Shown: one piece after another, positions 1 through 64,000 of the stretch
Numbering within the stretch: position 1 is the stretch's first letter
How the letters are laid out: each line of letters opens with the position of its first letter
Assembly (NCBI RefSeq): GCF_009498035.1
Contig: NZ_CP034550.1
Span: forward strand, 372,001-436,000
Source: Saccharothrix syringae
GTDB lineage: Bacteria > Actinomycetota > Actinomycetes > Mycobacteriales > Pseudonocardiaceae
Direction of reading: 5' to 3'
Length of the DNA stretch: 64,000 nt
Notes under the pieces: model-generated
The model's input: only the letters and a program-made list of their open reading frames with translations
Told to the model about the DNA's origin: nothing
Databases searched by the model: none
Made by a program: the position numbers and the translations under genes

Positions 1-1
1 C

Positions 2-310
2 GTGGCGGCGACCCGGGTGGTGGGGCTGGTGGCGATCACGCTGCTGGTGGGCGGCTCGGTGGCGGCGTGCGGGCCGATCGCGTTCGTCGGGCTGGTCGTG
101 CCGCACCTGGCGCGGGCGCTGTCCGGGCCCGACCACCGGTGGCTGCTGCCGTTCGCCGCGGTGCTGGGCGCGGCGGTGCTGCTGGCGGCCGACGTGGTGG
201 GCCGGGTGGTGGCGCGGCCCGGTGAGCTGCCGGTGGGCATCGTGATGGCGCTGGTCGGCGCGCCGGTGTTCATCGCCCTGGTGCGGCGGCGGAAGCCGGT
301 GCGGCTGTGA
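2..310 (+). CDS. FecCD-family siderophore ABC permease, C-terminal fragment (cut by window edge)
   Basis: This is the last ~102 residues of an integral-membrane permease that moves ferric-siderophore through the inner membrane; the 5' part lies outside the window, so the GTG at position 2 is only an in-frame codon. Visible are the FecCD signature [15 protein letters not shown] near residue 24, a hydrophobic segment ([19 protein letters not shown]) and the typical tail [21 protein letters not shown]. Its stop overlaps the GTG start of the next permease (GTGA), so the two are translationally coupled. The second permease and an ATPase follow, as in FepDGC-type operons. Family assignment is firm; which siderophore is carried cannot be told. 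Confidence 0.9.
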
Positions 311-1356
311 CCGCGGTGCGGGTCGGAGCGGTGTCCGGGCGGCTGCGGTGGCGGCCGCTGGTGCTGGTGGTCGCGGGGGCGGCCCTGCTGGCGCTGGTCG
401 CCGGGGTGGCGGTCGGGCTCGGCGACGTGCCGCTGGGGCTCGGGCAGGTCCTGGACGTGCTGCTCGGCGGCGGGACGCGCGGGCAGCGGTTCGTGGTGCT
501 CGACCTGCGCCTGCCCAGGGTGCTGACCGGGGTGCTCGTCGGCGCCGCGCTCGGGGTGGCGGGCGCGGTGTGCCAGGCGATCGCGCGCAACCCGCTGGCC
601 AGCCCGGACGTGCTGGGCGTGACCTGGGGCGCCGGCGCGGGCGCGGTCACCGTGATCACCTTCGCCGGGTCGTTCGGCGCGGTCGGCGGCGCGGTGGCGG
701 GCGTCGCGGTGCCCGCGGCCGCCCTGGCCGGCGGGCTGCTGGCCGGGCTGCTGGTGCACGGGCTGGCGTGGCGGCGCGGCGTCGAGGGCTTCCGGCTGGT
801 GCTGGTCGGCATCGGCGTGTCCGCGGTGGCGGTCAACCTCACCCAGTACCTGCTGACCGTCGGCGACGTGACCGACGCGGCGCGGGCGGTGGTGTGGCTG
901 ACCGGCAGCCTGAACGGGCGCGGCTGGGAGCACGCCGTGCCGGTGGGGCTGGCCCTGGCGGTGCTGCTGCCCGCGGCGCTGTCGGGGACCCGGCTGCTGG
1001 GCGCGTTGCAGTTCGACGACGACACCGCGCGCGGCCTGGGCGTGCGGCTCAACGGCGCGCGGGGGGCGTTGCTGCTGCTGGCGGTCGTGCTGGCGGCGGT
1101 GGCCACGGCCGCGGCCGGGCCGGTGGCGTTCGTGGCCCTGGCGGCGCCGCAGGTCGCGCTGCGCCTGGCCGGCACGGCCACGCCGCCGCTGCTGGGGTCG
1201 GCCGTGGTCGGCGGGCTGCTGGTGGCGGTGTCGGACCTGGTGTCGCGGACCGCGTTCGGCGGGGTCGAGCTGCCGGTCGGCGTGGTGACCGCGGTGCTCG
1301 GCGCGCCCTACCTCATGTACCTGCTCGTCCGCACTCGCCGGGAGGCCCGCGCATGA
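307..1356 (+). CDS. FecCD-family siderophore ABC permease
   Basis: Second permease subunit of a ferric-siderophore importer, 349 aa, the usual length for FepG/FecD-type proteins. About nine hydrophobic segments are visible. The family block [37 protein letters not shown] (residues ~70-106) and the C-terminal [23 protein letters not shown] are characteristic. The GTG start overlaps the upstream permease stop by 3 bases, and the stop overlaps the ATG of the ATPase gene (ATGA), so all three are one translational unit. A ferric-reductase-like gene lies convergently just downstream with an iron-box operator, so iron supply is the likely role. The family is certain; substrate identity is not. Confidence 0.92.
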
Positions 1357-2156
1357 CCGCTGGTTCCGCTGTTCGGCTCCGCGCCGAGTCGCTGTCGGTC
1401 GGCTACGGCGAGCGGCTGGTGGTGTCCGGGCTCGACCTGGACGTGATGTCCGGTTCGGTGACCGCGGTGATCGGGCCCAACGGGTGCGGCAAGTCCACCC
1501 TGCTGCGGGCCCTCGGGCGGCTGCTGCCCGCGCGGTCGGGCGCCGTCCTGCTCGACGGCAGGCGGATCGACCGCACGCCCACCCGCGAGGTGGCCAGGGT
1601 GCTGGCGGTGCTGCCCCAGTCGCCGCAGGCGCCCGAGGGGCTGACCGTGGCCGACCTGGTGGCGCGCGGCAGGCACCCGCACCAGTCCTGGTACCGGCAG
1701 TGGTCGGCGGAGGACGAGGAGGCGGTGGCCGAGGCGCTGGGCATGACCGGCATGGCGGAGTTCGCCGACCGGGCCGTGGACGAGCTGTCCGGCGGGCAGC
1801 GGCAGCGGGCGTGGATCTCGATGGCGCTGGCCCAGGGCACCGACCTGCTGCTGCTCGACGAGCCCACCACCTACCTGGACCTGGCCCACCAGGTCGACGT
1901 GCTGGACCTGGTGCAGCGGTTGAACGCCGAGTTCGGGCGGACCGTGGTGATGGTGCTGCACGACCTGAACCTGGCCGCGCGGTACGCGGACCGGCTGGTG
2001 GCGATGCGGGCCGGCGAGGTCGTGGTGGCCGGCCGGCCGGACGAGGTGCTGACCGAGGCGAACCTGCTGGAGGTGTTCGGCCTGGAGGCGCGCGTGGTCG
2101 TCGACCCGGTCGCGGGCACGCCGCTGGTGGTGCCGATCGGGCACCGGCACCGCTGA
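1353..2156 (+). CDS. Siderophore ABC transporter ATP-binding protein (FepC-type)
   Basis: Cytoplasmic ATPase that drives the preceding two permeases, 267 aa. Walker A GPNGCGKST is at residues 41-49, the signature LSGGQRQR at about 145, Walker B LLLLDEPTT at about 167, and the switch-histidine region VMVLHDLNLAARYADR follows. The order and the HDLNLAARYA stretch are typical of FepC/FhuC proteins. The ATG overlaps the permease stop by 4 bases. It is the last gene of the operon: the next gene is convergent, with its stop 15 bases away. Regulation was probably set upstream of the window; iron control is inferred from the family and the neighbouring iron box. Confidence 0.93.
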   Translation: MTAGSAVRLRAESLSVGYGERLVVSGLDLDVMSGSVTAVIGPNGCGKSTLLRALGRLLPARSGAVLLDGRRIDRTPTREVARVLAVLPQSPQAPEGLTVADLVARGRHPHQSWYRQWSAEDEEAVAEALGMTGMAEFADRAVDELSGGQRQRAWISMALAQGTDLLLLDEPTTYLDLAHQVDVLDLVQRLNAEFGRTVVMVLHDLNLAARYADRLVAMRAGEVVVAGRPDEVLTEANLLEVFGLEARVVVDPVAGTPLVVPIGHRHR

Positions 2157-2171
2157 CGCGGTCGGCCCGGT

Positions 2172-2984
2172 CTAGCAGACGCGGGGGCAGGTGGCGCAGG
2201 CCGCGGCGCCCGGCAGCGCGAAGTGGAAGCAGCAGCTCTCCCGGCGCCGCGTCCAGCCGGTCCCGGTGGCCCGCAGGGTGGAGGCCGAGGTGAACGGCTC
2301 CAGCTTCGCCGGCAGCAGCAGCGTCGAGTCCACCACGCCCGCGGTCTCGTCGCCGCACAGCTGGCCCGCGGTCCACGCGGCGGTGTCCAGCGCGTCCGTC
2401 GCCGCCGCCCACAGCATCCGGCGGCCCAGCCGGACCGTCGAGCCGAACGCGCCGACGAACGCCGCGGCGTGCGCCGCGAACCGGGCCCGCAGGACCGCGG
2501 CCAGGGCGTGCTCGTCGGCGACCACCGTGGCGTCCGGGTGGTCGTTCTCGGGGTCGTCGGGCAGGCACGCGAACTCGTCGGCGAGCAGCGCCACGCCGGT
2601 GGTGTGCGGCCGGCCGTCGTCGGCGACCCTGATCGCCAGGTCGGAAGGCCGAAGCGACGGCACCCGCCGGGCGGTGTGGAACAGCACGCCGCCCATCAGG
2701 CCGACGACGTTGAGGTACCAGCTCATCACGTACCCGGCCGTGGTGCGGTCGGGCGCCTCGCCGTACTGCTCGCGCAGCCACTCGGCCAGCGCCTTGCGCC
2801 ACGCGTCGAACCGCTCGGGCTCGTCGGTGAACTCCGCGCAGGTGGTCCACCCCGACCGGTCGGCCGGGAGGCCGAAGCGCACCTCGAAGCCCTCGGTCAG
2901 GCCCGCGGCCCTGGTCAGGGAGTCGGCCACGGGCGTCGTCGTGGCGTCGCGCGCGGTCACCCTCGCCGGTACGGTCATGTCCAC
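2172..2984 (-). CDS. FhuF-like ferric siderophore reductase (2Fe-2S)
   Basis: Probable cytoplasmic ferric-siderophore reductase, 270 aa. The diagnostic feature is the C-terminal cysteine pattern CC-x10-C-x2-C (CCFHFALPGAAACATC, with one more Cys at the C-terminus), which binds the unusual 2Fe-2S cluster of FhuF-type proteins. The N-terminal ~230 residues have no other catalytic motif, as is normal for the family. FhuF proteins reduce Fe(III)-siderophore so that iron is released after import, which fits the importer ending 15 bp away on the opposite strand. A 19-bp iron box lies 34 bp upstream of the start, so repression by an IdeR/DmdR regulator under iron sufficiency is expected. The start is the first good in-frame ATG; a second Met follows at codon 3. 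Confidence 0.85.
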   Translation of the reverse strand: MDMTVPARVTARDATTTPVADSLTRAAGLTEGFEVRFGLPADRSGWTTCAEFTDEPERFDAWRKALAEWLREQYGEAPDRTTAGYVMSWYLNVVGLMGGVLFHTARRVPSLRPSDLAIRVADDGRPHTTGVALLADEFACLPDDPENDHPDATVVADEHALAAVLRARFAAHAAAFVGAFGSTVRLGRRMLWAAATDALDTAAWTAGQLCGDETAGVVDSTLLLPAKLEPFTSASTLRATGTGWTRRRESCCFHFALPGAAACATCPRVC

Positions 2985-3017
2985 AGGTCCTCGGGGTCCG
3001 GGTCCTACTGGGGTCGT

Positions 3018-3036
3018 TCAGGCTTGCCTAACCTTA
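3018..3036 (-). promoter_or_regulatory. Iron box (IdeR/DmdR operator) of the fhuF-like gene
   Basis: Read on the minus strand the site is TAAGGTTAGGCAAGCCTGA, which agrees with the IdeR/DmdR consensus TTAGGTTAGGCTAACCTAA at 15 of 19 positions. A further TTAGGTT half-site lies just beyond it near 3046-3052. The position, 34 bp before the FhuF-like start codon, suits a promoter-proximal operator. It is oriented away from clpC. Confidence 0.7.
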
Positions 3037-3103
3037 CCCAGGTAAACCTAACTTACGCCTTCGTGGTGACGCCGGTCACTTCGGGCACGCCGAACGGTGG
3101 AAT

Positions 3104-3120
3104 GTTCGCGCTCAGCGGAC
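3104..3120 (+). promoter_or_regulatory. ClgR-like operator upstream of clpC
   Basis: GTTCGC, five bases, then GCGGAC. The Streptomyces ClgR motif is described as GTTCGC-N5-GCG, which this matches exactly. ClgR activates clp genes under protein stress in actinomycetes. The site is about 195 bp before the clpC start. A TACAGT hexamer at 3231-3236 could be a -10 element, but no convincing -35 was found. Confidence 0.55.
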
Positions 3121-3314
3121 ACCGTCCGATCCGTGGAATCTCCCAGGCAGATCACGCGTTGGTACCGATGTCAGAGATCCCCGAAGACGACTGCACGCGT
3201 GCGGGAACTGAGAGTGTCGGGACTGACGACTACAGTGGTCCCACGGTGCCGCGCTCTCCACGGTCTGCCAGTGGTGAGCCCGAGGACCGCCGGCGCAGCA
3301 GTCAGGGAGTGCGA

Positions 3315-5870
<2,556 letters not shown>

Positions 5871-5950
5871 CCCGCCTCGCCCGGCCGGCCTCCCGGGTCG
5901 CCTGACCGCGACCCGGGGTGGCCAGGACGGGGTTTCGAGCACGACCGAGT

Positions 5951-5993
5951 CGACCAGCGCCCCTCCGGGTCCGTCCCGGAGGGGCGCTGGTCG
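5951..5993. terminator. Terminator between clpC and the convergent pcp gene
   Basis: A perfect 19-bp inverted repeat (arms 5951-5969 and 5975-5993, CGACCAGCGCCCCTCCGGG and its complement) with a 5-base loop. It sits in the gap between two convergent genes, so it can serve both. There is no long T-run, as is common in high-GC actinomycetes. Confidence 0.85.
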
Positions 5994-6005
5994 TTCACCG
6001 GGTCC

Positions 6006-6635
6006 TCAGTGCAGCGTGCCGCCGGTCACCGGCAGGTCGACGGCGGTGTCGAGGCTGGTCCGGATGACCAGTTCCAGCGCCCTGGCCGTGGTCTCCACCG
6101 GCAGGCTCGGCGTGTCGTCCGCCACCTGCTCCGGCGCGAAGGGCACGTGCACGAACCCGGCCCGCAACCCCGGGTGCGACGTCGCGACCAGGTGCATCAG
6201 CCCGTAGAACACGTGGTTGCACACGAAGGTCCCCGCCGTGTGCGAAACAGCCGCCGGGATGCCCGCCCCGGTCAGCGCGGCGGTGCAGGCTTTGACCGGC
6301 AGGCCGGTGAAGTACGCCGCCGGGCCGCCGGGGACGACCGGGACGTCCACCGGCTGGTTGCCCGCGTTGTCGGGGATGCGGGCGTCGTCGAGGTTGACGG
6401 CCACGCGCTCCGGGGTGACACCCGCCCGCCCACCGGCCTGGCCGACCGCCACCACCACGTCGTACCGGCGCTCGTCCAGGGCCGCGCGCAGCATCTCCAG
6501 CGACTTGTCGAACACGCACGGCAGTCGCAGGGTGGTCAACGCGTACCCGTCCGGCCGCACGGCCAGCGCCGCGTCCCACGACGGGTTGGTGCGCTGCCCG
6601 TCGAACGGTTCGAAGCCCGTCAGCAAAACCTCCAC
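6006..6635 (-). CDS. pcp: Pyroglutamyl-peptidase I
   Basis: Cytosolic cysteine peptidase (family C15) that removes N-terminal pyroglutamate, 209 aa, as in other Pcp proteins. The starting motif LLTGFEPFDG and the active-site segments are intact: Glu76 (TPERVAVN), Cys139 (SHTAGTFVCN) and His163 (FVHVPF). The start codon is GTG at 6635. The divergent endonuclease-like gene begins only 18 bp away, so the promoters must overlap coding sequence. The 3' end meets the clpC terminator. No operon partner is visible, and the role is probably peptide turnover. Confidence 0.95.
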   Translation of the reverse strand: MEVLLTGFEPFDGQRTNPSWDAALAVRPDGYALTTLRLPCVFDKSLEMLRAALDERRYDVVVAVGQAGGRAGVTPERVAVNLDDARIPDNAGNQPVDVPVVPGGPAAYFTGLPVKACTAALTGAGIPAAVSHTAGTFVCNHVFYGLMHLVATSHPGLRAGFVHVPFAPEQVADDTPSLPVETTARALELVIRTSLDTAVDLPVTGGTLH

Positions 6636-6653
6636 TCGGGCAGACTAGATGTC

Positions 6654-7625
6654 GTGGTCGAAGTCGGTGAACGCCGCTCCAGGCGCAAGGGGACGACGTT
6701 CCTGCTGGTGGTGGCCGCGACCGCGTTCGTGCTCGCCGGGTTCACGCGGTTGCTCGGCGTGGACGGCACGCGCCACATGGTGGCCACGACCGCGCTGACG
6801 CCCTACTTCACCGCCGCCGGCGTCCTGCTGGGCGCGCTCGCGCTGCTGCTGCGCCGGTGGGCGGTGGGCACCGTGACGCTGCTGCTGGCGATGGTCCTGG
6901 TGGCGGCGGTGGCGCCGCGGGCCTTCCCCGACCCGCGGCCGGTGGCCGTGGGGCGCGAGGTGGTGGTCATGTCGTCGAACCTGCTGGTCGGCAGGGCCGA
7001 CGCGGAGGCCCTGGTGGCGGCGGTGCGCCGGTACCGCGTCGACGTGCTGGCCGTGCAGGAGCTGACGCCCGCGATGGTGCGCGACCTGGACCGGGCCGGG
7101 CTGGCGGCGGTGCTGCCCCACCGGCACTTCCTGGCCGAGCCGGGCGGCTCCGGGTCGGGCATCGCGTCCCGCTACCCGCTGGCGCCCCGGGAGCTGACGC
7201 CGCCCGGCACGCTGCGGCAGGCGGCGGCCCTGGTGGACCTGCCCGGCGACGACGTCGAGGTGCTGTCCGTGCACCCGCTGCCGCCCGTGGTGCCCGACGG
7301 GCCGGAGACCTGGCAGCGGGAGATGGCCGGGCTGCCGGAGCGGGACCTCAACGGGCCGGTGCGGGTGCTCGCCGGCGACTTCAACGCGACCCTGGACCAC
7401 GTGGCGCTGCGGCGGCTGCTGAACCACGGCTACGTCGACGCGGCCGACCAGGTCGGGGCCGGGCTGGCGCCCACCTGGCCGGCGGGCGCGCTGTGGCCGC
7501 CGCCGGTCGCCCTCGACCACGTCCTGGTGGACAACCGGTGCCCGGTGGAGACCTTCGACGTCGTCGACGTGCCCGGGTCGGACCACCGGGCGGTCGTCAC
7601 CCGGTTCGTCCTGCCAGCTCGGTGA
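6654..7625 (+). CDS. Membrane-anchored endonuclease/exonuclease/phosphatase-family protein
   Basis: About 323 aa. After a short basic stretch come three hydrophobic segments (residues ~14-32, 45-62 and 68-85), then an extracytoplasmic EEP domain. Family motifs are SSNLLVGRADAEALV, LAVQELTPAMV (metal-binding Glu), VLAGDFNATLDH (Asp/Asn) and the terminal SDHRAVVTRF (catalytic Asp-His). Such membrane-EEP proteins are common in actinomycetes and their substrates are unknown; the fold includes nucleases, phosphatases and sphingomyelinases. GTG 6654 is the most likely start because no other start lies between the divergent pcp start and the first membrane segment. The 3' end overlaps the convergent Sir2 gene by 29 bp. 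Confidence 0.85.
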   Translation: MVEVGERRSRRKGTTFLLVVAATAFVLAGFTRLLGVDGTRHMVATTALTPYFTAAGVLLGALALLLRRWAVGTVTLLLAMVLVAAVAPRAFPDPRPVAVGREVVVMSSNLLVGRADAEALVAAVRRYRVDVLAVQELTPAMVRDLDRAGLAAVLPHRHFLAEPGGSGSGIASRYPLAPRELTPPGTLRQAAALVDLPGDDVEVLSVHPLPPVVPDGPETWQREMAGLPERDLNGPVRVLAGDFNATLDHVALRRLLNHGYVDAADQVGAGLAPTWPAGALWPPPVALDHVLVDNRCPVETFDVVDVPGSDHRAVVTRFVLPAR

Positions 7626-8418
7626 GGGCCCGCGCCGCGCCCATGGCCAGGGACACGCCGCGGCCGTGCCTGATCCCGGGCTCGCGCGGGTTGATCCGGA
7701 CGAGCCTGCCGGTGGCGGCGGAGGCCAGCTCGGCCTGGCGGCGCACCGCGGGCACGGCCGTGCCGGCGCCGATCTCGACGACGACCAGGTCGCGGGCCGC
7801 GCGGCGCCACTCGGCCAGGGCGTCCAGGGCCTGCCGCGAGCGGTGCGGCACCCAGTGCCGGTCGCCGAACATGAGGATGTTCGGCCTGGCCAGGTCGCCG
7901 CAGCGGGGGCAGGCAGGCAGGTCGCCGACGGCCCGCATGGTGGCCGGGTCGACGGTGACCCGGACGTCGTCGGCGGGCCAGGTGTCGTCGGTGCACGGCC
8001 GGGTGCACTGGAGGTGGTGGATCGAGCCGTGGACCTCGGCCACGTCGGCGAGGCCCGCGCGCTGGAACTGGCCGTCGACGTTCGAGGTGAACACGCGGGC
8101 GCCCCAGCGCTTGAGGACGGCGAAGCCCCCGTGCGGCTCGGTGCGCCGGTACAGCTCCAGGCGGTGGCCGTAGAAGCCCCAGGCCAGCGCCGGGTCCCCG
8201 GCGAAGTGGACCGGGTCGGCCAGCTCCTCGAAGCGCAGGCCCAGCCGCCGGTAGGGCGGGTAGGCGCGCCAGAAGCCGCTGGTGCCGCGGAAGTCCGGCA
8301 GGCCCGAGTCCACGCCCATGCCGGCGCCGGCGCACACCAGCACGGCGCCGGCCTCGCCGATCATGGCCGCGGCCCGGTCCAGGGCCGTGGCCGCCTCCAG
8401 GTCGAGGGTGTCAGTCAC
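7597..8418 (-). CDS. Sir2-family NAD-dependent deacetylase
   Basis: Sirtuin-type enzyme, 273 aa. The NAD-binding motif GAGMGVDSGLPDFRG is at residues 31-45, SNVD at 112-115 (usually TQNID), and the catalytic histidine is His130 (EVHGS). Four zinc cysteines are present: Cys138, Cys142, Cys170 and Cys173. It probably removes acyl groups from protein lysines; the SNVD variation leaves ADP-ribosylation or a specialised acyl preference possible. The GTG start lies inside the upstream mhuD-like gene (8-bp overlap), so the two are co-translated. The C-terminus overlaps a convergent gene. Confidence 0.9.
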   Translation of the reverse strand: MTDTLDLEAATALDRAAAMIGEAGAVLVCAGAGMGVDSGLPDFRGTSGFWRAYPPYRRLGLRFEELADPVHFAGDPALAWGFYGHRLELYRRTEPHGGFAVLKRWGARVFTSNVDGQFQRAGLADVAEVHGSIHHLQCTRPCTDDTWPADDVRVTVDPATMRAVGDLPACPRCGDLARPNILMFGDRHWVPHRSRQALDALAEWRRAARDLVVVEIGAGTAVPAVRRQAELASAATGRLVRINPREPGIRHGRGVSLAMGAARALTELAGRTG

Positions 8419-8722
8419 CCTTGGGCCGGGAGCTGAGCACGACCTCGAACTCCAGCAGGTCGGAGCCGGTGCCCACGGGCTTGGCGCGCTCGCCCGAGTG
8501 CGCCTCCCTGCCGCTGCCGCCCAGCCAGTTCCGGAAGTCCTCCTCGGTCTCCCACTGGGTCACCACGAAGTACCGGGTGTCGCCCTTGACCGGCCGGAGC
8601 AGCTGGAAGCCGAGGAAGCCGGGTTGGGAGTCGACCGCACCGAGCCGCGCGGCGAACCGCTTCTCCAGCTCCGGGCCGGAGCCGTCGGGGACGTGGATCG
8701 CGTTGATCTTCACAACCGCCAT
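8411..8722 (-). CDS. mhuD: MhuD-like heme-degrading monooxygenase
   Basis: Small ABM-fold protein, 103 aa. The sequence is close to what I recall of mycobacterial MhuD: MAVVKINAIHVPDGSGPELE and FLGFQLLRPVKGDTRYFVV match almost residue for residue. The MhuD-type residues Asn7, Trp66 and His75 (heme ligand) are all in place. MhuD degrades heme to mycobilin and releases iron without CO, so this protein likely recovers iron from heme in the cytoplasm. It overlaps the Sir2 gene by 8 bp. In mycobacteria the gene lies in the same clpC-mutY neighbourhood, which supports orthology. Iron control is expected, but no iron box was seen directly upstream. Confidence 0.88.
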   Translation of the reverse strand: MAVVKINAIHVPDGSGPELEKRFAARLGAVDSQPGFLGFQLLRPVKGDTRYFVVTQWETEEDFRNWLGGSGREAHSGERAKPVGTGSDLLEFEVVLSSRPKGD

Positions 8723-8780
8723 GCCGACGACGTTACTGGCCCGAGGGGGGTTCCGTCTCGTGGCGGGCCGCCCGGCCGCC

Positions 8781-8828
8781 GAGCACGCACCCGAGCACGC
8801 ACCCGAGCACGCACCCGGTCACGCACCC
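8781..8828. repeat. 12-bp tandem repeat, four copies
   Basis: Three exact copies and one variant of GAGCACGCACCC lie in the gap upstream of mhuD and downstream of the M1 peptidase gene. No spacers occur, so it is not a CRISPR. It may be a simple minisatellite or part of the mhuD promoter region. Confidence 0.9.
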
Positions 8829-8864
8829 GGGCGCGTGACCTGGCCCGTGCCGGTGGTCGGTCCT

Positions 8865-10349
8865 TCAGCGCCGCAGGGAGCCCGGGTACAGGTACTCGTC
8901 GGCCGGCACCCCGTCCCCGCGGAACCAGGCCGCGAAGAAGCCGTCCAGGTCCTGCCCCGAGACCCGCTCCACGTGGGCCTCGAACTCCGGCCAGGACGCG
9001 TTGCCGCCGCGGTGCCCGGCGATCCAGCCCTTCAGCACCTCGTCGAAGTCCTCGTCGCCGATCTGGCGGCGCAGGGCGTGCAGGGCGAGCTGCCCCTTGT
9101 CGTACACGCCGCGGAACTCGTTGCCGCGGCCCATGTCGTAGAGCCTGCGGCCCCAGTACGAGTCGCGGTCGCCGACCCGCTCCAGCTCGCCGAGGTAGCG
9201 GGCGTCGAGGTCGCCGCCCTCCTTCGCCTCGTCCCACAGCCACTGGGCGTAGCTGGCGAAGCACTCGTTCAGGCAGATGTCGGCCCAGCTCTCCAGCGAC
9301 ACCGAGTCGCCGAACCACTGGTGCGCGTTCTCGTGCACCACGGTCTCCAGGTCCGCCCACCCGGCGTAGACCGGCCTGGTCTGGGTCTCCAGCGAGAACC
9401 CGATCTCGTCGGCCAGGAAGATGCCGCCCGCGGCCTCGAACGGGTACGGGCCGAACTCCTCCGCCAGGAACGCCAGGACCTCCGGCAGCCGCCGCTGGTG
9501 GGCGCGGGCGTTCTCGGCGCCGGGCGCGTAGGCGTCGACGACCGGCGTGCCGTCGGGCAGGGTGGAGCGCTCGACCGTCCACCTGTCGATGGCGATGGTG
9601 GTCAGGTAGGTGGCCATGGGGTCCCGGGCGACCCAGCGGAACTCGGTCCGGCCGCCGGTGGTGACGGGGTCCCGCTCCAGCAGGCCGTTGGACATCACCG
9701 ACCAGCCCTCGGGCACGCGCGCGGTCAGCGCGAACGTCGCCTTGTCGCGCGGGGTGTCGTTGGCCGGGAACCAGGTGGTGGCCGAGTGCGGCTCGCCGGC
9801 GGCGAACGCGCCGCCGCCCCGGGAGACCTGCCAGCCGCTGCGCCCCAGGGCCCGGTCCTCCACGACGGTCGGCTCGCCGCCGTACCGCACGGTCGTGGTG
9901 AACTCCTCGCCGCCGACCAGCGGGGACGGGGGCACGATCACCAGTTCGTGGTCGCCTTCCTGGTGGTGGTCCGCGGCCTGGCCCCGCACGTCCACGCCGG
10001 TGACTTGGAGCCGGTAGAGGTCGAGGTTGAACCGGTCGAGGTCGGCGGTGGCCCGGGCGGTGACCGTCGCGACGCCCTCCAGCCGCCGGGTGGCCGGGTC
10101 GTACTCGACGTCGACGTCGTAGGCGAGGACGTCGTAGCCGGTGTTGCCGTCCTCCGGGTAGTACGGGTCGCCCGCGCCCGCACCGCCGTCGCGGCCGGCG
10201 ACCGGCGGCGTGGGCGCGCCCGGCGTCGCGCCGGTGGTCGTCGGGGCCGCCTGTCGCTCGTGCGGCATCTCGGCCACGACGATCCCGGCGACCACCAGCA
10301 CCAGGGTGAGCACGAGCAGGTACGGGCGCGCCTTGGGGCTGATGGCCAT
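8865..10349 (-). CDS. M1-family (gluzincin) metallopeptidase, membrane-anchored or secreted
   Basis: Zinc aminopeptidase of ~494 aa. An uncleaved anchor or signal segment (YLLVLTLVLVVAGIVVA) follows the start and then a Thr/Pro/Gly-rich linker, so the enzyme acts outside the membrane. The zinc site HENAH lies at about residue 339 (VVHENAHQWFGD) with the third ligand Glu 19 residues on (LNECFA). The N-terminal half is the M1 beta-sandwich. ATG 10349 was chosen; a GTG at 10364 is possible. The divergent hydrolase starts at 10367, so almost no intergenic space exists. It is shorter than PepN-type enzymes (~850 aa) and matches the small actinomycete M1 class. The substrate is unknown. Confidence 0.9.
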   Translation of the reverse strand: MAISPKARPYLLVLTLVLVVAGIVVAEMPHERQAAPTTTGATPGAPTPPVAGRDGGAGAGDPYYPEDGNTGYDVLAYDVDVEYDPATRRLEGVATVTARATADLDRFNLDLYRLQVTGVDVRGQAADHHQEGDHELVIVPPSPLVGGEEFTTTVRYGGEPTVVEDRALGRSGWQVSRGGGAFAAGEPHSATTWFPANDTPRDKATFALTARVPEGWSVMSNGLLERDPVTTGGRTEFRWVARDPMATYLTTIAIDRWTVERSTLPDGTPVVDAYAPGAENARAHQRRLPEVLAFLAEEFGPYPFEAAGGIFLADEIGFSLETQTRPVYAGWADLETVVHENAHQWFGDSVSLESWADICLNECFASYAQWLWDEAKEGGDLDARYLGELERVGDRDSYWGRRLYDMGRGNEFRGVYDKGQLALHALRRQIGDEDFDEVLKGWIAGHRGGNASWPEFEAHVERVSGQDLDGFFAAWFRGDGVPADEYLYPGSLRR

Positions 10350-10366
10350 GTCGACATGATGCACGC

Positions 10367-11113
10367 ATGAGCGTGGTCGAGTTCGGGGGATCGGGACCGG
10401 GGATCCTGCTGCTGCACGGCCTGATGAGCCGGGCGAGCACCTGGTGGACGGTCGCGCAGTGGCTCCGGCCCTACGGCCGGGTGGTCGCCTACGACGCCCG
10501 CGGGCACGGCCGGAACCCGCGGCGCGGGCCGTTCCGCACCGAGGACTTCGTCGCCGACGCGGCGTCGGTGGTCGAGCGGCTGGACCTCGGGCCGGTGGTG
10601 GCGATCGGGCACTCCATGGGCGGCCTGCACGCGTGGGGGCTCGCCGCGCTGCGGCCGGACCTGGTGCGCGGCGTCGTGGCGGAGGACGTGGTGCCGGACA
10701 ACCGGGGCCGGTCGGTCGACGACTGGCGCTGGTACTTCGACGCGTGGCCGGTGCCGTTCCAGTCCCTGGCGCACGTGCGGTCGGTGGTGGACGTGCCGCG
10801 GGTGGAGGAGCTGTTCGAGGAGCGCGCCGACGGCTGGCACCTGATCGCCGACCTGGGCGACCTCTACGAGATCGCCGCGGAGTGGGGCGAGCGGGCGTAC
10901 TGGGACCTCGTGGACGCGATCCGGTGCCCGGTGCTGGTGGTGGAGGCCGGGCGGGGCGTGCTGCCCGCCGGGCAGATGGCCGAGGTCGCCCGCAGGTGCT
11001 CGGGGCACCACCTGGTGGTGCCCGAGTCCGGGCACGTGGTGCACGACGAGGCGCCGGAGGTCTACCGGGGCGCGGTGGAGGCGTTCCTGAGCGGGTCGAT
11101 CGCGCCGGTCTGA
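10367..11113 (+). CDS. Alpha/beta-fold hydrolase
   Basis: Hydrolase of 248 aa with HGLM near residue 17 (oxyanion region), nucleophile elbow GHSMGG (Ser83), an Asp in the strand-6 region and a C-terminal catalytic-type histidine in ESGHVVHDEAP (about 223). It is a single-domain cytoplasmic enzyme with no signal peptide. An alpha/beta hydrolase occupies the same place in the mycobacterial mutY-mhuD neighbourhood, so this is probably its counterpart, although its substrate is not known. The 3' end overlaps the convergent gene by 52 bp. Confidence 0.88.
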   Translation: MSVVEFGGSGPGILLLHGLMSRASTWWTVAQWLRPYGRVVAYDARGHGRNPRRGPFRTEDFVADAASVVERLDLGPVVAIGHSMGGLHAWGLAALRPDLVRGVVAEDVVPDNRGRSVDDWRWYFDAWPVPFQSLAHVRSVVDVPRVEELFEERADGWHLIADLGDLYEIAAEWGERAYWDLVDAIRCPVLVVEAGRGVLPAGQMAEVARRCSGHHLVVPESGHVVHDEAPEVYRGAVEAFLSGSIAPV

Positions 11114-11559
11114 GTGTCCACCACGCACACGCGCCGCGCCTCGGCCCGGATCGGCGTGACCGGGTGCAGCCGGGCGAACGCGGCCCTGACCTCGTCGTCC
11201 TCGCCGGTGAGCAGGGGGCAGTGGGGCGTCCAGCTGCCGGGCAGGTACTGGGCGGCGGGGTGCTTCACGCGCCCGGCCAGCACGTCGTGCACGGCCGAGT
11301 GCACGGCCAGCAGCTCGCCGTCGACCACGGCGCCGAGCTGGAGGGTGCGGTCGGTGGCGGCGAGCGAGTGCAGCCACAGGTCGGGCAGCCAGAGCCGGGA
11401 CAGGTCCTCGCGCAGCTCGTCGCGCACCCTCGGGCCGATGGTGCTCGCCGCGGCCCAGGTCAGGTGGGGCGGCAGGTCGTGCTCGGCGCCGACCCGGCGG
11501 CGCAGCGCGCGGATCGCCCGGTCGGCCTCGTCGTCGAAGAACACCACGAGCAGGTGCAC
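11062..11559 (-). CDS. 2H-phosphoesterase / 2'-5' RNA ligase-like protein
   Basis: Hypothetical protein of ~165 aa. It starts MHLLVVFFDDEADRAIRALR, like 2'-5' RNA ligase/cyclic phosphodiesterase proteins, and has two spaced histidine motifs, PHLTWAA and TPHCPLL, resembling the paired HxT/S of the 2H superfamily; the second is imperfect (HCP). If active, it would act on 2',3'-cyclic phosphate or 2'-5' bonds in RNA or a nucleotide. The GTG start lies 2 bp after the mutY stop, so it is translated with mutY. Its last 52 bp run antisense to the hydrolase gene. Function is tentative. Confidence 0.65.
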   Translation of the reverse strand: MHLLVVFFDDEADRAIRALRRRVGAEHDLPPHLTWAAASTIGPRVRDELREDLSRLWLPDLWLHSLAATDRTLQLGAVVDGELLAVHSAVHDVLAGRVKHPAAQYLPGSWTPHCPLLTGEDDEVRAAFARLHPVTPIRAEARRVCVVDTQTGAIDPLRNASTAPR

Positions 11560-11561
11560 GG

Positions 11562-12461
11562 TCAGCGCCCCACCGGCGAGTGCTCCACCGGCGAGTGCTC
11601 CCCGGGCAGGGCGAACAGGCCGTCGGCGGTCTGCTCGACCAGGCCGTCCACCAGCAGCGAGTGCAGGCACCGGTCCCGCTGGCCCGCGTCCGACCAGACC
11701 AGGTCGAGCCTGGACTTGGCGACCGGGCCGGTGGTGCCGCGCAGGACGTCGAGCAGCAGGCCGCGCACCTGGCGGTCGGTGCCCGCGAACTTCTGCACCG
11801 CCTTGGCCGGGCCGTCGTAGGCGGGGCGGCCGTTGCGCTGCCAGGCGCAGTCGGCGAACACCGGGCAGTCGGCGCACCGGGGCGCGCGGGCGGTGCACAC
11901 CAGGGCGCCCAGCTCCATCAGGGCCGCCGAGTACACCGCGGCCCGGTCGTCGGGCAGCAGCACCTCGACGTCGCGCAGGTCCCTGGTCGTCGACGGCGGG
12001 CCCGCGTCGCCCGCGCCGTGCACCGCGCGGGCGACCACGCGTCGCACGTTCGTGTCGACCACCGGGCACCGCTTGCCGTAGGCGAAGGCGGCGACCGCGC
12101 GGGCGGTGTAGGCGCCGATGCCGGGCAGGGCGAGCAGCGTGTCCACGTCGTCGGGCACCACGTCGCCGTGCTGCCCGGCGATGGCCTGCGCGGCGGCGTG
12201 CAGCCGCAGCGCACGCCTGGGGTAGCCGAGCTTGCCCCAGGCGCGCAGCACCTCGCCCTGCGTGGCCGCGGCCATGGCGGAGGGCGTGGGCCAGCGGTCC
12301 AGCCACTCGCGCCAGATCGGCTCGACCCGGGCGACCGGGGTCTGCTGGAGCATGATCTCGCTGACCAGCACGCCCCAGGCGGTGCACTCGGGCCGGCGCC
12401 AGGGCAGGTCGCGCGCGGTGTCGGCGAACCAGTCGAGGAGGAGGTCGGCGTCCAGGCTCAT
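11562..12461 (-). CDS. mutY: A/G-specific adenine glycosylase MutY
   Basis: Base-excision repair enzyme that removes adenine mispaired with 8-oxoguanine, 299 aa. Catalytic Glu35 is in VSEIMLQQTPV, the helix-hairpin-helix LPGIGAYTA is at 112-120, and catalytic Asp136 is in VVDTNV. The 4Fe-4S loop C-x6-C-x2-C-x5-C uses Cys189, 196, 199 and 205. The C-terminal region is shorter than in E. coli MutY, as is usual for actinomycetes. The last residues come from a duplicated 15-bp unit (GGCGAGTGCTCCACC) near 11575-11605, so the tail EHSPVEHSPV is a recent repeat expansion. Beta-carbonic anhydrase lies just upstream on the same strand. Confidence 0.96.
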   Translation of the reverse strand: MSLDADLLLDWFADTARDLPWRRPECTAWGVLVSEIMLQQTPVARVEPIWREWLDRWPTPSAMAAATQGEVLRAWGKLGYPRRALRLHAAAQAIAGQHGDVVPDDVDTLLALPGIGAYTARAVAAFAYGKRCPVVDTNVRRVVARAVHGAGDAGPPSTTRDLRDVEVLLPDDRAAVYSAALMELGALVCTARAPRCADCPVFADCAWQRNGRPAYDGPAKAVQKFAGTDRQVRGLLLDVLRGTTGPVAKSRLDLVWSDAGQRDRCLHSLLVDGLVEQTADGLFALPGEHSPVEHSPVGR

Positions 12462-12488
12462 AACGCCGACCAGTGTTCCACGAACGGG

Positions 12489-12980
12489 TTAGACGACCTC
12501 GGTCAGCTCACCGGTGTGCACGTCGTAGACGAAGCCGCGCACCCGGTCCTTGTGGATCAGGAACGGGCTCTGCCGGACGCGGTTCACCGAGCCGCGCACG
12601 CTGTCCTTGACCTCGCGGAACGCCTCCACCGACCAGGTGGGCCGCAGGCCGGTGTCCTGCTCCAGCTCGTCCTTGAACCCGTCCTCGGTGACCAGCTCCA
12701 GGCCGCAGTTGGTGTGGTGCACCAGCAGGATCTCCTCGGTGCCCAGCTTGCGCTGGCTGAGCGCGAGGGAGCGGATCGCGTCGTCGGTGACGACGCCGCC
12801 CGCGTTGCGCAGCACGTGCGCCTCGCCCTGCTTGAGGCCGAAGATCTCGAACACCCGGATGCGGGAGTCCATGCAGGTCAGGATCGCCACCTTCAGCGAC
12901 GGCCGCGGCGACGAGCGGTCGCCGGGGACGATGTTGCCGATCTCGGCGTTCCGGCTGAGCAGTTCGTCGATGGCGGTCAC
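12489..12980 (-). CDS. Beta-class carbonic anhydrase
   Basis: Zinc enzyme interconverting CO2 and bicarbonate, 163 aa. The zinc ligands and dyad are Cys36-x-Asp38-x-Arg40 (CMDSR), His89 and Cys92 (HHTNCG). The GTG start at 12980 was chosen because GGAGGTGC sits just upstream; the open frame continues far upstream but is only antisense to the next gene. Length is typical of the short actinobacterial CanB/CynT class. It probably supplies bicarbonate for carboxylases. mutY follows 27 bp downstream, so the pair may share a transcript. Confidence 0.93.
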   Translation of the reverse strand: MTAIDELLSRNAEIGNIVPGDRSSPRPSLKVAILTCMDSRIRVFEIFGLKQGEAHVLRNAGGVVTDDAIRSLALSQRKLGTEEILLVHHTNCGLELVTEDGFKDELEQDTGLRPTWSVEAFREVKDSVRGSVNRVRQSPFLIHKDRVRGFVYDVHTGELTEVV

Positions 12981-13142
12981 CGCGCACCTCCCGTGTGCTG
13001 GGGGCCGAGGCCCCGGGGTCGTCCCTGGGATTGGAACGCGGGTCCCGGATGCCGGCAAGCGGATCGGGCGGACATCACGTTCACCGCATCGGGGGACCGA
13101 CGCCTGCCCGGATATTCCACCTCGTCCGGTTACGTTCGTCCG

Positions 13143-13784
13143 GTGATCGAGCCAACGGGCCCGCTCCCGCCGTGGGTGTACTGGCGGCGCCGCGCGCTGG
13201 CCGTCGGCGCCGCGGCGGTCGCGCTCCTCGGCCTCGTCTGGCTGTCCGCCGCGCTGCTCGGTGACGGTGAGCCCGTCGCACCGCGGGCCGTGACCTCGAC
13301 CCCGCCCGCGCCGGCGGGCACGCCGGCGGCCACTTCGTCCCCCACCTCGTCCCCGGCGTCCCCCGCGCAGCCCACGCCACCGCCCGGACCGCCGGCGCCG
13401 TGCGAGGACGCCCAGCTCGGCGTGGCCGCCGTGATCGACAAGCCGGCGGCCGCGGTGGGCGAGGAGGTGGGCATGGGCATCGCGGTGTCCAACACCGGCC
13501 CGTTCCCGTGCACGAAGGACATCGGGCGGCACGTGCGCGAGCTGGTGGTCACCACCGCCGACGGCGGCACCCGGCTGTGGTCGAGCAACGACTGCCACGC
13601 CACCGAGGGCTCGGAGGTGCGGGTGCTGCGCCCGGGCGAGCGCTTCCACTACGGCCTGCGCTGGCCGGGCACGACGTCCGAACCGGGGTGCGCGGCCCGG
13701 CGGGCGCTGGGGCCGGGCGACTACCTGGTCGTGGCGCGGGTGGCGGGGCGGGAGAGCGACCCCGTGGTGTTCCGGCTGGGGTAG
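13143..13784 (+). CDS. Membrane-anchored protein with Pro/Thr/Ser linker (Rv3587c-like)
   Basis: Protein of 213 aa with a conserved cytoplasmic N-terminus (EPTGPLPPWVYWRRR), one membrane helix (residues ~18-38), a ~35-residue Ser/Thr/Pro/Ala linker and an extracellular beta-rich domain of ~120 aa. That domain contains three or four Cys (CEDAQ, PCTKDI, NDCHAT, EPGCAA) that could form two disulfides. From memory it matches the mycobacterial Rv3587c family, which sits next to canB; that family has no known function. The GTG start fits the family N-terminus. It diverges from carbonic anhydrase with ~160 bp between the starts. Confidence 0.75.
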   Translation: MIEPTGPLPPWVYWRRRALAVGAAAVALLGLVWLSAALLGDGEPVAPRAVTSTPPAPAGTPAATSSPTSSPASPAQPTPPPGPPAPCEDAQLGVAAVIDKPAAAVGEEVGMGIAVSNTGPFPCTKDIGRHVRELVVTTADGGTRLWSSNDCHATEGSEVRVLRPGERFHYGLRWPGTTSEPGCAARRALGPGDYLVVARVAGRESDPVVFRLG

Positions 13785-13940
13785 GTCCGGTTCGGGCCAG
13801 GTCTGGTTCGGGCCAGGTCTGGTTCGGGCCAGGACCGGTTCCGGTCAGGTCCGGCTCGGGTCAGGTCCGGTTTCGGGCCGGGGCTGGTTCGGGCCCGGCT
13901 GGCTCCGGGCAGGTCCGGTTCCGGTCGGGGCCGGTTCCGG
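13784..13940. repeat. Degenerate 16-bp tandem repeat array
   Basis: About ten imperfect copies of a 16-bp unit (GGTCCGGTTCGGGCCA and variants) fill the whole gap between two convergent genes, from the last base of the upstream stop codon to the downstream stop. Unit length stays at 15-17 bp while bases drift, so it looks like an ageing minisatellite. No spacers, no open frame. Confidence 0.9.
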
Positions 13941-14954
13941 CTAGGACCACCCCAGGGCGGGACCGAGCTTCGTGGCGATGTCGGTGAGGATCTGCGCGTA
14001 GTCCTCGTGCCCGAAGGTGAAGGGCAGCGCGAAGACGGCCTCGTCGACCTCGCGGAACGCGGCGTGGTCGTACAGGCGCGCGGCGATCTCGTCCGACGTG
14101 CCGACGAGGTCGGGCGCGAACAGCAGCCCGGCCGGCCCCTGCGGCGTGGCGGTGCGCGGCAGGCGCGCGGCCGCGTAAGCCTCGTACCTGGCGCGCTGCT
14201 CCGGCGTCGCGCCGTCGGTCGGGATGACGACCAGCCCCTGCGAGACCCGGGCCCGCTCGCCGTCCGGGTGGGCCGCCCGGAACGCGGTGACGAGCGACCG
14301 CTGGATCTCCGCGAACCCCTCGTCCCGCCCCTCGCTCTTGACCACGCTGCTGAGCAGCAGGTTCATCCGCCGCTCGCCCGCCCACCGGGCCGAGGCGAGG
14401 CTGCCCGCGCCGTACCAGGTGCGCCCGCGCAGCCCCGGCGAGTGCGGTTGGACGCGACGGGAGTAGACCTCGATGCCCTCGGTGCCCTCGAAGTCGCTGA
14501 CGGGCTCGCCCGCCAGGGCGCCCAGCAGGCGCTCGACCCGCCGGTGGCTGAAGTCCTCGACGTCCGCGGTGTCCGGGTAGAGGGCGTTTTTCACCCGTTC
14601 GTAGTGAATCGGCTGGCCGACGCTCACCCCCGGGTTCAGCCGACCGCCCGACAGGACGTCGACCGTGGCCAGGTCCTCGGCGAGGCGCAGCGGGTTCTCC
14701 CAGCCCAGCGGGGTGACGGCGGTGCCCAGCTCGATGCGTTCGGTGCGCTGCGTGGCCGCGGCCAGGACGGCGACGGGGGAGGAGATGCCGAACTGGAGGT
14801 GCCGGTGCCGCAGCCAGGCGCTGTCGAAGCCCAGCCGCTCGCCCAGTTCGATGATGTCCAGCGTCGACTCGTGCCCGCGGCGGGGGTCCTGCTCGTCGAA
14901 CAGGCCGATGGTGAGGAAGCCGAGCTTGCGCAGGGGCTGGGAGGGGAGCGGCAT
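13941..14954 (-). CDS. Luciferase-like flavin-dependent oxidoreductase
   Basis: TIM-barrel monooxygenase of the bacterial luciferase-like family, 337 aa, dependent on FMNH2 or F420. Family markers are KLGFLTIGLFDE at the N-terminus, LGFDSAWLRHRHLQFG, RTERIELGTAVTPLGWENPLRLAEDLATVDVLSGGR and a GLRGRTWYGAGS region. ATG 14954 was chosen from the family N-terminus. It stands alone: a minisatellite lies downstream and a 317-bp gap upstream. The substrate cannot be predicted from sequence alone. Confidence 0.87.
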   Translation of the reverse strand: MPLPSQPLRKLGFLTIGLFDEQDPRRGHESTLDIIELGERLGFDSAWLRHRHLQFGISSPVAVLAAATQRTERIELGTAVTPLGWENPLRLAEDLATVDVLSGGRLNPGVSVGQPIHYERVKNALYPDTADVEDFSHRRVERLLGALAGEPVSDFEGTEGIEVYSRRVQPHSPGLRGRTWYGAGSLASARWAGERRMNLLLSSVVKSEGRDEGFAEIQRSLVTAFRAAHPDGERARVSQGLVVIPTDGATPEQRARYEAYAAARLPRTATPQGPAGLLFAPDLVGTSDEIAARLYDHAAFREVDEAVFALPFTFGHEDYAQILTDIATKLGPALGWS

Positions 14955-15096
14955 ACCCCGATTGTGGTCGTCGTCCGGGCGTGGTCCACGTGGTGGGACC
15001 CCGTCGGGTGACCCCGCGGGGGCCGGCGCTCCCCACGCGCCCGCGAGGAACGACCGGCGGGTTCCGCAAGCCGGGCGAACCGGTCCGCGCGCGGCA

Positions 15097-15118
15097 GGGG
15101 TCCCCCGGCGGGGACCCC
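15097..15118. terminator. Hairpin downstream of lacI-like gene
   Basis: GGGGTCCCC and GGGGACCCC form a 9-bp stem with a 4-base loop in the 317-bp gap between the LacI gene end and the start of the luciferase-like gene. It is placed to end transcription of the LacI gene. No T-tract is present. The rest of the gap holds the 16-bp repeats near the LacI stop. Confidence 0.5.
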
Positions 15119-15214
15119 CGCGAAGCGATCGGGTGTGCGACGGCCTGTCAGCCGGCCGGTTGGCCACCGGCCCGCTGCCCGGTGGCCGATCGGCGGGCCG
15201 GCGCAGGTGGCCGA

Positions 15215-15278
15215 CCGGCCGGATCAGGGCCCGGCCGGATCAGGGCCCGGCCGGATCAGCGACCCACCGGATCAGGGC
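15215..15278. repeat. 16-bp tandem repeat running into a stop codon
   Basis: Two exact and two degenerate copies of CCGGCCGGATCAGGGC. The fourth copy supplies the stop codon (TCA on the plus strand) of the minus-strand LacI gene, so the array has either grown from or invaded the 3' end of that gene. Short, without spacers. Confidence 0.88.
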
Positions 15279-16375
15279 CCGAACCAGCGCTCCTCCGCCG
15301 TCCCGCGAGGGGGCGCGGCGGTCGAGCCGTGCACCAGTTCGGTGGCCAGGGTGACCGAGCGGGGCCGGGAGCGCTCGGCCGAGTCCAGCAGCAGCTTGCC
15401 CGCCGCCCGCCCCTTCTCCAGCACCGGCTGCCGCACCGTGGTCAGGCCCGCCTGCTCGGCCTCGCGGATCCCGTCGAACCCGGTGACGGTCAGGTCGTGC
15501 GGCACGCGCAGCCCCCGCCGCTCGGCCTCGCCCATCGCGCCGAGCGCCAGGATGTCCGAGGTGCAGATGAGCGCGGTGATCTGCGGGTCGCTGTCCAGCA
15601 CCTGGGCGGCGGCCGAGGCGCCGGAGGCGATGGTGTGGTCGAAGCGCTCCACCACGGGCACCGCGCTCCAGTCGACGCCCACGGCGGCGAACGCCTGCGC
15701 CAGACCGGCCAGGCGCGACCGCTGCACGTGGAAGTGCGCCGACTCCCGCCGCTCGCGCGTCACGAAGCCGTCGTTGCGGTCGCGCGCCAGCCGCATGCAC
15801 ACCACGCCGACCCGGCGGTGCCCCAGCGCGATCAGGTGCTGCGCCAGCGAGTGCATCGCCGCCTGGTCGTCGATGCCCACGCGGTCGACGTTGTCGAGGT
15901 CCGGCTGGTCGCACACCACCGTCGGCACGGGGCGCTCCAGCACGGCGGCCAGGTGCGGGTCGTCGTCGGGCACCGAGTAGACGACGAAGCCGTCCACCCC
16001 CGCCCGGTGCACCGCGGCCACGTCCTCGCGCTCGGGGTTCGCGGGCACGAGCAGCAGCCCCTGCCCGGCGTCCTCGCACGCGAGCGCCAGGCCCTCCAGG
16101 AACCCGATCGCCGCGGGGTCCCGGAACGCGTACGACAGGTTCTCGGTGAGCAGCAGGCCCACCGCACCGGCCTTGCGCGTCCGCAGTGATCGGGCCACCG
16201 GGTCGGGCCCCGGGTAGCCGAGTCGTCTCGCTGTCTCCAACACCCGGCGTCGCAGCTCCGGCGAGAGCTGGTCGGGACGGTTGTACGCGTTGGACACCGT
16301 TGTCCGGGAAACACCCAGCTCCGCCGCCAGTGAGGCGAGCGTCGCGGGGCGTCGCACATGCATCGACCGCGCCAT
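15272..16375 (-). CDS. LacI-family transcriptional regulator (first)
   Basis: DNA-binding repressor of about 367 aa. The N-terminal HTH reads ATLASLAAELGVSRTTVSNAYNRPDQLS, followed by the hinge and a periplasmic-binding-protein-like sugar-sensing domain (GAVGLLLTENLSYAF through TVTGFDGIREAEQAGLTTVRQP). SRTTVSNAYN is the recognition-helix region. ATG 16375 was taken as start; ATG 16363 and an upstream in-frame codon at 16402 are possible. The C-terminal ~10 residues run into a tandem repeat. No sugar genes adjoin it directly; the second LacI gene lies 100 bp upstream on the same strand. A dre-like inverted repeat sits about 100 bp before the start. The ligand is unknown. Confidence 0.9.
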   Translation of the reverse strand: MARSMHVRRPATLASLAAELGVSRTTVSNAYNRPDQLSPELRRRVLETARRLGYPGPDPVARSLRTRKAGAVGLLLTENLSYAFRDPAAIGFLEGLALACEDAGQGLLLVPANPEREDVAAVHRAGVDGFVVYSVPDDDPHLAAVLERPVPTVVCDQPDLDNVDRVGIDDQAAMHSLAQHLIALGHRRVGVVCMRLARDRNDGFVTRERRESAHFHVQRSRLAGLAQAFAAVGVDWSAVPVVERFDHTIASGASAAAQVLDSDPQITALICTSDILALGAMGEAERRGLRVPHDLTVTGFDGIREAEQAGLTTVRQPVLEKGRAAGKLLLDSAERSRPRSVTLATELVHGSTAAPPRGTAEERWFGP

Positions 16376-16475
16376 GAAGTGACCGTAACGGTTCAGAACC
16401 AATTACAGAAGTGGGGGTGACGGGCGTCCCTCAAATTTACTGTCTTCGCAGGTAGAACTACGTTACCTCGAAGTA

Positions 16476-16493
16476 CATTGGTCTAAACCAATG
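16476..16493. promoter_or_regulatory. dre-like inverted repeat (candidate DasR operator)
   Basis: CATTGGT-CTAA-ACCAATG is a perfect 7-bp inverted repeat. Its core TGGTCTAAACCA differs by one base from the DasR-box core TGGTCTAGACCA. It overlaps the last codons of the second LacI gene and lies ~100 bp before the first LacI gene, so it may control the latter. The decamer TTAGACCAAT recurs at 21471-21480, upstream of the MsiK-like gene. A simple rho-independent stem for the LacI gene is the alternative. Confidence 0.45.
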
Positions 16494-17535
16494 CGGGTGC
16501 CGCGGACGACTCGCGCACCACCAGCCGCGGTCGGAACACGCGCGTGTAGTTGCCCGCGGGCCGGCGCCGCCGGTCGGGGTCGAGCCGGTGTACCAGCTCG
16601 TCCACGGCGGCCGCCGCCATCTCCTCGATCGGCTGCGCCAGGGTGGTCAGCGACGGCGAGCAGTACGACGCCAGCGGGATGTCGTCGAAGCCCACCACGG
16701 ACAGGTCGCCCGGCACCCGCAGGCCGCGCCGGTGCGCCTCGCGCAGCACGCCGATGGCCATGTGGTCCGACGAGCAGATCACCGCGGTCGGCCGCACCGT
16801 GTCCAGCAGCGCGGCCACCGCCGCCGCGCCGCCCTCCGGCCCGAACGGCGCGTGCGCGACGAAGTCCGACGACGCGGGCAGGCCGTCCTCCTCCAGCGCC
16901 GCCGCCCACCCGGCGCGCTTGAGCCGCGACGGCAGCGACCGCGCCGGGCCGGACACGAACCCGATCCGCCGGTGCCCCAGCTCCACCAGGTGCCGCGTGG
17001 CCGCGTAGCCCGCGTGCTGCTCGTCCACGGTCACGTCCGGCACGTCCAGCGACGGCGTGGCCCCGTTGAGGAACACCATGTGCACGCCGTCGGCCAGCAG
17101 CTTCGCGTAGTACGACGGCCGCGGCGCCTGGCCGAGCGGCACCTCGACGTTGGTGATCTCCGGCGACACGAACACCATGCCCTCGACGCCGCGGGCCAGG
17201 AGCATCCGCACGTACTCCTCCTCGCCCATCGCGGCCGCGCCGGTGGCGCGCGTGTTGCACAGCAGCGACGAGTAGCCCAGCCGCGCCGCGCGCACCTCCA
17301 GCGCCTCGGCGAACGCCGGGAACACCGGGTTCGACAGCTCCGGCACCAGCAGCCCGATCACGCCGGTCCGCTGGAGCGCGCCCAGGCCCCGCGGTGTGTA
17401 GGGCATCTCGGCGAGCACGGCGAGCACGCGCTGGCGCGTTTCGTCGTTCACGCCCGCCCGGCGGTTGAGCACCCGGCTGACCGTCGAGATGCTCACCCCG
17501 GCTGCCCTGGCGATCTCGGACAGACCGGACACCAT
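16483..17535 (-). CDS. LacI-family regulator of the sugar importer (MalR-like)
   Basis: Repressor of 350 aa with N-terminal HTH LSEIARAAGVSISTVSRVLN and a sugar-sensing domain (GVIGLLVPELSNPVFPAFAEALE, VVGFDDIPLASYCSPSLTTLAQP). It is divergent from a maltose-type solute-binding protein gene, and two GCAAR-TT-YTTGC operators lie in the gap, one near each gene, so it most likely represses the importer and itself until a sugar binds. The GAGGAGG ribosome site is only one base from ATG 17535 but four from the next codon, GTG 17532, so GTG could be the true start. This local regulator is the best candidate for MalR. Confidence 0.9.
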   Translation of the reverse strand: MVSGLSEIARAAGVSISTVSRVLNRRAGVNDETRQRVLAVLAEMPYTPRGLGALQRTGVIGLLVPELSNPVFPAFAEALEVRAARLGYSSLLCNTRATGAAAMGEEEYVRMLLARGVEGMVFVSPEITNVEVPLGQAPRPSYYAKLLADGVHMVFLNGATPSLDVPDVTVDEQHAGYAATRHLVELGHRRIGFVSGPARSLPSRLKRAGWAAALEEDGLPASSDFVAHAPFGPEGGAAAVAALLDTVRPTAVICSSDHMAIGVLREAHRRGLRVPGDLSVVGFDDIPLASYCSPSLTTLAQPIEEMAAAAVDELVHRLDPDRRRRPAGNYTRVFRPRLVVRESSAAPALV

Positions 17536-17581
17536 GCCTCCTCACGTGGGTTTGTGGGTGACGTGCAGCCTGCCGCCAGCG

Positions 17582-17593
17582 GCAAATTTTTGC
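17582..17593. promoter_or_regulatory. LacI-type operator, site A (proximal to the regulator gene)
   Basis: GCAAA-TT-TTTGC, an inverted repeat with a 2-base spacer, 46 bp upstream of the LacI start. It has the same architecture as site B (GCAAR-TT-YTTGC) and the same flank, TTGCAA. Such arms are typical for LacI-family repressors of maltose genes in actinomycetes. Confidence 0.6.
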
Positions 17594-17655
17594 AACGCCG
17601 ACCCGCGTTTCGCCCGTGCGCGCTGGGCCGTTACGGCTTGGTTACCGTCCTGGCC

Positions 17656-17685
17656 TTGACCCGGCCCTGGTCGGCGGGATGAAAT
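17656..17685 (+). promoter_or_regulatory. Candidate promoter of the malEFG operon
   Basis: TTGACC (17656-17661), 18 bases, then TGAAAT (17680-17685). The predicted start of transcription near 17692 would place operator B immediately downstream, a position where a bound repressor blocks initiation. The -10 match is modest (4/6). Confidence 0.35.
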
Positions 17686-17701
17686 CCGCGTCAACAATTT
17701 C

Positions 17702-17713
17702 GCAAGTTCTTGC
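17702..17713. promoter_or_regulatory. LacI-type operator, site B (proximal to malE)
   Basis: GCAAG-TT-CTTGC, a perfect 5-bp inverted repeat with a 2-base spacer, followed by AAG to give CTTGCAAG. It lies 49 bp before the malE start and 120 bp from site A, so a looped repressor tetramer or independent control of both genes is possible. Confidence 0.65.
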
Positions 17714-17761
17714 AAGAGCCTTCATCGCGATGAAGGTCCAGCAGGAGGGACGACAGCAACG

Positions 17762-19015
17762 ATGCGACGTACCACCCTCGTGACCGCAGTGGCGGCAGCA
17801 AGCGCCCTCGTCCTCACCGCGTGCGGCGGTGGTGGCGGATCGGACGCCGGGGACTCCGGCGAGGTCACCTTCTGGGACACCAGCGGGCCGAACGAGAGCC
17901 CGGTGTTCAGCAGGCTCGCGCAGGACTGCGCCACCAAGGGCGGCTACAAGGTCAAGACCGAGACGGTCGCCTTCGACCAGGCCCTCAACAACTACCGGAC
18001 CGCCGCCCAGGGCGGGCAGGGCCCCGACGTGTTCCGCGCCGAGGTCGCCTGGGTCCCGCAGCTGGCCAAGCTGGGCTACGTCGTCGACCTGACCGGCACG
18101 GAGCTGGCCAACGACACCGCCGACTTCCTGGAGACCCCGCTGGGCTCCACCAAGTTCGAGGGCAAGACCTACGGCGTGCCCCAGGTCACCGACTCGCTGG
18201 CGCTGTTCTACAACAAGAAGCTGCTGGCCGACGCGGGCGTCGAGCCGCCGAAGACCTGGGACGAGGTCAAGGCCGTCGCGGCCAAGCTGGGCGGCGAGAA
18301 GACCATCTTCATCAACAACGACGCGTACTACGCGCTGCCGTTCATCTACGGCGCGGGCGGCGACCTGGTCGACGCCGACGCGAAGAAGATCGTGGTCAAC
18401 TCCCCCGAGAACGTCGAGGCGCTGGAGACCGCCAAGGGCCTGCTGGACGCCAAGGCCGCGACCACCGCGCTCGACCCGGCCAACTCCTACAACAACATGC
18501 AGGCCGCGTTCACCTCCGGCGAGGTCGCCATGGTGGTCAACGGCCCGTGGTCGGTCGCCGACTACCTCAAGGGCACCGCGTTCACCGACGCCGCGAACCT
18601 CGGCATCGCGCCCGTCCCCGGCACCACCGCCGGCGAGGGCACCGCGCCGGTCGGCGGCCACGACTACGTCATCCGCCAGGGCACCAAGGCCAAGGACTCC
18701 GCGGTCAAGCTCATCGCCTGCCTGAGCAGCGTCGAGTCGCAGGTGACCGTGGCCAAGGAGCTGGGCCTGCTGCCCACCCGCAAGTCGGCCTACGACAACG
18801 CCGACGTCAAGGCCAACGCGGTCGTGTCCGCGTTCGAGCCGGTGGTCGCCGCCGCGCACCCGCGCGCCTGGATCCCCGAGGGCGGCCAGCTGTTCGACCC
18901 GCTGAAGATCGCCTACGCCGACGTGCTCGCCGGCAAGAAGGACGCCAAGACGGCCCTGGACGAGGTCGCCAAGACCTACAAGGACACCGTCGTCCCGGAC
19001 TACACCGTCGGCTGA
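17762..19015 (+). CDS. malE: Maltose/maltodextrin-type solute-binding lipoprotein
   Basis: Family 1 extracellular sugar-binding protein, 417 aa. The signal peptide ends in the lipobox LTAC (Cys at residue 21) followed by a Gly-rich spacer, so it is anchored on the outer face of the membrane. VTFWDTSGPNESPVF, the YGVPQVTDSLALFYNKKLL block and the PKTWDEVKA segment agree with actinomycete MalE proteins; cyclodextrin or another oligosaccharide remains possible. GGAGGG lies 12 bases before the ATG. Two permeases follow after an intercistronic hairpin. The ATPase is supplied separately by the MsiK-like protein at 21.5 kb. Control by the divergent LacI regulator is inferred from the two operators. 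Confidence 0.88.
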   Translation: MRRTTLVTAVAAASALVLTACGGGGGSDAGDSGEVTFWDTSGPNESPVFSRLAQDCATKGGYKVKTETVAFDQALNNYRTAAQGGQGPDVFRAEVAWVPQLAKLGYVVDLTGTELANDTADFLETPLGSTKFEGKTYGVPQVTDSLALFYNKKLLADAGVEPPKTWDEVKAVAAKLGGEKTIFINNDAYYALPFIYGAGGDLVDADAKKIVVNSPENVEALETAKGLLDAKAATTALDPANSYNNMQAAFTSGEVAMVVNGPWSVADYLKGTAFTDAANLGIAPVPGTTAGEGTAPVGGHDYVIRQGTKAKDSAVKLIACLSSVESQVTVAKELGLLPTRKSAYDNADVKANAVVSAFEPVVAAAHPRAWIPEGGQLFDPLKIAYADVLAGKKDAKTALDEVAKTYKDTVVPDYTVG

Positions 19016-19025
19016 CACGCCGCGT

Positions 19026-19052
19026 GAGGGCTTCCCCGCCGGGGGAGCCCTC
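19026..19052 (+). terminator. Intercistronic hairpin after malE
   Basis: Twelve-bp stem (GAGGGCTTCCCC with GGGGGAGCCCTC, one G-U pair) and a 3-base loop, starting 11 bases after the malE stop. No T-run follows, and malF continues on the same strand, so it more likely stabilises the malE part of the transcript and lowers read-through than ends it fully. Confidence 0.6.
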
Positions 19053-19076
19053 ACCGGCATGCGAAGGGAGACTTCG

Positions 19077-19994
19077 GTGCGCAGGTTCCTGGACCGGCAC
19101 TGGTACGCGTACGCGATGGTGCTGCCGGTCGTGGTGGTCATCGCGGTGCTGGTGCTGTTCCCGCTCGCCCAGGGCGTGTTCTTCACCTTCACCAACATCA
19201 ACGAGGGCAACATCGCCAACCCGGTCCTGGACCGCCCGGCGACCTACGTCTCCGTTGGCCTGGACAACTACCTGAACATCCTGTCCGGCGACGCCAGCTA
19301 CGGCGCCTTCTGGGGCACGCTGGTCCGCACGCTGATCTGGACGTTCGGCTGCGTGTTCTTCCACTACACCATCGGCCTGGGCCTGGCGCTGCTGCTCAAC
19401 CGGCAGGTGCGCGGCCGGGCGGTGTACCGGGTGCTGCTGATCCTGCCGTGGGCGGTGCCCGCGTTCATCAGCGCGTTCGCGTGGAAGTACATGTTCAACG
19501 CGCAGTACGGGATCATCAACCAGGCCCTGCGCGCCGTCGGCCTGCCCGACCCGGTGTGGCTCGGCCAGTCCGACTGGGCGCTGGTCGCGGTCATGATCGT
19601 CAACATCTGGCTCGGCGTGCCGTTCATGATGGTGGCGCTGCTGGGCGGCCTCCAGTCCATCCCCGGCGACCTCTACGAGGCGGCCGAGGTGGACGGCGCC
19701 ACGCCGTGGCAGCGGTTCCGGCACGTGACGCTGCCCGGCCTGCAGTCGGTGTCGAGCACCGTGGTGCTGCTGGGCATCATCTGGACGTTCAACATGTTCG
19801 CGATCATCTACCTGATCACCGGGCCGAACCCGAACACGCGGATCCTGGTGACCTACGCGTTCGAGCGGTTCTTCTCCGGCGCGTCCCGCGACTTCGCGGT
19901 GGCGTCCACCTACGGCGTGCTGATCCTGTCCGTGCTGCTCGTGTTCGCGGGCGTGTACCGGCGCGCGCTGCGCAAGCAAGGCGAGGTGTGGTGA
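19077..19994 (+). CDS. malF: Sugar ABC permease (MalF-type)
   Basis: Integral-membrane subunit of the oligosaccharide importer, ~305 aa, with six hydrophobic segments. The EAA loop that contacts the ATPase reads EAAEVDGATPWQRFRHVTLPGL. GTG 19077 was preferred because GGGAG lies 6 bases before it; an in-frame ATG at 19059 has no ribosome site. The stop overlaps the start of the second permease by one base. It is shorter than E. coli MalF, as is normal in Gram-positive bacteria. Confidence 0.9.
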   Translation: MRRFLDRHWYAYAMVLPVVVVIAVLVLFPLAQGVFFTFTNINEGNIANPVLDRPATYVSVGLDNYLNILSGDASYGAFWGTLVRTLIWTFGCVFFHYTIGLGLALLLNRQVRGRAVYRVLLILPWAVPAFISAFAWKYMFNAQYGIINQALRAVGLPDPVWLGQSDWALVAVMIVNIWLGVPFMMVALLGGLQSIPGDLYEAAEVDGATPWQRFRHVTLPGLQSVSSTVVLLGIIWTFNMFAIIYLITGPNPNTRILVTYAFERFFSGASRDFAVASTYGVLILSVLLVFAGVYRRALRKQGEVW

Positions 19995-20887
19995 TGTCGG
20001 TCGAGGCGGCTTCCTTCAAGGCGGTCCAGCCGACCCGGGCGCTCAAGCGCTCGGAGCGGTCCCGGCTCGCCAGCTTCGGGCTGCACGCGGCGCTGGTGAC
20101 GGCGTCGCTGATCGCGGTGTTCCCGGTGTTCTGGGTGCTGGTGACCTCGTTCAAGCCGGACGCGCGGGCCGTGGAGACCACGCCGAAGCTGGTCAACGAG
20201 TCCAGCCTGGACAACTACACCCGCATCCTGTCCGGGGAGAAGGGCGACTTCCTGGCCTGGTTCGGCAACTCCGTGGTGATCGCGCTGCTGACCACGGTGC
20301 TGTCGGTGTTCCTGTCGGCCACCACCGGCTACGCGGCCTCGCGGTTCCGGTTCCCGGGCAAGCGGTCGCTGATGCTGTCGTTCCTGGTCGTGCAGATGTT
20401 CCCGTTCGCGGTGCTGATCGTGCCGCTCTACAACATCCTGCTCGCGCTGGGGCTCCAGGGCACCTCGTTCGGCCTGGTGCTGGTGTACTGCACCACCGCG
20501 GTGCCGTTCTGCACCTACATGCTCAAGGGCTACTTCGACACCATCCCCGGCGACATCGACGAGGCGGGCCGCGTGGACGGCCTGTCGCCGTTCGGCGTCT
20601 TCTGGCGGCTGGTGCTGCCGCTGGCCCGGCCGGGCCTGGCGGTGACCGCGTTCTACGCGTTCCTCACCGCCTGGGGCGAGGTGGCGTTCGCCTCGGCGTT
20701 CCTGTCCGCGGCCGACGAGTCGAAGACGCTGGCGGTCGGCCTCCAGGTGTTCGTGCAGCAGAACCGGACCGAGTGGGGCCACCTGGCGGCGGCGTCGATC
20801 CTGGTCGCCATCCCCGCGATCGTCGTGTTCTACCTGGTGCAGCGGTTCCTGGTGACCGGCCTGTCCTCGGGCGCGGTCAAGGGGTGA
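19994..20887 (+). CDS. malG: Sugar ABC permease (MalG-type)
   Basis: Partner permease, 297 aa, with six membrane segments and the EAA loop DEAGRVDGLSPFGVFWRLVLPLARPG. The N-terminus is a ~30-residue basic cytoplasmic tail, and the protein ends SSGAVKG, like MalG proteins. Start ATG overlaps the malF stop by one base, so the two are produced together. The last 11 bp overlap the convergent histidine phosphatase gene. No alpha-glucosidase gene follows, unlike many actinomycete mal clusters. Confidence 0.9.
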   Translation: MSVEAASFKAVQPTRALKRSERSRLASFGLHAALVTASLIAVFPVFWVLVTSFKPDARAVETTPKLVNESSLDNYTRILSGEKGDFLAWFGNSVVIALLTTVLSVFLSATTGYAASRFRFPGKRSLMLSFLVVQMFPFAVLIVPLYNILLALGLQGTSFGLVLVYCTTAVPFCTYMLKGYFDTIPGDIDEAGRVDGLSPFGVFWRLVLPLARPGLAVTAFYAFLTAWGEVAFASAFLSAADESKTLAVGLQVFVQQNRTEWGHLAAASILVAIPAIVVFYLVQRFLVTGLSSGAVKG

Positions 20888-21430
20888 CCGCGGTGGGGCC
20901 GCCGTCCCACCGCACCCGGTGGACCGCCGGCATGGGCATGTCCCGCACGACGGACCAGTCCACGCGGCGGCCGGCGGCGAGCAGCACGCGCGCGGCGAAC
21001 GTGCCGTGCGTGCCGACCAGGACCACCCCGCCGGGGTGCTCGGCGGCGACCTCGCCGAGTGCCGCGAGGGCGCGCGCGGTGAGCGCTTCGAGGCCCTCGC
21101 CGCCGGGCCGCGCCTCGGCGGGGTGGTCCCAGCTGTACCGGTGGTGGCGGGCGTGGTCGGGGGTGGGTTCGAGGCCCGAGTCCCACTCCCGCAGCCCCAC
21201 CGGGCGTCCACCACGAGCCCGGCGGCCTCGGCGGTCGGCGCGACCGTCCGCACCGCCCGCGGGTACGGGCTGGACACCACGGCGGTCGGTTCGAGGGGCA
21301 GCAGGGTGCCGACGAGGGCGCGGGCCTGTGCCATTCCGCGCTCCTGGAGCGGTCGGTGCAGCTCGTCCGGGCCGCCGGGCGTGGGGATGACGGAGCGCGC
21401 GTGACGGACGAGCACCAGGTCGGTGGGCAT
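20877..21430 (-). pseudogene. Histidine phosphatase family protein with a frameshift
   Basis: Two reading frames together make one phosphoglycerate-mutase-like phosphatase of ~184 aa. The first frame (from ATG 21430) carries the phosphohistidine motif LVLVRHARSV and continues through SPYPRAVRTVAPTAEAAGLVVDAR. The second frame carries LREWDSGLEPTPDHARHHRYSW and the second catalytic histidine GTHGTF, to the stop at 20877. The break lies near 21195-21202 (CGGTGGGG on the minus strand); one extra base there would restore one frame. Both halves keep strong family conservation, so this is either a very recent inactivation or a sequencing indel in a G-run. If intact it would be a small cytoplasmic phosphatase. 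Confidence 0.8.
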
Positions 21431-21470
21431 GTCCCCAGCAGTACCAGACCCGGCGCGGCCCCGGTCGGAA

Positions 21471-21506
21471 TTAGACCAATCCACCCGTTCCCGTAAGCGC
21501 TTGCAA
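21471..21506 (+). promoter_or_regulatory. Operator region upstream of the MsiK-like gene
   Basis: Two signals lie together. TTAGACCAAT at 21471-21480 repeats one arm of the dre-like site at 16.5 kb. GTAAGCGCTTGCAA at 21493-21506 fits the general LacI/CcpA-type operator pattern with a central AAGCGCTT palindrome. Both lie 45-80 bp before the ATPase start and suggest sugar-dependent control. Confidence 0.45.
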
Positions 21507-21549
21507 TGCCTAACGTTGCGACAAAGCTTGGTAGTGAAAGGTGCGTCAC

Positions 21550-22650
21550 ATGGCTGAGGTCGCCTACGTCAAGGCGTCGCGGGTCTTCTCCGGCAACCCG
21601 CCGGTCCGCGCGGTCGACGAGTTGTCCCTGGATGTCGCCGACGGCGAGTTCCTCGTCCTGGTCGGTCCGTCCGGCTCGGGCAAGTCCACCGCGCTGCGCA
21701 TGCTCGCGGGCCTGGAGGACGTCGACGAGGGCGCGATCCACATCGGCGGCAAGGACGTGACCAACGTCCCGCCGAAGGGCCGCGACATCGCCATGGTGTT
21801 CCAGTCCTACGCGCTCTACCCGCACATGACCGTCGCCGAGAACATGGGCTTCGCGCTCAAGCTCCGCGGCGTGAACAAGGCGGAGATCAGGGAGAAGGTC
21901 GCCGAGGCGGCCAAGATGCTCGACCTGACCAAGTACCTGGACCGCAAGCCGAAGGCCCTGTCCGGTGGTCAGCGCCAGCGCGTCGCGATGGGCCGCGCGA
22001 TCGTGCGCGAGCCCTCCGTGTTCCTCATGGACGAGCCGCTGTCCAACCTGGACGCGAAGCTGCGCGTGGAGACCCGCGCGAACATCGCCGCCCTCCAGGC
22101 CCGGCTCGGCACCACCACCATCTACGTGACGCACGACCAGGTCGAGGCCATGACCATGGGCCACCGCGTCGCGGTGCTCAAGGACGGCCTGCTCCAGCAG
22201 TGCGACACCCCGCGCGCGCTGTACGACAAGCCGGCCAACGCGTTCGTCGCCGGGTTCATGGGCTCGCCCGCGATGAACCTCAAGACCGTGCCGCTGACCT
22301 CCGAGGGCGCCAAGCTCGACGGCGTCGTGGTGCCGCTGGAGCGCCGCGCGCTGGACCGGGCCGCGGCCGAGGGCCTGTCCGAGGTGACCTTCGGCGTCCG
22401 GCCCGAGTCGCTGGGCCTGGTCAGCTCGTCCGAGCAGGGCGTGGAGCTGGTCGTCGAGCTGGTCGAGGAGCTGGGCGCGGACGCCCTGCTGCACGGCTCG
22501 GTGCGCATCAACGGCACCCCGGAGCGGTTCGTGGTCCGCGTGGACGGCCGCACGCCGCCGACCCTGGGCCAGACGGTGAAGATCGCCGTGCGCGACGCCG
22601 GCGAGGTCCACCTGTTCCACCCGGAGACCGGGCTGCGCCTGACCGACTGA
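21550..22650 (+). CDS. msiK: MsiK/UgpC-type multi-sugar ABC transporter ATPase
   Basis: CUT1-family ATPase of ~366 aa with Walker A GPSGSGKST, signature LSGGQRQRVAMGRA, Walker B VFLMDEPLSNLD, switch THDQVEAMTMGHR and a C-terminal regulatory OB-like domain (~residues 240-366). ATG 21550 was chosen (AAAGG 8 bases upstream); GTG 21541 is in frame. In streptomycetes MsiK energises several sugar importers that lack their own ATPase, and the malEFG operon just upstream lacks one, so the two probably work together. A strong terminator follows. Operator-like sequences upstream suggest carbon control. Confidence 0.9.
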   Translation: MAEVAYVKASRVFSGNPPVRAVDELSLDVADGEFLVLVGPSGSGKSTALRMLAGLEDVDEGAIHIGGKDVTNVPPKGRDIAMVFQSYALYPHMTVAENMGFALKLRGVNKAEIREKVAEAAKMLDLTKYLDRKPKALSGGQRQRVAMGRAIVREPSVFLMDEPLSNLDAKLRVETRANIAALQARLGTTTIYVTHDQVEAMTMGHRVAVLKDGLLQQCDTPRALYDKPANAFVAGFMGSPAMNLKTVPLTSEGAKLDGVVVPLERRALDRAAAEGLSEVTFGVRPESLGLVSSSEQGVELVVELVEELGADALLHGSVRINGTPERFVVRVDGRTPPTLGQTVKIAVRDAGEVHLFHPETGLRLTD

Positions 22651-22663
22651 CGTCGGACCCGGA

Positions 22664-22691
22664 GGGGCCGTCCCGCGCGCGGGACGGCCCC
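22664..22691. terminator. Terminator after the MsiK-like gene
   Basis: A perfect 28-base palindrome (14-bp arms, GGGGCCGTCCCGCG and its complement, folding with a tight CGCG turn) 13 bp after the stop codon, followed by TT. Confidence 0.85.
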
Positions 22692-22755
22692 TTCCGCGTG
22701 CGGGAACCACCCGGTCGGTGGAGGGACCGGTCGCGGAGCGTTCTAAACTGAACTC

Positions 22756-22772
22756 GACAACGGTTTCCATTG
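22756..22772. promoter_or_regulatory. Candidate Zur operator of znuACB
   Basis: GACAACGGTTTCCATTG resembles the actinobacterial Zur box, whose core is an inverted TGAAAA..TTTTCA. On the minus strand it reads CAATGGAAACCGTTGTC. It sits 32 bp before the zinc-binding protein start, so repression when zinc is plentiful is likely. Confidence 0.5.
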
Positions 22773-22803
22773 CCTGTAGGTCCACCTGTCGAGGAGTGCG
22801 CTC

Positions 22804-23748
22804 ATGACCGTCCGCAACGCGATGCTCGGGGCGGTGGCCGCCATGACCGCCGTCGCCCTCACGGCCTGTGGTGACCGGGGCGCCCCCGCCGCCGACGACG
22901 GCCGGATCAAGGTGGTGGCGTCCACGAACGTGTGGGGCAGCGTGGTCCAGGCCGTCGGCGGCGACGCGGTCGAGGTCACCTCGATCATCGACGACCCGTC
23001 CGGCGACCCCCACTCCTACGAGAGCAGGCCCGCCGACGTGGCCGCGGTGCGCGACGCCGACCTGGTGGTCTTCAACGGCGGCGGCTACGACGACTTCTTC
23101 GCCACCCTGCTCGGCCCGGAGACCGAGGGCGCGAGGAAGATCGAGGCGTTCCCCCTCTCCGGCAAGGCGGCCGACCACGACCACGCCGAGGAGGAGCCCG
23201 CCGGGGAGGAGGGCCACGACCACGACCACGCCGTCAACGAGCACGTCTGGTACGACTTCGGGACCGTCCAGCGGGTCGCCGAGCAGGCCGCCGCCGACCT
23301 CGGCGCGATCGCGCCCGACAAGAAGGCGGCCTTCGAGGCCAACGCGAAGGACCTCGGCGCCGGGCTCGACGAGCTGACCGCCAGGATCGAGGGCAGGGGC
23401 GCGGGCCGGAAGGTCGTCCAGACCGAGCCGGTCGCCCACTACCTGCTCGACGCCGCGGGCGTGGAGGACGTCACCCCCGAGTCGTTCGCCGACGCCGTCG
23501 AGCAGGAGACCGACGTGCCCGCCGCCGCGCTGGCCGAGGTGCTGACCCTGGTCGAGCGGAAGCAGGTCGCCGCCCTGGTCAACAACGCCCAGACCGAGAA
23601 CGCCGCCACCGGTCAGGTGGTGGAGAAGGCCCGATCGGCCGGTCTTCCCGTCGTCGAGGTGACCGAGACGCTGCCCGAGGGGGCGACCGGCTACCTTGAC
23701 TGGATGACCAAGCAGGTGGACTCGCTGGCGGGGGCGCTGGGCGCATGA
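22804..23748 (+). CDS. znuA: Zinc ABC transporter solute-binding lipoprotein ZnuA
   Basis: Cluster A-I metal-binding protein, 314 aa. Lipobox LTAC with Cys22 anchors it to the membrane. Metal-ligand regions are His70 (GDPHSYES), the His in NEHVWYD, and a third His in EPVAHYLL. A His/Asp/Glu-rich loop at ~122-145 (DHDHAEEE.., GHDHDH) is the hallmark of zinc-binding rather than manganese-binding members. The stop overlaps the start of the ATPase gene (ATGA). A Zur-like box lies upstream. The gene order znuA-znuC-znuB is complete. Confidence 0.93.
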   Translation: MTVRNAMLGAVAAMTAVALTACGDRGAPAADDGRIKVVASTNVWGSVVQAVGGDAVEVTSIIDDPSGDPHSYESRPADVAAVRDADLVVFNGGGYDDFFATLLGPETEGARKIEAFPLSGKAADHDHAEEEPAGEEGHDHDHAVNEHVWYDFGTVQRVAEQAAADLGAIAPDKKAAFEANAKDLGAGLDELTARIEGRGAGRKVVQTEPVAHYLLDAAGVEDVTPESFADAVEQETDVPAAALAEVLTLVERKQVAALVNNAQTENAATGQVVEKARSAGLPVVEVTETLPEGATGYLDWMTKQVDSLAGALGA

Positions 23749-24557
23749 CGGCTCAACTCGCCGGCACGCGGGCGGCGGTGGCGCTGCGCGGCGCGCGGCT
23801 GGCCTACGGCGACCGCGTGCTGTGGGACGGCCTGGACCTCGACGTGGCGCCCGGCGAGTTCGTCGCCGTGCTCGGGCCCAACGGCTCGGGCAAGACCAGC
23901 CTGATCCGGGTGCTGCTCGGCCTCCAGCCGCTGTCCGCGGGCACGGTGCGGGTGGAGGGCGGCAACCGGTGCGTCGGCTACATCCCGCAGCAGCGCGCCG
24001 TCGACGCCACGCTCACCGTGCGCGCCCGCGACCTGGTCGGCTTCGGCCTGGACGGCCACGGCTGGGGCGTGGGCCTGCGCGGCAGGCGCGAGCGGCGGGA
24101 GAAGGTGGACGCGGCGCTGGCCGCGGTGGGCGCCACCAGGTACGCCGACGAGCCGATCGGCCTGCTCTCCGGCGGCGAGCAGCAGCGGCTGCGGGTGGCG
24201 CAGGCGCTGGTCGGCGACCCCGGCGTGCTGCTGTGCGACGAGCCGCTGCTCTCCCTCGACCTCGCCCACCAGCGCGTGGTCAGCGACCTGATCGACGCCC
24301 GCAGGCGTGCCGCGGGCACGGCCGTGCTGTTCGTCACCCACGAGATCAACCCGATCCTGCCGCTGGTCGACCGGGTGCTGTACCTGGTCGAGGGCCGGTT
24401 CCGGATCGGCCCGCCCGCCGAGGTGATGACCTCGCGGGTGCTCAGCGAGCTGTACCGCACGAACGTCGAGGTGGTCCGCGTGCGCGACCAGATCCACGTG
24501 GTCGGCGCGCAGCACGTGTGCGAGGAGGAGCCGCACCACGTGGCGGATGAGGGCTGA
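23745..24557 (+). CDS. znuC: Zinc ABC transporter ATPase ZnuC
   Basis: ATPase of 270 aa with Walker A GPNGSGKTS, a Q-loop at YIPQQRAVD, signature LLSGGEQQRLRVAQ, Walker B VLLCDEPLLSLD and switch FVTHEINPILPLV. It powers zinc uptake with the ZnuB permease that follows. The C-terminal stretch contains several His residues (IHVVGAQHV, EEEPHHV), which may sense or buffer metal. It overlaps znuA by 4 bp and znuB by 1 bp. Confidence 0.93.
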   Translation: MTAQLAGTRAAVALRGARLAYGDRVLWDGLDLDVAPGEFVAVLGPNGSGKTSLIRVLLGLQPLSAGTVRVEGGNRCVGYIPQQRAVDATLTVRARDLVGFGLDGHGWGVGLRGRRERREKVDAALAAVGATRYADEPIGLLSGGEQQRLRVAQALVGDPGVLLCDEPLLSLDLAHQRVVSDLIDARRRAAGTAVLFVTHEINPILPLVDRVLYLVEGRFRIGPPAEVMTSRVLSELYRTNVEVVRVRDQIHVVGAQHVCEEEPHHVADEG

Positions 24558-25393
24558 TGGAGAACTTCTTCGACTGGGGGCTGACCGCCGACCTGCTGGC
24601 GTACGGCTTCGTGCGCGACATGCTGCTGGCCGGCGCGGTGCTCGGCCTGGTGGCGGGCGTGCTCGGCCCGCTGGTGGTCAGCAGGCGGATGGCCTTCGCC
24701 GTGCACGGCACGAGCGAGCTGGCGTTCACCGGCGGCGCGGCGGCCCTGCTGCTCGGCGTCGGCGTCGGGTACGGCGCGCTGGCCGGGTCGGTGGTCGCCG
24801 CGCTGCTGCTGGGCCTGCTCAGCGGGCGCGAGTCCGACCGCGACTCGGTGATCGGCGCGGTCCTGGCGTTCGGGCTGGGGCTGGGCGTGCTGTTCCAGGC
24901 CCTCTACAGCGGCCGGGCGGCCAACAAGTTCGGCCTGCTGGTCGGCCAGGTGGTCAGCGTCGGCTCGACCGACCTGTGGCTGCTGGTCGGCTCGTCGGCG
25001 GCCGTGCTGGCGGTGCTCGCCCTCATCTACCGCCCGCTGCTGTTCGCCAGCGTCGACCCGGCGGTGGCGCTGGCGCGGGGCGTGCCGCTGCGCGCGCTGG
25101 CCGTGGTGTTCGCGGTGCTGGTCGGCGTGGCCACCGCCTTGAGCGTGCAGGTCGTGGGCGCGCTGCTGGTGCTGTCGCTGATGATCACGCCCGCGGCCGC
25201 GGCGAGCCGGGTCACCGCGAGCCCGCTGCGGGCCACCGTGCTGGCCGTGGTGTTCGCCGAGGTGTCGGTGCTGGGCGGGATGCTGCTCTCGCTGGCGCCG
25301 GGCATGCCGGTGAGCGTGTTCGTGACCGCCGTGTCGTTCCTGATCTACCTCGTCTGCCGGTTCGCGAGCCGCAAGCGGGAGCGCGTCCACTAG
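24557..25393 (+). CDS. znuB: Zinc ABC transporter permease ZnuB
   Basis: ABC-3 family permease of 278 aa with about eight hydrophobic segments. Typical features are the N-terminal YGFVRDMLLAGAVLGLVAGVLGPLVVSRRMAFAVHG and the central SVQVVGALLVLSLMITPAAAA. The start codon shares its A with the znuC stop. It is the last gene of the operon; a hairpin follows at 25442. Confidence 0.92.
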   Translation: MENFFDWGLTADLLAYGFVRDMLLAGAVLGLVAGVLGPLVVSRRMAFAVHGTSELAFTGGAAALLLGVGVGYGALAGSVVAALLLGLLSGRESDRDSVIGAVLAFGLGLGVLFQALYSGRAANKFGLLVGQVVSVGSTDLWLLVGSSAAVLAVLALIYRPLLFASVDPAVALARGVPLRALAVVFAVLVGVATALSVQVVGALLVLSLMITPAAAASRVTASPLRATVLAVVFAEVSVLGGMLLSLAPGMPVSVFVTAVSFLIYLVCRFASRKRERVH

Positions 25394-25441
25394 GTGGGAC
25401 GGGGCCGGGGTGGCGCAGGCGCGCCCCCGGGCCCGCGCTTG

Positions 25442-25475
25442 CCCAGGTCAGCGGTCACGACCGGGCTGACCTGGG
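25442..25475. terminator. Hairpin after znuB
   Basis: CCCAGGTCAGC and GCTGACCTGGG form an 11-bp stem that can be extended inwards through GGTC/GACC with a small bulge. It lies 49 bp after the znuB stop and before the GntR gene promoter. Confidence 0.65.
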
Positions 25476-25530
25476 TGGCGTAACTTCCCCGTAACGAGCC
25501 GTTCCGCGTCGGTGACCCAGACTGTGGCGC

Positions 25531-26268
25531 ATGAGCAGCAGCGCACCGGACCGGCGCCTGCGCGCCGACCGGGCGCGGCAGGCGGCCGACGTGATCCGCC
25601 AGCAGGTTGTGCAGCGGGCGTACCCGGACGGCGTGCTGCCCGACGAGCGGTTCCTCGCCGCCGAGTTCTCCGCCTCCCGCAACACCATCCGCGAGGCGCT
25701 GGACCTGCTGCGCGAGGAGGGCCTGATCGAGCGCGTGCCCGGCGTCGGCACGGTCGTGGTCACCGAGAAGTACCCCCACGGCCTGGGCCGGCTCATGGGC
25801 CTGGCCGAGACGCTGCACGAGCACGGCGAGGTGACCAACGACGTGCGAGCGGCCGGGCCCATCAAGCCGCCGTCGTCGGTGGCGCGGCGCCTGGGGCTCG
25901 CAGACGGCGAGCCGGTCGTCTACGTCGAGCGGCTGCGCCGGCTGGGCGGCCTGCCGCTCTCGCTCGACCTGACCTACCTGCCGGTCGACGTCGGCACCCC
26001 GCTGCTGGGTGAGGACCTGCGCAACCGCGACATCTTCTCGCTGATCGAGCAGACCTCGGGCCGCCGCCTGGGCACCGCCGAGGTCGCCCTGGAAGCGGTC
26101 AACGCCGACCTGCACTCGGCCGCCGTGCTGGAGGTGCCGCGGGGCGCCGCGCTGCTGGTGGTCGAGCGGCTGAGCCGCTTCGCCGACGGCCGCCCGGTGG
26201 ACCTGGAGTTCATCCGCATGCGCGGCGACCGGCTGACCATGCGGGCCGAGTGCCGGAGGACGCCGTGA
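25531..26268 (+). CDS. GntR-family regulator (HutC/UTRA type)
   Basis: Regulator of 245 aa. The winged helix-turn-helix covers residues ~15-80 (RQAADVIRQQVVQRAYPDGVLPDERFLAAEFSASRNTIREAL), with SASRNTIREALDLLREEGLIERVPGVGTVV typical of GntR proteins. The UTRA ligand domain follows (PPSSVARRLGLADGEPVVYVERLR to the end). It heads an operon of a leader peptide, ferredoxin, transporter and flavoprotein, and its stop overlaps the leader peptide start, so it probably senses the transported substrate or a product and controls the operon. The ligand is unknown. Confidence 0.88.
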   Translation: MSSSAPDRRLRADRARQAADVIRQQVVQRAYPDGVLPDERFLAAEFSASRNTIREALDLLREEGLIERVPGVGTVVVTEKYPHGLGRLMGLAETLHEHGEVTNDVRAAGPIKPPSSVARRLGLADGEPVVYVERLRRLGGLPLSLDLTYLPVDVGTPLLGEDLRNRDIFSLIEQTSGRRLGTAEVALEAVNADLHSAAVLEVPRGAALLVVERLSRFADGRPVDLEFIRMRGDRLTMRAECRRTP

Positions 26269-26333
26269 ACGTCTTCCCGCGCTTCCGCCTGCACGTGGAC
26301 CTGCGCTTGCAAGCATCAGCGATCTGTCGCTGA
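26265..26333 (+). CDS. 22-residue leader peptide ending in Cys-Arg, sulfur-gene type
   Basis: A tiny open frame starts at GTG 26265 with an ideal GGAGG site 5 bases upstream and overlaps the GntR stop (GTGA). Its C-terminal part reads RLHVDLRLQASAICR before the stop. This closely resembles the RxHVDL...S(A)xCR leader peptides that I recall upstream of sulfur-assimilation genes in actinomycetes, where translation of the terminal Cys codon senses cysteine supply. The codons TTG, CAA, GCA, TCA and TGT near the end are rare for this genome. About 100 bp separate it from the ferredoxin gene; that stretch holds a short CCCGGAAAACCCCG direct repeat and no other open frame. Confidence 0.7.
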   Translation: MNVFPRFRLHVDLRLQASAICR

Positions 26334-26434
26334 CCCCCTCCTGACCGACCACATCCCGAACTGACCCCTCGGGCGCTTCAGCCTGCCCGGAAAACCCCGC
26401 CCGGAAAACCCCGCCCCGAAACAGGAGCACACCC

Positions 26435-26662
26435 ATGCCCTTGGTCAACCAACGCGTCGACGTCCCGGTGACGATCGACGAATCCCTGTGCATCGAAGGC
26501 TGTCGGCTGTGCGTGGACATGTGCCCGCTCGACTCGCTGGCCATCCACCCGGAGACCGGCAAGGCCCACATGCACGTCGACGAGTGCTGGTACTGCGGCC
26601 CGTGCGCCGCGCGCTGCCCCACGGGCGCCGTCCACATCAACATGCCCTACCTGCTGCGGTGA
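26435..26662 (+). CDS. Two-cluster 4Fe-4S ferredoxin, AprB-like
   Basis: Ferredoxin of 75 aa with two cluster motifs: CIEGCRLCVDMCP (residues ~19-31, first spacing C-x3-C) and CWYCGPCAARCP (~49-60, regular C-x2-C-x2-C-x3-CP). The short, nearly all-ligand layout is like the N-terminal part of AprB, the beta subunit of APS reductase. Its likely partner is the flavoprotein encoded at the end of the operon, to which it would pass or from which it would take electrons. AGGAG lies 9 bases before the ATG. The solute-binding protein gene starts 11 bp after the stop. Confidence 0.88.
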   Translation: MPLVNQRVDVPVTIDESLCIEGCRLCVDMCPLDSLAIHPETGKAHMHVDECWYCGPCAARCPTGAVHINMPYLLR

Positions 26663-26673
26663 AAGGAGATCCG

Positions 26674-28017
26674 GTGCTGCGCAAGCTGACCGCCGTCACC
26701 GTGCTGCTCGCCGCCGCCGGGTGCGGTACGGGCTCCGCCGAGGGCGACGCCGTGCCCGTCGTCGTCGGCTACCAGTCCAAGACCATCAACACCGTCACCG
26801 CCGGCACCCTGCTGCGCGCGCAGGGCTACTTCGAGGAACGCCTCGGAGAACTCGGCCGGCGCACCGGCAAGAGGTACGAGGTGACCTGGCAGGACTACGA
26901 CACCGGCGCGCCCATCACCGCCCAGATGATCGCCGGCAAGATCGACATCGGGTCGATGGGCGACTACCCGCTGCTCATCAACGGCTCGCGCACCCAGGAC
27001 CAGGGCGACCAGGGCACCCGCATGGTCTCGGTGACCGGCTACAACGCGCGCGGCGCGCTCAACATGGTCGTCGTCCGCCCCGACTCGACCATCAAGACCC
27101 TGTCGGAACTCAAGGGGCGCAAGGTCTCCGCCAGCGTCGGCTCGGCCGGCCACGGCACGCTCGTCCGGGCCCTCGGCGGCGTCGGGGTGACCGTGGAGAA
27201 CCAGCAGCCGCAGGTGGGCGCCTCGGCGTTGCAGGGCGGCGGGGTCGACGCGCTGTCGCAGTTCGTCGCCTGGCCGGGCCAGCTGGTGTTCGCCCGCCAG
27301 GCCAAGCTGCTCTACGACGGCGCGGCGCTGGACCACCCGACCCTGCACGGCGTCGTGGTGCGCAAGCCGTTCGCCACCGCGCAGCCCGACGTGCTGCGGG
27401 AGTTCCTGCGCGCCCAGCTCGACGCCACGCGGTACCTGCACGAGAACCCCTTGGCGGCGGCCGAGACCGTGGCGCGGGCGACCGGCCTGCCCACCGAGGT
27501 CGTGTACCTCTACAACGGACCGAACGGCATCGCCACGTTCGACCTGTCGCTGAAGTCCGTGCTGCGGCAGGCGCTGCGCGACGACGTCCCGTTCCTCAAG
27601 TCCATCGGCAACATCGACGGGCTGGACGTGGACGCGTTCATCGACGACGGTCCCCTGAAGACGGTCGTCGAGTCCACCGAGGACACCGCCAACCCCGCGC
27701 GGATCACCGGCACCGACACCGCGTGCGGCGTCGAGGTGTCCGACCCGGCCACGGCGGGCGAGGCGTGGTTCGAGGGCGAGGCGGCCCCCCGGCCCGCGGC
27801 CACCCCGGAGTGCCTGCTCAAGCTCGTCAGGGCCACCGGCGCGAAGCTGCGCACCGCCTACGTCCCGGACGCGGAGACCGGCACCCGCTGGTTCGCCGAG
27901 CACGCGTTCTGGGTGCGGGAGGGCGGGAGGCTGCTGCCGTTCACCACCGAGGCGGCGGCGGAGCGGCACGGCGACGTGCTGACCTTCGCCCAGGCGCTGG
28001 ACGCGGTGGGGGCGTGA
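26674..28017 (+). CDS. SsuA/TauA-type solute-binding lipoprotein with a NosL-like C-terminal domain
   Basis: Binding protein of 447 aa. Lipobox AAGC at residues 13-16 predicts a surface lipoprotein. Residues ~25-340 form an NMT1/SsuA-like domain (GYQSKTINTVTAGTLLRAQGYFEE, AGKIDIGSMGDYPLLING, LKGRKVSASVGSAGHGTLVRAL) used for sulfonates, nitrate or taurine. Residues ~345-447 are extra and carry two Cys (DTACGVEV, TPECLLK), then AYVPDAETGTRWFAEHAFWV and PFTTEAAAERHGDVLTFAQAL, a pattern like the copper-chaperone NosL. GTG start has AAAGGAG 7 bases upstream. The stop overlaps the permease start. The substrate is unknown; the tail suggests metal or thiol chemistry. Confidence 0.85.
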   Translation: MLRKLTAVTVLLAAAGCGTGSAEGDAVPVVVGYQSKTINTVTAGTLLRAQGYFEERLGELGRRTGKRYEVTWQDYDTGAPITAQMIAGKIDIGSMGDYPLLINGSRTQDQGDQGTRMVSVTGYNARGALNMVVVRPDSTIKTLSELKGRKVSASVGSAGHGTLVRALGGVGVTVENQQPQVGASALQGGGVDALSQFVAWPGQLVFARQAKLLYDGAALDHPTLHGVVVRKPFATAQPDVLREFLRAQLDATRYLHENPLAAAETVARATGLPTEVVYLYNGPNGIATFDLSLKSVLRQALRDDVPFLKSIGNIDGLDVDAFIDDGPLKTVVESTEDTANPARITGTDTACGVEVSDPATAGEAWFEGEAAPRPAATPECLLKLVRATGAKLRTAYVPDAETGTRWFAEHAFWVREGGRLLPFTTEAAAERHGDVLTFAQALDAVGA

Positions 28018-28787
28018 TGGCCGGGCGCTGGGTGCTGCGGCCGGCCTCGCTGGCCGCGGGGCTGCTGCTGTGGCAGGTGCTGACCGCCACGGGCGCGCGG
28101 GTCTGGCTGCGGTTCGACCAGCTGCCGACCGTGGTGGAGGTCGCGCAGCGGTTCGCGGTCCAGGTGGTGCTGCCCGAGTTCCACCAGGACCTGGCCAGCA
28201 GCCTGGGCCGGATCGGCGCCGGGTTCTCGCTGGCGGCGCTGCTGGGCACCGCGCTGGGCGTGGCGGTGGCGCGGTCGCGGCTGCTCAACGACCTGCTCGG
28301 GCCGCTGCTGGAGGTGGCGCGGCCCATCCCGGCGATCGCGCTGGTGCCGATCGCGATCCTGCTGTTCCCCACCGACGAGCAGGGCATCGTGTTCATCACC
28401 TTCGTCGCCGCCTTCTTCCCGATCCTGGTCAGCACCAGGCACGCCGTGCGGGCGCTGCCGACCATCTGGGAGGACGCGATCCGCACCATGGGCGGCAACC
28501 GCCGCCAGGTGCTGACCAGGGTGGTGCTGCCGGGCACGCTGCCCGGCGTGTTCGGCGGCCTGTCGGTCGGCGTGGGCGTGTCGTGGATCTGCGTGATCTC
28601 CGCCGAGATGATCTCCGGCCGGTTCGGCGTCGGCTACCGCACCTGGCAGGCGTACACGGTGGTGGACTACCCGGGCGTGGTCGTCGGCATGGTCACCATC
28701 GGCCTGCTCGGCTGGCTCACCTCGGCCGCGGTGGAGCTGCTGGGCCGCCGCGCCACCCGCTGGCTGCCGAGGGAGGCGCGGGCGTGA
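28017..28787 (+). CDS. SsuC/TauC-type ABC permease
   Basis: Permease of 256 aa with about six membrane segments and the loop EDAIRTMGGNRRQVLTRVVLPGTLPGVFGG that binds the ATPase. Typical family text is PLLEVARPIPAIALVPIAILLF and VSWICVISAEMISGRFGVGYRTWQ. It belongs to the nitrate/sulfonate/taurine group. The start codon shares one base with the binding-protein stop, and the stop overlaps the ATPase GTG (GTGA), so the transporter is one translational unit. Confidence 0.9.
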   Translation: MAGRWVLRPASLAAGLLLWQVLTATGARVWLRFDQLPTVVEVAQRFAVQVVLPEFHQDLASSLGRIGAGFSLAALLGTALGVAVARSRLLNDLLGPLLEVARPIPAIALVPIAILLFPTDEQGIVFITFVAAFFPILVSTRHAVRALPTIWEDAIRTMGGNRRQVLTRVVLPGTLPGVFGGLSVGVGVSWICVISAEMISGRFGVGYRTWQAYTVVDYPGVVVGMVTIGLLGWLTSAAVELLGRRATRWLPREARA

Positions 28788-29449
28788 GCGTGGTGATCGA
28801 GGGGCTGACCGCGGGCTACGGCCGCACGCCCGTGCTGCGCGACCTGGACCTGGTCGTGGCGCCCGGCGAGCTGCTGGTGGTGGCCGGGCCGTCCGGGTGC
28901 GGCAAGTCGACGCTGCTGCGCGCGGTGGCGGGCCTGCTGCCCATCACCGCGGGCCGGGTCCTGGTGGACGGCGAGCCGGTGCGCGGCACGTCCCGGGACC
29001 GCGCCGTGGTGTTCCAGGAGGACGGCCTGCTGCCGTGGCGCAACGCCCTGCGCAACGTCGAGCTGCCGCTGGCGCTGGGCGGCGTGGGCCGCCCGGAGCG
29101 GCGGGCGCGGGCGCGGGCGTGGCTGGCCCGGGTGGGCCTGGCGGACTTCGAGCGGTACCTGCCGCGCGAGCTGTCCGGCGGCATGCGGCAGCGCGTGCAG
29201 CTGGCCCGCACGCTCGCGCAGGGGCCGAAGCTGGTGCTGATGGACGAGCCGTTCGGCGCGCTGGACGCGCAGACCCGGGCGGCGATGCAGGAGTTGGTGG
29301 TCGAGGTGCTGCGGGAGACGGGGACGACGACGATCTTCGTGACGCACGACGTGGACGAGGCCGTGCGGCTGGGCGACCGGGTGGTCGTGCTGGGCGCGGG
29401 CGAGGTCGACGTGCGGCGCGAGGCGATCCTGGCGGCGGTGATGGGCTGA
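28784..29449 (+). CDS. SsuB/TauB-type ABC ATPase
   Basis: ATPase of 221 aa with Walker A GPSGCGKST, Q-loop VVFQEDGLLPWRNALRN (the LLPW form is typical of nitrate/sulfonate importers), signature LSGGMRQRVQLARTL, Walker B LVLMDEPFGALD and switch FVTHDVDEAV. The GTG start overlaps the permease stop, and the stop shares one base with the flavoprotein ATG. It energises import of the unknown substrate. Confidence 0.92.
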   Translation: MSVVIEGLTAGYGRTPVLRDLDLVVAPGELLVVAGPSGCGKSTLLRAVAGLLPITAGRVLVDGEPVRGTSRDRAVVFQEDGLLPWRNALRNVELPLALGGVGRPERRARARAWLARVGLADFERYLPRELSGGMRQRVQLARTLAQGPKLVLMDEPFGALDAQTRAAMQELVVEVLRETGTTTIFVTHDVDEAVRLGDRVVVLGAGEVDVRREAILAAVMG

Positions 29450-32076
29450 TGACCGCTTTCCAGGCACCGCAGCCCGCGGACCGGGTGGAGCTGTCCTGCG
29501 ACGTGCTGGTGATCGGCGGCGGCACGGCGGGCTCGATGGCCGCCATCACCGCCGCCGAGCACGGCCGGGACGTGCTGCTGCTGGAGAAGGCGCACGTCCG
29601 GCACTCCGGCGCGCTGGCCATGGGCATGGACGGGGTGAACAACGCGGTCATCCCCGGCAAGGCCGCGCCGCGCGACTACGTCGCCGAGATCACCCGCGCC
29701 AACGACGGCATCGTCGACCAGCGCACCGTGATGCAGACCGCGACCCGCGGCTTCGCCATGGTGCAGCGGCTGGAGCGGTACGGGGTGAAGTTCGAGAAGG
29801 ACGAGGCGGGGGAGTACCACGTCCGGCAGGTCCACCGGTCCGGCAGCTACGTGCTGCCGATGCCCGAGGGCAAGGACGTCAAGAAGGTGCTCTACCGGGT
29901 GATGCGGGAGCGCCGGATGCGCGAGCGGATCACCATCGAGAACCGGGTCATGCCGGTGCGCGTGCTCGTCTCCGGCGGCCGCGCGGTCGGCGCGGCCGGG
30001 TTCAACACCCGCACCGGCGAGTTCGTGGTGGTCTCCGCGGGCGCGGTCGTGCTGGCCACCGGCGCGTGCGGCCGGCTGGGCCTGCCCGCCAGCGGCTACC
30101 TCTACGGCACCTACGAGAACCCCACCAACGCCGGCGACGGCTACTCGATGGCCTACCACGCGGGCGCCGAGCTGTCGGGCATCGAGTGCTTCCAGGTCAA
30201 CCCGCTGATCAAGGACTACAACGGCCCGGCGTGCGCGTACGTCGGCAACCCGTTCGGCGCCTACCAGGTCAACGCCGAGGGGGAGCGGTTCGTCGACTGC
30301 GACTACTGGTCCGGGCAGATGATGGCCGAGGTGGCCGCCGAGATCGCCTCCGCGCGCGGCCCGGTCTACCTCAAGACCACGCACCTGCCCGAGGAGTCGG
30401 TGGCGGCGCTGGAGACGATCCTGCACACCACCGAGCGGCCCACCCGCGGCACGTTCCACGCCGGCCGCGGCCGGGACTACCGCACCCACGACGTGGAGAT
30501 GCACATCTCCGAGATCGGCCTGTGCGGCGGCCACTCCGCCAGCGGCGTGTGGGTGGACGAGAACGGCCTGACCACCGTGCCCGGCCTGTACGCGGCGGGC
30601 GACCTGGCGTGCGTGCCGCACAACTACATGCTCGGCGCGTTCGTGTTCGGCGACCTGGCGGGCGCGCACGCGTCGACCCACCTCGGCGACCGCGTCCCGC
30701 TGCCGGAGGACCAGGTCGGGCAGGCCCACGAGCTGGTCTACCGGCCGCTGCGCAACCCGGACGGGCCGCCGCAGCCGCAGGTCGAGTACAAGCTGCGGCG
30801 GCTGGTCAACGACTACGTGGCCCCGCCCAAGAGCGGCACCAGGCTGGAGCTGGCGCTGGAGGCGTTCGTGCGGATGGGGGCCGAGGTCGAGGGCATGGGC
30901 GCGCGCACCCCGCACGAGCTGATGCGGTGCGCCGAGGTGACGTTCATCCGGGACTGCGCCGAGCTGGCCGCGCACGCGTCGCTGACCCGGACCGAGAGCC
31001 GCTGGGGCCTCTACCACGACCGCGTCGACCTGCCCGGGCGCGACGACGAGTCGTGGTTCCACCACCTCAACGTGCGCAAGGGGGCGGACGGGCGGGCCGA
31101 GTTCGTCAAGCGGCCGGTGCACCCGTACCTGGTGCCGGTGGAGGGTTTCACGCCGCCGCCCGGCGAGGTGGAGGTGCTGGCCGGCCGCGAGGTGCGGGTG
31201 GCCGGGACCCGGGTCGTCGAGGCGGGGCGGCGGACCGCGGACTCGCCGCGGCTGCTGGAGCTGCTGGCGCTCACCGACACCCGGCCCGAGCTGGCGGTGG
31301 TCACGCCGTACCTGCGCGACGACGACCCGGTCGTGCGGCGGGCCGCGGTGGCGCTGCTGACCGAGGTGGTGCCCGCCGGGTTCGAGTTCGCCCTGGTGGA
31401 GGCCATGGCGGACGACGACCCGTCGGTGCGCGAGGCGGCGGGCGCGAGCCTGCGCGAGCTGGTGGAGATCGTGCCGCCGGGCGAGGCGCTGCGCGAGGCC
31501 CTGGAGCGGTCACCGCACCGCGCCGCGGCGCTGGAGGTGCTGTGGGCGTTGAAGCTGGGCACCGAGGCGACCTACGCGGCCGCGCTGGCCGACCCGGCGC
31601 CCGCGGTGCGGGCCGGGGCGGTGCGCGGCCTGGTGGCCGTGCGGGCGGCCGACGCGCTGGCCGCGGGCGCGGACGACCCGGAGCGCGAGCTGCGCGTGCT
31701 GACCGCCAGGGGCCTGGGCACCCTGCGCGCGCGACCCGACGTGCTGGTCCGGCTCGCGCACGACCCCGACCCGCTGGTGCGCGCCGCCGCCCTGGAGTCC
31801 GGCGCGGGCTTCGCCGAGCTGCGCGGACCGGCCGCCGCGGCGCTGCGCGACCCGGAGTGGCGGGTGCGCGTGGGCGCGGCGTGGGCGGTCGGGGACGCCG
31901 ACGCGGTGATCGGGCTGCTGGCCGACGGGAACCTCGATGTTAGGAAGGCGGCCGTGCGGGTACTCCACGCCTGGGCCGACAGGCCCGCGGTCGTTGCTGC
32001 TCTGGGAAGAGCACTCGGTGACTCGGATGCCGATGTACGGGCGTACGCGCGGCAGGCCCTCCAGGAGGGCGGCTGA
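29449..32076 (+). CDS. AprA/FrdA-like FAD flavoprotein fused to HEAT repeats
   Basis: Protein of 875 aa. Residues ~15-590 form a flavoprotein of the fumarate reductase/succinate dehydrogenase/APS reductase class: FAD motif VIGGGTAGSMAA (residues ~21-32), GALAMGMDGVNNAV, DGYSMAYHAGAELSGIECFQVNPL, and GLYAAGDLACVPHNYMLGAFVFG near the second FAD-contact region. Residues ~598-875 are ~31-residue alpha-helical HEAT-like repeats (DDDPVVRRAAVALL, DDDPSVREAAGASL, DPDPLVRAAALESG, DGNLDVRKAAVRVL). HEAT repeats bind proteins, so they may dock the ferredoxin or binding protein. No signal peptide is seen, so it is cytoplasmic. It is coupled to the transporter; a two-cluster ferredoxin is in the same operon. 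Reaction unknown. Confidence 0.88.
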   Translation: MTAFQAPQPADRVELSCDVLVIGGGTAGSMAAITAAEHGRDVLLLEKAHVRHSGALAMGMDGVNNAVIPGKAAPRDYVAEITRANDGIVDQRTVMQTATRGFAMVQRLERYGVKFEKDEAGEYHVRQVHRSGSYVLPMPEGKDVKKVLYRVMRERRMRERITIENRVMPVRVLVSGGRAVGAAGFNTRTGEFVVVSAGAVVLATGACGRLGLPASGYLYGTYENPTNAGDGYSMAYHAGAELSGIECFQVNPLIKDYNGPACAYVGNPFGAYQVNAEGERFVDCDYWSGQMMAEVAAEIASARGPVYLKTTHLPEESVAALETILHTTERPTRGTFHAGRGRDYRTHDVEMHISEIGLCGGHSASGVWVDENGLTTVPGLYAAGDLACVPHNYMLGAFVFGDLAGAHASTHLGDRVPLPEDQVGQAHELVYRPLRNPDGPPQPQVEYKLRRLVNDYVAPPKSGTRLELALEAFVRMGAEVEGMGARTPHELMRCAEVTFIRDCAELAAHASLTRTESRWGLYHDRVDLPGRDDESWFHHLNVRKGADGRAEFVKRPVHPYLVPVEGFTPPPGEVEVLAGREVRVAGTRVVEAGRRTADSPRLLELLALTDTRPELAVVTPYLRDDDPVVRRAAVALLTEVVPAGFEFALVEAMADDDPSVREAAGASLRELVEIVPPGEALREALERSPHRAAALEVLWALKLGTEATYAAALADPAPAVRAGAVRGLVAVRAADALAAGADDPERELRVLTARGLGTLRARPDVLVRLAHDPDPLVRAAALESGAGFAELRGPAAAALRDPEWRVRVGAAWAVGDADAVIGLLADGNLDVRKAAVRVLHAWADRPAVVAALGRALGDSDADVRAYARQALQEGG

Positions 32077-32098
32077 CCGCGCTCCCCGGCGTGCCCGA

Positions 32099-33565
32099 TT
32101 ACGCGGAGCGGGTCACCTCGTCCAGCGCGTCCTCCACCGACTGGTCCAGCCGGGGCGCGGGCAGGAGCCGGACCTCGCCGGCCGCCACCCGCACCTGGTT
32201 GCGGCCGTTCTCCTTGGCGGCGTAGAGCGCCGCGTCGGCGTAGTGCTGGGCGTCGCTCAGGCACTCGCCGTGCTCGGGCAGCACCGCCACGCCGATGGAC
32301 GCGGAGATGGCGCGCACCTCCTGGTCGTCCCCGGTCAGCGGCAGGTTGCGGCCGCGCAGGGTCACCGTGTTGCGGTACTTGTCCGTGGTCACCACGGACA
32401 TCTCGCCGATCGCCTCGCGCACCCGCTCGGCGATGGCGGTGCCCTGCGCCAGGCCGGTGTCGGCGAGGACCACGACGAACTCCTCGCCGCCGTCGCGCCC
32501 GGCCACGTCGCCCGGCCGCAGCTTCTCCCGCAGGATGCGGCCCACCTCGGCCAGCACCGCGTTGCCCGCCGGGTGGCCCCAGGTGTCGTTGATCCGCTTG
32601 AAGTGGTCCAGGTCGATGGCCAGCACCGTCACCGGCTGGTTGTCGTGCCGGCAGCGCTCGGTGAGCCGGTGGGCGTACTCGGCCAGGCCGTTGGTGTTGA
32701 GCAGCCCGGTCCGGTAGTCGGTGTGCGCGTCCTCGGTGAGCCGCGCGTGCAGCTGCTCCTGCTCGCGCAGCAGCCGCTCCAGGTGCGCCCGCCGCTCCGC
32801 GGCGCGGTAGAGCAGCGAGTTGACCAGGATCACCGGGAACACCAGCAGCAGCGGGCCCACCCAGTGCGTGGTCATCAGCATGCCGAGCATGGCGCCCGCG
32901 CCGAGCGTGGACAGCTCCAGCATGTTGTCCGTCCGCGAGCCCAGGAACTCCTTGATCCGGGTGTGCGGGGTGACGATCTTCAGCGCGACCGCGATGTTCA
33001 TGCCCTGCGCGCCCCAGTTGACCACCGCGGCGCCGATGAGCACCAGCACCAGGCACAGGTCGGGCACCACGTGGCCGGTGGCGATCAGGGACGCGCCGGA
33101 CAGGTGCACCACGGCCCCGCCCAGCATGGTGCCGCCGAGGATGCTCGCGGTGGAGAACACGAACCGGTGCGGCTGCCGCCGCGCGATCGGCTGGATGAGG
33201 ATGCGCATCCAGATCGTGGCCAGCACGGCCAGGGCGCCGGGCAGCGCGATGGCGGCGGCGAACGTCCAGACCGACGTGAGGTCGATGTGCGGGCCCGACG
33301 ACTCGTCGCGCCGCGACTCCTCGGCCCGGCGCACGATCATCAGGTGCACGGTGATCGCGAACATCACCGCGGCGAACCGCAGCCAGTCCGCGTCGCCCAC
33401 CGAGTCGACCGAGGTCAGCAGCCAGAGGGCGGCCGCGGCCACGACCGATTCGACGACGAGGAAGTACGTCAGGGCGGCAGGCCGGAGGGACCACAGGTCC
33501 CACTTCCCGATCGGGGTCCAGCCGACTGCCCCAGGCGCCTTCCGGTCAGTCAAACTGTTCTTCAC
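32099..33565 (-). CDS. Membrane-bound diguanylate cyclase (GGDEF)
   Basis: Protein of ~488 aa that should make c-di-GMP. The N-terminal ~240 residues contain about six to eight hydrophobic segments; residues ~250-270 are a charged helix, and the C-terminal GGDEF domain starts at HTDYRTGLLNTNGL. The active site is GGEEF (GRDGGEEFVVV) and an RxxD inhibitory site (RPGD) stands five residues before it, so feedback inhibition is likely. No EAL domain follows. GTG 33565 was chosen since it overlaps the stop of a possible upstream small gene (GTGA); TTG 33568 is the alternative. It converges with the flavoprotein gene, leaving 22 bp. Confidence 0.9.
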   Translation of the reverse strand: MKNSLTDRKAPGAVGWTPIGKWDLWSLRPAALTYFLVVESVVAAAALWLLTSVDSVGDADWLRFAAVMFAITVHLMIVRRAEESRRDESSGPHIDLTSVWTFAAAIALPGALAVLATIWMRILIQPIARRQPHRFVFSTASILGGTMLGGAVVHLSGASLIATGHVVPDLCLVLVLIGAAVVNWGAQGMNIAVALKIVTPHTRIKEFLGSRTDNMLELSTLGAGAMLGMLMTTHWVGPLLLVFPVILVNSLLYRAAERRAHLERLLREQEQLHARLTEDAHTDYRTGLLNTNGLAEYAHRLTERCRHDNQPVTVLAIDLDHFKRINDTWGHPAGNAVLAEVGRILREKLRPGDVAGRDGGEEFVVVLADTGLAQGTAIAERVREAIGEMSVVTTDKYRNTVTLRGRNLPLTGDDQEVRAISASIGVAVLPEHGECLSDAQHYADAALYAAKENGRNQVRVAAGEVRLLPAPRLDQSVEDALDEVTRSA

Positions 33566-33675
33566 CAAGACCCCCTAGCCTCTGCGCGGCTTCGCATCGC
33601 GAACGCCGTTCGCAGCCGCACGTCGGTGCTCGGGACGCGCTCCGAGGAGGTGTTCGCCATGCGCAACCGCGACAT
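33562..33675 (-). CDS. Possible 37-aa small protein coupled to the diguanylate cyclase
   Basis: ATG 33675 has a good ribosome site (GAAAGGTGG) 6 bases upstream, and the frame ends in TGA inside the GTG of the cyclase gene (GTGA). The peptide begins MSRLRMANTSSERVP and is Arg/Ser-rich with net positive charge and no membrane segment. No family is recognised. The start-stop overlap and ribosome site support translation, at least as a device to couple initiation of the cyclase. Confidence 0.45.
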   Translation of the reverse strand: MSRLRMANTSSERVPSTDVRLRTAFAMRSRAEARGSW

Positions 33676-33796
33676 GTGAAGCCACCTTTCACTCCATCGT
33701 CCCGGACCGAGTGTTCACCGTACGTGCCCGCTGTCTAGCGGGCCGCAGCCGAGGGGCCCTTCATGTTTGACAATCGCGATATGTGATGGCTCCGTT

Positions 33797-35020
33797 TCAG
33801 ATCGCCACCGCCTCCGGGTCGTGCCGGGAGCGGGCCCGTCGCCAGGCCACGGTCGCCTGCGTCGCGAGCAGCAGGCCGATGCCGCCCGCGCCCGCGATGG
33901 TCGCCGTGACCGACCCGATGGAGTGGGCCACGACGCCGGCCAAGGCCATGCCGCCGCCCTGCGACGAGCGCAGCGCCGCCCGGCCGATGCCGTACGCCCG
34001 GCCCCGGTACGCGTCGGGCAGGATGCGCATCCACGCCGACCGCGCCGGCGTGTGGTACGCCCCGGCCATACCGGCGATGACCAGCAGCGCGATGGTCCAG
34101 GTCAGGTTCGGGTCCAGCGCGAACATGACCAGCGGCGCGAGCGACAGGATCGCCAGCGGGCCGATGAGCCGCTCGCGCTTGGCCGGGTCGCGCACCAGCC
34201 GGAACAGCAGCGCGACGCCCAGCACGTTGGCCGCGGGTTCGATGGCCAGGATCAGGCCGACGGCCCAGATCGCGCCCAGGTCCGCCGCCAGCGGCACGGC
34301 CAGCCCCTCGGGGACCATGGCGAGCCCGGCGAGCAGGCGCATGCCCATCAGGCTGCGCAGCCGGGGCTCGGTGACCAGGAGCGTGAACGCGCCCCTGGGC
34401 CCTTCGGGATCCCGATGCGCGCCCAGCGGGTCGGCCGCGGGCCGGTGCCGCACCGACAGCTGCACCAGGACCGCCACGAGCACGAACGTGACCGCGTTGG
34501 CGGCGAGCGCCACCCGCGGGCCCGCGCCGGTCACCAGGAAGCCCGCCGCGGCCAGGCCGGCCATCTGCGCCACGTCCACCGACGTGCCGAACAGCGCCAC
34601 GCCGTCGTCGTAGCGCTTCTCCGGCAGCACGGTCGGCAGGCTCGCCTCCTGGGCCGCCAGGAACGGCGACGAGATCATCAGCACCAGCACCAGCAGCGCG
34701 ATCATCAGCCACAGCGGCACGCCGGGCACGGCCATCAGGCCCATCAGCGCGGCCTGGAGCCAGGCGCAGCAGACCATCACCGTGCGCCGGGGGAAGCGGT
34801 CGGCGACCCAGCCCAGCAGCGGGCCGGAGACCAGCGGCGGGAACAGGGTCAACGACCAGGTCAGCGCCGTCCAGGCCGGTGACCGGGTGCGCTCGAACAC
34901 CAGGAGGGACAGCGCCACGGCCGCGAGCTGGTCGCCCACGGTGGACACCGTCGAACCGATCCACATGCCGCGGAACTCGCGGTTGCCCACGAGCGCGCGG
35001 ACGGTGCCCCCGGATGTCAC
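33797..35020 (-). CDS. Major facilitator superfamily transporter
   Basis: Membrane protein of 407 aa with 12 hydrophobic segments. It is of the drug-exporter type (DHA/MFS_3-like): N-terminal REFRGMWIGSTVSTVGDQLAAVALSLLVFERT, motif A GWVADRFPRRTVM after TM2, and an FLAAQEASLPTVLP segment. It probably exports a small hydrophobic compound. GTG start, with no clear ribosome site. The region between its end and the diguanylate cyclase holds a possible small gene and two short direct repeats. Confidence 0.88.
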   Translation of the reverse strand: MTSGGTVRALVGNREFRGMWIGSTVSTVGDQLAAVALSLLVFERTRSPAWTALTWSLTLFPPLVSGPLLGWVADRFPRRTVMVCCAWLQAALMGLMAVPGVPLWLMIALLVLVLMISSPFLAAQEASLPTVLPEKRYDDGVALFGTSVDVAQMAGLAAAGFLVTGAGPRVALAANAVTFVLVAVLVQLSVRHRPAADPLGAHRDPEGPRGAFTLLVTEPRLRSLMGMRLLAGLAMVPEGLAVPLAADLGAIWAVGLILAIEPAANVLGVALLFRLVRDPAKRERLIGPLAILSLAPLVMFALDPNLTWTIALLVIAGMAGAYHTPARSAWMRILPDAYRGRAYGIGRAALRSSQGGGMALAGVVAHSIGSVTATIAGAGGIGLLLATQATVAWRRARSRHDPEAVAI

Positions 35021-35383
35021 GGGCGCCCCGGGCCGGTCGGCCCCGCTGAGTGAGTCACGTTACCCCCACCCGAAGTAACAATTCCCTCGGTTAGCACGGT
35101 AGAAGCTGCCGGAAGTGCAATCTCTGTCCTACCACAGTGTGTACCCGAACGGAGCAGGTCGGTTACATAAAGTAGTTACAATAGCGAAAAACGGGCGACT
35201 TCTTCTTGACAGTTGACCGTTCGTTACCCCCGGTGAGCAATACTCGCCTACCCTGTGTCGGGGTGCGGGCCGATTGGGGCGCCCGCCGCTGGTCCGACCG
35301 GGTCAGCGCGTTCTGCCGGTCGCCGGGCCGGTTCGGCGCCGGTCGGCGTGCCAATTGTTCCGGTCCGGGGACGGTGATGATCT
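35021..35383. other. AT-richer intergenic region between MFS and MBOAT genes
   Basis: 363 bp without a credible gene. The middle part (about 35060-35260) is clearly richer in A and T than the rest of the window, with GGTTACATAAAGTAGTTACA and a TTGACA hexamer at about 35208. It must contain the MFS promoter (minus strand) and the end of the MBOAT transcript. Such AT-rich gaps are typical binding places for the Lsr2 nucleoid protein. No clear terminator was seen. Confidence 0.5.
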
Positions 35384-36805
35384 TCAGAACTGGTAGTACA
35401 GGAACGGGCTGAACGTACCGCTCGCGATCAGGATCGCCGCGTACGCCACGCCCGCCGTCATCAGCGACACCCTGGCCACCGTGGCCGTCCGCGCCCGGGA
35501 CGCCTCCAGGTAGGGGCCGGTGACCGGCGAGTTCGGCACCACGAGGACGGCCAGCGCGACCAGGAGCAGGGCGACGCGCTGATTGGTCGCGGCCGCCGCC
35601 ACGGCCTCGGTCGGGCCCCCGAAATCCGGCCACAACAAGTGGCCGGTGATTGTGAACGCCGTACCGAGATCGGGCGACCGGAAGAAGACCCAGCCGATAA
35701 GCACCAGCAGCACCGTCAGCGCCCGGCGCGCAATTCGGGCGCCCGTAGCGGCGGGCGCGGATTCCCACCCGAAACGGCGTTCCAGGACCAGCAGGGCGCC
35801 GTGGAAGAGGCCCCAAACCAGGAACGTCCAGTTGGCCCCGTGCCAGAAACCGGTGAGCACGAAAACAACCGTCAGGTTGCGGTAGGTGCGCAGCACGCCG
35901 CCGCGGTTGCCGCCCAGCGGGATGTAGACGTAGTCGCGGAACCAGCGGGACAGCGACATGTGCCAGCGGCGCCAGAACTCGGTGACGGTGACCGAGGAGT
36001 ACGGGCGCGCGAAGTTCTCCGGCAGCCGGAAGCCCAGCATCCGGCCCAGGCCGATGGCCATGTCCGAGTAGCCGGAGAAGTCGAAGTAGAGCTGGAGCGT
36101 GTAGGCGATCGCGCCCAGCCACGCCACGGCGCTGGTCATCTCGTCGCCCGGGGTGGCGAAGCAGGCGTCGACCACGGGGGCCAGCGAGTCGGCGACGATC
36201 ACCTTCTTGCACAGGCCCAGCGCGAAGCGGGGGAAGCCCGCGGCGATGTCGTCCAGGCGGTGCGTGCGCTCCTGCGGCAGCTGGTCGGCGATCTCCCGGA
36301 ACCGCACGATCGGCCCGGCGACCAGCTGCGGGAACATCGCGATGTAGGTGACGAAGGAGACCGGGTCGCGCAGCGCCGGTCGCTCGCCGCGGTAGACGTC
36401 CACCACGTAGGAGATGTGGTGGAAGGTGTAGAAGGAGATGCCGATCGGCAGCGCCAGCTCCACCACCGGCAGGTCGGCGCCCACCACCGAGGCGATGTCG
36501 TGCAGCTGCTGGGTGGCGAACCCGGCGTACTTCCAGACCAGCAGCACGCCCAGGTCGACCGCGATCGTGCCGACCAGCACCAGCCGCCGGTCACCCGGCG
36601 TGCCCGGCTCCAGCCGCCGCCCGGCCAGGTAGTTGACCACCATGCACCCGACCAGCAGCAGCGTCGTGCCGCCCGCGCCGGACACGTAGAACAGCAGGCT
36701 TGCCACCGCGACCACGGCGTTGCGCCGGTTCCGGGGTGCCACGAGGACGGCCGCGAGCACGACCGGCAGGAAGAACCACAGGAACAGGGGCGTGGCGAAG
36801 GACAT
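35384..36805 (-). CDS. MBOAT-family O-acyltransferase (AlgI/DltB-like)
   Basis: Multi-pass membrane acyltransferase, 473 aa with about ten hydrophobic segments. The invariant pattern is complete: EFWRRWHMSLSRWFRDYVYIPLGGNR in the middle and the putative catalytic histidine in LTGFWHGANWTFLVWGLFHG. Proteins of this class move acyl groups onto cell-wall polymers or secreted sugars and usually work with an SGNH-type partner (AlgJ/AlgX or DltD). None is next to it, though an unrelated SGNH hydrolase lies at 63 kb. ATG 36805 fits the family N-terminus MSFATPLFLWFFLPVV. Base composition in its last third is a little lower in GC than its neighbours. Confidence 0.92.
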   Translation of the reverse strand: MSFATPLFLWFFLPVVLAAVLVAPRNRRNAVVAVASLLFYVSGAGGTTLLLVGCMVVNYLAGRRLEPGTPGDRRLVLVGTIAVDLGVLLVWKYAGFATQQLHDIASVVGADLPVVELALPIGISFYTFHHISYVVDVYRGERPALRDPVSFVTYIAMFPQLVAGPIVRFREIADQLPQERTHRLDDIAAGFPRFALGLCKKVIVADSLAPVVDACFATPGDEMTSAVAWLGAIAYTLQLYFDFSGYSDMAIGLGRMLGFRLPENFARPYSSVTVTEFWRRWHMSLSRWFRDYVYIPLGGNRGGVLRTYRNLTVVFVLTGFWHGANWTFLVWGLFHGALLVLERRFGWESAPAATGARIARRALTVLLVLIGWVFFRSPDLGTAFTITGHLLWPDFGGPTEAVAAAATNQRVALLLVALAVLVVPNSPVTGPYLEASRARTATVARVSLMTAGVAYAAILIASGTFSPFLYYQF

Positions 36806-36865
36806 CGCCGCAGACTCTAACCGCCGCTCCGGCACCCCGAAGCGAAACCGCCCACCTCGCACCAC

Positions 36866-36989
36866 CCCGAACGCAGAACTCGGGGGTCCGGAAGGTTCGA
36901 CACGACGGTCCGGAAGGTTCGACTCGCGCGAGTCGAACCTTCACGACCCCCGTGTCGAACGTTCCGGACCGGTGAGTTCTGCGTTCGGG
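36866..36989. repeat. Large imperfect inverted repeat; copy of a dispersed ~63-bp element
   Basis: Two ~60-bp arms meet at the palindrome GACTCGCGCGAGTC (36921-36934). Each arm has the same order of blocks: GAGTTCTGCGTTCGGG at the outer end, GTGTCGAAC.TTCCGGACC, and CGAGTCGAACCTT at the centre. The whole gap between rlmB and the MBOAT gene is filled by it, so it can act as a strong terminator of rlmB. A single arm recurs at 63855-63917 with about 51 of 63 bases equal. Confidence 0.85.
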
Positions 36990-37958
36990 TCAGGCGCGGG
37001 TGGCCTGGCGGCGGCGGCGGGCCACTTCGGCCAGCACGACGCCGGCGGCGACCGAGGCGTTCAGGGACTCGACGCCCGCGGCCATGGGGATGGAGACGGT
37101 CTGGTCGCACGTCTCGCGCACCAGGCGGGACAGGCCGCGGCCCTCGGAGCCCACCACGACGACCAGCGGGCCGGTCGCCAGGTCGAGGCCGTCGACGTCG
37201 ACCGTGCCGTCCGCGTCCAGGCCCACGACCATCAGCCCGGCCTCGGCCCACTCCTTGAGCTGGCGGGTCAGGTTGGTGGCGATCGCGATCGGCATCCGCG
37301 CCGCCGTGCCCGCGCTGGTCCGCCACGCCACCGCGGTGACGCCCGCCGACCGGCGCTGCGGCAGCACGACCCCGTGCGCCCCGAACGCCGCCGCCGACCG
37401 CACCACGGCACCGAGGTTGCGCGGGTCGGTCACGCCGTCCAGCGCCACCAGCAGCGGCGGGACGCCGGACTCGGTGGCGATCTTGAGCAGGTCGCGCGGC
37501 TCGGCGTACTCGTACGGCGGCACCTGGAGGCCCAGGCCCTGGTGCATCGCGCCGCCGGTGATCCGGTCCAGCTCGCCGCGCTGCACCTCCAGCACGGAGA
37601 TGCCGCGCGCCGCCGCCAGTTGCACCGCCTCGGTGACCCGGTCGTCGGCCTCGACGCCCAGCGCCACGTACAGCGCGGTCGCCGGGATCTCCGCCCGCAG
37701 GCACTCCACGACGGGGTTGCGCCCGGCCACGATCTCCGGCGCGTTCTCCGCCTGCTTGCGCCGCTGCGAGCGCTGCTGCTCGGCCTTGGCCGCCGCGTTC
37801 GCGCGCTTGTGCGCCGGGTGGTTGGGCCGGTCGACGGCCTTCGGCGTCGGGCCCTTGCCGCGCAGGCCCTTGGCCTTCTGCCCGCCCGACCCGACGACCG
37901 CGCCCTTCTTGGAGCCGGGGTTGCGCATCGCACCCCGGCGCTTGGAGTTACCCGCCAC
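36990..37958 (-). CDS. rlmB: 23S rRNA (guanosine-2'-O-)-methyltransferase RlmB / TrmH-SpoU family
   Basis: SPOUT-class methyltransferase of 322 aa. An Arg/Lys-rich, presumably disordered N-terminal tail (~75 residues) precedes the substrate-binding domain ([11 protein letters not shown]) and the knotted SAM-binding domain: motif 1 [16 protein letters not shown], motif 2 [16 protein letters not shown] and motif 3 [19 protein letters not shown]. It methylates a ribose in 23S rRNA; thiostrepton-resistance enzymes (Tsr) are relatives. The GTG start is 4 bp after the cysS stop, so the two are co-transcribed, as in other actinomycetes (tsnR-cysS). Confidence 0.93.
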
Positions 37959-37962
37959 GAGC

Positions 37963-39360
37963 TCAGTCGTCCTTCAGAGTCCACATCGGACCGTCGGGGG
38001 TGTCCTCGACGGCGATCCCGGCCAGGAGCAGGTGGTCGCGCAGGGCGTCCGCCCGGGCGAAGTCCCGCTCCTTCCGGGCCTGCTGCCGCTCCTCCAGCAG
38101 CCGGTCCACCAGCGCGCCCAGGGCCCGCCTGCCCGCGCCGCCACCGGAGGAGGACGCGTCGTGCCACTGCGGCGACAGCGGGTCCAGGCCGAGCAGGTCG
38201 GTCATCGCCCGCACCGAACCGGCGGCCGCCCGGGCGCCCGCGTCGTCGCCCGACTCCAGCGCCGTGTTGCCCTCGCGCACCCGCTTGTGCACGGCGGCCA
38301 GCGCGCCGGGCGTGCCGATGTCGTCGTCCATCGACGCCACGAACTGCGGGGCCAGCTCGCCGCTGCTCTCCACGGCCCCGGTCCGCTCGACCACGCGCCG
38401 CAGGAACGACTCGACCCGCCGGTACGCCGACACGGACTCGTCCAGCGCCTCGGGCGAGTACTCGATGTTCGACCGGTAGTGCGGGCCGACCAGGTAGTAG
38501 CGCAGCTCGGGCGCCCGCACCTTCTCCAGCATCACCGGGATGGACACGGTGTTGCCCAGCGACTTCGACATCTTCTCGCCGCTGAGCGTCACCCACGCGT
38601 TGTGCATCCAGTAGCGGGCGAACCCGTCGCCGGCCGCGCGCGACTGCGCCTGCTCGTTCTCGTGGTGCGGGAAGATCAGGTCGATGCCGCCGCCGTGGAT
38701 GTCGAACGTGCCGCCCAGGTACGCGGTCGCCATGGCCGAGCACTCCAGGTGCCAGCCCGGCCGCCCCGCGCCCCACGGCGTCGGCCACGACGGCTCGCCC
38801 GGCTTGGCGCCCTTCCACAGGGTGAAGTCGCGCGGGTCGCGCTTGCCGGTCGCCGCGGACTCGCCCTGCGCCACGTCGTCGAGCCTCTGCCCGGACAGCG
38901 CGCCGTACCCGGGGAACGAGGTCACCGAGAAGTACACGTCGCCGTCCGCGGCGTACGCGTGGCCCTTCTCGATCAGCCGGTCCATCAGCTCGACCATCTG
39001 CGTCACGTGGCCGGTGGCGCGCGGCGAGTACGACGCGGGCAGGCAGCCGAGCGCGTCGTAGGCGTCGTCGAACGCCCGCTCGTGCCGGTAGGCCCACTCC
39101 CACCAGGTCGCGTCGTTCTCGGCGGCCTTGGAGAGGATCTTGTCGTCGATGTCGGTGACGTTGCGCACCAGGTGCACGGTCGAGCCGTCGCGGCCCAGCC
39201 AGCGGCGCAGCACGTCGAAGTTCAGGCCGCTGCGCACGTGGCCGATGTGCGGGACGCCCTGCACGGTGGCCCCACAGACGTAGATCGACGCCGTTCCGCT
39301 GGTCTGCGGGACGAACTCCCGCATCGACCGGGTCGCGGTGTCGAACAGGTGGAGGCTCAC
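37963..39360 (-). CDS. cysS: Cysteinyl-tRNA synthetase
   Basis: Class I aminoacyl-tRNA synthetase that charges tRNA-Cys, 465 aa. The HIGH motif occurs as PHIGHVRSG (residues ~37-45), the zinc cysteine as YVCGAT (Cys29), and KMSKS at 263-267. The MshC ligase of mycothiol synthesis is a close relative, but the length, the C-terminal anticodon-binding region and the position before rlmB in the isp-carD block identify CysS. It is followed at 4 bp by rlmB. Confidence 0.95.
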
Positions 39361-39405
39361 ACGCGAATGGTACGGGCGACGGCGAGGGGGTATTGAATCG
39401 GCCGG

Positions 39406-40017
39406 TCAAATGTGCTTTCGGAGCACCTGCAGCAACGCGTCCGGCCGGCTGCCCGTCGGCAGCGGCTCCACGATCTCCACCGCGCACCCGATCGCCGCCG
39501 CGCCGCCGTCGGCCTCCGGGCTGTCGCCGACCATCAGCGCCTCGCTCGGGTGCACGCCGAGCCGGTCGCAGGCGACGCGGAACAGCTTGGGGTCAGGCTT
39601 GACGAAGCCCTCCTCGTAGGAGAGGACGTACTCGTCCACGCGGTGCTCGACGCCGTGCCGGGCGAACACGGCGCGGATGTCCCACGCGATGTTGCTGACC
39701 ACGGCGGTGGGCAGCTCGGTGCCCAGGGCCTGCGCCGTGTCGGGGTAGGGCTGCCAGAACGCCGGGCTGCACAGGTTGGCGTAGAACGCGGCCGGGTCGG
39801 GCGCGCCGGCCCCGGCGAGCACCGCCAGGTGCAGGTCGCGGTGGACGACCGGGTCCAGGTCGCGGCGCTCCCACTGCGCCTCGTCGACGTCGAGGCCCTC
39901 GGCCACGCCGACCGGCGCGGTCAGCGCCCGCATCAGCTCGGCGTGCGCGGTCAGGGAGTCGTGCTCCAGGCGGAAGAGGGTGCCGGAGAAGTCGAAGAGG
40001 ACGGCGCGGATCGTCAC
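39406..40017 (-). CDS. HAD-family hydrolase
   Basis: HAD hydrolase of 203 aa. Motif I is FDFSGTLF (Asp9; the second Asp of DxDGT is replaced by Ser11), motif II VVSNIAWD, motif III the Lys in EGFVKPDPKLF, and motif IV MVGDSPEADGGAAAIG. The cap is helical. Loss of the second Asp occurs in some HAD enzymes that are not ordinary phosphatases, so the reaction is uncertain. It lies between PPOX and cysS on the same strand, with gaps of 137 and 45 bp. GTG start. Confidence 0.87.
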   Translation of the reverse strand: MTIRAVLFDFSGTLFRLEHDSLTAHAELMRALTAPVGVAEGLDVDEAQWERRDLDPVVHRDLHLAVLAGAGAPDPAAFYANLCSPAFWQPYPDTAQALGTELPTAVVSNIAWDIRAVFARHGVEHRVDEYVLSYEEGFVKPDPKLFRVACDRLGVHPSEALMVGDSPEADGGAAAIGCAVEIVEPLPTGSRPDALLQVLRKHI

Positions 40018-40154
40018 ACCGTCACGCTACGAGGTCTGGACCTGTCGTGGCGGCGACCGAGAGCAGGCTCACCAGTCGAGACGAGACCGGCTTCGGGAAT
40101 CCCGGCCACCGGGACGGCCGCCTTCGGGGGCACCGGCGCGGGGGCGGACCGCCG

Positions 40155-40550
40155 CTAGGCCGCGTTGCCGGTGACCCTCGTCGGCGTGAGGCGGAGCACC
40201 ACGCGCACCTTCCCCGGCCCGTCCGGCGGGAAGTCGCGGCCGACGTACTTGTGGGCCAGGGCGTCGACCAGCTCGCGGCCGGTGTCCTCGGTGATGGTCA
40301 CCGTGCCCCGGACCTCCGCGTACACCTCGGGGTCGGCGCTGCTCCAGATGCTCGCGCTGGCCCGCGGGTCGCGGCGCAGGTTCCGCTCCTTCGCCCGGTC
40401 CAGCAGGGTGGAGAAGAGCAGGTCGTCCCCGTCGCGGGTGACCCAGACGACCGAGGTCTGCGGGCTGCCGTCGGGGTTGAGGGTGGCCAGCACGGCGTAG
40501 TTGCGGCCGTCGACCAGGTCGCGCGTCGCGGGGCTGAGGGTGACCGCCAT
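40155..40550 (-). CDS. PPOX-class (F420/FMN-dependent) split-barrel enzyme
   Basis: Small flavin-binding protein of ~131 aa. LSPATRDLVDGRNYAVLATLNPDGSPQTSVVWVTRDGDDLLFSTLLDRAKERNLRRDP is typical of TIGR03618-type F420-dependent PPOX proteins of actinomycetes. It probably reduces a small metabolite using F420H2 or FMN. ATG 40550 was chosen with GGTGA 5 bases upstream; GTG 40559 is in frame. It starts 10 bp after the ispF stop and so is probably read with ispD-ispF. Confidence 0.85.
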   Translation of the reverse strand: MAVTLSPATRDLVDGRNYAVLATLNPDGSPQTSVVWVTRDGDDLLFSTLLDRAKERNLRRDPRASASIWSSADPEVYAEVRGTVTITEDTGRELVDALAHKYVGRDFPPDGPGKVRVVLRLTPTRVTGNAA

Positions 40551-40560
40551 GTCGATCACC

Positions 40561-41046
40561 CTAGTCCGCGGGCGCCTCCAGCGGCACCAGCAGCGCGGTC
40601 GCCACGGCGGCGATGCCCTCGCCGCGCCCGGTCAGCCCGAGGCCGTCCGTGGTGGTGCCGCTCACCGACACCGGACCGCCCACCGCCTCCGACAGGACCC
40701 GCTGCGCCTCGTCGCGGCGCTTGCCGACCTTGGGCGCGTTGCCGATGACCTGCACGGCGGCGTTGCCCACCCGGTAACCCGCCCCGGTCAGCAGCCGCCG
40801 CACCTCGGCCAGGAAGTCCACGCCGTGCCGCCCGGACCACCGCGGGTCGCTCGTGCCGAACACCGCGCCGAGGTCGCCCAGCCCGGCGGCCGACAGCAGC
40901 GCGTCGCACAGCGCGTGCGCGGCCACGTCGCCGTCCGAGTGGCCGGCGCAGCCGTCCGCGCCGTCCCACCGCAGGCCGACCAGCCAGCACTCGCGGCCGG
41001 CCTCGACCTGGTGGACGTCCGTGCCGATGCCCACCCTGGGGATCAC
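40561..41046 (-). CDS. ispF: 2-C-methyl-D-erythritol 2,4-cyclodiphosphate synthase
   Basis: MEP-pathway enzyme that closes the cyclic diphosphate, 161 aa. Metal-ligand residues are in GTDVHQ (Asp9, His11) and [17 protein letters not shown] (about residues 40-56). The conserved DEAQRV and [18 protein letters not shown] close to the C-terminus are intact. It overlaps the ispD stop by 4 bp. Isoprenoid precursors are thus made by the MEP route. Confidence 0.95.
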
Positions 41047-41741
41047 GGGGTTCCTCCGGACCCGGCCAGCAGCGCCTCGGCGACCGCCAGGTCGAACTTC
41101 GTGGTGACCTTCATCGCGTCCGGGTGGCCGGGCACCGTGACCACCGGCACGCCCAGCCGCTCCACCAGGCCGGCGTCGTCGGTGGCGTGCAGGCCCGACT
41201 CGTGCGCCCGCAGCAGCACGCGCGCGTCGAAGCCCTGCGGTGTCTGCACCACGCGCAAAGCCGCCCGATCGGGTGTGGCCACCACCACTCCGGTGGAATC
41301 GACCTGCTTGACCGTGTCCGCGACCGGCAGCACCGGGATCACGGCCGGGTGGCCCGCGGCCACCGCGTCGACCACCGCACCCACCACGCTCGGCGGGGTG
41401 AACGCCCGAGCGGCGTCGTGGACCAGGACGATCGAGGTGTCGGGTATCTCACGCAGCGCGTGGGTCAGCGCCAGGCGCACCGAGTCGGAGCGCTCCGCAC
41501 CACCGGCCACCACGTACACCGCCCCGCCGGCCTGGGCCAACGGGGCGGTGACGGTGCTGACTGCGTCCACATCGGACGGGGGTGCGGCGATCACCACGTG
41601 CCGCACGCGGCCGGACGCCAGCAGGCCGCGCACCGCGCGCACGAGCAACGGGACGCCGTCGACCGGGACCAGCGCCTTGGGCATGCCGTAGCCCAACCGC
41701 TCACCCCGGCCCGCCGCGGGCACGAGCGCGACCACACCCAT
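41043..41741 (-). CDS. ispD: 2-C-methyl-D-erythritol 4-phosphate cytidylyltransferase
   Basis: Nucleotidyltransferase of 232 aa that couples CTP to MEP. Motifs: [22 protein letters not shown] at the N-terminus, [13 protein letters not shown] in the middle, and the C-terminal [14 protein letters not shown]. The gene lies 33 bp after the carD stop and overlaps ispF by 4 bp, the standard carD-ispD-ispF order of actinobacteria. Confidence 0.95.
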
Positions 41742-41774
41742 GTTCGCGGCTTTCCGAGTTGTTCCCTTGAACGA

Positions 41775-42263
41775 TCAGGACGCGGTGGCGAGGACTTCGT
41801 CGAGCAGGACCTCGGCCTTGTCCTCGTCGGTGCCCTCGGCCAGCGCCAGTTCGCTGACCAGTATCTGTCGAGCCTTCGCCAGCATCCGCTTCTCACCAGC
41901 GGACAGACCGCGATCCTTCTCGCGCCGCCAGAGGTCCCGCACCACCTCGGCCACCTTGTTCACGTCGCCGGAGGCGAGCTTCTCCAGGTTGGCCTTGTAC
42001 CGCCGGGACCAGTTGGTCGGCTCCTCGGTGTGCGGAGCACGCAAGACCTCGAAGACCTTGTCGAGACCCTCCTGGCCGACGACGTCGCGAACGCCCACGA
42101 TCTCGGCGTTGTCGGCGGGGACGCGGACCGTGAGGTCGCCCTGGGCAACCTTGAGGACGAGGTACTTCTTCTCCTCGCCCTTGATCACGCGGGTCTCGAT
42201 CGCTTCGATGAGGGCGGCACCGTGGTGCGGGTAGACGACGGTCTCTCCGACCTTGAAAACCAT
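41775..42263 (-). CDS. carD: CarD-family RNA polymerase-binding regulator
   Basis: Essential transcription factor of 162 aa that stabilises the promoter open complex. The N-terminal Tudor-like RNA-polymerase-interaction domain covers residues ~1-55 ([20 protein letters not shown]). The C-terminal helical domain has the conserved Trp of [21 protein letters not shown] (around residue 86) that wedges into the upstream edge of the bubble. The order carD-ispD-ispF is conserved in the phylum. A TAGGAT -10 lies upstream. Confidence 0.97.
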
Positions 42264-42290
42264 GTGTCCTCTGCCCCTTTCGCTAACCCC

Positions 42291-42296
42291 ATCCTA
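42291..42296 (-). promoter_or_regulatory. -10 element of the carD promoter
   Basis: TAGGAT on the minus strand, 27 bp before the carD start codon; this predicts a short 5' leader of about 20 bases with AGAGG as ribosome site. No clear -35 is seen, as is common for high-GC housekeeping promoters. Confidence 0.5.
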
Positions 42297-42555
42297 ACAC
42301 GCCGAGCAATCCCCTCTTCGGCGTCCGGAGATCGGTTCGCGCTGGTCAGGGCCGCGCGGGGGGTTGACAAATCACCCGGTCGCATGCAACGGGCCAGGTC
42401 GATCTTGCTCCACTGTGGACGGGAGATCACCACCGAAGGGGCACCACGTGCCGCCGACCCGGCGCTGCCCCGTTAGGCTCCCCCACTGGTGGTCGCACCG
42501 CTCCCTACCGGGTGCGACCCGCCTCGTCAGCAGACCGGGAAGGATGCGAGCAGCC

Positions 42556-43362
42556 GTGGGTCGCGCACACCAGAAGTCCCCAGCGCCTCGTCGCCTGGCC
42601 GTCGCGGCCGCGGTGGCGGCGGGCCTCGGCTTGATCGCCGCAGGTTGCAGCGCGGGTCAGATCACCCAGACCGACCAGCAGGTCGCGGCGGTGAACGGCG
42701 CGAGCGGCGGTATCGGCCCCATCGCGGTCCGCGACGCGCAGCTGCTGTTCCCGGTCGAGCACGCCGCGTACGAGCAGGGCGACGACGCCCCGGTGACCGT
42801 GCTCATCTCGAACAACGGCACCGAGACCGACAAGCTGCTGGCCGTGACCAGCGACGCCGCCGCGCCCGCCGCGCTCGACGGCGACACGCTGCTGGAGGCG
42901 GGCTCCGCGATCCTCGCCGAGGCCGACCAGGACGACCTGGGCGGGCACTCCAGCTCCACCGCCTCGGCCTCGGCCTCGTCGAGCCCGTCCGGCTCGTCGG
43001 CGGCGTCCGTGACGAGCACCACGGTGTCCTCTGTCGCGGGTTCCCCCACCACTGGTTCCCCGGTCACGGGTTCCTCCGCGCCCGGCACCACCGCGTCGGG
43101 TGCCACCACGACCACGAAGGCCGACAGCAACTCGATCTCCAACAACCCGCCGACGACGCCGACCAAGACGCCCGCCGCGATCCCGCCGAGCGAGCCCGGT
43201 CAGGTGAAGATCGTGCTCAAGGGGCTGAAGCAGCAGATCCGGCCCGGCCAGACCATCCGGGTGCGGTTCCTGTTCGAGAAGGCGGGCGAGCTGGTCCTGG
43301 ACGTGCCGATCGGCGCCTCCCCGGAGCCGCGCCCCGAGGGCGAGTCCTCCGGCGGGCACTGA
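42556..43362 (+). CDS. LpqE-like lipoprotein with Ser/Thr-rich insert
   Basis: Surface lipoprotein of ~268 aa. After a Lys/Arg N-terminus comes a hydrophobic stretch and the lipobox AAGC ([18 protein letters not shown]). The folded part ([17 protein letters not shown].., [40 protein letters not shown]) resembles mycobacterial LpqE. A ~90-residue Ser/Thr/Pro-rich, probably disordered insert then separates it from a conserved terminal strand set ([38 protein letters not shown]). GTG 42556 fits the ribosome site better than ATG 42544. It is divergent to carD and precedes radA, as in M. tuberculosis. Role unknown, but it has the beta-sandwich look of the PCuAC copper-chaperone group. Confidence 0.8.
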
Positions 43363-43414
43363 CCCGCGCCCGACCGGTCCGGCGGGCACCGACCCGCCCC
43401 GACCGAACGATGAC

Positions 43415-43445
43415 CCGGCCCGGAGCCCGTGAGGCTCCGGGCCGG
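43415..43445. terminator. Terminator between the lpqE-like gene and radA
   Basis: A perfect 13-bp stem (CCGGCCCGGAGCC and complement) with a 5-base loop, 52 bp after the lipoprotein stop and 33 bp before radA. It should separate their transcripts. Confidence 0.8.
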
Positions 43446-43478
43446 CTCTGTCGGTGGTCCCGGCTAACCTCCGGCACC

Positions 43479-44846
43479 GTGGCGAAGACAGCGCGGGTGG
43501 CCAGGCCGACGTACCGGTGCGCCGAGTGCGGGCACGAGGTGGCGAAGTGGGTCGGCCGCTGCCCGGAGTGCCAGGCATGGGGCACGGTCGAGGAGCGGGG
43601 CGTCTCCCGGGCCGCCCGGGTGGTGGCCGGCGCGCCCAGCGCACCGGCCCGCCCCATCGGGGAGGTCGACGTCGAGTCGGCGCGTGCTCAGCGCACCGGC
43701 GTCGACGAGCTGGACCGCGTGCTGGGCGGCGGCCTGGTGCCGGGCGCGGTGGTCCTGCTGGCGGGTGAACCCGGCGTGGGCAAGTCCACCCTCCTGCTGG
43801 AGGTCGCCTACCAGTGGGCGGCCAAGGGCGGGCGCCCCTCCCTCTACATCACCGGCGAGGAGTCGGCGGGCCAGGTCCGGCTGCGCGCCGAGCGGACCGG
43901 CAACATCCACGGCGCCATGTACCTGGCCGCCGAGAGCGACCTGGGCGCGGTCCTGGGGCAGATCGAGGCCGTCGACCCCGGCGTGCTGATCGTCGACTCC
44001 GTGCAGACCATGTCCTCGCCCGAGGTGGACGGCGTCCCCGGCGGCGTCACCCAGGTCCGCTCGGTCACCGCGACGCTGGTCGCCGTGGCCAAGGAGCGCT
44101 CGCTGCCGATCGTGCTGGTGGGCCACGTCACCAAGGACGGCTCGGTGGCCGGTCCCCGGGTGCTGGAGCACCTGGTGGACGTGGTGCTCCAGTTCGAGGG
44201 CGACCGCCACTCCAGCCTGCGCCTGGTCCGGGGCATCAAGAACCGCTTCGGCGCGGCCGACGAGGTCGGCTGCTTCGAGCTGCGCGACGACGGCATCGTC
44301 GGCGTCCCCGACCCGTCCGGGCTGTTCCTCAACCGCCGCGAGCAGGACGTCACCGGGACGGCGGTCACCGTGGTGGTGGAGGGCAAGCGGCCGCTGCTGG
44401 GCGAGGTGCAGGCGCTGGTCACGCCCACGAACCTGCCCTCACCCAGGCGGGCGGTCAGCGGGCTCGACTCGGCGCGCGTGGCCATGGCGCTGGCCGTGCT
44501 GGAGAAGCGCGGGCGGATGGCCATGCACAACAAGGACGTGTTCACCGCCACGGTCGGCGGCATGCGGCTCACCGAGCCCGCGGTGGACCTCGCGGTGGCA
44601 CTGGCCGTCGCCTCGGCGGCCACGGACACGCCGCTGCCGCACGACCTGGTGGTGGTCGGCGAGGTCGGCCTGTCGGGCGAGCTGCGCCGCGTCAACGGGG
44701 TGGGCCGCAGGCTGACCGAGGCCGCCCGGCTGGGCTACACCAAGGCCCTCGTGCCGCCGGACGCGGGACCGCTGCCGGGTGAGACGCGGGCGCTGGTCGC
44801 GCACGACCTGCTGGAAGCGCTCCACCTGTTGAAGCTGCGGAAGTAG
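43479..44846 (+). CDS. radA: DNA repair protein RadA (Sms)
   Basis: Branch-migration helicase of recombination, 455 aa. N-terminal zinc finger C-x2-C...C-x2-C ([24 protein letters not shown]), RecA-like core with Walker [10 protein letters not shown], the RadA-specific KNRFG motif ([17 protein letters not shown]) and a C-terminal Lon-protease-like domain ([18 protein letters not shown]). The GTG start lies just after a terminator, and a TAACCT hexamer ends 9 bases before it, so the mRNA may be leaderless. In most actinobacteria disA follows radA; here a terminator and a convergent gene follow. Confidence 0.95.
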
Positions 44847-44987
44847 GGCACGCGCCACGTCCCGGCGGAGCGCGTCGCGCGCCTCGGGGACAGCGCTTCG
44901 CGCGGCCCCGGGGCAGTGGACGCGCCGATCCGCCACCGGAGCCGTGCCGCGGGTCGCAGGGGGACCGCGTCGCGCGCCCCGAAACGG

Positions 44988-45025
44988 CGAACGCGCCCGG
45001 CCCCCTCGGGGACCGGGCGCGTTCG
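44988..45025. terminator. Bidirectional terminator between radA and the OtsB-GH15 gene
   Basis: An 18-bp stem with one mismatch (CGAACGCGCCCGG... and complement) and a minimal loop, located between two convergent genes. Both ends can use it. Confidence 0.8.
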
Positions 45026-45054
45026 ACGCCGCGGAATTACCGCTTTCCGGTGAA

Positions 45055-47589
45055 CTACTTGCCGGCGGCCAGCAGCTGGGCGCAGCGGATCAGGCCCAGG
45101 TGGCTGTACGCCTGCGGGTGGTTGCCCAGCGAGCGCTCCGCGATCGGGTCGTACTCCTCGGGCAGCAGCCCGGTCGGCCCGGCCGCGTCGACCATCTGCG
45201 CGAACAGCTCCTCGGCCTCGGTGCGGCGACCGGTGAGCAGGTAGGACTCGATCATCCACGCCGCGCACAGGTGGAAGCCGCCCTCGTCGCCGGGCAGGCC
45301 GTCGTCGCGCCGGTAGCGGTAGACGGTCGACCCGGAGCGCAGCTCGGCCTCGATCGCGGTGACGGTGGCCTGGAACCGGTCGTCGGTGGGGTCGATCAGG
45401 CCGGACAGGCCCACGTGCAGCGACGCCGCGTCGAGGTCGTCGCCGTCGTAGGCGGTGGTGAAGGACTGCGCGTCCTCGCTCCACCCCTGCTTGAGCACGT
45501 CACCCGCGATGGTGTCGCGCAGCACCGGCCACGACGGGTCGACCTCCCGGCCGTAGGACTCGGCCAGCTTCACCGCCCGGTCCAGGGTCACCCAGCACAT
45601 GACCTTCGAGTACACGTGGTGGCGCGGCGCGTGCCGCTCCTCCCAGATGCCGTGGTCGGGCTCGTGCCAGCGGCGGGCGACCGCCTCGGCCATCGCCTGC
45701 ACCATCCGCCAGTCCTGGTCGGTGAGCGAGCCGCGCGCGGTGGCCAGCTGCGCCACCAGGTCCACCACCGGGCCGAACACGTCGAGCTGGACCTGCTGGT
45801 TGGCCAGGTTGCCCACGCGCACCGGCCGCGACCCGGCGTACCCGGGCAGCGTGTCGATGACCGCCTCGGCGCCGAGCATGGTGCCCTGGAGCGTGTAGAG
45901 CGGGTGCAGGCGCTCCGGGCCGGGCAGGGTCGCCAGGACCCCGTGCAGCCACTTCAGGAACGCCTCGGCCTCGCCCAGCGAGCCCACCGACACCAGCGCC
46001 TGGGCGGTCAGCGCCGCGTCGCGCAGCCAGCAGTACCGGTAGTCCCAGTTGCGGATGCCGCCCAGCTCCTCGGGCAGCGAGGTGGTGGCGGCGGCCATGA
46101 TGGCGCCGGTGTCGTGGTGCACCAGGCCCTTGAGCGTCAGCGCCGAGCGCAGCACCAGGTCCGGCTCGACCGCGGGCAGCTTGAGCGTGGCGGCCCAGTC
46201 CGACCAGAACGCGCCCGCGCGGGCGCGCCGCTCGGGCTCGCCCAGGGTGGCCTCGGACAGGTCGTCGGTGCCGCAGCGCAGCTCCAGCAGGATCGCCGCG
46301 CCCTCGCGCGGGCGGACCACGGCGGTGGCGGTCTCCTGCTGGCCGTCGGAGGTGATCTGCCAGTCCACGCCCGGCGAGCGCAGCACCATCGGCTCGGAGG
46401 TGCCCACGATGCGCAGGCCCTCGCGCTCGCGCAGCAGCCGCACCGGGACCTGGCCGAACTCCGGCCGCGGCGCGAAGGTGATCACCGCGTTGGTCGAGCC
46501 CGAGATGCGCCGCACCAGGTCGGTGCGGTGCGCGGGCGCGTCGTGGTCGAGGTAGTCGGTGACCAGCAGCCGCGACCAGCGGGTCTCCACGATCATGGTG
46601 CCCGGCACGTAGCGCTGGCCCAGCGGCAGCGACCCGTGCTCGGGCTTGATGGTGAAGTGGCCCGCGGACGGGCCGCCGAGCAGGTCGGCGAACACCGCCG
46701 CCGAGTCCGGCTCGGGGTGGCACAGCCAGTTGACCCGGGCATCGGGCGTCAGCAGCGCCACCGAGCGCTCGTTGGCCAGCATGGTCAGCCGCTCGATCGG
46801 CACGGCCTGGTCGCCGTGCAGCCAGGCGCGGCGCTCCTCCAGCAGGAACGCCAGCACGGTGGCCACGTCGAGGGTGTCCTTGACGAAGTACTCGGCCAGC
46901 GACTCGCCCTCGCCGACCTTGATGCCCACGTCGGGGCCGGTCAGCCGGGCGAACGCCTTCTCGTCGGTCACGTCGTCGCCGACGAAGATCGCGGCGGTGG
47001 CCGAGGCGCGGTGCCGCAGCACGTCCAGGGCGTGGCCCTTGTCCGTCTGCACCACGGCCAGCTCGATCACCGCCTTGCCCTCGGTGACCTGCACGCCGTC
47101 CCAGGTGGCCGGGCCGGTGCGCACGGCGTCGAGCACGCGCTCGCCGACGGCGGGGTCGGCGCGGCGGACGTGCACCGCGATGCTCGCGGGCTTGACCTCC
47201 AGGCCGACGCCGTCCTTGCCCTCGACGACCTTCTCCAGCTCGTCTTCCAGGCGGCGGTGCAGTGCCCTGGCGTTGTCGTCCAGGGCGTGTACGAACCCGA
47301 CGTCGAACTCGGAACCGTGCGAACCGACCAGGTGCACCTCGGACGGCAGGCGCGACAGGGTGGCCAGGTCGCGGAGCGCGCGTCCGGAGATCACCGCGGT
47401 GGTCGTCTCGTGGAGAGCGGCCAGCGAGCGCAGGGCGCCCACCGACTCGATGCGCGGGCGGGCGTCCTCGGGGTTCGCCACGATCGGAGCCAATGTCCCG
47501 TCGTAGTCGCAGGCGACCAGCAGGCGCGGTGTGCGCGCGAGCTGCACGATCGCACGGCGGAGTTCGGCGGGGAGGGCCTCGGCGGTCAA
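45055..47589 (-). CDS. Trehalose-6-phosphatase (OtsB) fused to a GH15 glycoside hydrolase
   Basis: Fusion of 844 aa. Residues ~1-240 are a HAD-type trehalose-phosphatase: CDYDGTLAP (Asp28, Asp30), VISGRALRDLATL, GSHGSEF, and FVGDDVTDEKAF. Residues ~255-844 are a GH15 glucoamylase/trehalase-like domain: N-terminal beta-sandwich, then GGIRNWDYRYCWLRDAA near residue 515, GIWEERHAPRHHVYSKVMCWVTLDR and EEYDPIAERSLGN. Mycobacterial trehalase also belongs to GH15. One polypeptide could therefore make trehalose from trehalose-6-P and cleave it, or the second domain could act on another alpha-glucan. otsA lies 52 bp upstream. GTG/ATG choice at 47589 follows the OtsB N-terminus. Confidence 0.9.
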   Translation of the reverse strand: MTAEALPAELRRAIVQLARTPRLLVACDYDGTLAPIVANPEDARPRIESVGALRSLAALHETTTAVISGRALRDLATLSRLPSEVHLVGSHGSEFDVGFVHALDDNARALHRRLEDELEKVVEGKDGVGLEVKPASIAVHVRRADPAVGERVLDAVRTGPATWDGVQVTEGKAVIELAVVQTDKGHALDVLRHRASATAAIFVGDDVTDEKAFARLTGPDVGIKVGEGESLAEYFVKDTLDVATVLAFLLEERRAWLHGDQAVPIERLTMLANERSVALLTPDARVNWLCHPEPDSAAVFADLLGGPSAGHFTIKPEHGSLPLGQRYVPGTMIVETRWSRLLVTDYLDHDAPAHRTDLVRRISGSTNAVITFAPRPEFGQVPVRLLREREGLRIVGTSEPMVLRSPGVDWQITSDGQQETATAVVRPREGAAILLELRCGTDDLSEATLGEPERRARAGAFWSDWAATLKLPAVEPDLVLRSALTLKGLVHHDTGAIMAAATTSLPEELGGIRNWDYRYCWLRDAALTAQALVSVGSLGEAEAFLKWLHGVLATLPGPERLHPLYTLQGTMLGAEAVIDTLPGYAGSRPVRVGNLANQQVQLDVFGPVVDLVAQLATARGSLTDQDWRMVQAMAEAVARRWHEPDHGIWEERHAPRHHVYSKVMCWVTLDRAVKLAESYGREVDPSWPVLRDTIAGDVLKQGWSEDAQSFTTAYDGDDLDAASLHVGLSGLIDPTDDRFQATVTAIEAELRSGSTVYRYRRDDGLPGDEGGFHLCAAWMIESYLLTGRRTEAEELFAQMVDAAGPTGLLPEEYDPIAERSLGNHPQAYSHLGLIRCAQLLAAGK

Positions 47590-47641
47590 CGCCCCTCCTC
47601 AATGCTCGGTGGGACAGGTCAGGGTGGTGGTCTGAACTGAT

Positions 47642-49078
47642 TCAGATCGTGGTCTGCGTGCCCAGTGCATCAAGGAACGAACGTGCCCAGCGGTCGACGT
47701 CGTGCGTGAGGACTTGGCGTCGCAGCGCGCGCATCCTACGGCGACCTTCGGCCGGATCGAGCGTGAGGGCGGCTTCCAGCGCGTTTTTCACGCCGTCCAA
47801 ATCGTGGGGGTTGACGAGGAACGCGCTCGTCAACTCGGCCGCCGCGCCCGCGAACTCCGAGAGCACCAGGGCGCCGCCGAGGTCGTAGCGCGTTGCCACG
47901 TATTCCTTGCAGACGAGGTTCATGCCGTCGCGCACCGGGGTCACCACCATGACGTCCGCGGCGGACATGAACGCGGTCAGCTCGCGCCGGTCGACCGATT
48001 GGTGCAGGTAGTGGACGATCGGGTGGCCGACGGTGGAGAACTCGCCGTTGATCCGGCCGACGATCTGCTCGATCTCGCTGCGCATCTGCTTGTAGTGCTC
48101 GACGCGCTCGCGGCTCGGCGTGGCGAGCTGGACCATGGTCACCTCGGTGGGGTCCACGCGCCCGTCGGCGAGCAATTCGTAGAGCGCGCGCAACCGGACG
48201 TCGATGCCCTTCGTGTAGTCGAGGCGATCGACACCCAACAAAATCTTCTTCGGGTTCCCGAGGTCTTCCCGAATTTTGCGGGCCTGCTTCTGCACGTCCC
48301 TGTCGCGCGCGAGCGCGTCGAGCCCCGCCGAGTCGATGGAGATCGGGAAAGCGCCGACGCGGACCGTGCGGTCGCCGACCTGGACCACGCCGGGCCGGGT
48401 GCGCACGCCGACCGCGCCGCGGCTGGGCTCCAGGCCCACCAGGCGCCGGGCCAGCCACAGGAAGTTCTGCGCGCCGCCGGGCCGGTGGAAGCCGACCAGG
48501 TCGGCGCCGAGCAGGCCGCGGATGATCTCGGTGCGCCACGGCAGCTGCATGAACAGCTCCACCGGCGGGAACGGGATGTGCAGGAAGAAGCCGATGCGCA
48601 GGTCCGGGCGCAGCTCGCGCAGCATCGCGGGCACCAGTTGGAGCTGGTAGTCCTGGACCCACACGGTCGCGCCCTGCGCGGCGACCTTCGCGGTCACGTC
48701 GGCGAAGCGCTGGTTCACCCGCACGTAGGCGTTCCACCACCGCCGGTGGAACGCGGGCGGCGCCACCACGTCGTGGTAGAGCGGCCACAGCGTGCCGTTG
48801 GAGAAGCCCTCGTAGTAGTCCGCGACCTCGGTGGCGGTCAGCGTCACCGGGTGCAGTTGCAGGCCGTCCTCCTCGAACGCCTCCACCTCGGCGTCCGCGA
48901 TGCCCGGCCAGCCGACCCACGCGCCGCTGTGGGCCCGCAGGAACGGCTCCAGGGCGCTGACCAGGCCGCCGGGGCTGTGCTTCCAGCGCTGGGTGCCGTC
49001 TTCGAGGCGCTCCAGGTCAACCGGGAGGCGGTTGGCCACGACCAGGAACTCCGCGCCGTTCTCGCCAATGCTGCTCAC
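47642..49078 (-). CDS. otsA: Alpha,alpha-trehalose-phosphate synthase (OtsA)
   Basis: GT20 glycosyltransferase of 478 aa that joins UDP- or GDP-glucose with glucose-6-P. Motifs: [13 protein letters not shown] and [14 protein letters not shown] at the N-terminus, [42 protein letters not shown], and [14 protein letters not shown] in the donor site. The GTG start has GGAGG 9 bases upstream. The downstream OtsB-GH15 gene completes the pathway to trehalose, a stress protectant. Confidence 0.95.
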
Positions 49079-49772
49079 CGGGTAGCGCCTCCTTGGGGAT
49101 TCGTCTCGCCCACGTCGAGGTTAGTGGGAACGCGCAGGCTGGATGCCCTGTCGTCGGCCCCGTCACACTGTGTTGACTTGACGAAAGCTCATCAGGTGGG
49201 CAACGTCACGTGGAAAGCGGGTGATCAGCGCCCCACCTGCGAAGTCGGCCCCTCCGGCCGGTGCTCGCGGCGCGGGTCGCGGAACCCAAAGTTCACCTGG
49301 AACGACGCCTCCGGGCGGCCGTCCCGCCGCCGGGGACGGGTCGGGGGAGTGCCCGAAGGGGTGGCCGAGGGGACGGCGTCCCGGTTTTGTGCACGGACCG
49401 TGACGGCCGGGTGCCCGGTGGTGAACCGCGACGGGTGGTTCGGGCACCGCGTTACCCGGAGCGGGGCCCGGCGCGCGGCCGCCCGGGGTCCCGATCACCG
49501 GGCCCGCCCCGACCGGTGCGCCGCGCCAGGTTGCCGCATATTTACCTCTGTGTTGTGCGCCACCCTCGGACGAGGGACCTCGGTCGAGTGAGTTGATCAC
49601 TGTGCGCTCAACACTGTTGATAGCGCTGGCCAGCGGTTTTGCGGTTTCCCGCAGCCACCCGGACGGTATCGTCAACCTCCGGACGGACCAATGGCGGGAC
49701 ACCGTGAGCAGACCGTTCGCCGCAGGTAATACCCCCTGCGGGCGCTTACGATGTTCGCGGCCTCCGGGCCGT
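49079..49772. other. 694-bp gap between otsA and the tRNA gene
   Basis: No gene with convincing codon structure was found on either strand. It should hold the otsA promoter (minus strand) and the tRNA promoter; TACGAT at 49747-49752, 20 bp before the tRNA, is a likely -10. Two related inverted-repeat-like words occur, ACACTGTGTTGA near 49168 and AACACTGTTGA near 49611; their meaning is unknown. Confidence 0.5.
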
Positions 49773-49848
49773 GCCGGTGTAGCTCAATTGGCAGAGCGCT
49801 CGCCTTGTAAGCGAAAGGTTGCGGGTTCAAGTCCCGCCACCGGCTCCA
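49773..49848 (+). tRNA. tRNA-Thr (anticodon TGT)
   Basis: 76-nt cloverleaf: acceptor GCCGGTG pairs with CACCGGC, D-stem GCTC/GAGC with loop AATTGGCA, anticodon loop CTTGTAA (TGT, reads ACA), T-stem GCGGG/CCCGC with TTCAAGT, discriminator T and an encoded CCA end. The anticodon stem has one mismatch at its outer pair. ACA is a rare codon in this GC-rich genome. Confidence 0.95.
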
Positions 49849-49883
49849 CGTCCGGCCTCCCCGCCGCCCGGGGAGGCGCGGAA

Positions 49884-49922
49884 CGCGACCGCGACCCGCG
49901 CGGGGCACGGGCCGCGGTCGCG
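49884..49922. terminator. Hairpin between tRNA-Thr and the convergent VWA gene
   Basis: CGCGACCGCG and CGCGGTCGCG form a perfect 10-bp stem; inside, CCCG/CGGG can add a second stem. Placed to end both the tRNA and the VWA transcripts. Confidence 0.65.
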
Positions 49923-50012
49923 TCGGCGGATTCCCCGAGGCGGTCGTCCGGGGGCGGTCGTCCCGGGTGGACCACTCCGGCGGACCACCCCCGGCGGGTC
50001 ACCCCGAGTCGG

Positions 50013-51611
50013 TCACTCGCGGTCGGTGACGACCTGGTAGGCCACGCCGCCCTGGTCCTCGCCGTCGACGAGCTGCACCAGGTTGGTCAGGTACTCGCCC
50101 GGCTGCTCGGGGGTGAAGGTCAGCTCCGTGGCGAACCGCTCGCCCGGCTCGACCCGCAGCCCGAGCAGGGCCGACCGCTTCGGGTCGAGCCGGAACGAGG
50201 TCTCGCCGACCTGCTTCACGCCCTCGGCCCGGCCGCCGCTCTCGCGCCACCGCTCCAGCAGGCGCGGCCCGAGGTCGATCACCACCTCGCCCGCCACCGG
50301 CTTCTCACCGGTCAGCACCAGGTCGGTCTTCACCGGCTGCCCGGTCGCGTTGCCCAGGGTGAACCAGGACCGCACCGGCTCCAGCACGCGACCCCGCACG
50401 GTCTGGAAGTTCCGCCACGCGATGTTGTTGTTGTTCTTGGTGTTGAGCGCCGTGTTCGGGCCCTCGGCGAACGTCATCGGGTCGGTCGCCGACACCCACC
50501 GCGCCAGCAGGCAGAAGTGGCCGGGCCCCGGGACGTTCACCCACGGCACCTTCACCACCGTTCCGCCCGCGGGCACGCTCACGGCCTGCTCGCCGACGGG
50601 CACCCAGTCGCCGCCGGTGGCGTCGTCCCACGTCGTCGAACCGCTCGGCGGCGTGCGGTAGACCTTCAGCGTGCCCAGCGCGGGCCCGACGCCGTACGGG
50701 TCGGCGTAGTGCAGCCGCACGTGGACGTAGTTCGTCGCGCCCACCACCGGCTGGATGCCGGCGCAGTCGGCCAGGCCCGGGCACACCTTGATGTCCGGGC
50801 TGTTCCACACCGTGCCGTTGGGGTTGGGCTCGGCCCCGGTGTCGGTGGTCTGGTCCCGCACGAACACGTCGGTGCGCTTGCAGTCCCGCAGGAACCGCTG
50901 GATCGCCGCGGCCGTGCCCGAACCGTCGGCGGCGGCCTGGGTGAACACGCCGCCGGTGGTGGTGGCGTAGTTCTGCATGATCGGCGTGATCGCGGCGCTG
51001 TAGGCCGTCGACGTGGGCACGTAGACCGACGAGATCTTCACGCCGCGCGCCAGGGCCTGGTTGGCCCGGGTCGACGCGTTGGCGACGTCGGCGGCGGTGT
51101 GGGCGTCGTCGAACCCGCCCGGCCGCGCGTCGGTCACCAGGACCACGACCTTCGTCGCGTTCGACCGCCACGCGCCGCCGAAGTCGGCGTTCTGCGGCCG
51201 CCCGGCCGCCGCGAGGTTGTTCACCACCGTGTTCAGGGCCTCGTCGGAGGCTTCGGGCTCGCCACCGCCACCGGCGGCGGCGAGCACGTTGGTGACGTAG
51301 TTGGTCACCTGCGCCGCGTTGCCCGCGGTCAGGGGCGCGTGCACGCCGATGTTGTCCTTGAAGGTCACCAGCCCGAGCCGGTAGTCACCGCCGGACGCGG
51401 CGACCACGTCGTTGACGATGCTGGTGATGCCGGTCTTCAGGTTGGCGATCGCACCGCCCATGCTGCCGGTGTCGTCGAGCACGAACGCCACGTCGAGCGG
51501 TCCGCACCGGCTCGCCGCCGGCGCCGCGACCGCGGCGGGGGCGGCCTGGACCGCGGTCAGGGCCAAGGCGACGGCCGCCAGCAGGGCGCCGCGTCTGTGA
51601 GGGGGACGCAT
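50013..51611 (-). CDS. Secreted von Willebrand factor A-domain protein
   Basis: Protein of 532 aa with a Sec-type signal peptide (MRPPHRRGALLAAVALALTAVQAAPAAVAAPA). A vWA domain follows: PLDVAFVLDDTGSMGGAI has the metal-ion-dependent adhesion site DxTGS (Asp46-Ser50), and VVVLVTDARPGGFDDA fits the later strand. The C-terminal ~250 residues are beta-rich with Cys pairs (KVCPGLADCAG) and end without a membrane anchor or sortase signal. Such proteins mediate protein or surface interactions. ATG 51611 has GAGG 8 bases upstream. Confidence 0.85.
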   Translation of the reverse strand: MRPPHRRGALLAAVALALTAVQAAPAAVAAPAASRCGPLDVAFVLDDTGSMGGAIANLKTGITSIVNDVVAASGGDYRLGLVTFKDNIGVHAPLTAGNAAQVTNYVTNVLAAAGGGGEPEASDEALNTVVNNLAAAGRPQNADFGGAWRSNATKVVVLVTDARPGGFDDAHTAADVANASTRANQALARGVKISSVYVPTSTAYSAAITPIMQNYATTTGGVFTQAAADGSGTAAAIQRFLRDCKRTDVFVRDQTTDTGAEPNPNGTVWNSPDIKVCPGLADCAGIQPVVGATNYVHVRLHYADPYGVGPALGTLKVYRTPPSGSTTWDDATGGDWVPVGEQAVSVPAGGTVVKVPWVNVPGPGHFCLLARWVSATDPMTFAEGPNTALNTKNNNNIAWRNFQTVRGRVLEPVRSWFTLGNATGQPVKTDLVLTGEKPVAGEVVIDLGPRLLERWRESGGRAEGVKQVGETSFRLDPKRSALLGLRVEPGERFATELTFTPEQPGEYLTNLVQLVDGEDQGGVAYQVVTDRE

Positions 51612-51784
51612 CCAGTCGACCTCTTCCACTAGCGCTGCCGGACGCAGGGGTCCGGGTGCCCGACCACGGTGTGCGGGCACACCAGGCGGATGAGGTGCGA
51701 CCCGCCCGAGTACGGTCCGAGAAGAGCAACTTCGGGTGGAATTCCTGTCCGGCAAGCGGAGGCCGCGCGTGCCAAGGTGGGGAT

Positions 51785-52816
51785 GTGTCCTACCGACCGG
51801 ATGAAGCGCGCTACGACGACCGGATGACCTACCGCCGCTGCGGGCGCAGCGGGCTCAGGCTGCCCGCCGTGTCGCTGGGCCTGTGGCACAACTTCGGCGA
51901 CGACCGGCCGCGCGAGCTGGGTCGGGCGATCGTCCGCCGCGCCTTCGACCTGGGCATCACCCACTTCGACCTGGCCAACAACTACGGCCCGCCCTACGGC
52001 AGCGCCGAGGCCAACTTCGGCCGGCTGCTGGCCGGGGACCTGCGCCCGTACCGCGACGAGCTGGTGATCTCCACCAAGGCGGGCTACGACATGTGGCCCG
52101 GCCCGTACGGCGAGTGGGGCTCCCGCAAGTACCTGCTGGCCTCGCTCGACCAGTCGCTGGGGCGCCTGGGCCTGGACTACGTCGACATCTTCTACTCGCA
52201 CCGGTTCGACCCGGACACGCCGCTGGAGGAGACGGTCGGCGCGCTGGTCAGCGCCGTGCGGCAGGGCAAGGCGCTCTACGTGGGCGTCTCCTCGTACTCC
52301 GCCGCCAAGACCCGCGAGGCGGCGGAGCTGCTGCGCTCGGCGGGCGTGCCGCTGCTGATCCACCAGCCCTCGTACTCGATGCTCAACCGGTGGGTCGAGC
52401 GGGAGCTGCTCGACGCCCTCGGCGGGCTGGGCACGGGCTGCATCGCGTTCTCCCCGCTCGCCCAGGGCATGCTCACCGACAAGTACCTGGACGGCATCCC
52501 CGAGGGCTCCCGCGCCACCCAGGGCAAGTCCCTGTCGCCCGACCTGCTCAGCGAGCGGAACCTGGCGCACGTGCGGGCCCTCGCCGCCATCGCGGCGGAG
52601 CGCGGGCAGTCCCTGGCGCAGCTGGCCCTGACCTGGGCGCTGCGCGACGAGCGGGTCACCTCGGTGCTGGTCGGCGCGAGCAGCGTGGCGCAGCTGGAGG
52701 ACAACGTCGCCGCGCTCGACGGGCCGCCGCTCACCGACGACGAGCTGGCGCGCATCGACGAGCACGCGGTGGAGTCCGGCATCGACCTGTGGGCGCAGTC
52801 CTCCAACGCGGGGTGA
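51785..52816 (+). CDS. Aldo/keto reductase (YghZ/Gpr-like)
   Basis: NADPH-dependent oxidoreductase of 343 aa. FDLANNYGPPYGSAEANFGRLL contains the catalytic Asp/Tyr, STKAGYDMWPGPYGEWGSRKYLLASLDQSLGRLGLDYVDIFYSHRFDP contains the Lys and His. Sequence details (MWPGPYGEWGSRKYL) match the L-glyceraldehyde-3-phosphate reductase/YghZ group that detoxifies aldehydes such as methylglyoxal. GTG start with a GGTGGGG site. It stands alone, divergent to the VWA gene with ~170 bp between the starts. Confidence 0.92.
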   Translation: MSYRPDEARYDDRMTYRRCGRSGLRLPAVSLGLWHNFGDDRPRELGRAIVRRAFDLGITHFDLANNYGPPYGSAEANFGRLLAGDLRPYRDELVISTKAGYDMWPGPYGEWGSRKYLLASLDQSLGRLGLDYVDIFYSHRFDPDTPLEETVGALVSAVRQGKALYVGVSSYSAAKTREAAELLRSAGVPLLIHQPSYSMLNRWVERELLDALGGLGTGCIAFSPLAQGMLTDKYLDGIPEGSRATQGKSLSPDLLSERNLAHVRALAAIAAERGQSLAQLALTWALRDERVTSVLVGASSVAQLEDNVAALDGPPLTDDELARIDEHAVESGIDLWAQSSNAG

Positions 52817-52818
52817 CG

Positions 52819-52918
52819 CCGGCCCGCGCCGGTCGGTGCGGGTCGGTGCCGGACGACGCGGGTCGGTGCCGGTCGGCGCGGGAAGCGCCGGACGACGCCG
52901 GCCCGCGCCGGACGCCCG
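52819..52918. repeat. GC-rich degenerate repeat between convergent genes
   Basis: About 100 bp made of shuffled GGTCGGTGCCGG, GACGACGC and GGCCCGCGCCGG words fill the gap between the aldo/keto reductase stop and the histidine-kinase stop. It resembles the other minisatellite-like gap at 13.8 kb, but the period is less regular. Confidence 0.7.
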
Positions 52919-54331
52919 TCAGCGCGGGAGCCGCACCTCGAACGTGGTCGAGCCCGGCCGGCTGTCCAGCACCACGGTCCCGCCGTGCGCCACCACCAGC
53001 GAGTGCACCACCGCCAGCCCCAGCCCGCTGCCGCCCCGGTCGCGCGTCCGCGAGTCGTCCACCCGGTAGAACCGGTCGAAGACCCGGGCCTGGTCGGCGG
53101 CCGGGATGCCGGGCCCCGAGTCGCCGACCCGCAGCACCGCCCACCGCGGCTCGGCGGCCACCGCCAGCGACACCGCCGTCCCGGGCGGCGTGTGCACCGC
53201 GGCGTTGGTGAGCAGGTTGTCCACCACCTGCCGCAGCCGGACCGGGTCGAACGCCAGCCGCACCGGCCCGGTGGGCGCGGTCACCTCCAGCGGGTGCGTC
53301 GGGCGGGCCGCGCGGAACGCGTCCGCCGCCTCGCGCGCCAGCGCCACCAGGTCGCCGTCGGCGATCCGCAGCGGTGCCTCCACCTCGCCGGAGTCGAGCC
53401 GGGCCAGCAGCAACAGGTCGTCGAGCAGCACGCTCATCCGCGCCGCCTCCGAGCGCAGCTTCTCCAGGTGGGCCTCGCGCTCGCCCGGCGCGTTGGCCGC
53501 CGCGTACCGGAACAGGTCCGCGTAGCCCCGGATGGAGGTCAGCGGGGTGCGCAGCTCGTGCGAGGCGTCCGCGATGAACCGCCGCAACCGCTGCTCGGCG
53601 GCGGCGCGGGCGGCCAGGGACGTGTCGATGTGCTCCAGCATCGTGTTGAACGCGGTGCGCAGCTCCTCGACCTCGACGCCGCCGTCGTCGCCCTCCGCGC
53701 GCACCGGCAGCCGCGCCGAGTCGGTCAGGTCGTGCGAGGTGATGTCGTGCGCGGTGCGCGCCATGTCGCTCAGCGGCTGGAGCCCGCGCCGCAGCACCGC
53801 CCGCCCGATCACCACGAACGCCACCAGCGCGAGCAGGAACGTGGCCACCTCCACGAGCACGAGCTGGCGCACCGTGGTGGTGACGTCGTTCATCGACGCC
53901 GCGCTGACCAGCACCACGCCGTCGCCGATCGGGCAGCCGCGCAGCCGGTAGGTGCCCTCGCCCTCGACGTACCCGGTCCGGTAGTGCTCCGTGCCGCTCT
54001 CGGTGACCTCCAGCGCCACCTCGGTGAACTCGGACAGGTCGCCCGGCAGGTCGGCGGTGCCCTTGGGCCGCGCCTGGCCGTCGCGCACCTCGAACACCAC
54101 CGAGTACCAGCCGTAGCCGGAGCTCTTGAGGCCGTTGTTGCGCTCGTACTCCTTCTCCAGCGAGGACTGCCGGGCGGCCATCTGGTCGTCGAACCGGTCG
54201 TCCAGGTACGACTTCATGCTCTGGACCATCACCGTGCCGACCGCCGCGAACACCGCCAGCGCCAGCACGCCCAGGCCCAGGGCGAGGCGCGTGCCCAGGC
54301 CCAGGCGCCGCCACCGCACCCGGCGCGTCAC
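52919..54331 (-). CDS. Sensor histidine kinase (HAMP-HisKA-HATPase)
   Basis: Transmembrane kinase of 470 aa. Two membrane helices (residues ~15-35 and ~155-180) enclose an extracellular sensor of ~115 aa; a HAMP domain follows. The phospho-acceptor is His258 (ADASHELRTPLTSIRGY). N-box VVDNLLTNAAVHT, G1 VGDSGPGIP, F-box FDRFYRVDDSRT and G2 GGSGLGLAVVHSLV are intact. The GTG start overlaps the response-regulator stop (GTGA). The divergent ferric-reductase/ApbE operon is the likely target, which would make this a redox or envelope sensor. Confidence 0.93.
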   Translation of the reverse strand: MTRRVRWRRLGLGTRLALGLGVLALAVFAAVGTVMVQSMKSYLDDRFDDQMAARQSSLEKEYERNNGLKSSGYGWYSVVFEVRDGQARPKGTADLPGDLSEFTEVALEVTESGTEHYRTGYVEGEGTYRLRGCPIGDGVVLVSAASMNDVTTTVRQLVLVEVATFLLALVAFVVIGRAVLRRGLQPLSDMARTAHDITSHDLTDSARLPVRAEGDDGGVEVEELRTAFNTMLEHIDTSLAARAAAEQRLRRFIADASHELRTPLTSIRGYADLFRYAAANAPGEREAHLEKLRSEAARMSVLLDDLLLLARLDSGEVEAPLRIADGDLVALAREAADAFRAARPTHPLEVTAPTGPVRLAFDPVRLRQVVDNLLTNAAVHTPPGTAVSLAVAAEPRWAVLRVGDSGPGIPAADQARVFDRFYRVDDSRTRDRGGSGLGLAVVHSLVVAHGGTVVLDSRPGSTTFEVRLPR

Positions 54332-55044
54332 TCAGCCGCCCGCCGCAGCACGTAGCCGACGCCGCGCACGGTGTGGATCAGCGGCTCGCCGCCGAGGTCG
54401 AGCTTGCGCCGCAGGTGCGACACGACCAGCTCCACCACGTTGGACCGGCCGCCGAAGTCGTACTCCCACACGTGGTCGAGGATCTGCGCCTTGGTCAGCA
54501 CGGTCGGCGACCGGCGCATCAGGTACCGCAGCAGCTCGTACTCGGTCGGCGTGAGCGTGACCAGCCGCCCGCCCCGCCGCACCTCGCGGGTGTCCTCGTC
54601 CATCACCAGGTCCGCGACCCGGAGCACCGACCGCTTCCAGCTCGGCCCGGTCGACCGCCGCAGCACGGCCCGCAGCCGCGCCATCAGCTCCTCCACCGAG
54701 AACGGCTTGACCAGGTAGTCGTCGCCGCCGCGGGTCAGGCCCGCGACCCGGTCGGCGGTGCCGTCGCGGGCGGTCAGGAACACCACCGGCACCATCGCGC
54801 CCGCCGACCGCAGCCGGTCGAGCACGGTGAAGCCGTCCAGGTCGGGCAGCATCAGGTCGAGCACCACGATGTCGGGGTGGAACTCGGACGCGGTCCTGAG
54901 CGCGGACTCGCCGCTGCCCGCGGTGACGGCCTGCCAGCCCTCGTACCGCGCGACCGTCGCGACCAGGTCGGCGATGTGCGGCTCGTCGTCCACCACGAGC
55001 AGTCGAACCGGGTTGCCCTTGTCCACGTGCCCATGGTGCGGCAC
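54328..55044 (-). CDS. OmpR-family response regulator
   Basis: Regulator of 238 aa. Receiver domain (residues ~13-125): acidic pair VVDDEP, phosphorylated Asp63 (VVLDLMLPD), Thr (FLTARDG) and Lys113 (YLVKPF). A winged-helix DNA-binding domain closes the protein (LTPTEYELLRYLM..SNVVELVVSHLRRKL..IHTVRGVGYVLR). The start is GTG 55044 or GTG 55026; no ribosome site decides. It is divergent from the ferric-reductase-like gene with a 160-bp shared promoter region. Confidence 0.92.
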   Translation of the reverse strand: MPHHGHVDKGNPVRLLVVDDEPHIADLVATVARYEGWQAVTAGSGESALRTASEFHPDIVVLDLMLPDLDGFTVLDRLRSAGAMVPVVFLTARDGTADRVAGLTRGGDDYLVKPFSVEELMARLRAVLRRSTGPSWKRSVLRVADLVMDEDTREVRRGGRLVTLTPTEYELLRYLMRRSPTVLTKAQILDHVWEYDFGGRSNVVELVVSHLRRKLDLGGEPLIHTVRGVGYVLRRAAE

Positions 55045-55204
55045 CGGTGGGCGGCCCGTCGCGGGCCCGTCGGGTCGACAGGGAGTCGACAGGTGGGCAA
55101 CAGGCCGGGCTCAGCTTCGACCCGCAGGCTCGGTGGCGGACCGACCCCCGAGCGACACCCTTCGCAGAGCCCGAGGAGCCCGCCGTGCCCAGGAACCCGT
55201 CTTG

Positions 55205-56536
55205 GTGACGACCGCCCGACCGCCCGCACCGCCGGCCGCCCGCCCGCGGGTGGTGGCCCGGACCGGCCTGGCCGCCGTGCTGGTCGGGAACGCCGCCGTG
55301 GTGCTGGTGCTGTTCGCGCGCGCCGGGTTCTCGGCCAACGCGCTGGTCCTGCTCGGCAGGCTCACCGGCCTGCTCGGCGCGCTGCTGATGGCGTTCCAGC
55401 TGCTGCTGGTCGCCCGGCTGCCGTGGCTGGACCGGCGGCTGGGCATGGACCGGCTCACCTCGTGGCACCGGTGGGTCGGCTTTTCGCTGCTGTGGCTGCT
55501 GGTGGCGCACGCGGTGTTCACCACGTCCGGCTACGCCGCCCAGTCGTCGCTGCCGCCGGTGGACGAGCTGGTGTCGCTGGCCACCACGGTCGAGGGCGTG
55601 CTGCGGGCGGTGGTGGCGCTGGTGCTGCTCGTCGGGGTGGGCGTCGCGTCCGCGCGGGCCGCCCGGCGCCGGCTGGCCTACGAGACCTGGCACTTCGTCC
55701 ACCTCTACACCTACCTGGCCGTGGTGCTGGCGTTCGCGCACCAGGTGGCGGTCGGCACGACGTTCACCGCGTCGCCGCTCGCCACCGCCTACTGGTGGGC
55801 GCTGTGGGGGTGCGCCCTGGGCGCGGTGCTCGTCGGCCGGGTGGCGCTGCCGCTGTGGCGCAACGCCCGGCACCGGCTGCGGGTGGCGGCGGTGGTGCCC
55901 GAGTCGGACGACGTGGTGTCGGTCCACGTCACCGGGCGCGACCTGGACCGGCTGCCCGCCCGCGCGGGGCAGTTCTTCCTGTGGCGGTTCCTGACCCGGG
56001 ACCGGTGGTGGCAGGCCAACCCGTTCTCGCTGTCCGCGGCCCCGGACGGCCGGTCGCTGCGGCTGACCGCCAAGGCCCTCGGCGACGGCAGCGCCTCGCT
56101 GAGGTCGCTGCGGGTGGGCACGCGCGTGTTCGCCGAGGGACCCTACGGCGCGTTCACCGCGATGCACCGGACCAGGCCGAACGCGCTGCTGGTGGCCGGC
56201 GGCGCCGGCATCACCCCGGTCCGGGCGCTGCTGGAGGAGCTGACCGGGCACGTCGTGCTGGTCTACCGGGTGACCCGGGAGCGGGACGCGGTGCTGCTCG
56301 ACGAGCTGCGCGGGCTGGCGCACGCGCGGGGGGCCGAGCTGCACGTGGTGACCGGGCCGTCCGCCGCCGAGCCGCTGGGCCCGCGGGCCCTGGGCGCGCT
56401 GGTGCCCGACGCGCGGGACCGGGACGTGTTCGTGTGCGGGCCGCCCGGGATGACCGCCGCGGTGCTGCGCAGCGCGCGCGAGCTGGGCGTGCCGGGGCAC
56501 CAGGTGCACGCCGAGCGCTTCGGCCTGACCGGTTGA
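55205..56536 (+). CDS. Ferric-reductase-like transmembrane flavocytochrome
   Basis: Membrane oxidoreductase of 443 aa. About six hydrophobic segments carry His residues suited to heme (SWHRWVGFSLLWLLVAHAVF and ETWHFVHLYTYLAVVLAFAHQ). Then come an FAD-binding ferredoxin-reductase domain (GQFFLWRFL, NPFSLSAAP) and an NAD-binding domain (LLVAGGAGITPVRALLEEL, VFVCGPPGMTAAVL). It likely moves electrons from NAD(P)H across the membrane. An FMN-binding protein and its flavin transferase follow in the operon, so electrons probably pass to covalent FMN outside. GTG 55205 was chosen. Confidence 0.9.
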   Translation: MTTARPPAPPAARPRVVARTGLAAVLVGNAAVVLVLFARAGFSANALVLLGRLTGLLGALLMAFQLLLVARLPWLDRRLGMDRLTSWHRWVGFSLLWLLVAHAVFTTSGYAAQSSLPPVDELVSLATTVEGVLRAVVALVLLVGVGVASARAARRRLAYETWHFVHLYTYLAVVLAFAHQVAVGTTFTASPLATAYWWALWGCALGAVLVGRVALPLWRNARHRLRVAAVVPESDDVVSVHVTGRDLDRLPARAGQFFLWRFLTRDRWWQANPFSLSAAPDGRSLRLTAKALGDGSASLRSLRVGTRVFAEGPYGAFTAMHRTRPNALLVAGGAGITPVRALLEELTGHVVLVYRVTRERDAVLLDELRGLAHARGAELHVVTGPSAAEPLGPRALGALVPDARDRDVFVCGPPGMTAAVLRSARELGVPGHQVHAERFGLTG

Positions 56537-56546
56537 GGGGGACCCG

Positions 56547-56903
56547 GTGAAGAGAGCCGTTCCGGTGCTGCTGCTGACCGTGGCGGGCCTGGTGCCGCTG
56601 TGGCGCTTCGAGCCGCACCACGACACCGCGACCGTCGCCGCCGGTGACCAGGAGGTGGAGGGTTCCCTGATTCCCACTCGCTACGGCGACGTGCAGGTGG
56701 CCGTGGCGTTCGAGGGTGACCGGATCGTGTCGGTGCGGATGCTGCGGCAGCCCGACAGCGCGCCCACCGAGCGGGCCGTGCCCGTGCTGGTCGAGGAGAC
56801 GCTGACCGCGCAGAGCGCCGACGTGGACACCGTCTCCGGCGCGACCGCCACCAGCGAGGCGTACGCGGAGTCCCTGCAGGCCGCGATCGACGCGAAGGGG
56901 TGA
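56547..56903 (+). CDS. Extracytoplasmic FMN-binding domain protein
   Basis: Small protein of 118 aa: an N-terminal membrane helix or signal (VPVLLLTVAGLVPLW) then an FMN-binding domain. DTVSGATATSEAY holds the flavinylation motif SGAT (residues 97-100), whose Thr is the likely site of covalent FMN. It starts 10 bp after the flavocytochrome and overlaps apbE by 4 bp, so it is the obvious substrate of that transferase and acceptor of the electrons. Confidence 0.92.
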   Translation: MKRAVPVLLLTVAGLVPLWRFEPHHDTATVAAGDQEVEGSLIPTRYGDVQVAVAFEGDRIVSVRMLRQPDSAPTERAVPVLVEETLTAQSADVDTVSGATATSEAYAESLQAAIDAKG

Positions 56904-57613
56904 CCGGCGTGCGGCGCGTCGAGCACGTCATGGGCTTCCCGGTCTCGGTCGACCAGCGCGACGGCGACCCGGCCGCGGTGGACCGGGCCTTCGCGTGGCT
57001 GCGCGAGGTGGACGCCAGGTTCAGCCCGTTCCGGCCCGACAGCGAGGTGTCCAGGTTGGACCGGGGCGAGCTGGACCGGGTGCCCGCGGACCTGGCTCAC
57101 GTGCTGGAGCTGTGCGCGCACTACGAGGAGGCCACCGGCGGCGCGTTCAGCGCCCGGCGGCCCGGCCTGGACCCGTGCGCGGTGGTCAAGGGCTGGGCCG
57201 TGCAGCGGGCGGCCGACCTGCTGGTCGCGGCGGGCGCCACCAGGCTGGTGGTCAACGCGGGCGGCGACGTGGTGGCGGTCGGTGGCCCGTGGCGGGTGGG
57301 CGTGCGGCACCCGGGGCGGGCGGACCGGCTCTGCGCGGTGCTGGAGGTCGCCGACCGGGCCGTGGCGACCTCGGGGCGGTACGAGCGGGGTGACCACGTC
57401 GTCGACGCCCGCACCGGGGAGCCGGTCACCGACCTGCTGAGCCTGACCGTGGTGGCGCCGACCCTCACCGAGGCGGACGCCACCGCGACGGCGGCGTTCG
57501 CGCTGGGGGTGGAGGGGATCGGGTGGGCCGCCGCGCGGCCGGGGTGCGAGGTGTTCGCGGTGGACGCGGAGGGGCGCGTGCACCGCACCCCCGGGCTGCC
57601 GCTGGCGGCCTGA
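56900..57613 (+). CDS. apbE: FAD:protein FMN transferase (ApbE)
   Basis: Transferase of 237 aa that attaches FMN by a phosphoester to Thr of target proteins. EHVMGFPVSVDQR, the FSPFRPDSEVSRLD block, VVNAGGDVVAVG (flavin contact) and EADATATAAFALG (Mg-binding Asp/Thr region) are present. No signal peptide or lipobox is seen, which is usual in Gram-positive members. Shorter than E. coli ApbE (~350) but normal for actinomycetes. GTG start overlaps the FMN-protein stop. A 14-bp tandem repeat follows. Confidence 0.92.
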   Translation: MTGVRRVEHVMGFPVSVDQRDGDPAAVDRAFAWLREVDARFSPFRPDSEVSRLDRGELDRVPADLAHVLELCAHYEEATGGAFSARRPGLDPCAVVKGWAVQRAADLLVAAGATRLVVNAGGDVVAVGGPWRVGVRHPGRADRLCAVLEVADRAVATSGRYERGDHVVDARTGEPVTDLLSLTVVAPTLTEADATATAAFALGVEGIGWAAARPGCEVFAVDAEGRVHRTPGLPLAA

Positions 57614-57652
57614 GCCTGGCCCGGCCCACCTCGACTCGGCCCCGCCCCGCTC

Positions 57653-57736
57653 AGCCCGCCCAACCCAGCCCGCCCAACCCAGCCCGCCCAACCCAGCCCG
57701 CCCAACCCGGCCCGCCCAACCCGGCCCGCCCAACCC
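57653..57736. repeat. 14-bp tandem repeat, six copies
   Basis: Four exact copies of AGCCCGCCCAACCC and two of GGCCCGCCCAACCC, between apbE and the convergent TetR gene. The minus strand is rich in GGG runs (GGGTTGGGCGGGCT), which could form G-quadruplex structures and act as a terminator or block. Confidence 0.93.
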
Positions 57737-57793
57737 GGCCCGGCGGACTCAGCGCAGCCCTGCCCGGTGCGGCCAGGCGCGGTTCACCCCGGC

Positions 57794-58399
57794 TCACCCC
57801 GGCCCGGTTCGCCCCAGCCGTGACAGGCGCAGTCCCGACAGCAGCAGCCGCAGGCCGTGGTCGAAGTGGGTGTCGTGGTCGGACAGGTCGGCCCGCGCGG
57901 CGGCGGTCAGCGGGTAGCGCTCCGCGTCCACCTGGCGGATCGCCGCGGTCGCCTGCTCCTCCAGCGTGAACCCCTGCACGTACGCGTAGACCGCGGTGAG
58001 GCCGCGGGCCGCCTCGCGGGGGGAGAAGCCCGCGTCGCACAAAACCCGCAGCGCCAGTTCGGTCGGGCGGCCGAGCGCGTGGGCCAGGTAGGCGCCCGCC
58101 AGCACGCGCGCGCCGTCGCGGTGGGACAGCGCCGCGCGGCGCAGGCGGTGGGCCGTGTCGGCCAGCCAGTCCGGCCAGGGCTCGCCCCGCCGCGGCGCCT
58201 CCAGGTCCGCCAGGGCGTCGGCGAAGACCCGCGCCGCCACCGCCTCCAGCAGCTCGGCCTTGTTCCGCACGTGCCAGTAGAGCGCGGGCGCCCGCACGTC
58301 GAGCCGGTCCGCCAGGCGGCGCAGCGTCAGCCCGTCGAGGCCCGCCTCGTCCAACAGATCGAGCGCCGCGCGCACGATCGCCTCCCTGCCCAACGCCAC
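57794..58399 (-). CDS. TetR-family regulator (TetR_C_1-type)
   Basis: Repressor of 201 aa. N-terminal HTH GREAIVRAALDLLDEAGLDGLTLRRLADRLDVRAPALYWHVRNKAELLEAV has the RAPALYWHVRNK recognition-helix pattern of TetR itself and of tetracycline-type regulators; the C-terminal domain (GARVLAGAYLAHALGRP, YVQGFTLEEQA) fits as well. No efflux pump is next to it; the preceding gene on the same strand is an ADP-ribosylglycohydrolase. The target is unknown. Confidence 0.88.
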   Translation of the reverse strand: MALGREAIVRAALDLLDEAGLDGLTLRRLADRLDVRAPALYWHVRNKAELLEAVAARVFADALADLEAPRRGEPWPDWLADTAHRLRRAALSHRDGARVLAGAYLAHALGRPTELALRVLCDAGFSPREAARGLTAVYAYVQGFTLEEQATAAIRQVDAERYPLTAAARADLSDHDTHFDHGLRLLLSGLRLSRLGRTGPG

Positions 58400-58612
58400 G
58401 TCACGATGCTGCCCGACCGGCGCCCGCCGCGGGAGGAGGGCCGCCGGTGAGCGCTCGCGCGCGTTCTGCTACGGTGCCGCCACGGGTTTTCCCGCTCCAC
58501 GGGAGGTCAGCCGGGTTCGCGCTCGGGGCGTGCCCCGCCGCCGACCACGTGGAGGGCCGGCCTCGGTCGCACGGATTCGGGAACGTGCGCGCCGAGGCCG
58601 GCACACGAAACC

Positions 58613-59638
58613 TCACGCGTACCGGTGGTGGTCGAAGTCCAGGCCCACCACCGAGCGGCCCAGGTCCGAGCCGAGCTGGGTGAGCAGGTCCACCAGTTCC
58701 AGGTTGGCCAGCCAGTCCCGCGGCAGCGCCGCGGTGCCGTGCACCGCGCCCAGGATGTTGCCGGTCAGCGCGGCCGTGGCGTCGCTGCCGCCGGAGTGGT
58801 TCGCGGCCGCCCGCAGCGCGTCCACGAACTGCGACCGCTTCGGGTACACCAGCACCGTGTGCACGGCGATCGCCAGCGCCTCCGGCCCGGTCCACCCGCT
58901 GCCCAGCCGGTCGACCCGCACCGAGTCGAAGCCCATCTCCCGGTGCTCCTCGGCGAACACCACGGCCCGGTTGAGCGTGTTCGCGGTGTAGGGGTCGCTG
59001 CGCAGCACCCGCCCGATGACCTGGTCCACGGCCTCCCGGAACGGCCGCCCGCGCACCGCCAGCAGGTGGATCAGCAGCGCGAACGCCCCGCCGGACACCC
59101 AGCCGCCGGTGCCGCCGTGGGTCAGCGCGGCGAACCGGCAGCCCAGGTCGTAGGCGATCTCCGCGCTCGGCGCGAACCCGGCGGGCGCGGTGCGCGTCAC
59201 GCCGTTGCAGCCGGACGACTCGTTGTGCGGCTCCTCCGGCGTCGGCGGCGCGTCCGCGGCCAGCGCGCGCAGGCAGGTCAGGCCCGGCGACCGGCTGGAG
59301 TACAGCCGCTCGTCGGCGACCAGGCCGGTCGCGCCGGGGTCCGGCGCGGCGACCTGCTGGGTCACCAGCCACCGCCGGTAGCTGTCCCAGACCACCCCCA
59401 CCGGGTCCCACTCGCCGGTGTTGCGGCCGCGCACCCACGCCCGCAGGTAGCCGTCGGCGGTGAACAGCGTCAGCTGCGTGTCGTCCGTCACCAGGGCCGG
59501 GCGCGGCGGCTCCAGCACGCCCTCGGGGCCGTGGTCGCGCTGGATGTCGGCCCAGCCCAGGTACTGGACGGGCGCACCCAGCGCGTCGCCGAGCGCACCG
59601 CCCAGCAGGCACGCGGCGCCACGGTCGACCACGTTCAT
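58613..59638 (-). CDS. ADP-ribosylglycohydrolase family protein
   Basis: DraG/ARH-fold hydrolase of 341 aa. ACLLGGALGDALGAPVQYLGW is the family N-terminus; TDDTQLTLF gives the first metal-binding Asp set and NHSGGSDATAALTGNILGA the second (usual form GGDTD). These ligate two Mg ions that position ADP-ribose. ATG 59638 was chosen, as further upstream sequence is not conserved. It may reverse ADP-ribosylation of protein or small molecules. It is divergent from the AfsR-like gene with 270 bp between the starts. Confidence 0.9.
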   Translation of the reverse strand: MNVVDRGAACLLGGALGDALGAPVQYLGWADIQRDHGPEGVLEPPRPALVTDDTQLTLFTADGYLRAWVRGRNTGEWDPVGVVWDSYRRWLVTQQVAAPDPGATGLVADERLYSSRSPGLTCLRALAADAPPTPEEPHNESSGCNGVTRTAPAGFAPSAEIAYDLGCRFAALTHGGTGGWVSGGAFALLIHLLAVRGRPFREAVDQVIGRVLRSDPYTANTLNRAVVFAEEHREMGFDSVRVDRLGSGWTGPEALAIAVHTVLVYPKRSQFVDALRAAANHSGGSDATAALTGNILGAVHGTAALPRDWLANLELVDLLTQLGSDLGRSVVGLDFDHHRYA

Positions 59639-59908
59639 CGGCTCGCGCGGCACTCGCCCTCCTGCACTCGCCCGGGACCGGACCGGGACTGTCGGGGCCA
59701 AAACCCTAGCCGTCGCGCCGGCGGCCGGTCCCCCCGGCGCGACTTGTTGAGCAAACAACATCTACTCGCAGGTATCCAACAAGCCGTTACTCGTACCTGA
59801 TCCAGTGACTGCGGCCAGTCACCGAGGGGGGTCGCGGCGTCGTTCGGGCACTCGCACCGACGGGCACGTGCAAGCCGGGGCAACGGAGCGCGGAGGCGGG
59901 GGAAGGGC

Positions 59909-62707
59909 ATGACCGACCGGATCAGGACAGGGCTGGAGTTCGGCGTCCTGGGGCCGTTGCAGGTCCTGGCCGACGGCCGGCCGCTCGTGATCGGTCGCAA
60001 GGGGATGCGCGGTCTGCTCGCCATGCTGGTGCTGGAGGCCAACCGGGTCGTCCCGATCGACGAGATCGTGGACAGCCTGTGGGACGAGGACCCGCCCGCC
60101 ACCGCCCGGACCATCGTGCACGGCTACGTGTCGCGGCTGCGCCGGATGCTGGAGGAGGCCGACCCGGCGGGTTCGGCGCGCATCCTGACCACGCCGCCGG
60201 GCTACCGGCTGTCGGTCGACCCGTGGCGGCTGGACTTCCACCGGGCCCGGCAGCTCGTGTCGTCCGCGCGGGGCAAGCCGGCGCCGATCCGGGCCCAGCT
60301 GCTGCGCGAGTCGCTGGGGCTGTGGCGGGGGCCGGTGCTGGCGGACGTGCCCGGCGAGCCGGTCACCACGGACCTGGAGGAGCTGCGGCTGGCCGCGCTG
60401 GAGGAGCGCATCGAGGCCGAGCTGGAGCTGGGGCGGCACCTGGAGCTGGTGGGCGAGCTGCGGCAGCTCGTCAACGAGCACCCGTTCCGGGAGCGCCTGG
60501 TCGGGCACATGATGCGGGCGCTGTACCGGTCGGGGCAGCGGGCCGACGCGCTGGACGCCTACCAGCGGTTCCACCGCCGCGTGGTCGACGAGCTGGGCAT
60601 CGACCCCGGGCCGGGGCTGCGGGTGCTGCACGAGCAGGTGCTGCGCGACGACCCGGCGCTGGACTCGCCCGGACCGCCCGAGGTGGTCACCGTGCCGCCG
60701 CGGCCGGGCGTGGTGGTGCCCGCGCAGCTCCCGGCGGCGGCCAGCGGGTTCACCGGCCGCGAGGAGGAGCTGGCCTGGCTGGACCGGCTGTGCGACGCGC
60801 GCGACCTGACCACGACGACGATCGCGGTGGTCAACGGCGCGCCGGGGATCGGCAAGAGCGAGCTGGCCGTCACCTGGGGGCACCGGCGCGCCGGGCAGTT
60901 CCCCGACGGGCTGCTGTTCGCCCCGCTGCACGGGTTCGCGCCCGACCGCGACCCGGTGGCGCCCGCGGAGGTGCTGGCCCGGTTCCTGCTGGCGCTGGGC
61001 GTGCCCGCGGACGGCGTGCCGCGCGACCTGGACGACCGGGTGGGGCTGTACCGGTCGGTGCTGGCCGGGCGGCGGGTGCTGGTCGTGCTCGACGACGCGT
61101 GGGACCCCGAGCACGTGCGGCAGCTCCTGCCGCCGGGCGCCGGGTCGGTGGTGCTGGTGACCAGCCGCAAGCGGATGGAGTCGCTGGTGGTCAGCAACGG
61201 CGCGCGGATGCTGACGCTGGACGCGCTGTCCGACGAGGAGTCGGTGCGGCTGCTCGACGAGGTGGTCGGCAAGCCGCTGTCGGAGCAGGAGCCGGTGGCC
61301 GCGCGGATGCTGGCCGAGCTGTGCGGGAACCTGCCGCTGGCGCTGCGGATCGCCGCGGCCAAGCTGGTGATCAGTCCGGAGTGGACGGTGGAGGCGCTGG
61401 TGGCGCAGCTCGCCGACGACGACGCGCGGCTGCGCGCGCTGGACCTGGCCGACACCGGCGTGGGGGTGGCGCGGGCGCTGGCCGTGTCGTACCGGAACCT
61501 GCCGCCGGAGCTGGCGGAGACCTTCCGCGCCGCCGGCGTGGTGCCCGGCCGGTGGGTGAGCCCGCACGCCGTGGCCGCGGTGTGCGGCACGGACCTGGGC
61601 ACCGCCGCCGGGCGGCTGGCGGACCTGGCCGACGCGCACCTGCTGGTCGAGCAGTGGCGGGGCGGGTTCGTGCTGCACGACCTCGTGCGGCTCTACGCGC
61701 GCGAGGTGCTGGAGGCGGAGGAGGCCGACCGGGCGCTGCGCCGGCTGGTCGACCACTACCTGGTCGCGTGCGACCACGCGCGGCGGCTCGTCCGGCCGGT
61801 GGCCGACGGCCTGGACTTCTCCGGGAACCCGGCCGCGCCCCGGCCCGCCACGTCGGCGCAGGCGCTGTCCTGGTTCGACAAGGAGTGGCCGAACATCATC
61901 GCGGTGGTGCACGCGGCGGCCGAGGCGGGGCTGCACCGGCGGGTCTGGCAGCTCGTGCGGCTGGTGCACACCTACTGCGTGACGCGGCTGGTGCGGCGGG
62001 AGTGGCAGGCGGTCGCCGAGATCGGGCTGGCCTCGGCCCGGGTGGTCGGCGACCGGTTCGGCGAGGTGCTGGTGCTGCACGCCATGCAGGACATCGACAA
62101 CCGCACCGGGTCGCTGCGGGGCACGCTGGAGCGGGCCGAGCTGGCCCACGCGATCGCGCTGGAGCTGGGCGAGGCGCGCTACGTGGTGATGACGCTGGAC
62201 AAGCTGGCGCTGGCGCTGGTCGCGGAGGGGCGGCTGGAGGAGGCGCTGGTGCGGCACCGGGAGGCCGTCGAGATCGCCAGGCGCGACGTCGACCCGATCG
62301 GCGAGGCGACCGTGCTCAACAACCTGGCCCAGACCGAGCAGCTGCTGGGGCAGCGGGAGAAGGCGGCGCAGCACCAGTTCCGGGCGGTGGAGCTGTACCA
62401 CCGGGTCGGTGACGAGCGGGCCTACGCGGTGGCGGTGAACAACCTCGCCGAGCTGTACGCCGAGCTGGGGCTGCTGCCCGAGGCCGAGGAGCACGCCCGG
62501 CAGGGCGTCGAGCTGGCCCGCGGCGGGTCGATGCAGTTCGAGGAGGCGTTCGGGCGGCAGGTGCTGGGTCAGGTGCTGGCCGCCCGGGGCGAGCGGGTGG
62601 CGGCGCAAGCGGAGCTCGCGGAATCGCTTCGGCTGTTCGTACGCCTGGGGTCGCCGCGGGCGACGTTGGTCCGAACGGCCCTTGAAGCGTTGACCACCGG
62701 GATTTAG
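59909..62707 (+). CDS. AfsR/SARP-type regulator with NB-ARC and TPR domains
   Basis: Large regulator of 932 aa. Residues ~12-103 are an OmpR-like winged helix (EFGVLGPLQVLADGRPLVIGRKGMRGLLAMLVL, IVHGYVSRLRRML), ~110-253 a bacterial transcriptional activation domain, ~275-560 an NB-ARC ATPase with Walker A GAPGIGKS (310-317) and Walker B VLVVLDDAWD, and ~690-930 TPR repeats (AEGRLEEALVRHREAVEIARR, AELGLLPEAEEHARQGVELA). AfsR-type proteins activate secondary metabolism after phosphorylation or ATP binding. No biosynthetic genes are visible next to it, so it could be global or control genes outside the window. Confidence 0.92.
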   Translation: MTDRIRTGLEFGVLGPLQVLADGRPLVIGRKGMRGLLAMLVLEANRVVPIDEIVDSLWDEDPPATARTIVHGYVSRLRRMLEEADPAGSARILTTPPGYRLSVDPWRLDFHRARQLVSSARGKPAPIRAQLLRESLGLWRGPVLADVPGEPVTTDLEELRLAALEERIEAELELGRHLELVGELRQLVNEHPFRERLVGHMMRALYRSGQRADALDAYQRFHRRVVDELGIDPGPGLRVLHEQVLRDDPALDSPGPPEVVTVPPRPGVVVPAQLPAAASGFTGREEELAWLDRLCDARDLTTTTIAVVNGAPGIGKSELAVTWGHRRAGQFPDGLLFAPLHGFAPDRDPVAPAEVLARFLLALGVPADGVPRDLDDRVGLYRSVLAGRRVLVVLDDAWDPEHVRQLLPPGAGSVVLVTSRKRMESLVVSNGARMLTLDALSDEESVRLLDEVVGKPLSEQEPVAARMLAELCGNLPLALRIAAAKLVISPEWTVEALVAQLADDDARLRALDLADTGVGVARALAVSYRNLPPELAETFRAAGVVPGRWVSPHAVAAVCGTDLGTAAGRLADLADAHLLVEQWRGGFVLHDLVRLYAREVLEAEEADRALRRLVDHYLVACDHARRLVRPVADGLDFSGNPAAPRPATSAQALSWFDKEWPNIIAVVHAAAEAGLHRRVWQLVRLVHTYCVTRLVRREWQAVAEIGLASARVVGDRFGEVLVLHAMQDIDNRTGSLRGTLERAELAHAIALELGEARYVVMTLDKLALALVAEGRLEEALVRHREAVEIARRDVDPIGEATVLNNLAQTEQLLGQREKAAQHQFRAVELYHRVGDERAYAVAVNNLAELYAELGLLPEAEEHARQGVELARGGSMQFEEAFGRQVLGQVLAARGERVAAQAELAESLRLFVRLGSPRATLVRTALEALTTGI

Positions 62708-62825
62708 CCGCCGTTTAGCTGCGGGGCCCGGGGTCGTGGGAACTTTGACGGGCGCTGATCAAGCCAGTGGGGTCGGCGCGCGGGTGGCTCTTGGAGGGGG
62801 GAATCCAGGGGGGAAAGCCACCCGG

Positions 62826-62867
62826 CCCGGTCGGCCGGCGTTCGGGGGAGAGCGCCGGCCGACCGGG
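62826..62867. terminator. Terminator between the AfsR-like gene and the SGNH hydrolase gene
   Basis: A perfect 15-bp stem (CCCGGTCGGCCGGCG and complement) with a 12-base loop in the gap of two convergent genes. Confidence 0.82.
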
Positions 62868-62887
62868 ACCCGACTCGTCGCGGTTGT

Positions 62888-63655
62888 TCAGTCCGAGGAC
62901 AGCGGGAGCAGTTCCGGGCGCTTCGGCGCCAGCCCGTCGCCCATCGACTCGCCCCGCAGCTGGCGGGCGATCCACGGCACCACGTGCTCGCGGGCCCACT
63001 TCAGGTCGTGGCGGCGCTGGGTCATCCAGTCCTCGTCCACCGGCGGCGGCCAGGGGGTGTTCCACTCCTCGTCCGGGGAGTGGCCCAGGACCTCCGCGGC
63101 GCGCAGCGCCACCCGGCGGTGTCCCTCCGGCGAGAGGTGCAGGCGGTCCTCCGACCAGGCCCGCCGGTCGTGCAGGACGGTCATCGACCAGAGGTCCACG
63201 ACCCGGCAGTGGTAGCGCTCGGCCACCGACCACAGGTGGCTGTTGTAGACGGCCACCTTGCCGCGCAGGGAGCGCAGGAGCGGGGTGTGCTTGGGGTCGA
63301 AGCCGGTGAAGATCAGGACCTCGCAGCCCGCGGCGCGCAGGTCGGCCACGGCGATCTCGTACACCTCGGCCACCGCGTCCGGGTCGCTGCCGGGCACCAG
63401 GATGTCGTTGCCGCCGCCGCAGAAGGTGACCAGCCTGGGCTTGAGCGAGACGGCCAGCGGGATCTGCTCGTCGACGATCTCCTGGAGCATCTTGCCCCGG
63501 ATGGCCAGGTTGGCGTAGCGCAGGCTCGGGTGCTTCAGGGACAGCATCGCGGCCAGCCGGTCCGCCCAGCCCACGTAGCCGCCGGTCGGCGCCGGGTCGT
63601 CCAGGCCCTCGGTGAAGCTGTCCCCCAGTGCGACGAAGCTGTCCAGGCGTTCCAT
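62888..63655 (-). CDS. SGNH/GDSL-family hydrolase
   Basis: Cytoplasmic esterase-fold protein of 255 aa. Block I FVALGDSFTEGLDD (Ser13), block II at the Gly of NLAIRGKM, block III TFCGGGNDILV (Asn) and block V DRLHLSPEGH (Asp/His) complete the catalytic set. There is no signal peptide. The extended C-terminus (WNTPWPPPVDEDWMTQRRHDLKWAREHVVPWIARQL) is shared by an actinomycete subgroup. It probably removes acyl groups from a metabolite or lipid; the substrate is unknown. Confidence 0.92.
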   Translation of the reverse strand: MERLDSFVALGDSFTEGLDDPAPTGGYVGWADRLAAMLSLKHPSLRYANLAIRGKMLQEIVDEQIPLAVSLKPRLVTFCGGGNDILVPGSDPDAVAEVYEIAVADLRAAGCEVLIFTGFDPKHTPLLRSLRGKVAVYNSHLWSVAERYHCRVVDLWSMTVLHDRRAWSEDRLHLSPEGHRRVALRAAEVLGHSPDEEWNTPWPPPVDEDWMTQRRHDLKWAREHVVPWIARQLRGESMGDGLAPKRPELLPLSSD

Positions 63656-63854
63656 GGTCCCTCCCTACGCGCGGCACCCCCGTGACCGCGCCAGTCAGCA
63701 TGCAACGCCATCGGGCGCCTGCGCCACCGCCGGTTCGCGACGCTGTTACCGATGTGTCACCCGCTGGTGTGAACCCGTGTCGGCAATGGGTGATTCACCG
63801 CGTTCGGGACCCGGAGATGTGGTGCACATCGCTCATCCCAACCCCGACAAATCC

Positions 63855-63917
63855 CGCGAGTCGAACCTCCAGAACCCCCGTGTCGAACCTCCGGGACCCC
63901 CGAGTTCGACATTCGGG
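63855..63917. repeat. Second copy of the dispersed ~63-bp repeat
   Basis: Matches the right arm of the hairpin at 36.9 kb at about 51 of 63 positions, with the same blocks CGCGAGTCGAACCT, ACCCCCGTGTCGAAC and GAGTTC..TTCGGG. Here only one arm is inside the window. It lies in the last 345 bp (63656-64000), which otherwise contains no gene and ends in GGGGCTGGGC-like simple repeats. Confidence 0.8.
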
Positions 63918-64000
63918 TGGGGCCGGTGAGAGGGGCGGGGCGGCGCGGCGCGGCGCTGGGCTGCGGCGGGGCTGGGCCGGGGCTGGGCTGGGGTGCGAGG

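Follow-up and report, generated by a model that had tools for sequence, protein, structure and literature searches.

More than 95% of the sulfur in soil is organically bound, and sulfonates are a major form of it, according to passages of PMC4267179, and the excerpted literature describes the Ssu, Tau and Asf routes to sulfonate sulfur as oxygenase-based. The closest known system to the operon reported here is asfRABC of Pseudomonas putida S-313, in which, as stated in passages of PMC4267179, a reductase/ferredoxin pair is clustered with a binding protein and an ABC importer for arylsulfonates, the same kinds of components as in our operon. Excerpts of PMC4267179 and PMC2864759, from which the asf facts are taken, assign asfRABC to sulfonate sulfur supply activated under sulfate limitation, and also name AsfA and AsfB in Cupriavidus metallidurans CH34. 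In the excerpts of PMC4267179, asf provides reductase/ferredoxin electron transport during C-S bond oxygenation, and asfA mutants lose aromatic sulfonates only. The regulator of asfRABC is the LysR-type AsfR, whereas ours is a GntR/UTRA protein; the NosL-like tail of the substrate-binding protein (SBP) and the HEAT part of the flavoprotein are features of our operon. SsuABC and TauABC resemble it in importer class and SBP fold, but our operon contains no monooxygenase or dioxygenase (SsuD, TauD) and its SBP carries the NosL-like tail.

A relative of the operon has also been noted in print. Plasmid pTcM1 of Acidithiobacillus caldus carries a member of the same flavoprotein family, and the consulted part of PMC12375680 lists the plasmid cargo as "ferredoxin/APS reductase/GntR" and "NirT/TauT sulfonate transporter", with an annotation-based prediction of organosulfonate uptake and assimilation. 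There, the HEAT protein is separate and the nearest ABC permease/ATPase genes are on the opposite strand, some 7 kb downstream. The statement of a preliminary description of our locus, that no defined pathway was known for this combination, is not supported as worded, in view of asfRABC and of the A. caldus prediction.

Otherwise, the gene set, although widely conserved, is apparently unstudied. Our searches of an open-licence PMC library listed no biochemical study of NF010374/PRK08275, and the accessible parts of studies on P. phymatum, Rhodococcus RD6.2, P. aeruginosa and Bradyrhizobium contain nothing that ties to the operon. Those of a Rhodococcus IGTS8 study report induced Tau/Ssu-type transporter proteins, none of which could be matched to it.

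Organization and conservation of the operon

The window (the whole stretch of 64,000 nucleotides of Saccharothrix syringae that we analysed) carries at positions 25531-32076, in a collinear order, the genes for a GntR regulator, a leader peptide, a ferredoxin, an SBP, a permease, an ATPase and a flavoprotein-HEAT protein, downstream of an ORF frame at 24557-25393. The leader and GntR genes overlap by 4 bases, gaps of 101 and 11 bases separate the leader from the ferredoxin gene and the latter from the SBP gene, and the SBP/permease, permease/ATPase and ATPase/flavoprotein junctions are overlaps of 1, 4 and 1 bases. Pfam and NCBIfam identified GntR and UTRA domains, a two-cluster 4Fe-4S ferredoxin, an NMT1/SsuA-family binding protein, a BPD permease, an ABC ATPase and a flavoprotein made of FAD_binding_2, Succ_DH_flav_C and HEAT domains. 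The seven closely spaced units and the leader gap of about 100 bp are thus all present as first described.

The closest relatives are 80 named actinobacterial loci, the best 80 of 585 confirmed matches. The complete six-gene order was directly observed in 74 of these best 80, and in 15 of 15 further stretches; contig ends cut four of the other six loci and insertions occur in two. Given these counts, the arrangement is beyond chance, and the linkage of importer and flavoprotein, on which the preliminary description had made its reading depend, is strongly conserved. No additional gene family occurs in more than 14 of the best 80 loci (naive ORF calling), and the unit conserved among the loci compared for gene content contains no oxygenase.

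The binding protein and the importer

The SBP (26674..28017, + strand) is a lipoprotein comprising an SsuA/TauA fold (residues ~23-338), closest to SsuA rather than to NrtA/CmpA, and a NosL-like tail (residues ~340-446), which the rows of the fold comparison barely reach. No transporter equivalog cut-off of NCBIfam was reached. The SBP scored 119.3 bits with TIGR01728 (SsuA_fam; cut-off 163.5); the permease (28017..28787, + strand), which the model scores place in the NtrB/SsuC/TauC class, 135.5 bits with NtrB (cut-off 209.05), 107.2 with SsuC (347) and 100.7 with TauC (342); and the ATPase (28784..29449, + strand), of the TauB/SsuB class by model scores, 232.5 bits with the taurine ATPase model (cut-off 357). 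The proposed sulfonate/nitrate-class importer stands on its sulfonate side for the SBP, nearer to sulfonate than to nitrate proteins, and less so for the permease, the best match of which is the nitrate model NtrB, below cut-off. This NtrB match would suit a fumarate-reductase-like flavoenzyme acting on a non-sulfur substrate (e.g. a carboxylate, a nitrate-like or an N-acyl compound), a reading that we regard as very improbable, and which the closeness of the SBP to SsuA contradicts.

The NosL tail was only partly borne out. Pfam NosL (PF05573, cut-off 24 bits) gave no match in the window SBP even at E<=5, but it matched a Methylocystis relative (28.1 bits) and, below cut-off, three others, in a tail that aligns with that of the window. 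The tail cysteines C350 and C379 are nearly invariant among 46 close SBP relatives; they are missing from Tsukamurella and from six of the seven aligned proteobacterial/cyanobacterial tails, and in Nostoc the SBP lacks the tail altogether. The idea of copper chemistry at this NosL-like tail was rejected, because this loss of the cysteines leaves a metal role unsupported.

The flavoprotein and the ferredoxin

The 875-residue flavoprotein (29449..32076, + strand) combines an AprA/FrdA-like FAD domain (residues ~1-565) with HEAT repeats (~600-875). It passes NF010374 (PRK13800; 1482.6 bits, cut-off 1196, residues 5-872) and NF006131, two NCBIfam families separate from the SdhA/FrdA/TfrA models and both named "fumarate reductase/succinate dehydrogenase flavoprotein subunit". 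This shared name would agree with a non-sulfur substrate; the SdhA, FrdA and TfrA cut-offs were widely missed (TfrA, 138 bits, cut-off 718; sdhA_frdA, 132.5, cut-off 567.3), and a fumarate reductase or succinate dehydrogenase was rejected on these margins.

The closest solved relatives of the flavoprotein and of the 75-residue ferredoxin (26435..26662, + strand) are PAPS reductase and APS reductase, and as judged from sequence the two proteins form an AprAB-type pair. The ferredoxin contains eight cysteines and the electron-relay tryptophan (Trp52, within the CWYC motif), which is present in every one of the 109 ferredoxins compared (91/91 and 18/18 copies). The AprA/AprB likeness proposed earlier was thereby reinforced. 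Similarly to AprAB and to the PAPS reductase of Methanothermococcus thermolithotrophicus (8a8o), the pair consists of a fumarate-reductase-family FAD subunit and a two-[4Fe-4S] subunit with the relay tryptophan. It differs from them by the length of the ferredoxin (75 residues versus 104 and 150), the HEAT part, new shared motifs, the importer inside the operon and the absence of ATP sulfurylase from the operon.

The residues of the AprA pocket for APS, which we take to be Asn74, Glu141, Trp234, Arg265 and His398, are largely replaced. In the alignment, Glu141, Trp234 and Arg265 in this numbering correspond to Ser131, Tyr222 and Leu253, respectively (in other phyla the Ser131 position holds Val, Met or Leu); the asparagine is kept as N64, and the histidine probably as H362, judged by motif at a position outside the AprA alignment as printed. 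The motif NPL(I/M)KD occurs in 10 of 10 aligned family members, as against ALRVKD, with an arginine before KD, in the 8a8o type. These pocket statements rest on alignment because the predicted structure (pLDDT 73.8) is poor in the catalytic domain, below 50 across most of residues 205-366, while the HEAT part is well modelled. Two candidates were rejected: an APS/PAPS reductase, for the replaced Arg265, Trp234 and Glu141 equivalents and the missed aprA cut-off (135.9 bits versus 641.75; NF005331, the other alpha-subunit model, gave 267.9 versus 557), and an 8a8o-type assimilatory PAPS reductase, for the lost arginine before KD and the absence of sulfate activation genes from the operon. An 8a8o-type MAG copy (L125) carries the motif ALRTKD, and a gene close to it was recognised by eye as ATP-sulfurylase-like.

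The regulator and the leader peptide

The regulator (25531..26268, + strand) is a GntR-family protein with a UTRA ligand-binding domain of the HutC/PhnF type (UTRA, 110.1 bits; GntR, 57.7 bits); its best NCBIfam model is PhnF (99.9 bits, under the cut-off of 156.8). The leader peptide VNVFPRFRLHVDLRLQASAICR (26265..26333, + strand) has a single Cys codon, adjacent to its end. Besides the window, the leader was found in four of eight other same-genus carriers (L111, L112, L113 and L117) and, among the 76 named loci (from the best 80 of 585) with both GntR and ferredoxin found, in Gandjariella (L043) only. Hence, the leader is a unit of the window operon, as described, but it is absent from most carriers and no part of the general operon. 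Its peptide type recurs in this genus before Ssu/Tau/SsuD genes, so that the sulfur chemistry first suggested by the leader is strengthened, and these sulfonate genes also speak against a non-sulfur substrate.

A conserved attenuator behind the leader was rejected. In the window, bases 3' of the leader can pair with the Shine-Dalgarno sequence of the ferredoxin gene, but this pairing was not seen in the relatives, and shuffled sequences fold equally well. Neither a conserved terminator nor a conserved sequestering helix turned up 3' of the leader in the window and five relatives, a weak comparison in that three of the five were folded over a longer stretch, with the ferredoxin start not located. 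Rfam returned a single, sub-threshold match. Actinobacterial cys leader peptides without obvious terminators are described in excerpts of PMC1262725.

Proposed function

We propose, as the likeliest and reasonably probable reading, a sulfonate scavenging operon with an AprAB-like enzyme. The SsuA-type lipoprotein and the ABC importer would take up a sulfonate-class organosulfur anion, on which the cytoplasmic flavoprotein would act. The small ferredoxin may dock on the flavoprotein as AprB does on AprA, the conserved tryptophan may relay electrons between the pair of [4Fe-4S] clusters in the ferredoxin and the FAD, and the HEAT part may serve as an assembly scaffold. Sulfur would be freed, most likely as sulfite and by reduction rather than oxidation, for assimilation. 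The GntR protein presumably senses an effector, to which the Cys-ending leader might add a sulfur-status signal in part of the genus and one other genus. Several observations count against this proposal: the SsuA_fam score and all transporter equivalog scores, which stay below cut-off, the NtrB match of the permease, the absence of the leader from most carriers, the lack of a conserved terminator or helix behind it, the poor structural model of the catalytic domain and the plasmid regions whose sole sulfur-related genes are those of the importer.

More tentatively, and with considerable doubt, the enzyme might be a reductive, O2-independent desulfonase, an AprAB-type enzyme with a remodelled pocket (NPLIKDYNGPACAYV and EMHISEIGLCGGHSASG in the window). 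In aerobic actinobacteria, cyanobacteria and proteobacteria, it would cleave the imported compound, a sulfonate or thiosulfonate, by way of a flavin N5-sulfite adduct and supply the sulfite for assimilation. Such an adduct is described for APS reductase in excerpts of PMC7662398. A reductive mechanism fits badly if our operon and asf work alike, because the accessible text of PMC4267179 describes asf biology as oxygenolytic.

It is unlikely, in our view, that the pair leaves the sulfonate untouched and serves as electron donor to SsuD or a similar sulfonate monooxygenase from another locus, the role described in the same source for AsfA/AsfB with arylsulfonates. The S. syringae genome holds a separate Asf-like operon, preceded by a leader of this type, which agrees with that role; its flavoprotein is only 27% identical to that of the window (over 406 residues), the conserved unit lacks an oxygenase, and in the solved AprA-type relatives this subunit is catalytic and binds the sulfur substrate. 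The CH34 megaplasmid encodes a 62%-identical relative of this second flavoprotein but gave no match, at E<=1e-40, to the family of the window flavoprotein; AsfA, judged through this CH34 relative, therefore probably belongs to the other family. In place of the CWYC of the window ferredoxin, three AsfB-like ferredoxins (from CH34 and two plasmids) read CQTC.

Returning to sulfonate scavenging by an AprAB-like enzyme, an operon that is conserved, has relatives in three phyla and combines a sulfonate-class importer with an APS-reductase-like enzyme in the absence of an oxygenase would point to one more route, which may be reductive. It would give a likely role to an abundant family labelled "fumarate reductase/succinate dehydrogenase" by annotation pipelines and, if true, add a route by which soil bacteria obtain sulfur.

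Relatives outside actinobacteria and plasmid copies

Relatives with HEAT as a separate gene occur in Cyanobacteria and Proteobacteria. Among 18 plasmid regions hand-picked from 54 records, 14 have the full SBP-permease-ATPase set inside the stretch. Of the others, L126 has the SBP as sole annotated importer component, L129 a distant and divergent permease and ATPase, L134 no adjoining set, and L176 the ATPase as sole annotated importer part, in an incomplete gene table. Several of the 18 regions have, the importer aside, no sulfur gene.

Some neighbours are sulfonate genes, which speak against a non-sulfur substrate, and near some copies lie amidase, GNAT or M20/asparaginase-like genes, which would favour one. 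LLM or DmoA-type monooxygenases are close by in three of the 18 regions (L127, L172 and L175), as electron transfer to an external oxygenase would predict. Copy L175 also adjoins a 3-mercaptopropionate dioxygenase, and dissimilatory APS reductases are reversible (PMC10322725); both facts are compatible with a pair that oxidises an imported reduced organosulfur compound (a sulfinate, a hypotaurine-like compound or a thiol) with the ferredoxin as electron acceptor. We hold this to be distinctly unlikely, since the SBP fold is that of SsuA/TauA, binders of oxidised sulfur, and copy L135 adjoins a ferredoxin-NADP reductase and a second ferredoxin, a usual means of electron delivery.

Organization and conservation of the operon

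The operon is real, conserved and linked to sulfur, and it probably works like a system for sulfonate uptake and desulfurisation. All seven coding units of the preliminary description (25531-32076) were confirmed to lie on the plus strand, with the inter-gene spacing claimed for them. They are followed by a convergent GGDEF gene (32099-33568, minus strand), and preceded on their own strand by the genes of a ZnuA-type metal-binding protein (22804-23748) and an ABC ATPase (23745-24557). This pair (22804-24557) is apparently separate from the operon and perhaps serves zinc or manganese uptake; the last frame upstream of the GntR gene stops 137 bases short of it.

The closest named relatives of the flavoprotein come from Actinosynnema and Saccharothrix, and at least 585 relatives were confirmed in a scan of GTDB genomes. 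The best 80 of these were compared with their flanks; judging by name, we take their carriers to be Pseudonocardiales, Streptosporangiales, Streptomycetales and Mycobacteriales. In 74 of these best 80, the genes of GntR, ferredoxin, substrate-binding protein, permease, ATPase and flavoprotein are collinear within 4.6 kb. Four of the six incomplete loci (L038, L055, L056, L102) are cut by a contig end, and in locus L042 an IS605-type insertion splits the permease from the ATPase. The six-gene set is also complete in 15/15 additional stretches outside the 80, so that its proposed co-occurrence across actinomycetes held. No other neighbour family was found in more than 14 of the 80 named actinobacterial loci, and for this reason the operon looks self-contained. 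Its distribution is patchy: counting the own genome each time, 10 of 60 relatives passed the NF010374 cut-off, and within the phylum that of PRK08275 was passed by 8 of 296 genomes. Antrihabitans sp. YC2-6 (L057:2131-6914) carries a second SsuA/TauA-type ABC importer with asparaginase-like and M20 amidohydrolase genes between the ferredoxin and the substrate-binding protein, an insertion that perhaps broadens the substrates towards amides.

The leader peptide as a sulfur marker

A sequence-only model built from six leaders yielded 14 leader copies in 9 of 24 genomes, all within a single genus; three of the copies (E<1e-4) lie in the own genome (10.93 Mb). Thirteen of the 14 mark sulfonate genes, and no other line of evidence speaks as strongly for a sulfur function of the operon. 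The leader precedes a window-type operon (three copies), SsuABC with a flavoprotein of another family (four), SsuABC with a divergent TauD and without a flavoprotein match (one), SsuC-B-A (two; SsuA above the cut-off in one, found by tblastn only in the other), directly an SsuD-like alkanesulfonate monooxygenase below the SsuD cut-off (two; 798-1940 in stretch L190 and 5406-6545, minus strand, in stretch L191), or a TauD 1.3 kb downstream, then a permease and an ATPase (one). The remaining copy, the third of the own genome (~4949 in stretch L166, C1:2183000-2196000), has no recognisable gene directly after it; the start of a sulfur transporter gene (PF04143) lies 4.2 kb further downstream. Against the sulfur reading, most operon carriers lack such a leader, and a search for a conserved RNA switch after it found none. 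Searches of the open-licence PMC literature turned up no biochemical study of the operon; PMC12375680 offers one in-silico prediction for a relative.

The flavoprotein-ferredoxin pair

Among solved structures, the flavoprotein best matched the alpha subunit of the Methanothermococcus thermolithotrophicus PAPS reductase (8a8o, 195 bits), followed by APS reductase (105 bits) and then succinate dehydrogenase (76 bits). The ferredoxin matched the beta subunits of PAPS/APS reductases, and many other ferredoxins scored higher. Its Trp52 (CWYC), aligned via the homologue from L125 (a stretch of a distant Actinomycetota MAG), is the counterpart of Trp42 of the 8a8o beta subunit, proposed for electron transfer in PMC10322725. 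Trp52 is kept in 91/91 actinobacterial copies having a ferredoxin match and in 18/18 plasmid copies. Because of these nearest solved relatives and the kept Trp52, the two proteins likely form an AprAB-like complex. At 75 aa the ferredoxin is shorter than both 1jnr_B (150 aa) and 8a8o_C (104 aa), and the HEAT part might stand in for the tail absent from this short protein. The L125 stretch itself (4144-15443) harbors a compact sulfate-assimilation cluster with a PAPS-reductase-type AprAB and an SsuABC-type importer, together with genes named by eye as sulfite-reductase-like, TusA-like, ATP-sulfurylase-like, JAMM-like and CysO-CysM-like.

The substrate pocket was mapped on the structure-search alignments and by aligning 10 members of the family (Actinobacteria, Cyanobacteria, Proteobacteria) with one PAPS-type sequence, using AprA pocket residues that we take to be Asn74, Glu141, Trp234, Arg265 and His398. 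Asn74 is conserved as N64 and, by motif, His398 probably as H362. Arg265 and Trp234 are replaced by Leu253 and Tyr222, each identical in 10/10 members, and Glu141 by Ser131 (other phyla have Val, Met or Leu there); owing to these three replacements, membership of the APS reductases was rejected. The motifs GMDGxN, VHxxGxYVLPMPxG, GYLxGTYENP, ECxQxNPLxKDYNGxACAYV and EMxISEIGxCxGHSASGV recur in the family with few exceptions, and all of 39 sequences keep C247, C262 and C359. AlphaFold gave no reliable model of the pocket-bearing domain. The shared fold, combined with an altered but strongly kept pocket, suggests a single substrate class for the family, neither APS nor PAPS.

Relation to the Asf arylsulfonate system

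The Cupriavidus metallidurans genome paper describes AsfA/AsfB as a reductase-ferredoxin pair for aromatic desulfonation and places asfRAB on the CH34 megaplasmid (PMC2864759), and a review lists a binding protein, an ABC transporter, a reductase/ferredoxin and a LysR regulator for asfRABC and states that only the aromatic sulfonates are lost in asfA mutants (PMC4267179). The CH34 megaplasmid has no match to the window flavoprotein at E<=1e-40 or to the window ferredoxin at E<=1e-6, and it encodes a 62%-identical relative of the own genome's second flavoprotein, followed by a ferredoxin. AsfA thus most likely belongs to this second family, a placement made via the megaplasmid match rather than the AsfA sequence itself. 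In the own genome, the second flavoprotein lies in an Asf-like operon (~4570-9271 in stretch L167, C1:3933000-3947000) comprising leader, SsuA, SsuB, permease, FAD flavoprotein and ferredoxin, with a divergent TauD; related operons occur in three further genomes of its genus, and it is probably the Asf system proper. Both flavoproteins are FAD_binding_2 proteins, with 27% identity over 406 aa. Since the same genome also carries this operon with a different flavoprotein, the window operon is a second solution, of the AprAB type, to an apparently similar task.

Relatives on plasmids and in other phyla

The module extends beyond the actinobacterial operon. A tblastn search of plasmids (E<=1e-40) gave 54 records, from which 18 regions, picked by hand, were examined. 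The ferredoxin gene is present in 18/18, immediately after the flavoprotein in 16, and the importer set is complete inside the stretch in 14. Seventeen regions encode the HEAT protein separately; in Tsukamurella it is fused to the flavoprotein and the ferredoxin heads the operon, both as in the window. A DUF971/gamma-butyrobetaine-hydroxylase-like gene is clustered in 10 of the 18 regions and an Mrp/NBP35 gene in three; these families, which we take to be Fe-S-associated, fit with an Fe-S enzyme. Sulfur genes near the plasmid copies are those of TauE/SafE (L132, L133, L169), YeiH or a putative sulfate exporter (L132, L169), LLM or DmoA-type monooxygenases (L127, L172, L175), TauD with sulfate and sulfonate ABC genes (L176), and 3-mercaptopropionate dioxygenase with rhodanese (L175). 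One copy is accompanied by FdxA and a ferredoxin-NADP reductase (L135). In the remaining regions of the 18, the importer was the sole sulfur gene seen. The Nostoc ferredoxin lies 3 kb downstream of the flavoprotein; in Nostoc edaphicum (L126:8983-16392), HAD hydrolase, SAM methyltransferase, GNAT and VOC genes stand between the two and the adjoining substrate-binding protein lacks the NosL-like tail, making this cluster an unusual extended version.
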